21,175 bases of DNA from a virus (IMGVR_UViG_3300030117_008015:1-21175), one strand, 5' to 3'. Numbered from the stretch's first letter, positions 1 to 21,175 are shown. The notes: generated by a model from the sequence alone, not told the origin. A program made the numbers and translations.

Positions 1-1
1 T

Positions 2-406
2 TGTATAGAAGGATTTAAAAGGTGCTTAAAAGCGGGATGCGAATTTACCTTGAAGAATAGAGCCTACGACTATATAGAGAATATAGAGCCGCTGCAAAAA
101 TCTACCTTAATAACTGAGCAGTCATGTTTGCAACAGCAGATAATAGGTGATCTTTTAATGTATGGTTCCACACAATATCTTTTTGATTGGTGGAGTAATT
201 CGCCATGGGACTATTCTCTAAATGGCATGAAAAACCTATACAATAAATTACCTGAAAATTTCTATCGTGATTTAAATTTTATAAGTGCTGAAGAGATAGG
301 ATGGAAAACTTACGAAGATGACAGTAATGATTATTGGGGTAAAAGTAAAGGTTACGAATGGTATAACGGAAAAGGTTTTTTAAAAGATGATTCTAATAGC
401 ACATAG
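2..406 (+). CDS. C-terminal part of an unknown protein (5' end outside window)
   Basis: The frame is open from base 2 to the TAG at 404-406, so the gene very probably begins upstream of the window. TTG at 50 is the first possible start inside it, but it has no ribosome site and the 16 codons before it read as ordinary protein. The visible 134 residues are rich in aromatic residues and Asn (WWSNSPWDYS, NDYWGKSKGYEWYNGKG). There is no signal peptide or membrane segment. I do not recognise the family. The neighbours downstream are a phosphodiesterase-like gene and a sugar-nucleotide dehydratase, so a sugar-modifying role such as the end of a glycosyltransferase is possible but is inference only. 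The last 20 bases overlap the next gene. Confidence 0.7.
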   Translation, partial: CIEGFKRCLKAGCEFTLKNRAYDYIENIEPLQKSTLITEQSCLQQQIIGDLLMYGSTQYLFDWWSNSPWDYSLNGMKNLYNKLPENFYRDLNFISAEEIGWKTYEDDSNDYWGKSKGYEWYNGKGFLKDDSNST

Positions 407-809
407 AGCCAACTTAACTGGGCCTAATTACGCCACAGCTAATACTCCTGAGCAAATAGAGAAAGTTCTCGCTAAAGGCCTGAACTGCGAAGTGGATGTA
501 TGGAAGGTATTTGACAAGTTCTTTTTAGGGCATGATGAACCGAGGTACAAAGTCAGTAAGAAATTTCTTAAAAATAAAAAATTATGGTGTCATGCAAAAA
601 ATTTAGCAGCTTTAGAAAGTATGCTTTATAATAATATTCACTGCTTTTGGCATGAAACTGATAAATTTACTGTTACGTCCAAAGGTTATATTTGGACTTT
701 CCCCGGTGAAGAGGTTGGTGATAGATCAGTTATAGTGCATAAAAATAAAGATTGGAAACTTAAATATGACTGTTATGCAGTTTGTACAGACTATATAGAT
801 AATATATGA
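387..809 (+). CDS. Small GDPD/PI-PLC-like phosphodiesterase domain protein
   Basis: This 140-aa protein has the start of a glycerophosphodiester phosphodiesterase/PI-PLC TIM barrel. It shows HR at residues 6-7 (IAHRANLTGPN), NTPEQI at 19-24, the acidic metal pair E35-x-D37 (CEVDVW) and HD at 49-50 (FLGHDEP). These match the HRG, EN, ExD and HD positions of that superfamily, known for metal-dependent cleavage of phosphodiesters. It is much shorter than a full GDPD enzyme (about 250 aa), and the usual Gly of HRG is Ala. Either it is a minimal family of its own or the substrate differs. It has no signal peptide, so it should act in the cytoplasm. It overlaps the preceding gene by 20 nt, and its TGA is entangled with the next start (ATATATGA), suggesting translational coupling to the dehydratase. 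No Shine-Dalgarno is seen. Confidence 0.75.
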   Translation: MILIAHRANLTGPNYATANTPEQIEKVLAKGLNCEVDVWKVFDKFFLGHDEPRYKVSKKFLKNKKLWCHAKNLAALESMLYNNIHCFWHETDKFTVTSKGYIWTFPGEEVGDRSVIVHKNKDWKLKYDCYAVCTDYIDNI

Positions 810-1834
810 AAAAAGTAATTATAACAGGGATACTGGGTCAAGACGGAGCTAATATGGCAGAATATCTTCTATCTCTTGACGAAGAGATAAAAGTTTATGG
901 AATGATGAGAAGAAGCGCAAATGCTAACTTCGAAAATATAAACGATTTTAAAGATCATGCTAATTTTGAAATTTGTTGCGGAGATTTGACGGACGAAATA
1001 TCTATTGATAAATTGGTTGCAGATATACAACCAGATTATTTTATTAATTTCGGTGCTAATTCTTTCGTAGGATGCAGTTGGGATATGCCCCTTCAAGTTT
1101 TTGATGTTAACGCTCTTGGCGTTATTCGCTGCCTAGAGGCTATCCGCAAATTTAAACCAGACTGTCGGTTTTACAGCGCCGGAAGTTCTGAAGAGATGGG
1201 AGATGTTGATTACAGCCCTCAAGACATAAAACACCCCATAAAGCCAAGAAGCCCTTACGGAGCTTCTAAGGCGGCTGCTAGACATATAGTAAAAGTTTAC
1301 AGAGAATCTTATAATCTTTTTGCGATTCATAGCATTCTTTTCAACCATGAAGGAATAAAAAGAGGGGAAGAGTTTGTGACCAGAAAAATTACCAAGGGAG
1401 TTGCTCGTATTTCTCGGGCAATGGACCAAGGGAAGGAGTTTGATCCGATCCCGCTTGGAAACGTTAATTCTAAGCGGGATTGGTCGGATTCTGAGGATTT
1501 CGTTCGTGGAGTTTGGATGATGCTAAACCAAGAACAGCCAAAAGAATATGTTTTATCAAGCAATGAAACTCACAGTATAAAAGAGTTTGTAGAGCTATCC
1601 TTCGAAGCGGCGGGAATAGAAGGTAGGTGGGAAGGAGAAGGGTTAAATGAAAAGTATGTCTGTTCTCTTGATAGCGATGAATTAGTTGTGATAAATAAAG
1701 ATTTTTATCGTCCTGCAGAAGTGGCTCTTCTCTACGGAGATTCTAATCCGATTAGAAAAGAGTTAGGTTGGGCTCCTGAAATTTCTTTTAAAGAGTTGGT
1801 ATCAAGAATGGTCAGAAAAGATTTAAATAATTAG
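806..1834 (+). CDS. gmd: GDP-mannose 4,6-dehydratase-like SDR enzyme
   Basis: This is a 342-aa extended short-chain dehydrogenase, close to the usual Gmd length. The NAD(P) motif TGILGQDG lies at residues 7-14, where Gmd proteins typically have TGITGQDG. The catalytic set follows: SSEE at 127-130 in place of the usual (S/T)SE, and Y151-GAS-K155. The segment after it (LFNHEGIKRGEEFVTRKIT) is the sugar-nucleotide binding stretch typical of Gmd. Family knowledge: Gmd converts GDP-D-mannose to GDP-4-keto-6-deoxymannose, the precursor of GDP-fucose, rhamnose and related sugars. Paralogues act on GDP-heptose, so the exact substrate is uncertain. It starts at ATG 806, overlapping the phosphodiesterase gene by 4 nt. 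No reductase or epimerase partner follows here; it could be outside the window or supplied by the host. Confidence 0.9.
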   Translation: MKKVIITGILGQDGANMAEYLLSLDEEIKVYGMMRRSANANFENINDFKDHANFEICCGDLTDEISIDKLVADIQPDYFINFGANSFVGCSWDMPLQVFDVNALGVIRCLEAIRKFKPDCRFYSAGSSEEMGDVDYSPQDIKHPIKPRSPYGASKAAARHIVKVYRESYNLFAIHSILFNHEGIKRGEEFVTRKITKGVARISRAMDQGKEFDPIPLGNVNSKRDWSDSEDFVRGVWMMLNQEQPKEYVLSSNETHSIKEFVELSFEAAGIEGRWEGEGLNEKYVCSLDSDELVVINKDFYRPAEVALLYGDSNPIRKELGWAPEISFKELVSRMVRKDLNN

Positions 1835-1836
1835 GC

Positions 1837-1865
1837 TTGACATTGTTTCATGAATATGCGTTAAT
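1837..1865 (+). promoter_or_regulatory. Putative sigma70-type promoter for the recombinase operon
   Basis: TTGACA (1837-1842) is followed after exactly 17 bases by GTTAAT (1860-1865, 4 of 6 to TATAAT). It starts three bases after the stop of the dehydratase gene. The predicted start of transcription is about 7 nt downstream, at or just before ATG 1875, so the message would be almost leaderless. Confidence 0.45.
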
Positions 1866-1874
1866 CTTATTCCT

Positions 1875-2258
1875 ATGGCGGCAAAAAGGAAGCGCAAGCC
1901 CACTTTAAATCAATTCATTATAAATAAATTTTTATTAGATCCAAAATCCATTTGGAAAAATAAAGGTTTAGTCGCCAGAGAAATGAAAATTACTAAAACT
2001 CTTATAGAAAAGTATCCTTTAGAAGTTTTTTGGCGAGCCCTTCCTTTAAAGTTCGCTATGGAGAGTTTGGTGTGGTTTATTTCTGCCCAAGGTTTAGCTT
2101 ACCTTAAATTAGAGTTCGCTAAATTTTCTCTTGACTTACCTGCTCCGAAACGATATGATGTACCGGATGTAAAGTTGGGTGAAGATAAAAAAGTTTCATT
2201 AAACACTAAAACTATTAAAGATTTCATTAAATATGGCAGCAAAAAAGAAAACAGTTGA
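1875..2258 (+). CDS. Conserved-looking unknown basic protein upstream of the recombinase
   Basis: The product is a 127-aa protein of no recognised family. It opens with a strongly basic stretch (AAKRKRKP), which suggests nucleic-acid contact. A mostly helical middle follows (about residues 10-90) with one hydrophobic run around residues 65-80 (FAMESLVWFISAQGLAYL) that could be a buried or amphipathic helix rather than a true membrane span. The tail is Lys-rich (YGSKKENS). It is the first gene behind a promoter-like sequence and overlaps the UvsX/RecA gene by 26 nt, so the two are probably translationally coupled. A role as an accessory factor to the recombinase is inference from position only. 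No Shine-Dalgarno precedes the ATG. Confidence 0.75.
   Translation: MAAKRKRKPTLNQFIINKFLLDPKSIWKNKGLVAREMKITKTLIEKYPLEVFWRALPLKFAMESLVWFISAQGLAYLKLEFAKFSLDLPAPKRYDVPDVKLGEDKKVSLNTKTIKDFIKYGSKKENS
2131..2159 (+). promoter_or_regulatory. Possible internal promoter ahead of the UvsX/RecA gene
   Basis: TTGACT (2131-2136), a 17-base spacer, then TATGAT (2154-2159, 5 of 6 to consensus). It lies inside the 1875-2258 gene, about 75 bases before the recombinase start at 2233, so this transcript would have a leader of roughly 65 nt. As it sits in coding DNA it may be chance. Confidence 0.3.
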
Positions 2259-3324
2259 AGGTTTTACTCCTCTACAACAAATAGAGAGTTATCTAAAAGA
2301 TCACAAAGACGAGCATTTTAATTTTGAACAAGAGCCTCATTACATTGTTTCCAGCGGCAGTTTACTTCTAGACATAGAAATGTCTGGCGGGATTCGCCCC
2401 TCCATTATTCGTGCTTCGGGAGTTTCTGAAGGCGGTAAAACCTCCTGCGCCTTATCTTTTGCTAAAAATTTCCAAGAAAGCGTAGAAAATAGTATGGTGG
2501 TTTACATCAAGTCTGAGGGAAGGCTTTCTCCAGAGATGTTGGAGAGGTCAGGACTTGATATTTCTCCTGAGAAGCTGTTTATTTATAAAAGTAATATTTT
2601 TGAAAGTGTGCTTCAGTTGATGAGAGAGTTAATTATGAACAATCCAACTGAATGTAAATACTTTTTCATTATTGATTCAATGGATGCGATGGTTCCTAAA
2701 AAAGATTTAGATCGCTCTTTTGAAGAGTCAGACAAAGTAGCAGGAGGCTCGGTTTTGAGTTCTAACTTCTTGAAGAAGATGGCTTTAAGTCTTTCTACCA
2801 AGGGTCATATCTGCTTTATGATTTCTCAAGTAAGGAGTAAAGTTAGTGTGAATCAGTACGAAAAAACTGACCCTAAACTGACTAATGCCTCCGGTGGAAA
2901 CGCGTTACTTCATTATTCTGATTGGATTCTTGAATTTCAACCAAGATATGGTGGTGACACAATCCCGCCGAAAGACGACAAGCCTGAAGGGCATTACTGT
3001 AAAATAATTTTTAGGAAAACTTCTAACGAAAAAACTGGAACCATAGTTCGATACCCAATTAAGTACGGAAGGACAGGGGGTCGAAGTGTTTGGGTTGAAT
3101 ACGAAGTATTGTTGATGCTTTTGCAATGGAAAATGGCAGAAGCTAAAGGGGCTTGGATTGTAATAGCCGATGAACTTATTGAAGAACTTAAAGCTGCTGG
3201 CCTCGAAATGAACTCAAAACATCAAGGAATTGATAATTTTAGGAAATATCTTGAGAGCGAGCCAGAGATTTGTAAGTATTTATTTGCAAAATTCAAAAAC
3301 ACCTTACAAGGAATTGGTAAGTGA
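2233..3324 (+). CDS. uvsX: UvsX/RecA-family recombinase
   Basis: A 363-aa RecA-fold strand-exchange ATPase, within the normal size of RecA (about 350) and UvsX (about 390). The Walker A box GVSEGGKT is at residues 63-70. E95 in the KSEG motif sits where RecA has its catalytic Glu. Walker B is FFIIDS, with D148. The L2/DNA-binding region begins at SQVRSK (198-203) and leads to ASGGNALLHYSDWILEF, the GG-ALKFYAS equivalent. An unusual stretch, WVEYEVLLMLLQWKMAEAKG (about 288-307), precedes a helical C-terminus. By family, it forms filaments on ssDNA and drives homologous pairing for recombination-dependent replication and repair. It overlaps the upstream gene by 26 nt and the nuclease gene by 4 nt. 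RecA of host type is the alternative, but the divergent sequence favours a phage UvsX-like protein. Confidence 0.92.
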   Translation: MAAKKKTVEGFTPLQQIESYLKDHKDEHFNFEQEPHYIVSSGSLLLDIEMSGGIRPSIIRASGVSEGGKTSCALSFAKNFQESVENSMVVYIKSEGRLSPEMLERSGLDISPEKLFIYKSNIFESVLQLMRELIMNNPTECKYFFIIDSMDAMVPKKDLDRSFEESDKVAGGSVLSSNFLKKMALSLSTKGHICFMISQVRSKVSVNQYEKTDPKLTNASGGNALLHYSDWILEFQPRYGGDTIPPKDDKPEGHYCKIIFRKTSNEKTGTIVRYPIKYGRTGGRSVWVEYEVLLMLLQWKMAEAKGAWIVIADELIEELKAAGLEMNSKHQGIDNFRKYLESEPEICKYLFAKFKNTLQGIGK

Positions 3325-3737
3325 AGCTCTATGACATATCTGGTAAACTGCGTTATAAAAGCGTTCAAAAGTATAGGATTGATTGGGAAGCAGAATGTAG
3401 ATCCAACCTTCAGTACGAAGTTAAGCAGTTTTTTAAGCCTTACTGGTATGGTCAAATTTGTTACGAAGAGTTCCCTGTCTATGGCACACGGATGAAGGTT
3501 GATTTAATTAACATGACTAAAAGGATAGCGGTTGAAGTTCAAGGAGCGCAGCACGATTCCTTTAATAAATTTTTTCATAACAATTCCCGAGCTAACTATT
3601 TAAGTTCTATTAAGAGGGATTACGACAAAAGAGTTTGGTTGGAAAACAATGATTTTAAAGTCTTGGAGATTTTTGAAGAGGATTTACCATCTTTATCAAA
3701 AAAGTACATATCAGAGAAATTTGAGATTTCCATATAA
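3321..3737 (+). CDS. DUF559/Vsr-like PD-(D/E)XK nuclease
   Basis: This 138-aa protein has the core of the restriction-endonuclease fold. E49/E50 lie in the first strand (CYEEFPV). D61 is in MKVDLIN. The E72-V-Q74 pair in IAVEVQGAQHD resembles the VExDGxxH signature of DUF559 and Vsr-like nucleases. The ending RDYDKRVWLENNDFKVLEIFEED (100-121) matches the D-x-x-R...L...G-F-x-V-L strand of the same group. The Lys of (D/E)xK is replaced by Gln, which is tolerated in several active members. By analogy it would nick or cut DNA; the target is unknown. The start is GTG 3321, overlapping the recombinase stop by 4 nt, with AAGGA about 12 nt upstream. Co-expression with UvsX suggests a role in recombination or repair. 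Confidence 0.7.
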   Translation: MKLYDISGKLRYKSVQKYRIDWEAECRSNLQYEVKQFFKPYWYGQICYEEFPVYGTRMKVDLINMTKRIAVEVQGAQHDSFNKFFHNNSRANYLSSIKRDYDKRVWLENNDFKVLEIFEEDLPSLSKKYISEKFEISI

Positions 3738-3751
3738 AATAGTGTAATAAT
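3721..3751 (+). promoter_or_regulatory. Weak promoter-like hexamers before the acidic protein/tubulin genes
   Basis: TTGAGA (3721-3726) is followed by an AT-rich -10-like stretch (TAATAA 3745-3750, or AATAAT 3746-3751 preceded by TG at 3743-3744). ATG 3756 is 4-5 nt beyond, so any transcript would be leaderless. The spacing of 18-19 is not ideal. Confidence 0.25.
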
Positions 3752-3755
3752 AAAT

Positions 3756-4031
3756 ATGATTATAAAAGAAACCCACAGAATACCTGACAACATACTAGAT
3801 CAGTTGAGCGAATGGTCTTGTGGAGGTTTTGTACTTTTTAATTTTGATGAGGATGGAAATCCTCAAGTTTACTCTAAAGCGGAGGATGAACGCAACGCTA
3901 TGTCTTTGCAATATCTAGTGAGTCACTGGTCTGAAGCAATGGAGGATATGAATTCTAATAGTTTTTCTAAAAATATAAACGAAGCTTTTTTAGCAGACGA
4001 CGAAGAGGAAGGTTTTGAAGAAGATGAGTGA
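3756..4031 (+). CDS. Small acidic protein of unknown function
   Basis: This 91-aa protein ends in a very acidic tail (ADDEEEGFEEDE, residues 80-91). It has a short beta-rich start (GGFVLFNFDEDGNPQVY, about residues 23-39) followed by a helical segment (AMSLQYLVSHWSEAMEDM). I recognise no family. Acidic tails of this kind are common in phage proteins that contact DNA-binding partners, such as single-strand-binding or DNA-mimic proteins, but nothing here shows that. Its stop codon overlaps the start of the tubulin-like gene by 8 nt, so the two are likely co-translated and may work together. There is no Shine-Dalgarno; the ATG follows an AT-rich promoter-like tract. Confidence 0.75.
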   Translation: MIIKETHRIPDNILDQLSEWSCGGFVLFNFDEDGNPQVYSKAEDERNAMSLQYLVSHWSEAMEDMNSNSFSKNINEAFLADDEEEGFEEDE

Positions 4032-5292
4032 CACGAGTATAAACGATTATTATCCCACAGAAGGAACACCTCCTTCTCTCACTGCTGGAGAGGCTCCTAA
4101 TTCCACCCCAGCACCAATAGAAGAGCCTGTAGTAACTCCTGTACCGCAGGAATCTCAAGCTCCAGCCGCAGTAGAAGACTTGGGTATTGATTTACCCGAT
4201 ATTCCTTTGCCAGATGATGAACCGATTGAGGATGATGTAAAAGATCAATTTGATGACGCTGCTTTTAATTTTGCCATTGTTGGAGTAGGGCAAGGTGGTT
4301 CTCGTTTGGCTGAATCATTTTGGAATTTGGGATACCGCAGGGTAGGAATTATAAATACTGCTCAACAAGATTTATCTTTAATCAATGTTCCTGAAGAAAA
4401 CAAACTGCTTATAGGTGATGGTGGAGCAGGAAAGAATCCCGATGCCGCAGATGAAGTTTTCCGTACTCGTTATGAAGATATTCTAGATTTTTTAAAGAAA
4501 ACTTTTGGCACTAAATACGAAAGAGTTTTGGTTTGTGCGGGTGCAGGTGGAGGCACAGGTGCAGGTGGTGTAGCGCGTGTTTTAGAGATTAGCCACGACC
4601 TTAATCAATCTTTGGGCAAGGAAACTAAAGATACTGATGCAAAAGTGGGATGCGTGCTGGCTCTTCCTACTCGAGGAGAGGGTATAAAAGTTCAAGAAAA
4701 CGCGAAGAAAACTGTAAATAAAGTTGTAGGTCTTCAAAAGGCAGGAGTAGTCTCGCCTTTAATTATATTAGATAATGAAAAGATTAAGCAATTGTATCCA
4801 AAATTAAGCGTTAATCAGTTTTGGAGCACAGCTAATAATAGTATTTGCTCTATCTTTCACCTCTTTAACAAAATATCCGCTAAAGAATCAGCATATACAA
4901 CTTTTGATAAAGCAGATTTAGACACCATCTTTTCGTCAGGCATAATCATGTTTGGAGCTACTCCAATTAAAGATACTACTGATACTGGAATTTCTTATGC
5001 AGTCAGAGACAACTTAAGAAAAAATATTCTAGCTGGGGTAGATGCAGCTACTGGAAACATAGCGGCTTGCATTATTATTGGCGATAAAGAGTCTCTTGAT
5101 AATATCCCTCAATCCAGCCTTGAGTATGGGTTTGAGCAACTCAGCCGCATGATGGGAGCTAATTCAACTGTTCATCGCGGAATTTATGCTGGCGCCAAGA
5201 AAGGTTTGGCTGTATATACAGCTATCGGCGGTTTGAAGGCCCCCGATAATTTATTTGATTTTTTCTTCGAAGCTAATCGTTCATACACGTAG
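4024..5292 (+). CDS. FtsZ/tubulin-superfamily GTPase
   Basis: This 422-aa protein carries the full tubulin/FtsZ nucleotide-binding core. There is a glycine-rich first loop GVGQGGS (residues 87-93), NTAQQDL (111-117) where FtsZ has NTDxQxL, and GGAGKNPDAA (133-142) resembling GAGxxPxxG. The G-box GAGGGTGAGG lies at 173-182. A T7-loop-like segment TFDKADLDT holds D295 and D298, which align with the hydrolysis-activating Asp residues of NxDxADV (Asn replaced by Thr). Residues 1-80 form an acidic, Pro-rich, probably disordered extension that ordinary FtsZ lacks. The chain ends soon after the core (FFFEANRSYT) without an FtsZ C-terminal peptide. It probably polymerises with GTP. Whether it positions phage DNA like PhuZ, segregates DNA like TubZ or interferes with division is open. 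ATG 4024 is preferred to TTG 4015 because GAAGAAG precedes it. Confidence 0.85.
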   Translation: MSDTSINDYYPTEGTPPSLTAGEAPNSTPAPIEEPVVTPVPQESQAPAAVEDLGIDLPDIPLPDDEPIEDDVKDQFDDAAFNFAIVGVGQGGSRLAESFWNLGYRRVGIINTAQQDLSLINVPEENKLLIGDGGAGKNPDAADEVFRTRYEDILDFLKKTFGTKYERVLVCAGAGGGTGAGGVARVLEISHDLNQSLGKETKDTDAKVGCVLALPTRGEGIKVQENAKKTVNKVVGLQKAGVVSPLIILDNEKIKQLYPKLSVNQFWSTANNSICSIFHLFNKISAKESAYTTFDKADLDTIFSSGIIMFGATPIKDTTDTGISYAVRDNLRKNILAGVDAATGNIAACIIIGDKESLDNIPQSSLEYGFEQLSRMMGANSTVHRGIYAGAKKGLAVYTAIGGLKAPDNLFDFFFEANRSYT

Positions 5293-5297
5293 ACTAA

Positions 5298-6800
5298 ATG
5301 CCCATATATTCTAATCAAGTCGAGACCCACGTCCTCGGCGGACTGTTGAAGCATCCCCACGTATTTCCTGAGATTGACTCTTTTGTTAATGTAGGAGATT
5401 TTTATAATGAAGTTCATCAAAGTGTATTTTGCGTTTTAAGAGACGCAGTTCTCAATGGCGAGAAGGTAGATCGCGTTCTAGTTGGTACTAAAATATCCAA
5501 TCTTGGCATCTCTTACAAAGATGAGATCGATATTTTTGATTATTTAAAAGCGCTAACAGTAACAGCCATAACTCCCGAAGCAGTTGTAGAGGCTTGTAAA
5601 GAGTTAGTTAAAGTAAGGGTTCGGCGGGAGATATATGAAACTACTGAACGTATGAAAGAGTATGTTTCTAAAAACCCCAATGATGATTTGGACTCAATCA
5701 TTTCCCATACGGATTCTATTTATGGTGATAAAATTTCTAGTTACTCCTTTAACGACGATCCAGAAAATGTATTTGACTCTTTAGAATACGAGATTGAGGA
5801 GAGGGGAAATAATCCTCGTGAAGATACAGGACTTACTACTCCATATAAAGAGTTCAATAGATTATATGGGGGCTTGAGGAATGGTAACATTTACGCTATT
5901 GTTTCTAGACCAGCTCAAGGTAAAACCACTTTTATAAATGATTTATGTTTGGGAACCGCAGTAGCTAATGATGTACCAGTATTGGTGCTTGATACAGAGA
6001 TGACGACTACGGAAATACAGTTCCGTATGGCTGCTGCAAACACAGGGGTTCCGCTTTGGTACTTGGAAACGGGAAAATGGAGAAACGACAAAGATATGGA
6101 AAGTAAAGTTAGAAACTATTTCTCTAATTTGAAGAAACATAAGTATTTTCATTATCACGTTAGGAATAAAACCATCGACGAAGTATGCGCCCTAATTAGA
6201 AGATGGCACATGAAATATGTAGGTAGGGGTAATGATTGTGTAATTGCTTACGATTACGTGAAGCTTACTGGGGAGAAAGTAGATAAGAACTGGGCTGAAC
6301 ACCAAGCCATTGGTGAAAAAATAGATAAGTTAAAAAGGGTAGCTGAAGAAATCAATGCACCTCTGGTAACTGCGATGCAGATGAATCGCCAAGGAGAAAG
6401 TTTCAATCGTAACTCAAGTAGCCTTGTTGATGACAGTTCTGCTATTTCTTTATCTGATAGATTACAATGGTTCGCTACGTTTGTAGCTATCTTTCGCCGA
6501 AAGACTCTTGATGAAATCTCCTTGGATGGAGATAATTTTGGAACCCACAAATTAATCCCACTTAAAACTAGATTTCAAGGTAGGGATGCGGCTGGCCACC
6601 AAGACTTGATGAGGCGTAGAGTTGTGGAAACTATCAATGGGCGAGAGACTGAAAGCGAAAAGTTTGTAAATAATTTCTTAAATTTTAGGGTGGAGAACTT
6701 TAAAGTTAGAGAAGAGGGGTCTTTGGAGGATATAATAAGGTTCGAGAACCAGTCTTTCAATATTCAGCAAGGTGATCAGCAGGGGGATTTCGAGCTTTGA
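5298..6800 (+). CDS. dnaB: Replicative DNA helicase, DnaB family
   Basis: A 500-aa protein, close to DnaB (about 470). Residues 4-105 form the helical N-terminal domain that contacts primase (VETHVLGGLLKHP at the start). The RecA-like motor follows: Walker A SRPAQGKTT (203-211), DTEM (232-235) with the catalytic Glu, Walker B VIAYD (D319), QMNR (361-364) as the sensor, then a lysine/arginine-rich end (KTRFQGRDA) resembling the arginine-finger region. By family it is the 5'-3' hexameric helicase at the fork that recruits DnaG. The gene begins five bases after the tubulin-like gene, without a clear ribosome site. Its stop overlaps the primase start (TTGA), matching the helicase-primase pairing seen in many phages. 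The C-terminal 30 residues (Gln-rich, ...GDQQGDFEL) look disordered. Confidence 0.92.
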   Translation: MPIYSNQVETHVLGGLLKHPHVFPEIDSFVNVGDFYNEVHQSVFCVLRDAVLNGEKVDRVLVGTKISNLGISYKDEIDIFDYLKALTVTAITPEAVVEACKELVKVRVRREIYETTERMKEYVSKNPNDDLDSIISHTDSIYGDKISSYSFNDDPENVFDSLEYEIEERGNNPREDTGLTTPYKEFNRLYGGLRNGNIYAIVSRPAQGKTTFINDLCLGTAVANDVPVLVLDTEMTTTEIQFRMAAANTGVPLWYLETGKWRNDKDMESKVRNYFSNLKKHKYFHYHVRNKTIDEVCALIRRWHMKYVGRGNDCVIAYDYVKLTGEKVDKNWAEHQAIGEKIDKLKRVAEEINAPLVTAMQMNRQGESFNRNSSSLVDDSSAISLSDRLQWFATFVAIFRRKTLDEISLDGDNFGTHKLIPLKTRFQGRDAAGHQDLMRRRVVETINGRETESEKFVNNFLNFRVENFKVREEGSLEDIIRFENQSFNIQQGDQQGDFEL

Positions 6801-7693
6801 CACACGATTTAAAATCTATTCTAACTGAGATAGGGTACAAACTTCACGACAGAGGCAAAGAATATCGTAGTCGTGCTATTTATCGTGATTCAGACAACGA
6901 CACAGTTCTTTCAATCAAAAAAGATACTGGCCGCTGGATAGATTTCAAAGAGCAGCGCTTTGGGACTTTAGAAGAGTTAATCAAAATAACTCTAAATCTA
7001 AAAGACATATCTGAAGCTCGCCAATATTTAAATAGGGAGTTCAATTACCAACCAGCTAAAGTTGAAAAAGAAACGCTAAAAACCCCTACCACCTTTAGTT
7101 CAAAAAATTTAGATTTTATCATGCCAGAATACAAGTACTGGAATGATAGAGGTGTTTCCACACCCACCTTAAAAAGTTTCCAAAGTGGGACAATGAAGTC
7201 TGGTAAAATGGAGGGTAGATATGTTTTCCCCATTTTCGACAGGGACGACAAAATAGTGGGTATGGCAGGAAGAGCTCTCGACAATGAGAAGAAACCTAAA
7301 TGGAAGTTGGTCGGTGAGAAAAAGCTTTGGGCGTACCCATTAAAATTAAATTTACCAATTTTGCAAAAAGAGAAGAAGATAATTTTAGTTGAAAGTATTG
7401 GCGATATGTTGGCTCTTTGGGAAGCTGGTGTTAAAAATACTATCGTCACTTTTGGATTAAAGGTTACTGCTAAAATAAAGCAAATGTTAATAGCTATTCG
7501 GCCAAATACAATTCATATAGCCTTTAATAATGACGCTAATCGAGCTGGTAATGAAGGAGCTAACAAAGCGTACACAGAACTAAGTAAGCATTTCGATACT
7601 GAACAACTTTTTATTTCACTGCCCACTCACAATGATTTTGGGGAAATGAGTAGAAGTGACATCCTGTTATGGAAAAGTCAAAACAACCTGTAA
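6797..7693 (+). CDS. DnaG-like primase with TOPRIM domain, no zinc cysteines
   Basis: A 298-aa primase-type protein. The N-terminal 80 residues resemble the CHC2 zinc-binding module (YRSRAIYRDSDNDTVLSI, TGRWIDF), but the metal-binding Cys/His residues are absent. A linker and core segment follow (110-190, GRYVFPIFDRDDKIVGMAGRAL). The TOPRIM domain has LVESIGDMLALWEAG (197-211), with catalytic E199, and FNNDANRAG (243-251), where most primases have a D-x-D. The first Asp is Asn here. HND (278-280) takes the place of the KD(P/V)N motif. The usual full DnaG (about 600 aa) also has a helicase-binding domain, missing here. TTG start 6797 follows AGGGGG (6781-6786) and overlaps the helicase stop. 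It should lay RNA primers with the adjacent DnaB. A topoisomerase-like or other TOPRIM role is less likely. Confidence 0.8.
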   Translation: MTHDLKSILTEIGYKLHDRGKEYRSRAIYRDSDNDTVLSIKKDTGRWIDFKEQRFGTLEELIKITLNLKDISEARQYLNREFNYQPAKVEKETLKTPTTFSSKNLDFIMPEYKYWNDRGVSTPTLKSFQSGTMKSGKMEGRYVFPIFDRDDKIVGMAGRALDNEKKPKWKLVGEKKLWAYPLKLNLPILQKEKKIILVESIGDMLALWEAGVKNTIVTFGLKVTAKIKQMLIAIRPNTIHIAFNNDANRAGNEGANKAYTELSKHFDTEQLFISLPTHNDFGEMSRSDILLWKSQNNL

Positions 7694-8661
7694 AGGAAAG
7701 AATACTTTCCGCTTCTCGTTTAAAGACCTTGGAAACTTGTTCATGGTCTTATTGGTGCAATTACCACTTAAAACTCCCTCAGAAACAGAATGAGGGCGCA
7801 TTAAGAGGAACGGTATGCCATCTAGTGTTTGAAATGCTTGTGAAAAAGAAGCACAAAAAACATTACAACAAGGTTCTAAAAGCCAACAGTATCGAAGGTA
7901 GTCCCGCTATTCATCGCATGGTTATGAAGCACTTAACTCAAATGGAAAAGAGCTTTGATTTACCCATGACTAATCAAGAAAACACAGAATTGGTAGATGA
8001 CATGATAATTGTGGGTTTAAATTGTGACTTTTTTGGCCGAGGAGGAAAGGTTGATAAACCAGAGTTGGAGTTTTTGTTAGATAGTAAAGACCCAAAATAT
8101 AAAATTAGAGGTTTCATTGATAAGCCCATCGTTTATAAAAAGGGTAAAAAAATAAAAATTGTAGATTACAAAAGTAGCAAATATAAATTTCGCGGCGAAG
8201 AGTTGCATTCAAACGTACAAGCCATGGTTTATACTTTAGCCGCTCAAAAAGAGTGGGAGGGTTATGAACCTACTGTAGAATTTCAGTTTTTAAGGCATCC
8301 TCGCAGCCCATTGCAGCAACTTCAATTTAATAAAGAGCAGTTAAGGGGTCTTGAGTATTACCTCGCTCATTCTTTTCATATCGTCAATAACTTTACCGAA
8401 GAAACCGCAGTTACCAACTACGCGGCTGATAAAAAGAAAGATGCTTGGTTATGTAAGATAGGTAAGTGGAGATGCCCCTACATTGACCCTTATGATTATT
8501 TCGTCGTTGTCAATGAGCAAAAAGAAGAAATAAAAAAATCTTTCAAGAAGGAAGAGCTTCAAGACTCACTTGAAGAAGATCAAAAGATAGAAAAACGTTC
8601 ATACGAAGGATGTCCGAGGCACAAAACTAATTCTGAAGATATACTTGACATGTTTTCTTGA
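7669..8661 (+). CDS. RecB/Cas4-like PD-(D/E)XK exonuclease with probable Fe-S cluster
   Basis: A 330-aa protein of the PDDEXK_1 (RecB/AddB/Cas4) group. It opens with SASRLKTLETCSWSYW, the S-x-S-x-L-x-x-(F/L)-x-x-C motif. The nuclease set follows: H51 in RGTVCHLVFE, D151 in RGFIDKP, D166-Y-K168 in KIVDYKSS, and Q184...Y188 in SNVQAMVY. The cysteines C24, C262, C269 and C315 (ETC, WLCK, WRCPY, EGCPRH) are placed as in family members that bind a 4Fe-4S cluster. By family it degrades or trims DNA ends with metal ions. It starts inside the primase gene (25-nt overlap) and its end carries the polymerase-operon promoter, which puts it within the replication module. A role in end-processing for recombination or in host DNA degradation is inference. 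Confidence 0.8.
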   Translation: MEKSKQPVKERILSASRLKTLETCSWSYWCNYHLKLPQKQNEGALRGTVCHLVFEMLVKKKHKKHYNKVLKANSIEGSPAIHRMVMKHLTQMEKSFDLPMTNQENTELVDDMIIVGLNCDFFGRGGKVDKPELEFLLDSKDPKYKIRGFIDKPIVYKKGKKIKIVDYKSSKYKFRGEELHSNVQAMVYTLAAQKEWEGYEPTVEFQFLRHPRSPLQQLQFNKEQLRGLEYYLAHSFHIVNNFTEETAVTNYAADKKKDAWLCKIGKWRCPYIDPYDYFVVVNEQKEEIKKSFKKEELQDSLEEDQKIEKRSYEGCPRHKTNSEDILDMFS

Positions 8662-8673
8662 GTCTGTTACAAT
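8645..8673 (+). promoter_or_regulatory. Strong sigma70-type promoter for the split polymerase operon
   Basis: TTGACA (8645-8650, perfect) then exactly 17 bases then TACAAT (8668-8673, 5 of 6). It straddles the end of the nuclease gene. Transcription would begin around 8680, one or two bases before ATG 8682, giving an essentially leaderless message. It is the best promoter match in the window. Confidence 0.65.
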
Positions 8674-8681
8674 GCACGGAT

Positions 8682-9500
8682 ATGGACGGTATTGTACCTC
8701 TTTTTAAAAGTCACTACAGCTTAGGGAAGTCGATTCTGACCCTGTCTCTGCCAGATGCAGAATATGACTCGGAAGGCACAAAAGACACTTCGGATTCCAT
8801 TTTTGAGATAGCTTTAGATAGATTTCATCATAATGATCCCGGTGCGTCAGATTTGTTTTTAGTTGATGATTGTATGAGTGGGTTTTTAGAGGCTTATACT
8901 AACACTGAAGAAATCAATAAAGCCCCCTACTCCAAAAAACTTAAATTAATATTTGGGCTACGTTTGACTTTTTGTCCAGATATGAATGATAAATCTGAAG
9001 AAGGCAGGAAGGACTCTTATAAAAATATAATTTTTGTTAATAACGTACAAGGGTACAAACAGTTGATAAAAATCTGGACTACTGCTGCTCAAGATGGGTT
9101 CTATTATGAACCCCGAATTGATTTTAAAACACTAAAGGAGTTCTGGACAAAAGACCTACTTTTAGGCATTCCTTTTTATGACTCTTTTTTGCATCGTAAT
9201 AATTTCACTGTCTCTAGTTGTATCCCCGATTTCTCATACGTGAACAAACCAGTATTTTTTATTGAAGATAATGATACTTTAATAGACAGCCTTTTGGCAG
9301 ATAAAGTCCGAGAGTATTGCAAAGATAAATACGATGTTCAAAAAAGTAAGAGTATTTACTACAAAAATGATGAAGACTTTGATTCTTACCTCACTTTTAA
9401 ATGCATAAATAAAAGGACTACGGTAGAAAAGCCTAATTTTGATGGAATGTGTTCTAATAATTTTAGTTACGAGAGTTACAGGAGGTTAGTTAATGGATAA
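8682..9500 (+). CDS. DNA polymerase III alpha, separate PHP domain
   Basis: A 272-aa protein that matches only the N-terminal PHP domain of DnaE. PLFKSHYSLGKS (6-17) corresponds to the LHxHSxYS opening. LFLVDDCMSGFLEAY (58-72) aligns with ALTDHxxxxGxxEF, LIFGLRLTF (89-97) with PIIGxE, and NVQGYKQLI...PRIDFKTL (121-151) with NxxGYxNL...PRID. Metal ligands are lost: HxH reads L-x-K and the TDH His reads Asp. So this is likely a structural PHP, as in E. coli DnaE, rather than a nuclease. ATG 8682 is chosen over TTG 8658 because the -10 hexamer and predicted start lie between them and because the homology begins there. The polymerase core is a separate gene at 10399, with an exonuclease gene between. 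Confidence 0.8.
   Translation: MDGIVPLFKSHYSLGKSILTLSLPDAEYDSEGTKDTSDSIFEIALDRFHHNDPGASDLFLVDDCMSGFLEAYTNTEEINKAPYSKKLKLIFGLRLTFCPDMNDKSEEGRKDSYKNIIFVNNVQGYKQLIKIWTTAAQDGFYYEPRIDFKTLKEFWTKDLLLGIPFYDSFLHRNNFTVSSCIPDFSYVNKPVFFIEDNDTLIDSLLADKVREYCKDKYDVQKSKSIYYKNDEDFDSYLTFKCINKRTTVEKPNFDGMCSNNFSYESYRRLVNG
9480..9486 (+). promoter_or_regulatory. Consensus Shine-Dalgarno for the exonuclease gene
   Basis: AGGAGGT lies 6 bases before ATG 9493, inside the end of the PHP gene. It stands out because most genes here have no recognisable ribosome site, and it fixes the start of the exonuclease. Confidence 0.8.
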
Positions 9501-10182
9501 TCATTTATTAAGATTTCAAGAGAAGCAGTTTCTGTTTTATGATTTTGAGACATTCAACTTAAATCTTCATGATTCATTTAATCTACCTTGGCAGATAGCT
9601 GTTAAGAGGGTTGAGGTTGTAAATAATGATGGTAAATTTTTCAACAAGGTACTCAAAGTACAAGAGGAAGATTCTAAAGCCGAAAGTAAGGACTTTTATT
9701 TAGAATGGGATTCTCCTCTCAAAATTGGTGAAGAAGCTAAACGTATAACTAGGTATTCTGAGAGGGTATTTCAAAATAGGAAAATGCCTCAAGAAGAAGT
9801 TTTTAAAATTATATACCCATTGATCGAAGAATGTGACTACATGGTTGGTCATAATATTTTGGGATTTGATATATATTTACTTAGGAATTGGTACAGGGCC
9901 AACGGCAAAAGCTATTCTCATTTAGCGGAAAAATCTTTAGATACTTTTGCTATTGCCAAAGCTGTAGCTCTAGATTATAAGTTTAATCCCTTGGACTGTT
10001 CTTTTTTAGAATTCCAAATGAAGATGATTAATGTACGCAAACGTGGCATAAAAACTAGCCTCAGTGCTTTAGGTAAACAGAACTCAATAGAGCATGATTA
10101 CTCGCGGCTTCATGACGCTAAAGTAGATATCGACTTAAACCACAAGGTTTGGGACAAATTAAAATATCAAATAGATTTATAA
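9493..10182 (+). CDS. DnaQ-like DEDDh 3'-5' exonuclease (proofreading subunit)
   Basis: A 229-aa protein with the complete DEDDh set. Exo I is FYDFET (D17, E19). Exo II is MVGHNILGFDIYLL, with D126. Exo III is LHDAKVDIDL, with H207 and D212. The family removes mismatched nucleotides for DNA polymerase III (epsilon). Between Exo I and Exo II it carries about 60 extra residues (30-95) compared with a minimal epsilon, with charged loops. The gene overlaps the PHP gene by 8 nt (ATGGATAA) and lies directly upstream of the polymerase core, so it is almost certainly the proofreading partner. It has no visible clamp-binding motif that I could be sure of. RNase T or oligoribonuclease activity is the less likely alternative. 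Confidence 0.88.
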   Translation: MDNHLLRFQEKQFLFYDFETFNLNLHDSFNLPWQIAVKRVEVVNNDGKFFNKVLKVQEEDSKAESKDFYLEWDSPLKIGEEAKRITRYSERVFQNRKMPQEEVFKIIYPLIEECDYMVGHNILGFDIYLLRNWYRANGKSYSHLAEKSLDTFAIAKAVALDYKFNPLDCSFLEFQMKMINVRKRGIKTSLSALGKQNSIEHDYSRLHDAKVDIDLNHKVWDKLKYQIDL

Positions 10183-10200
10183 AGAGTTATGTTTCAAATC

Positions 10201-10206
10201 TATAAT
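10201..10206 (+). promoter_or_regulatory. Perfect -10 hexamer before the small basic protein
   Basis: TATAAT at 10201-10206, five bases before ATG 10212, in the 29-base gap after the exonuclease gene. The sequence 17-18 bases upstream (around 10177-10183) is not a good -35. If used, the message for the polymerase core would be leaderless. Confidence 0.3.
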
Positions 10207-10211
10207 AGGTT

Positions 10212-10451
10212 ATGCCTAGTTTAGATTTTGTATACGACATAACCGAAAAGTTAGACGAAGAGAAAATTGATTATTTAGTACTTACTATACGCGACCACAA
10301 AAAAGAAAGCAAAGTAGATGTGTTTTTTAACGTGTGCCGTGAAAGTGAGCCAGTATTAGAAAAATCTTTAAACCAAATTATAGAAATAGTTAAAGAACGT
10401 GACGACACAGAGCCCCAAAAGCCAAAAAGAAGACGGCGCAAAAAAAGTTAA
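10212..10451 (+). CDS. Small protein with basic tail, embedded in the polymerase operon
   Basis: This 79-aa protein has an alternating strand/helix body (FVYDITEKLDEEKIDYLVLTI) and a C-terminus that is almost all basic (KPKRRRRKKS, residues 70-79). The body looks like a compact alpha/beta fold, and the tail suggests binding to DNA, RNA or the acidic parts of a partner. I recognise no family. It lies between the proofreading exonuclease and the polymerase core. Its last 53 bases are read in another frame as the start of the polymerase, so the two are translated in an overlapping manner. A polymerase-associated small subunit is a reasonable guess, not shown. The overlap includes a run of seven A (10440-10446), see findings. 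Confidence 0.7.
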   Translation: MPSLDFVYDITEKLDEEKIDYLVLTIRDHKKESKVDVFFNVCRESEPVLEKSLNQIIEIVKERDDTEPQKPKRRRRKKS

Positions 10452-13083
10452 GTTATCCGATTTGTTCAAGAAGATTACCCTAAAACTTCATGGGGTAAGG
10501 CTACCAAAATTTGAAATAGAAGAGAAGCACCTCAAAAAGTACGCTACTCAAATTGAAGCAGCCGCCAAGGGCGGTGAAGTTGATAATAAAGTATTTTTAC
10601 GAGCTGTTTGCGCTAAAAGGTTTTATGATCTAGGTCTACATAACAGACAGGATAAAAAAATGTATATAGATAGGATGGTCTATGAACTTGGCATCCTTGA
10701 AGAATTGGGATTTGTAGATTATATATTATTGGTTTGGTCTGTGGTTAACTACTGCAATGAGGAAGATATACCTTTGGGATTAGGCAGGGGCTCTGCTGCT
10801 GGTAGTATGGCTTTATATTTACTAGGTGTTACAGACATTGACCCACTTAAATACGAACTGTTTTTCGAGAGATTTGTTTCTAAGGCTAGAGCTAAAAAAT
10901 CGGTAGTAGACGGGGTTACCTACTTAGATGGATCGCTAATGTGCGATGTTGATATAGATGTTTGTTATTATAAACGTAAAGATGTTTTAACGCATTTAAG
11001 AGAAAAGTTCGGCGGTAAGACATCTAAAATACTTACCCTCAACACTTTAAGTGGCAAATTAGTCATGAAGGAGTGCGGTAAGGTTTTAGGCGGCAAGTCT
11101 GAAACAGAAATGAATGGCGTGTCGGCCTTAATACCTAAAGTTTTTGGTCAGGTCGAAGATATTGCGTCTGCTTGTGAAACTGTTCCCGACTTTGGTAAAT
11201 GGTGCAAGAGGAATCCTCGCGTCTTTAAAGTAGCTAACAAAATAAAGAACCTTAATAAAAATAAAGGTGTTCACCCTTCTGCTATTTTACTTTCTTACGA
11301 TAGAATGGACGAAAGTTGTCCTTGCGAATTAGATTCATCGAAGGAGCCAGTATCTTCTTTTGATATGGATTGGTCTTCGATATCTAATGTTAAATTGGAC
11401 GTGTTAGGGTTGAGAACTGTTTCTGTAGTTAATGAATGTTGTAAAATTATTAACAAAGATCGCCCTAAAGAGCAACACATCACTCTTAAAACAATGGCGG
11501 CTGATCTTGAAGAAGAAGCTATTTATGACAAATTAAATGAACAGATACAACTTGGATTAAGAATAGGTATTTTTCAAATAGAAGCTGATGTAGCTTACAA
11601 AGCCTGTTACAAGGTAAAACCTCAAAACTTAGAGCATTTAAGCGGGGTGCTTGCTTTAGCACGACCCGGGGCAATGGATTACATCAAGCAGTATGCGGAT
11701 TTTGTAAATACGGGTGTCCCTGAACCTACTCACCCAGTATTTGAGACCGTTCTGAATAAAACTGGTGGCATAGTTTTATATCAAGAGCAGATGATGAAGA
11801 TGGCTCACATGATTGGGTTTACCCTTGATGAAGCTGAGATTCTGCGCCGTATTGTGGGCAAGAAGAAGGTGTCAGAAGTAAAGAAATGGAAAAAGAAGAT
11901 TAGAGATAAAGTTAAGCAAAATAATTTTAAGGATCTCGTAGGTACTGAGGATGTAGGAGACTTTTTGTGGAAAGTGTTAGAGGCTTCTGCTAATTACTCC
12001 TATAATAAATCTCATTCGATTAGTTATGCAGCTTTGGCCGCTATTACTGCCAAATTAAAATCCCAACATCCTAAAGAGTTTTTCTTAGCACTATTGAGGA
12101 TGACGGCTTTTGAGCCTGACCCCTTAACTGAAGTAGGTAAAATTAATCAAGAACTTAGATACTTTAATATAAAGTTACTAGCTCCAAATTTACTCAAGTC
12201 CGAAATGGAGTATAGCATTGAAGGAGACAACATACGTTTCGGCCTAACAGCGATAAAAGGGATATCGGAAAAATCTATCGGAAAGCTAGAAGGCTTTAAA
12301 AACCAATACTCAAATAAGTTTGAGGTATTTCAAGGAGCTTCACAAGCTGGTCTTGGTATTGGTATATTATCAGGACTTATCCAAGCTGGAGCTTTGGAGG
12401 GTTGTCACGATGGGTCACGTAGTCGAACAGTGGCAGAAGCACAACTTTTCAATTTGTTGACTGATCGTGAAAAAAGTTATGTGTTTGAATTGGCCGAGGA
12501 GTTTTCATTCGACTTGATGAAAATAGTAAAGTATTTGCACGAAAAACATATTGATATAAAAGGAAAACCTGTGATAAAGGAGTCTCGAATACAAACTATT
12601 CGTAAGCATTTTGAACCTTACAAGCAGATATACTACAAAAACAAAACAAATGAAACTTTTGCAAATTGGTATTATGAAAATACTCTACTGGGATACACTC
12701 ACGGAAAAGCTTTGCGTGAAGTAAGCCCTGAGTATTCTCACTTAGATTCCATTAGTGAGTGCTTGATAGAGACAGAAGGTAGCCCTGTTTCATTTATAGG
12801 TACTGTCATAGACACTTTTAAATCTAAGAGTCAAAAAGGTACTCCATATTTCCGTATGGCCGTCAGAGACGAAACTGGGGAATGCACAGTGATGCTTTTT
12901 ACTCAGAAGAATAAGGACCACATTCAAGCCTGCAAGACTATGAATAACGGTGAGCTTCCGAGCAAGAAGTCTATCGTTATAGTCAAAGGAACGAAGAAGG
13001 ATGGTGATACTATTTTCGCCAACTTAATCAAAACTCAAGATCAACAAATTTATATGAAGTTAAGTGAAATAAAAGGGAAGTAA
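10399..13083 (+). CDS. dnaE: DNA polymerase III alpha catalytic core (DnaE without PHP)
   Basis: An 894-aa protein that matches DnaE from the palm onward. LGRGSAAGS lies at 128-136. CDVDIDV (182-188) matches PD(F/I)D(V/I)DF, which carries two catalytic Asp. KLDVLGLRT (332-340) gives the third, D334. IFQIEA...LARPGAMDYI (391-429) and LYQEQMMKMAHMIGFTLDEAEILRRIVGKKK (460-490) belong to the fingers. NYSYNKSHSISYA lies around 533-545. The helix-hairpin-helix FGLTAIKGIS is near 614, and an OB fold (VSFIGTV...PYFRMAVRDETG) near 798-830. The PHP domain is absent and encoded at 8682. Together the two have about the length of E. coli DnaE (1160 aa). GTG 10399 is the only reasonable start. The tau-binding end is short. 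It should be the phage replicase; few phages carry a C-family polymerase. Confidence 0.92.
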   Translation: MTTQSPKSQKEDGAKKVKLSDLFKKITLKLHGVRLPKFEIEEKHLKKYATQIEAAAKGGEVDNKVFLRAVCAKRFYDLGLHNRQDKKMYIDRMVYELGILEELGFVDYILLVWSVVNYCNEEDIPLGLGRGSAAGSMALYLLGVTDIDPLKYELFFERFVSKARAKKSVVDGVTYLDGSLMCDVDIDVCYYKRKDVLTHLREKFGGKTSKILTLNTLSGKLVMKECGKVLGGKSETEMNGVSALIPKVFGQVEDIASACETVPDFGKWCKRNPRVFKVANKIKNLNKNKGVHPSAILLSYDRMDESCPCELDSSKEPVSSFDMDWSSISNVKLDVLGLRTVSVVNECCKIINKDRPKEQHITLKTMAADLEEEAIYDKLNEQIQLGLRIGIFQIEADVAYKACYKVKPQNLEHLSGVLALARPGAMDYIKQYADFVNTGVPEPTHPVFETVLNKTGGIVLYQEQMMKMAHMIGFTLDEAEILRRIVGKKKVSEVKKWKKKIRDKVKQNNFKDLVGTEDVGDFLWKVLEASANYSYNKSHSISYAALAAITAKLKSQHPKEFFLALLRMTAFEPDPLTEVGKINQELRYFNIKLLAPNLLKSEMEYSIEGDNIRFGLTAIKGISEKSIGKLEGFKNQYSNKFEVFQGASQAGLGIGILSGLIQAGALEGCHDGSRSRTVAEAQLFNLLTDREKSYVFELAEEFSFDLMKIVKYLHEKHIDIKGKPVIKESRIQTIRKHFEPYKQIYYKNKTNETFANWYYENTLLGYTHGKALREVSPEYSHLDSISECLIETEGSPVSFIGTVIDTFKSKSQKGTPYFRMAVRDETGECTVMLFTQKNKDHIQACKTMNNGELPSKKSIVIVKGTKKDGDTIFANLIKTQDQQIYMKLSEIKGK

Positions 13084-13084
13084 T

Positions 13085-13243
13085 ATGACGGAAATAGAAG
13101 GGTTAGAATTAGAAACCACGGAAGTAGAATCGAGAAGGTTAATGCAATTATTTAACGCGTGGGAAAGTTTATCACATAAAGATGACAAAAAACATATTGA
13201 GTCAGATTTATATAAAGAATTTGCAATAAAAATTGTAGATTAA
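13085..13243 (+). CDS. Small acidic ORF, 52 aa, unknown
   Basis: ATG 13085 follows the polymerase stop by one base, with GGGAAG about five bases upstream, which is one of the better ribosome sites here. The frame runs 52 codons to TAA at 13241-13243. The product is acidic at the start (MTEIEGLELETTEVESRR) and helical after (LMQLFNAWESLSHKDDKKH). It fills almost the whole gap between two solid genes in a genome with nearly no spacer, and codon use looks like its neighbours. Those facts support it as a real gene. No family is recognised. Confidence 0.55.
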   Translation: MTEIEGLELETTEVESRRLMQLFNAWESLSHKDDKKHIESDLYKEFAIKIVD

Positions 13244-13258
13244 TCACCTATTGTAGCA

Positions 13259-13264
13259 TAAAAT
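13259..13264 (+). promoter_or_regulatory. -10-like hexamer before the putative ssDNA-binding gene
   Basis: TAAAAT, 5 of 6 to consensus, nine bases before ATG 13274, in the 30-base gap after the 52-aa ORF. No good -35 is seen at 17 bases (TTGTAG at 13233 is 20 away). The start would again be nearly leaderless. Confidence 0.25.
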
Positions 13265-13273
13265 ACACTGTAT

Positions 13274-13759
13274 ATGATAAAGTTTTTCAAGCCCAATCCT
13301 CGAGTTACCGGCAACGGTTGTTCTTTTTCCTACAACTCCAAGGATCAATCTTTCTGGATCAATTTTGTAAAACAGTCTTCATGGGAGAATGGTAAGGGTA
13401 AGTTTCAAGTTGGCCCCGATAAAAAAGCTAACGCAAAGTTTAGTGCCACCGAGATAGCTGGAATGATACAGGCTATAGACTCTAACAAGTCTATGAAGGA
13501 CTTAGGCTTAAACGGATATCATGGTTATGATGGAAATACCACTACTTACAATTTTGGCCCCTATATTAAAGACGGCAATCAAGTAGGGTTCTCTTTGGCA
13601 CTCAACCAGACTAAGGATGGCAATAAGAAGTCTTTTGTGATGGGTTTTACCTATCCAGAGGCTAGGTTACTTCGCGAATATCTCCTTACTGCACTAAATA
13701 AGAGCAACACCTACTCCATTGAAAATTCGTTTGGTGAGAAATCTGAAAAAGATTTTTAA
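13274..13759 (+). CDS. Possible ssDNA-binding protein (PC4/Whirly-like), function uncertain
   Basis: A 161-aa protein with a strand-rich pattern: CSFSYNSKDQSFWINFVKQSSW (16-37), then TTTYNFGPYI and QVGFSLALNQ (89-112), then SFVMGFTYPEARLLREYLLTAL (119-140), where the last part is a long amphipathic helix. This strand set followed by a helix is what one sees in PC4- or Whirly-like ssDNA-binding proteins, and I recall similar proteins in large aquatic phages without a firm function. It has no OB-fold SSB signature and no acidic SSB tail; it ends GEKSEKDF. Its place directly behind the polymerase fits a replication ssDNA-binding protein, which the window otherwise lacks. Treat this as inference. 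Confidence 0.7.
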   Translation: MIKFFKPNPRVTGNGCSFSYNSKDQSFWINFVKQSSWENGKGKFQVGPDKKANAKFSATEIAGMIQAIDSNKSMKDLGLNGYHGYDGNTTTYNFGPYIKDGNQVGFSLALNQTKDGNKKSFVMGFTYPEARLLREYLLTALNKSNTYSIENSFGEKSEKDF

Positions 13760-15684
13760 TGAAAAAAATATTATTTCAAACTGATTCTAGTTTAGCGAAA
13801 ACAGGGTTTGGCAGAAATGCTAAAGCTCTCCTTTCGTACCTTTATAAAACAAAAAAATATGAAATAGTGCAGTACTGTTGTGGTACTGACTATGCAAATT
13901 TAGCATTGCAAGCTACTCCATGGAAATCTGTGGGGACATTACCAAGTGACCCCAATGAGCGCCATCGGATTAGTCAAGATGCTGGTCAAGCTAGGATTGC
14001 AAGTTACGGTGGTTACCTCATTGACAAAGTTATGAATGAGGAAAAACCTGATTTCTATTTTGGTGTTCAAGATATATGGGGTACTGAATTTGCTATTGAT
14101 AAACCTTGGTTCAACAAGATTAACTCTGTCATTTGGACTACTTTGGATTCTCTGCCAATTTTACCGTCTGCTGTTAAAAATGCCCCCAAGATAAAAAATT
14201 ATTGGATTTGGAGTTCGTTTGCCACGAAAGAGCTTCATAGACTTGGGCACACTCATGTTAAAACGATGCACGGGTGTATTGAGACAGATTATTTTTACCC
14301 TCTGGAAGACGCTGAGAAGAAGAAGTTAAGGCAGCGGCACAACATAGAAGAGGACGCTTTTATAGTTGGTTTTGTGTTTAGGAATCAGCTTCGAAAATCT
14401 GTCCCTAATTTATTGGAAGGCTACGCAAAATGGAAGGAGCAAGAAAAACCTAAAAAGAAAACGTATTTACTTTTTCATACTCATTGGAAAGAAGGTTGGA
14501 ATATACATAAGCTTGCTGAGGAATACGGTATTGATAAGTCTGAGATACTCACAACTTACGTCTGTAAAAAGTGCGGCGATTATCAAGTGAAAGCTTACGA
14601 TGGTGAAGACAAGGATTGTCCTAGCTGCCTCTCTGAAAAAACTCAAGTTACTACTAGCGTGGGAGCAGGAGTAAGAGAAGATCAACTTAATGAAGTATAT
14701 AATTTAATGGACTACTATTGCCACCCATTTACAAGTGGTGGTCAGGAAATTCCAATTCAAGAAGCTAAATTAACGGGTCTAATAACTGGAGTTACAAATT
14801 ATAGCTGCGGAGAAGAAAGTTGCGAAGAAGGTTCAGGCTCTTTACCTTTAAGCTGGTCGGAATACAGGGAACACCAGACGGAGTTTAAAAAAGCTTCTAC
14901 TTGCCCTATCTCTATATCTACTAGCATAGATGTAGTTTACAATATGTCGGAAGAGGAGAGGAAAGAAGAGGGTAAAGTAGCTAGGCAATGGGCTATTGAT
15001 AATTTTTCAGTTGAGGTTATCGGTAAGAAATTCGAGGAGTTTATAGACAATACTGATTGTACCGATTATAAATTTGAAGACGAAGAGGATAAATCAACTA
15101 TTAAAAAGAATAACCCAGACGCTTTTATTCCTGCGATTGAAAATGATTCTGAATGGGTGTTGACTTTATACAAAGAAATACTTGCGACTGAAAACCATGT
15201 TAATGATGAAGGTTATAAAACTTGGATGCATTCTTTAGCAAACAAAGTTCCGCGCGAACAGATAGAAGATTATTTTAGAAAAGTCGCTCGAGATCATAAC
15301 GCAAAATATTTTCCCGAGAAAGTAGAGGATAACTTAGATAAAGATGATGAAGGCAGAAGGATTGTTTATGTCATGCCTGAGAGTAGTGTTGATGTATTTT
15401 TATCCACCTCTTTACTGAAGTCTATAAAAGAAAAATATCCAGATTATAACCTGTACTTCGCTACTAAACCACAATATTTTCATATACTTCAAGGCAATCC
15501 GTATATACATAAAGTTATTCCTTACAACGCCCAATTTGATAATGCTTTATACCTTGAAGGGATGGGTGATCAAAAAGGCTTTTTCGAGATAGCTTTTACC
15601 CCTCATATAACAACTCAACGGGCTAACAATTACATTCATAATTGCAAAGATATAATAGATAAGAAAAGATTATGCACATTTTAG
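13759..15684 (+). CDS. Multidomain glycosyltransferase: GT4-like + DUF4214-like + N-half of GT9
   Basis: 641 aa. Residues 1-430 form a GT-B glycosyltransferase of GT4 type: TGFGRNAKALL (15-25) in the nucleotide-facing loop, VGFVFRNQLRKSVPNLLEGY (203-222) opening the second Rossmann domain, and HPFTSGGQEIPIQEA (322-336) as the donor-binding E-x-E region. Inside the second domain is a zinc ribbon, C269-x2-C272...C287-x2-C290. Residues 460-515 (SEWVLTLYKEIL...GYKTWMHSL) resemble DUF4214, often linked to surface glycans. Residues 533-635 (RRIVYVMPESSVDVFLSTSLLKSIKEKYP) look like the N-terminal Rossmann half of a GT9/heptosyltransferase. That fold is cut by the stop at 15682, and its second half is the next ORF in another frame. 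The start overlaps the preceding stop by one base (TAATG). Sugar and acceptor are unknown. Confidence 0.85.
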   Translation: MKKILFQTDSSLAKTGFGRNAKALLSYLYKTKKYEIVQYCCGTDYANLALQATPWKSVGTLPSDPNERHRISQDAGQARIASYGGYLIDKVMNEEKPDFYFGVQDIWGTEFAIDKPWFNKINSVIWTTLDSLPILPSAVKNAPKIKNYWIWSSFATKELHRLGHTHVKTMHGCIETDYFYPLEDAEKKKLRQRHNIEEDAFIVGFVFRNQLRKSVPNLLEGYAKWKEQEKPKKKTYLLFHTHWKEGWNIHKLAEEYGIDKSEILTTYVCKKCGDYQVKAYDGEDKDCPSCLSEKTQVTTSVGAGVREDQLNEVYNLMDYYCHPFTSGGQEIPIQEAKLTGLITGVTNYSCGEESCEEGSGSLPLSWSEYREHQTEFKKASTCPISISTSIDVVYNMSEEERKEEGKVARQWAIDNFSVEVIGKKFEEFIDNTDCTDYKFEDEEDKSTIKKNNPDAFIPAIENDSEWVLTLYKEILATENHVNDEGYKTWMHSLANKVPREQIEDYFRKVARDHNAKYFPEKVEDNLDKDDEGRRIVYVMPESSVDVFLSTSLLKSIKEKYPDYNLYFATKPQYFHILQGNPYIHKVIPYNAQFDNALYLEGMGDQKGFFEIAFTPHITTQRANNYIHNCKDIIDKKRLCTF

Positions 15685-16856
15685 AATCCTACGCACTGCA
15701 AAATGATTTAAAGATAGATAAACCTTTAATCTATGAAAAATATTTTCCCTTAACTATAGATAAATTCATAACGCTTGATACGTCTTCGTTGGGTACGAAA
15801 GCTTTGAACTATGATCACTGGCAGTTGGTAGTAGATCTAATTTACCCAAAGCTAAAAGAGTTGGACATATATATAGTCCAGTTAGGCGAGAAAACAGACC
15901 AACTTCTGCAAAATTGTTATTCAACGATGGGTCAATGCAACTTTAATCAAAAAGCGTATGTGATTAGTAAAAGTCTAGCTCATATATCTACAAATAATGA
16001 GAGTTGTCATATAGCTTCCCATTACAATAAAAAATCTGTAGTGGTGTTTTCGAATAATTGCTATACTGGCCAGTTTAAACCTTATTGGACAGATGAAGAT
16101 AAGGTCTGTATTGTTGAGCCACCTAAAGGTAGTGTTCGTCCTTCTTACAATCCTAACGAAGAACCGAAATCTATAAATACTATCGCGCCCGAAGAAATAG
16201 CTTCTAAAATTTTAGCGTTAGTCGGAGTTCATACTTTTTCTCCTGAGTTAAAAACAGTTAAGATCGGTAAGTCCTTTTATAATTCTCGGATAGATTCTGA
16301 CCTAACTCATTTATTGGACGCTAATAAATTAAAAGTTGCTTCGTTAATAGTTCGTATGGATTTTAATTTTAATGAAGCTAATTTAGTTAAGCAGTTGGAA
16401 GCGTGTCCTTGTTCTGTCATAACTTCCAAACCTATAAGTGATGAGATTTTAAATAAATATCACAAAAAAATTGTAGAGCTAGTTTACTATATAGAAGATG
16501 ACCATAGTCCTGAATTTATCAGAAAGATAAAGCAGAAATCTATAAATTACCTTTTACGAACTCGAAAAGAAGGTAAAGAAATAAATGATTTAAAGTTAGA
16601 TTACTTTGATTATGGCCTCATACAACCTATAAAGGCTAAATCTCGAGATGATTTTGAAGAGCTCAAGGGTAAAAATAAATTATTTTATAAATCTAATTAT
16701 TTTATTGTTCATGGTAACAAGTTTTATCCTAGCACCGCAGCTTTCTTAAATAAGGAGCAAGGTTCTCCAAATATGAAGCACGAAATTCACCCAGTTATTG
16801 ATACTCCACTTTTCTGGGAAGAAGAAGAACATTTTCAATTTTTGGCAAAAAAGTAG
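15672..16856 (+). CDS. C-terminal half of GT9 (heptosyltransferase-like) plus unknown domain
   Basis: 394 aa. Residues 1-185 look like the second Rossmann domain of a GT9 enzyme. They open with a helix (MHILESYALQNDLKI), then DTSSLGTKALNYDHWQLVVDLI, then HISTNNESCHIASHYNKKSVVVFS (107-130). The last segment aligns with the GT9 motif (G)xDSGxxHxAxxxxxPxVxLF and ends with QFKPYW. The first domain of a GT9 is missing from this ORF but present at the end of the preceding one, in the other frame. ATG 15672 starts 13 nt before that stop. Residues 190-394 form an unknown domain (LKVASLIVRMDFN, CPCSVITSKPISDE, YYIEDDHS) that looks alpha/beta. Either a two-subunit GT-B enzyme, a frameshifted gene or programmed slippage would explain it. 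Confidence 0.8.
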   Translation: MHILESYALQNDLKIDKPLIYEKYFPLTIDKFITLDTSSLGTKALNYDHWQLVVDLIYPKLKELDIYIVQLGEKTDQLLQNCYSTMGQCNFNQKAYVISKSLAHISTNNESCHIASHYNKKSVVVFSNNCYTGQFKPYWTDEDKVCIVEPPKGSVRPSYNPNEEPKSINTIAPEEIASKILALVGVHTFSPELKTVKIGKSFYNSRIDSDLTHLLDANKLKVASLIVRMDFNFNEANLVKQLEACPCSVITSKPISDEILNKYHKKIVELVYYIEDDHSPEFIRKIKQKSINYLLRTRKEGKEINDLKLDYFDYGLIQPIKAKSRDDFEELKGKNKLFYKSNYFIVHGNKFYPSTAAFLNKEQGSPNMKHEIHPVIDTPLFWEEEEHFQFLAKK

Positions 16857-16885
16857 TTGACTTGCCAACCTAAAAGTATTACCCT
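16857..16885 (+). promoter_or_regulatory. Promoter-like sequence before the 16897 gene
   Basis: TTGACT (16857-16862), a 17-base spacer, then TACCCT (16880-16885, 3 of 6). It occupies the 40-base gap after the glycosyltransferase gene, and ATG 16897 is 11 bases beyond. It repeats the layout at 1837 and 8645. Confidence 0.4.
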
Positions 16886-16896
16886 CTAAAAGACAT

Positions 16897-17613
16897 ATGG
16901 GAACTACAGTGATAAATAAACCTCCGGTTACTTTCAAACGTAATCAATACGGATTACTCGAAGACAAAAACGTAAAGTATGAGTTTAATGATGATGGAAC
17001 AGTAAACTGGCGTAAAATGATCAAGCCAGAGTTCTTGGTTGCTAATAGAGACCGTACTGCTGAGACTGATATTTCAAAACTCGAAGATAATGAACTAATT
17101 ATTTTGCTTGGTGGGTTGAAGGATTTAGCTAACGTAAGAGGCTATCATTCAGTGACTTACAAAATCCATGAATCTTCTCCTGAGTATGTTTGTGCTTCTT
17201 GCAGTATAGTTTGGATTGGTAATTATGAAACTGAAAATTCAGAATCAGTTTTATTTGAAGCGGTAGCAGATGCAGGACTTAAAAACACAGAAGGGTTTAG
17301 CCAAATGTATCTCGCAGCTATCGCAGAAAACAGGGCTTTTTGTCGTGCGGTGCGTAATTTTTTGCGAATCAACATCGTCGCTAAAGAAGAGTGCAAGAAT
17401 GTCAAAATTTCAAAACCAAGTCCCAACGTCAACGCTGCTTCTCCAGACATATTCTTATCTACCCTTATGAAGGAGAAGAATATAGATTTTGGAGCTATCA
17501 AAGCAAAAATGATCAAAGAAAGCGTCAAAGGGGCAGTAGAGTGGAATTCAGTCAAAGATATTCCTCGTTTGAAGATGTTTGAGCTGATTGAAAGAATGCA
17601 GAAAAAGAAATGA
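16897..17613 (+). CDS. Unknown phage protein, possibly a Rad52-like ssDNA annealing protein
   Basis: A 238-aa protein. The central block (about 68-165) has an ordered pattern: LGGLKDLANVRGYHSVTYKI, then strands VCASCSIVWIGNYETE, then a helix with AIAENRAFCRAVRNFLRINIV. This arrangement of a glycine turn, beta-hairpin and Arg-rich helix resembles the Rad52/Sak single-strand annealing group. A separate C-terminal helical domain (184-236) is similar in shape to the tail domains of phage annealing proteins. No motif settles it. The neighbours support a DNA role, since it overlaps a PD-(D/E)XK nuclease by 4 nt, as annealing protein/exonuclease pairs often do. It begins behind a promoter-like sequence and has no ribosome site. 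Confidence 0.7.
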   Translation: MGTTVINKPPVTFKRNQYGLLEDKNVKYEFNDDGTVNWRKMIKPEFLVANRDRTAETDISKLEDNELIILLGGLKDLANVRGYHSVTYKIHESSPEYVCASCSIVWIGNYETENSESVLFEAVADAGLKNTEGFSQMYLAAIAENRAFCRAVRNFLRINIVAKEECKNVKISKPSPNVNAASPDIFLSTLMKEKNIDFGAIKAKMIKESVKGAVEWNSVKDIPRLKMFELIERMQKKK

Positions 17614-18101
17614 ACTACCTACAAAGGTTCAAGATAAGCGAAGCTACTCTGAATAAAGCTCGCGAGAGGTTTGAAAAGTTCCCTTTGTTAAATAACTCTA
17701 TTAGAAATAGAGAAGGAGGGCTTGTTGGTTACATCGGTGAGGCTTTAGTATTGCACCTTCAAGGTGGCGAGATAAAGGATACGTACGATTACGATTTGAT
17801 TAATGCTGACGGCGTTAAGATAGACGTAAAGACCAAAGAACGCAAAGTCGCTCCTAGAGCTAACTACAACTGTACTGTAGCTGATTACAACCCAAATCAA
17901 AAGTGTGATAGATATGCCTTCGTCAGCGTACTAGAAGACTACAAAACCGCATGGTATTTGGGCAGTATATCAAAAGAGGACTTTTACAAGAAGGCTGTTT
18001 TTTACAAACAGGGCGATCTTGACCCTGACTCCTCTCCCAGATATCCTTTCAAGTTTACGGCTGACTGCTACAACATTAAAGTAAACCAATTAGAATTATG
18101 A
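17610..18101 (+). CDS. PD-(D/E)XK nuclease-fold protein
   Basis: A 163-aa protein with the nuclease core. GYIGEALVLHLQ holds E44 in the first helix. DYDLINADG has D62. KIDVKTK gives D72-V-K74, the canonical second acidic residue and lysine. RYAFVSVLEDYKTAWYLGSISKEDF (101-125) matches the final strand-helix of the fold. The second strand is followed by an Arg/Asn-rich loop (APRANYNC) likely to contact DNA. It resembles small nucleases seen beside recombination genes in phages; the substrate is unknown. The gene overlaps the putative annealing gene by 4 nt and the next gene by 4 nt (ATGA), so it belongs to the same transcript. The start at ATG 17610 is preceded by GAAAAAGAA, a weak purine-rich site. 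Confidence 0.8.
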   Translation: MNYLQRFKISEATLNKARERFEKFPLLNNSIRNREGGLVGYIGEALVLHLQGGEIKDTYDYDLINADGVKIDVKTKERKVAPRANYNCTVADYNPNQKCDRYAFVSVLEDYKTAWYLGSISKEDFYKKAVFYKQGDLDPDSSPRYPFKFTADCYNIKVNQLEL

Positions 18102-18532
18102 GCTTCTACTTAACTAGACCAGACGAAAGTAATTCCGAGAATAATAATGACTTTACCGCAAATATACGGACTTATTCGGCGCTATTTAAAATAGCTGTAG
18201 TTTATGGTTTTGAGCCAAAAGGGGATATACCGTTTTCTAATGATGGCGGTTGGGTAAGTGATGATGATGCTCTTCGTTGGGCTAAAGCCATTGAATTGTC
18301 TTTGGACGATATTCCAGACCAAAAAGCAGAGCCACTACCAGAAAAGGTGGAAGAAATTAATTCTAAAATGAAGGCAGCATTTGAGTCTGAGGAAAATCTT
18401 GCTATGTTGAGGCACGCTATTCAAGCTAACCCTCACGCTTCAATACTAGAGGTATTTTCGGGTAAAGACGGTAAAGATTACTTGAAAGAATTTATTGGGT
18501 TCTTGAAAAAGGGAGGCTTCAGTACGTGGTGA
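18098..18532 (+). CDS. Unknown acidic protein
   Basis: 144 aa and acidic overall. The N-terminal part includes TYSALFKIAVVYGFEPKG (26-43) and GGWVSDDDALRWAKAIELSLDDIP (50-73), which looks like a helical domain. The C-terminal part (84-140) is also helical (VEEINSKMKAAFESEENLAMLRHAIQ, DYLKEFIGFLKKGGF). There is no transmembrane segment, no cysteine cluster and no catalytic motif I can identify. Its position between a nuclease and a cupin gives no clear function. The end overlaps the cupin start by 7 nt. Confidence 0.75.
   Translation: MSFYLTRPDESNSENNNDFTANIRTYSALFKIAVVYGFEPKGDIPFSNDGGWVSDDDALRWAKAIELSLDDIPDQKAEPLPEKVEEINSKMKAAFESEENLAMLRHAIQANPHASILEVFSGKDGKDYLKEFIGFLKKGGFSTW
18511..18516 (+). 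promoter_or_regulatory. Shine-Dalgarno that decides the cupin start
   Basis: GGGAGG ends nine bases before GTG 18526. Two GTG codons follow one another (18526, 18529); the spacing favours the first. Confidence 0.55.
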
Positions 18533-18870
18533 AACAGGTAGATAAAGATTGGGGCTACGAAGTATGGCTTAGTAATAATGAGAAGGAAAATTATTGCGGC
18601 AAAATACTTTACATCGAAGAAGGTAAATCTACTTCAATGCACTTCCATGCTAAAAAGCATGAGTCTTTTTTTATACTTGAGGGATCGCTTTGTATACACA
18701 CTATAGATACAGTTACGACAGAGATAACCCCGCATTACGTTAAACAAGGCGAAAGGTTTGTCATGGACAGGCTTGTGCCTCATAAGCTTGAAGCACATAG
18801 TGGCCCAGTTAAATTTATTGAAATAAGCACCTTTCACGAAGACAGTGATAGTTATCGAGTTTACAAATGA
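18526..18870 (+). CDS. Cupin-domain protein (mannose-6-phosphate isomerase type II-like)
   Basis: A 114-aa single cupin. It begins DKDWGYEVWLSNN, the KxWGYE opening typical of the isomerase domain of type II phosphomannose isomerases/GDP-mannose pyrophosphorylases. The first cupin motif, SMHFHAKKHESFFILEG (37-53), has metal ligands H39, H41 and E46; the second has H86 (RLVPHKLEAHSG). By family, this domain interconverts fructose-6-P and mannose-6-P or binds sugar-nucleotides. A small stand-alone cupin may also be a sugar epimerase or a regulator. It fits with the Gmd-like dehydratase at 806, since both use mannose metabolites, although the two are far apart. It starts at GTG and overlaps the previous gene by 7 nt and the next by 4 nt. 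Confidence 0.85.
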   Translation: MVKQVDKDWGYEVWLSNNEKENYCGKILYIEEGKSTSMHFHAKKHESFFILEGSLCIHTIDTVTTEITPHYVKQGERFVMDRLVPHKLEAHSGPVKFIEISTFHEDSDSYRVYK

Positions 18871-19691
18871 AAACTTGCACTAAATGTAAAGAAGAAAAAC
18901 CCTTTTCTGAGTTTAGCAAAAGAGTAGCGTCAATAGACGGACTGGCACATCGTTGCAAACCTTGCGTTTCACTTTATAATGCTGCTCGCCGTAACGGCGA
19001 AAACAGAGAAAGAATACTCGCTGAAAAAAAAGCTTGGTACAAAAAAAATAAAGAAAAGATATCAATTAAAAGTAAAGCTCACTACGAAGAGAACAAAGAA
19101 AGAATATTAGCTAAAAACAAAGCTTACCGTGACCTTGAAGTCAACAAACTTAAATCAAAAGTATGGCATAAAACTTATTACGAAGCTAATAAAGAAAAAA
19201 TATTAGCTAAAAATAAAGCTTGGAACGAGGCCCATAAAGATCATCTCAGAGGAACTACGAAAGAATGGCGAAAAAGAAAATGGAATAATGATCCTCTCCA
19301 TAAGCTTAAAATGAACACTAATCTCAACATCCGCCTTTCTATGCGCTATGTTGCAGGAGCAAAAAAACGACAGAGGACTTGCGAAATTTTGGGATGCTCA
19401 ATACCAGAATTTAAAGTTTACATTGAAAAACAATTTAAAGAAGGAATGACTTGGGGTAATTGGGGAAGATTAGATGAAGAATGGCAGCTTGATCACATAG
19501 TCCCCGTTTCCATTGGCACAACAGAAGAAGAAATTGTACGCCTAAATCACTATTCAAACTTCCAGCCTTTATGGGCAAAGGAAAACATCACAAAATCTAA
19601 TAAACTGATTCTAACCATGATCTCCCCAGAAAATAAAGTAAGATATAAAGACATAATAGAAAGAGCTTTAAAAAATGAAATCAGCAAATGA
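18867..19691 (+). CDS. HNH endonuclease with N-terminal zinc finger and helical repeats
   Basis: 274 aa. Residues 4-33 hold a zinc finger (C4-x2-C7...C30-x2-C33). Residues 46-135 are six imperfect repeats of about 15-16 residues, roughly NKEKILAKNKAWYEE, rich in Lys and likely to form long DNA-contacting helices. The nuclease is C-terminal. WQLDHIVPVS (206-215) has the DH pair D209-H210; HYSNFQPLWAKENITKSNK (228-246) has the Asn residues of HNH (N231, N240, N245). This layout is known from phage homing-type endonucleases. Its A-rich repeats differ from the neighbours, which fits a mobile gene. It starts at ATG 18867 in the end of the cupin gene (4-nt overlap) and overlaps the next by 4 nt, so it has settled neatly into the operon. 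Confidence 0.88.
   Translation: MKTCTKCKEEKPFSEFSKRVASIDGLAHRCKPCVSLYNAARRNGENRERILAEKKAWYKKNKEKISIKSKAHYEENKERILAKNKAYRDLEVNKLKSKVWHKTYYEANKEKILAKNKAWNEAHKDHLRGTTKEWRKRKWNNDPLHKLKMNTNLNIRLSMRYVAGAKKRQRTCEILGCSIPEFKVYIEKQFKEGMTWGNWGRLDEEWQLDHIVPVSIGTTEEEIVRLNHYSNFQPLWAKENITKSNKLILTMISPENKVRYKDIIERALKNEISK
19005..19221 (+). repeat. Direct repeats inside the HNH endonuclease gene
   Basis: Three related 31-base copies start at 19005, 19095 and 19191, so 90 and 96 bases apart. The last two differ at only two positions. They encode RERILAEKKA, KERILAKNKA and KEKILAKNKA. The near-identity of two copies at DNA level points to recent internal duplication or gene conversion. Confidence 0.7.
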
Positions 19692-20242
19692 GTAACGTGA
19701 TAACTTTATTTATTTCTGATGATGAATCGGAAAAGGTACGAGAGAACGCTAAACTAGCAATGGTAGGAGGCGTTTCAAGGATAAGAAATAACAAAGAAAG
19801 GAAAAAGTCTTTGGCCGAGGATCAGTTAGTGGGACAAATTTCCACTTATGTTGGTTCGGTTTTTCTTACTGGGTCTGCGGACGGTTATTATAAAGCGAGA
19901 GATAAAGCTAACAAGAACCCCTATAAGGGAGATGGCGGTGTTGATATTATTGGCTTGCCAAATGTAGATATTAAAGGTAGTATGATGAGGTATTCCCAAG
20001 ACCCATTGAAGTACCGTTTGTTAGTTAGGCCTCAAGAAAGGCATAAAGATTGGATTTACGTCCTTGCGATGGTTCCAAAACAAAGGCCGTACAAATGCCA
20101 TTTAGTAGGTTGGGCATATGACTCCGACTTGCCTGAAAAAGCTTACAGTGGGGATATCAAGGCCCTTCATGGGGCTTTTGTTAAAGAGGGTCGTGATCTT
20201 CGACCAATGAAAGAACTTAAAAATGAAATTAGCAATAATTAG
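19688..20242 (+). CDS. PD-(D/E)XK nuclease-like protein
   Basis: 184 aa with a second, different restriction-endonuclease core. A helix with E44 (LAEDQLVGQIST) comes first, then GGVDIIGL with D86, then NVDIKGS giving D94-I-K96, then the strand pattern YRLLVRPQERHKDWIYVLAMV (108-128). LVGWAYDSDL near the end is the last strand. The arrangement (E...D...DxK) is the same as at 17610, but the sequences are not similar, so this is a distinct family. Small nucleases of this kind occur in phages as structure-specific or decay nucleases; the target is unknown. The gene begins at ATG 19688 within the HNH stop and overlaps the nucleotidyltransferase gene by 20 nt. Confidence 0.75.
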   Translation: MSNVITLFISDDESEKVRENAKLAMVGGVSRIRNNKERKKSLAEDQLVGQISTYVGSVFLTGSADGYYKARDKANKNPYKGDGGVDIIGLPNVDIKGSMMRYSQDPLKYRLLVRPQERHKDWIYVLAMVPKQRPYKCHLVGWAYDSDLPEKAYSGDIKALHGAFVKEGRDLRPMKELKNEISNN

Positions 20243-20648
20243 CGGCGGATTTGATCCCGTTCATGTGGGCCATATTGAACTTTTACAAAAAGCTCGTGAA
20301 ATGGCTGATAGTCTTTTCGTGATAGTTAATAACGATCAGTTCTTAGAACGTAAGAAGGGTAAGCCTTTTATGCCTCTGAACGAAAGAATTGCCATCATGC
20401 AAGCCTTCAAGGGTGTTGAAGTAGCTTTGGAATCAGTAGATGAAGATGATACTGTTTGCGAAACATTAACTTGGTTATACGCAGCTTATAAACCAAAATT
20501 TAAGGAAATGTTTTTTTGCAACGGGGGAGACAGGACGTCAGGAGACGATACCCCTGAGCACGAAATATGTTTGAAGATAGGCATCAAACCTATTTACGGA
20601 TTGGGAGCTAAGATACAAAGCAGTAGCGAACTCATTAAAAAACTATGA
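20223..20648 (+). CDS. Cytidylyltransferase-like nucleotidyltransferase
   Basis: A 141-aa protein of the HxGH nucleotidyltransferase superfamily. GGFDPVHVGHIELL (8-21) carries H14 and H17. MPLNERIAIMQAF (50-62) holds the conserved Arg. CNGGDR (98-103) is the GGD segment. QSSSELI (131-137) stands in for the ISST(x)I motif. It is closest to the RfaE C-terminal/TagD/glycerol-phosphate cytidylyltransferase type, which joins CTP or ATP to a phosphorylated sugar or polyol. The substrate cannot be read from sequence. The GT9-like gene at 15672 would use ADP-heptose in bacteria, so an activated-heptose route is attractive but unproved; NMN or pantetheine adenylylation is an alternative. It overlaps the upstream gene by 20 nt and the next by 4 nt. 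Confidence 0.85.
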   Translation: MKLAIISGGFDPVHVGHIELLQKAREMADSLFVIVNNDQFLERKKGKPFMPLNERIAIMQAFKGVEVALESVDEDDTVCETLTWLYAAYKPKFKEMFFCNGGDRTSGDDTPEHEICLKIGIKPIYGLGAKIQSSSELIKKL

Positions 20649-20893
20649 AAAAATACGTATTAGCTTTTTTAGCTTTTGTAGGTTTAAATTTAGCCGGACT
20701 ATTCTGCATAGGGTTTGCGTTTGGAATTATAGCTGCCCTAGGCGGAGAAACTGACCCGCAAGCCGTTCAAGAGTCTGCATGGATTGACTTTTTAGTTATT
20801 TTGGGTTGGCCTATCATTTCTTTCTTCGCTTTCAAATTTTCAATAGAAAGGATTATTTTAAAAACTAAAGACGAAGACTCAAAACTTTTCTGA
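20645..20893 (+). CDS. Small membrane protein with two helices
   Basis: An 82-aa protein with two hydrophobic spans, residues 4-34 (VLAFLAFVGLNLAGLFCIGF...) and 46-67 (WIDFLVILGWPIISFFAF), and a charged C-terminal tail (SIERIILKTKDEDSKLF). By the positive-inside rule, the KK at the start and the Lys-rich tail would place both ends in the cytoplasm. No lysis-protein signature (a pinholin or holin would also be small with two spans) can be confirmed; no endolysin gene is visible in the window. It overlaps the previous gene by 4 nt (ATGA) and is followed after one base by the next ATG. Confidence 0.75.
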   Translation: MKKYVLAFLAFVGLNLAGLFCIGFAFGIIAALGGETDPQAVQESAWIDFLVILGWPIISFFAFKFSIERIILKTKDEDSKLF

Positions 20894-20894
20894 T

Positions 20895-21175
20895 ATGAAG
20901 TACGTAATACTATCAATGCTATTCTCTGTTTCTGCTTTTACGCAGACAGAAGAAAATAGGTCGTTTGTAGCTTTTGCTAACAGCTACATTCCAGAATTAG
21001 ACGAGAGAGTTCTAACTCGCGAAGAAATTTGGGAGGAAAAAGAACCGAAAGAATATTATCCTGTGAATGACATTATCACTAAAAAGACTCTGTTTGTGCC
21101 CACGACAGGCGCGAACAAAGCTTTTTATCAATCTTTAAATTATTACAATAGAAATCTTTTCATGGCGCTAAAGCA
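20895..21175 (+). CDS. Start of an exported protein (3' end outside window)
   Basis: ATG 20895 begins one base after the membrane-protein stop and the frame is open for 93 codons to the window edge. The first 15 or so residues form a signal peptide: a short basic start (MK), hydrophobic core (YVILSMLFSV) and small residues before a likely cleavage (SVSA-F). The mature part is acidic then mixed (LTREEIWEEKEPKEYYPVND), with no recognised domain. Export of a phage-coded protein next to a membrane protein suggests action in the periplasm or host envelope. The rest of the gene is missing, so function is open. Confidence 0.75.
   Translation, partial: MKYVILSMLFSVSAFTQTEENRSFVAFANSYIPELDERVLTREEIWEEKEPKEYYPVNDIITKKTLFVPTTGANKAFYQSLNYYNRNLFMALK

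What the first reader, a model, noticed from the sequence alone, without database searches (positions are those of the whole stretch)
8682..13083. DNA polymerase III alpha split into a PHP gene and a core gene, with a proofreading exonuclease gene between
The DnaE-type polymerase is cut exactly at the PHP/palm boundary. The PHP domain is 8682-9500, the palm-to-OB part 10399-13083. A DEDDh exonuclease and a 79-aa basic protein sit in between. The summed length is about that of E. coli DnaE, so nothing seems lost. In E. coli the epsilon exonuclease binds the PHP domain, so a PHP gene translationally coupled to the exonuclease gene (8-nt overlap, consensus ribosome site) reads as a PHP-exonuclease proofreading module separated from the polymerase. 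Phages with C-family polymerases are uncommon; this arrangement may be undescribed.
Basis: partly seen in the sequence, partly recalled or inferred. Interest (0 to 1): 0.75.

Follow-up and report, generated by a model that had tools for sequence, protein, structure and literature searches.

The report
Phage DNA polymerase in separate subunits
A large, uncultured group of tailed phages makes its bacterial-type replication polymerase as two separate proteins (a dead PHP domain and the polymerase core) plus a proofreading nuclease, an old and stable rearrangement that lets the long-debated role of the PHP domain be tested with natural parts.

Summary
The split is real. PHP (8682-9500), a DEDDh exonuclease (9493-10182), a 79-aa protein (10212-10451) and a DnaE palm-to-OB core (10399-13083) are separate genes. 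It is not a break: 187 of 209 fetched IMG/VR loci keep all three main genes apart, 186 in the order PHP, EXO, CORE on one strand. No member is fused, the family is one clade (support 100/100), and the three genes are under strong purifying selection. The PHP model matches DnaE PHP domains in the PDB (E 9e-9), but its metal site is destroyed; the exonuclease and polymerase active sites are intact. The PHP/core junction carries no intein. Best reading: a heteromeric DNA polymerase III core, with PHP as a non-catalytic subunit in trans and proofreading by the DEDDh protein. 'Nothing lost' is wrong: DnaE's C-terminal tau-binding domain is absent. The PHP/core split has independent cultured precedents (mycobacteriophage Aikoy, Microbacterium phage Potty). 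New variant of a known kind.

The parts
8682..9500 (+). PHP subunit gene (272 aa; in-frame TTG at 8658), catalytically dead PHP domain of DnaE
   Evidence: Pfam PHP 6.7e-8; fold match to DnaE PHP; relatives start at the same Met; ligand table
9493..10182 (+). DEDDh 3'-5' exonuclease gene (229 aa), 8-nt overlap with the PHP gene
   Evidence: RNase_T 1.4e-7; phrog_192 2.5e-14; D17, E19, D126, H207, D212 align with epsilon D12, E14, D103, H162, D167 and are invariant in 23 relatives
10212..10451 (+). 79-aa protein with a basic C-terminal tail, function unknown; its end overlaps the core start out of frame
   Evidence: No family; homologues in 128 of 209 loci, 117 of them between EXO and CORE
10399..13083 (+). 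DnaE core gene (894 aa): palm, thumb, fingers, HhH, OB; no PHP, no C-terminal tau-binding domain, no intein
   Evidence: Pfam and PHROG; catalytic Asp D183, D185, D334 = E. coli D401, D403, D555, invariant in 22; fold match to DnaE
7669..8661 (+). PD-(D/E)XK (RecB/Cas4-like) nuclease, conserved upstream neighbour
   Evidence: PDDEXK_1 6.4e-20; same place in most loci
6797..7693 (+). DnaG-like primase, conserved neighbour
   Evidence: Toprim_2, DNAG_N
5298..6800 (+). DnaB-like helicase, replication module
   Evidence: DnaB_C 5.7e-26, phrog_19 5e-53
2233..3324 (+). RecA/UvsX-like recombinase, replication module
   Evidence: RecA 4.7e-18, phrog_97 2.3e-32
13274..13759 (+). conserved downstream neighbour of the core, function unknown
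   Evidence: Homologues in 49 of the first loci, downstream of CORE; no Pfam family

Best explanation
The locus encodes a heteromeric DNA polymerase III core of a large tailed phage. The alpha chain is made as two proteins: a catalytically dead PHP subunit, and a palm-to-OB core with an intact polymerase active site. A separate intact DEDDh exonuclease proofreads. Shown: domain identities, active-site states, separate genes fixed across the family, no intein at the junction. Inferred: PHP and core assemble without a covalent bond, PHP in its usual DnaE position as a structural subunit; the exonuclease serves this polymerase and docks mainly on the core (perhaps with the 79-aa protein) rather than on PHP by an epsilon-type tail; the phage uses the host's clamp or an unrecognised one.
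For: Domain identity. Fixed split: 186 loci with PHP, EXO, CORE in this order, no fused member; six of eight MAG contigs the same; one clade, 100/100. Purifying selection: median dN/dS 0.046 PHP, 0.029 EXO, 0.033 CORE. PHP ligands lost (reference HHDHEHCDH; family mostly L-K-D/E-gap-R-K-F-S-Y/F). DEDDh and polymerase Asp invariant. Loss of PHP catalysis goes with an epsilon-type exonuclease in bacteria, and PHP is a structural element of E. coli Pol III (PMC3666897). Among the cultured phages examined, Pbunavirus PS44, Escherichia phage Bas98 and Rhizobium phage N1_10 have a degenerate PHP and a DEDDh gene; Potty and Aikoy have an essentially intact PHP and none was detected. EXO divergence tracks CORE. 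No intein family on window PHP or core.
Against: No physical evidence of assembly; complexes could not be modelled. In one contig CORE lies about 10 kb from PHP. The PHP-CORE partial correlation (0.33) is modest, equal to CORE-primase (0.33). No conserved clamp-binding motif was seen in core or exonuclease, and no beta or gp45-type clamp in 12 large contigs, so replicase status rests on context. The RNase_T search missed known EXO genes in five of six family contigs, so its negatives are weak.
Confidence: 0.62

Rival explanations
1. One reading: PHP and the exonuclease form a stable proofreading module, held together as alpha-PHP and epsilon are in E. coli, that is separate from the polymerase.
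For: Overlapping genes and a good ribosome site in the window clade; in E. coli epsilon binds PHP (PMC3666897).
Against: The exonuclease lacks the PHP-binding tail; PHP and EXO are not adjacent in 75 of 129 distinct loci; PHP-EXO partial correlation 0.18 against 0.62 for EXO-CORE.
Confidence: 0.15
2. The free PHP protein is a relic or has taken a job outside the polymerase, and the core works without any PHP.
For: All metal ligands lost; PHP evolves faster than the core (mean p-distance 0.456 against 0.353); minimal PHP-less alpha modules are reported in other jumbo phages (PMC7824862).
Against: PHP is kept next to the other replication genes in 186 loci with dN/dS 0.046, and keeps the PHP fold.
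Confidence: 0.17
3. Artefact: a sequencing or assembly break, a frameshift, or parts rejoined by trans-splicing.
For: An A7 run at the 79-aa/core overlap; split inteins do exist elsewhere in this family's core.
Against: A whole exonuclease gene lies between the parts in 186 loci; a 99%-identical contig has the same layout; no intein hit on window PHP or core; the core has its own start codon in relatives.
Confidence: 0.01
4. The PHP protein is itself the metal-dependent proofreading nuclease.
For: PHP domains of some C-family polymerases are associated with Zn-dependent proofreading activity (PMC3919608).
Against: None of the nine ligands is kept, one acidic position apart, in any of 23 relatives.
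Confidence: 0.03

Closest known systems
E. coli DNA polymerase III core (DnaE alpha, DnaQ epsilon)
   Same: DnaE-type palm to OB with the same catalytic Asp triad; catalytically degenerate PHP; separate DEDDh exonuclease
   Different: PHP is a separate gene; the exonuclease lacks epsilon's C-terminal tail; alpha lacks the C-terminal tau-binding domain; no conserved clamp-binding motif seen
Split DnaE of mycobacteriophage Aikoy (gp83 PHP, gp84, gp85) and Microbacterium phage Potty (gp55 PHP, gp56)
   Same: PHP and core are separate genes; in Aikoy with a small gene between
   Different: They lie within a clade of actinophages that otherwise have fused DnaE, far from this family; PHP metal site essentially intact; no exonuclease gene between
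Pbunavirus (PS44) and Escherichia phage Bas98 DnaE plus exonuclease
   Same: DEDDh exonuclease gene beside a DnaE with degenerate PHP
   Different: PHP fused to the polymerase; distant in the tree
Minimal split PolIII alpha of group 2.2 jumbo phages (Iyer et al. 2021, PMC7824862)
   Same: PolIII alpha module in separate phage proteins expected to reassemble
   Different: That split is inside the catalytic core, genes far apart, no other PolIII domains, beside a B-family polymerase
Cyanobacterial split-intein DnaE (from general knowledge)
   Same: DnaE in two genes
   Different: Cut in the fingers and rejoined by trans-splicing; the cut here is at PHP/palm without intein
PolC of Firmicutes
   Same: Exonuclease and PHP closely associated; the exonuclease's best PDB match is a PolC-type exonuclease (2p1j)
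   Different: PolC is a single chain with the exonuclease inserted in PHP and a different domain order (PMC3919608)

Membership tests
DnaE-type PolIII alpha (C family) | Catalytic Asp triad (E. coli D401, D403, D555) | tested here: met
   D183, D185, D334, invariant in 22 relatives
DnaE-type PolIII alpha (C family) | PHP domain at the N-terminus of the same chain | tested here: not met
   Separate gene in every family locus where both are present
DnaE-type PolIII alpha (C family) | OB fold C-terminal to the HhH region | tested here: met
   Aligned with E. coli 965-1054; OB-fold matches
DnaE-type PolIII alpha (C family) | C-terminal tau-binding domain | tested here: not met
   E. coli beyond about 1072 is essentially unaligned
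DnaE-type PolIII alpha (C family) | Internal clamp-binding motif | tested here: inconclusive
   No conserved QxxLF-like motif by a simple pattern
DnaQ/epsilon proofreading subunit | DEDDh catalytic residues | tested here: met
   D17, E19, D126, H207, D212, invariant in 23
DnaQ/epsilon proofreading subunit | C-terminal PHP-binding tail | tested here: not met
   Proteins of 210-229 aa; the window's ends 17 residues after the last Asp, epsilon's 76
DnaQ/epsilon proofreading subunit | Proofreading activity on this polymerase | not testable with these tools
   Needs biochemistry
Catalytic PHP nuclease | HHDHEH(C/H)DH metal site (motif from PMC12926913) | tested here: not met
   Lost in all 23 family members
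Intein-split DnaE | Intein halves at the gene junction | tested here: not met
   No intein family on window PHP or core; positive in L047 and L153 core

The most novel reading that the evidence does not exclude
A C-family replicase of a new architecture: PHP is an obligatory or exchangeable subunit in trans, and the proofreading exonuclease docks on the polymerase core itself (perhaps through the 79-aa protein), not on PHP.
Probability: 0.35. Interest if true: 0.7.

Novelty: new variant of a known kind. Interest (0 to 1): 0.5.

Why it matters
A PHP domain is reported to be strictly conserved in bacterial replicative polymerases, but what it does when catalytically dead is unsettled (PMC3666897). 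Here evolution has released it as its own subunit and kept it under strong selection, so its contribution can be tested by adding or leaving out one natural protein. It also appears to separate three things tied together in E. coli: PHP, the exonuclease's docking tail and the tau-binding tail.

Tried and rejected
Programmed frameshift at the A7 run joining the 79-aa protein to the core: the core frame is +1 in the loci compared, but a start codon in the core frame is conserved, so independent initiation is enough. Trans-splicing at the PHP/core junction: no intein. Sequencing break: refuted. PHP as active nuclease: ligands lost. A weak clamp-loader hit in G002 is a RuvB-like AAA protein. Beta clamp (PF02768, PF02767) and gp45 clamp (PF09116): none in 12 contigs. 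Host assignment: only scattered MAG contigs of several phyla, probably misbinned phage contigs, so no host is claimed. Closest cultured phage: none; EXO has no tblastn match and the terminase only about 25% identity. Kazlauskas and Venclovas 2011 was not held, so an earlier mention there cannot be excluded. PHP-core-EXO complex modelling was not possible within the tools.

Full report
Observation. The four genes are present as described, with small corrections. Pfam finds PHP on 8658-9497, RNase_T on 9493-10179 and DNA_pol3_alpha, finger and HHH_6 on 10399-13080. The fused phage DnaE family phrog_405 matches PHP at profile positions 92-216 and the core at 315-1088, so the two genes are complementary parts of one enzyme. 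The model of 8682-9497 (pLDDT 80.8) matches the PHP part of Taq and E. coli DnaE and of the alpha-epsilon chimera over its whole length, E about 1e-8 to 1e-7. The core model matches DnaE structures.

Not a break. 187 of the loci hold separate PHP, EXO and CORE genes, 186 of them in the simple order PHP, EXO, CORE on one strand; the remaining one (L034) has an extra EXO piece. Some loci share a contig; 129 have distinct exonuclease genes. No family member is fused; only two distant loci, L057 and L058, have a fused DnaE. Eight more loci came from MAG contigs; in six, PHP, EXO and CORE have the same order with an unbroken core stretch, L212 has the core in two intein-bearing pieces, and L211 holds only the start of the core. 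In a maximum-likelihood tree the family is one clade with 100/100 support. Median dN/dS in close pairs is 0.046 for PHP, 0.029 for EXO and 0.033 for CORE, so PHP is not decaying.

Active sites. Against the PHP metal motif HHDHEHCDH the family reads mostly L-K-D/E-gap-R-K-F-S-Y/F: no ligand but one acidic position survives in any of 23 members. My E. coli row reads RHDFDHGDR, which agrees with R10, F44, D69, G134 and R203 named in PMC3666897. The exonuclease keeps all five DEDDh residues and the core all three catalytic Asp, invariant throughout.

What is missing. The exonuclease ends 17 residues after its last catalytic Asp; E. coli epsilon has 76 more, including the tail that binds PHP. The core has no counterpart of E. 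coli residues beyond about 1072, the tau-binding domain. No conserved clamp-binding motif was seen, and none of 12 large contigs has a recognisable beta or gp45-type clamp.

Who partners whom. PHP and EXO overlap or are adjacent (within 30 nt) in 54 of 129 distinct loci, including the window clade; in 75 there is more space, often another gene such as a cupin, a glycosyltransferase-like or a restriction-like protein. Partial correlations of divergence over 57 thinned loci, controlling for primase and nuclease, are EXO-CORE 0.62, PHP-CORE 0.33 and PHP-EXO 0.18; EXO-CORE exceeds PHP-EXO in all bootstraps. This is indirect and could partly reflect gene exchange, but it points to EXO working with the core.

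The small protein. Homologues of the 79-aa protein occur in 128 of 209 loci, 117 of them between EXO and CORE. Its basic tail is encoded where its gene overlaps the core start out of frame. The core start is conserved as ATG (GTG in the window), so no frameshift is needed. Its role is unknown.

Context. The neighbours form a replication module: RecA-like, tubulin-like, DnaB, primase, PD-(D/E)XK nuclease. Larger contigs (up to 178 kb) were sampled: one carries a terminase, a minor tail protein, ribonucleotide reductase and RIIA, so these are large tailed phages. No close cultured relative is in the phage collection.

Known precedents. Most cultured phages examined have fused DnaE. Mycobacteriophage Aikoy and Microbacterium phage Potty have separate PHP and core genes, confirmed by Pfam, with an essentially intact PHP site; they fall within a fused actinophage clade, so the split arose at least twice. 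Iyer et al. 2021 describe a different split of a minimal PolIII alpha in group 2.2 jumbo phages (PMC7824862). I found no paper describing a PHP/core split with an exonuclease between, but the paper library is incomplete.

Verdict. A real, ancient and widespread heteromeric form of the Pol III core: a new variant of a known kind. The separation of a dead but conserved PHP makes an open question testable. The PHP-exonuclease module is possible but is the less likely arrangement.

Noticed in passing
L047 7926-10982 (same contig as L093), L153 3717-6698, L212 10611-13595; L055 7950-10889: Intein in the fingers of the core at NYSFN(K/R)^...^SHS. Split into two genes in L047, L153 and L212, contiguous in L055. 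NCBIfam intein_Nterm and intein_Cterm pass cut-off in L047 and L153. Close to, but by my recollection not at, the cyanobacterial DnaE split-intein site; the window lacks it.
   Followed up: partly
window 4015-5292: Tubulin/FtsZ-like GTPase (Pfam 2.2e-11) beside the replication genes; also in 5 of 12 large related contigs.
   Followed up: partly
L250 (mycobacteriophage Aikoy) 1567-5163; L256 (Microbacterium phage Potty) 1749-6915: Cultured phages with separate PHP and core genes; Potty also has a third gene (543 aa) annotated DnaE-like without any Pfam match.
   Followed up: partly
L052 3280-4596, L039 1751-3067: PHP gene with a C-terminal extension of about 180 aa, and about 2.7 kb between EXO and CORE with no long gene on the coding strand.
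   Followed up: no
L094 3656-5046, L041 6935-7336, L076 8750-11047, L110 9359-12258, L154 8621-9526: Cargo genes (cupin, glycosyltransferase-like, radical SAM-like, restriction-like) inserted between PHP and EXO or EXO and CORE; several resemble genes that lie elsewhere in the window (18526-18870, 17610-18101).
   Followed up: no
L083 7000-9616: Core broken into two overlapping frames near the GRGSAAGS motif; probably a frameshift, cause not checked.
   Followed up: no
L211-L218: Family members on contigs binned as Lokiarchaeota, Woesebacteria, Verrucomicrobiales, Halobacteriovorax and Flavobacteriaceae MAGs; probably misbinned phage contigs, so host unknown.
   Followed up: partly
window 806-1834 and 13759-16856: GDP-mannose 4,6-dehydratase and glycosyltransferase-like genes flank the replication module.
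   Followed up: no
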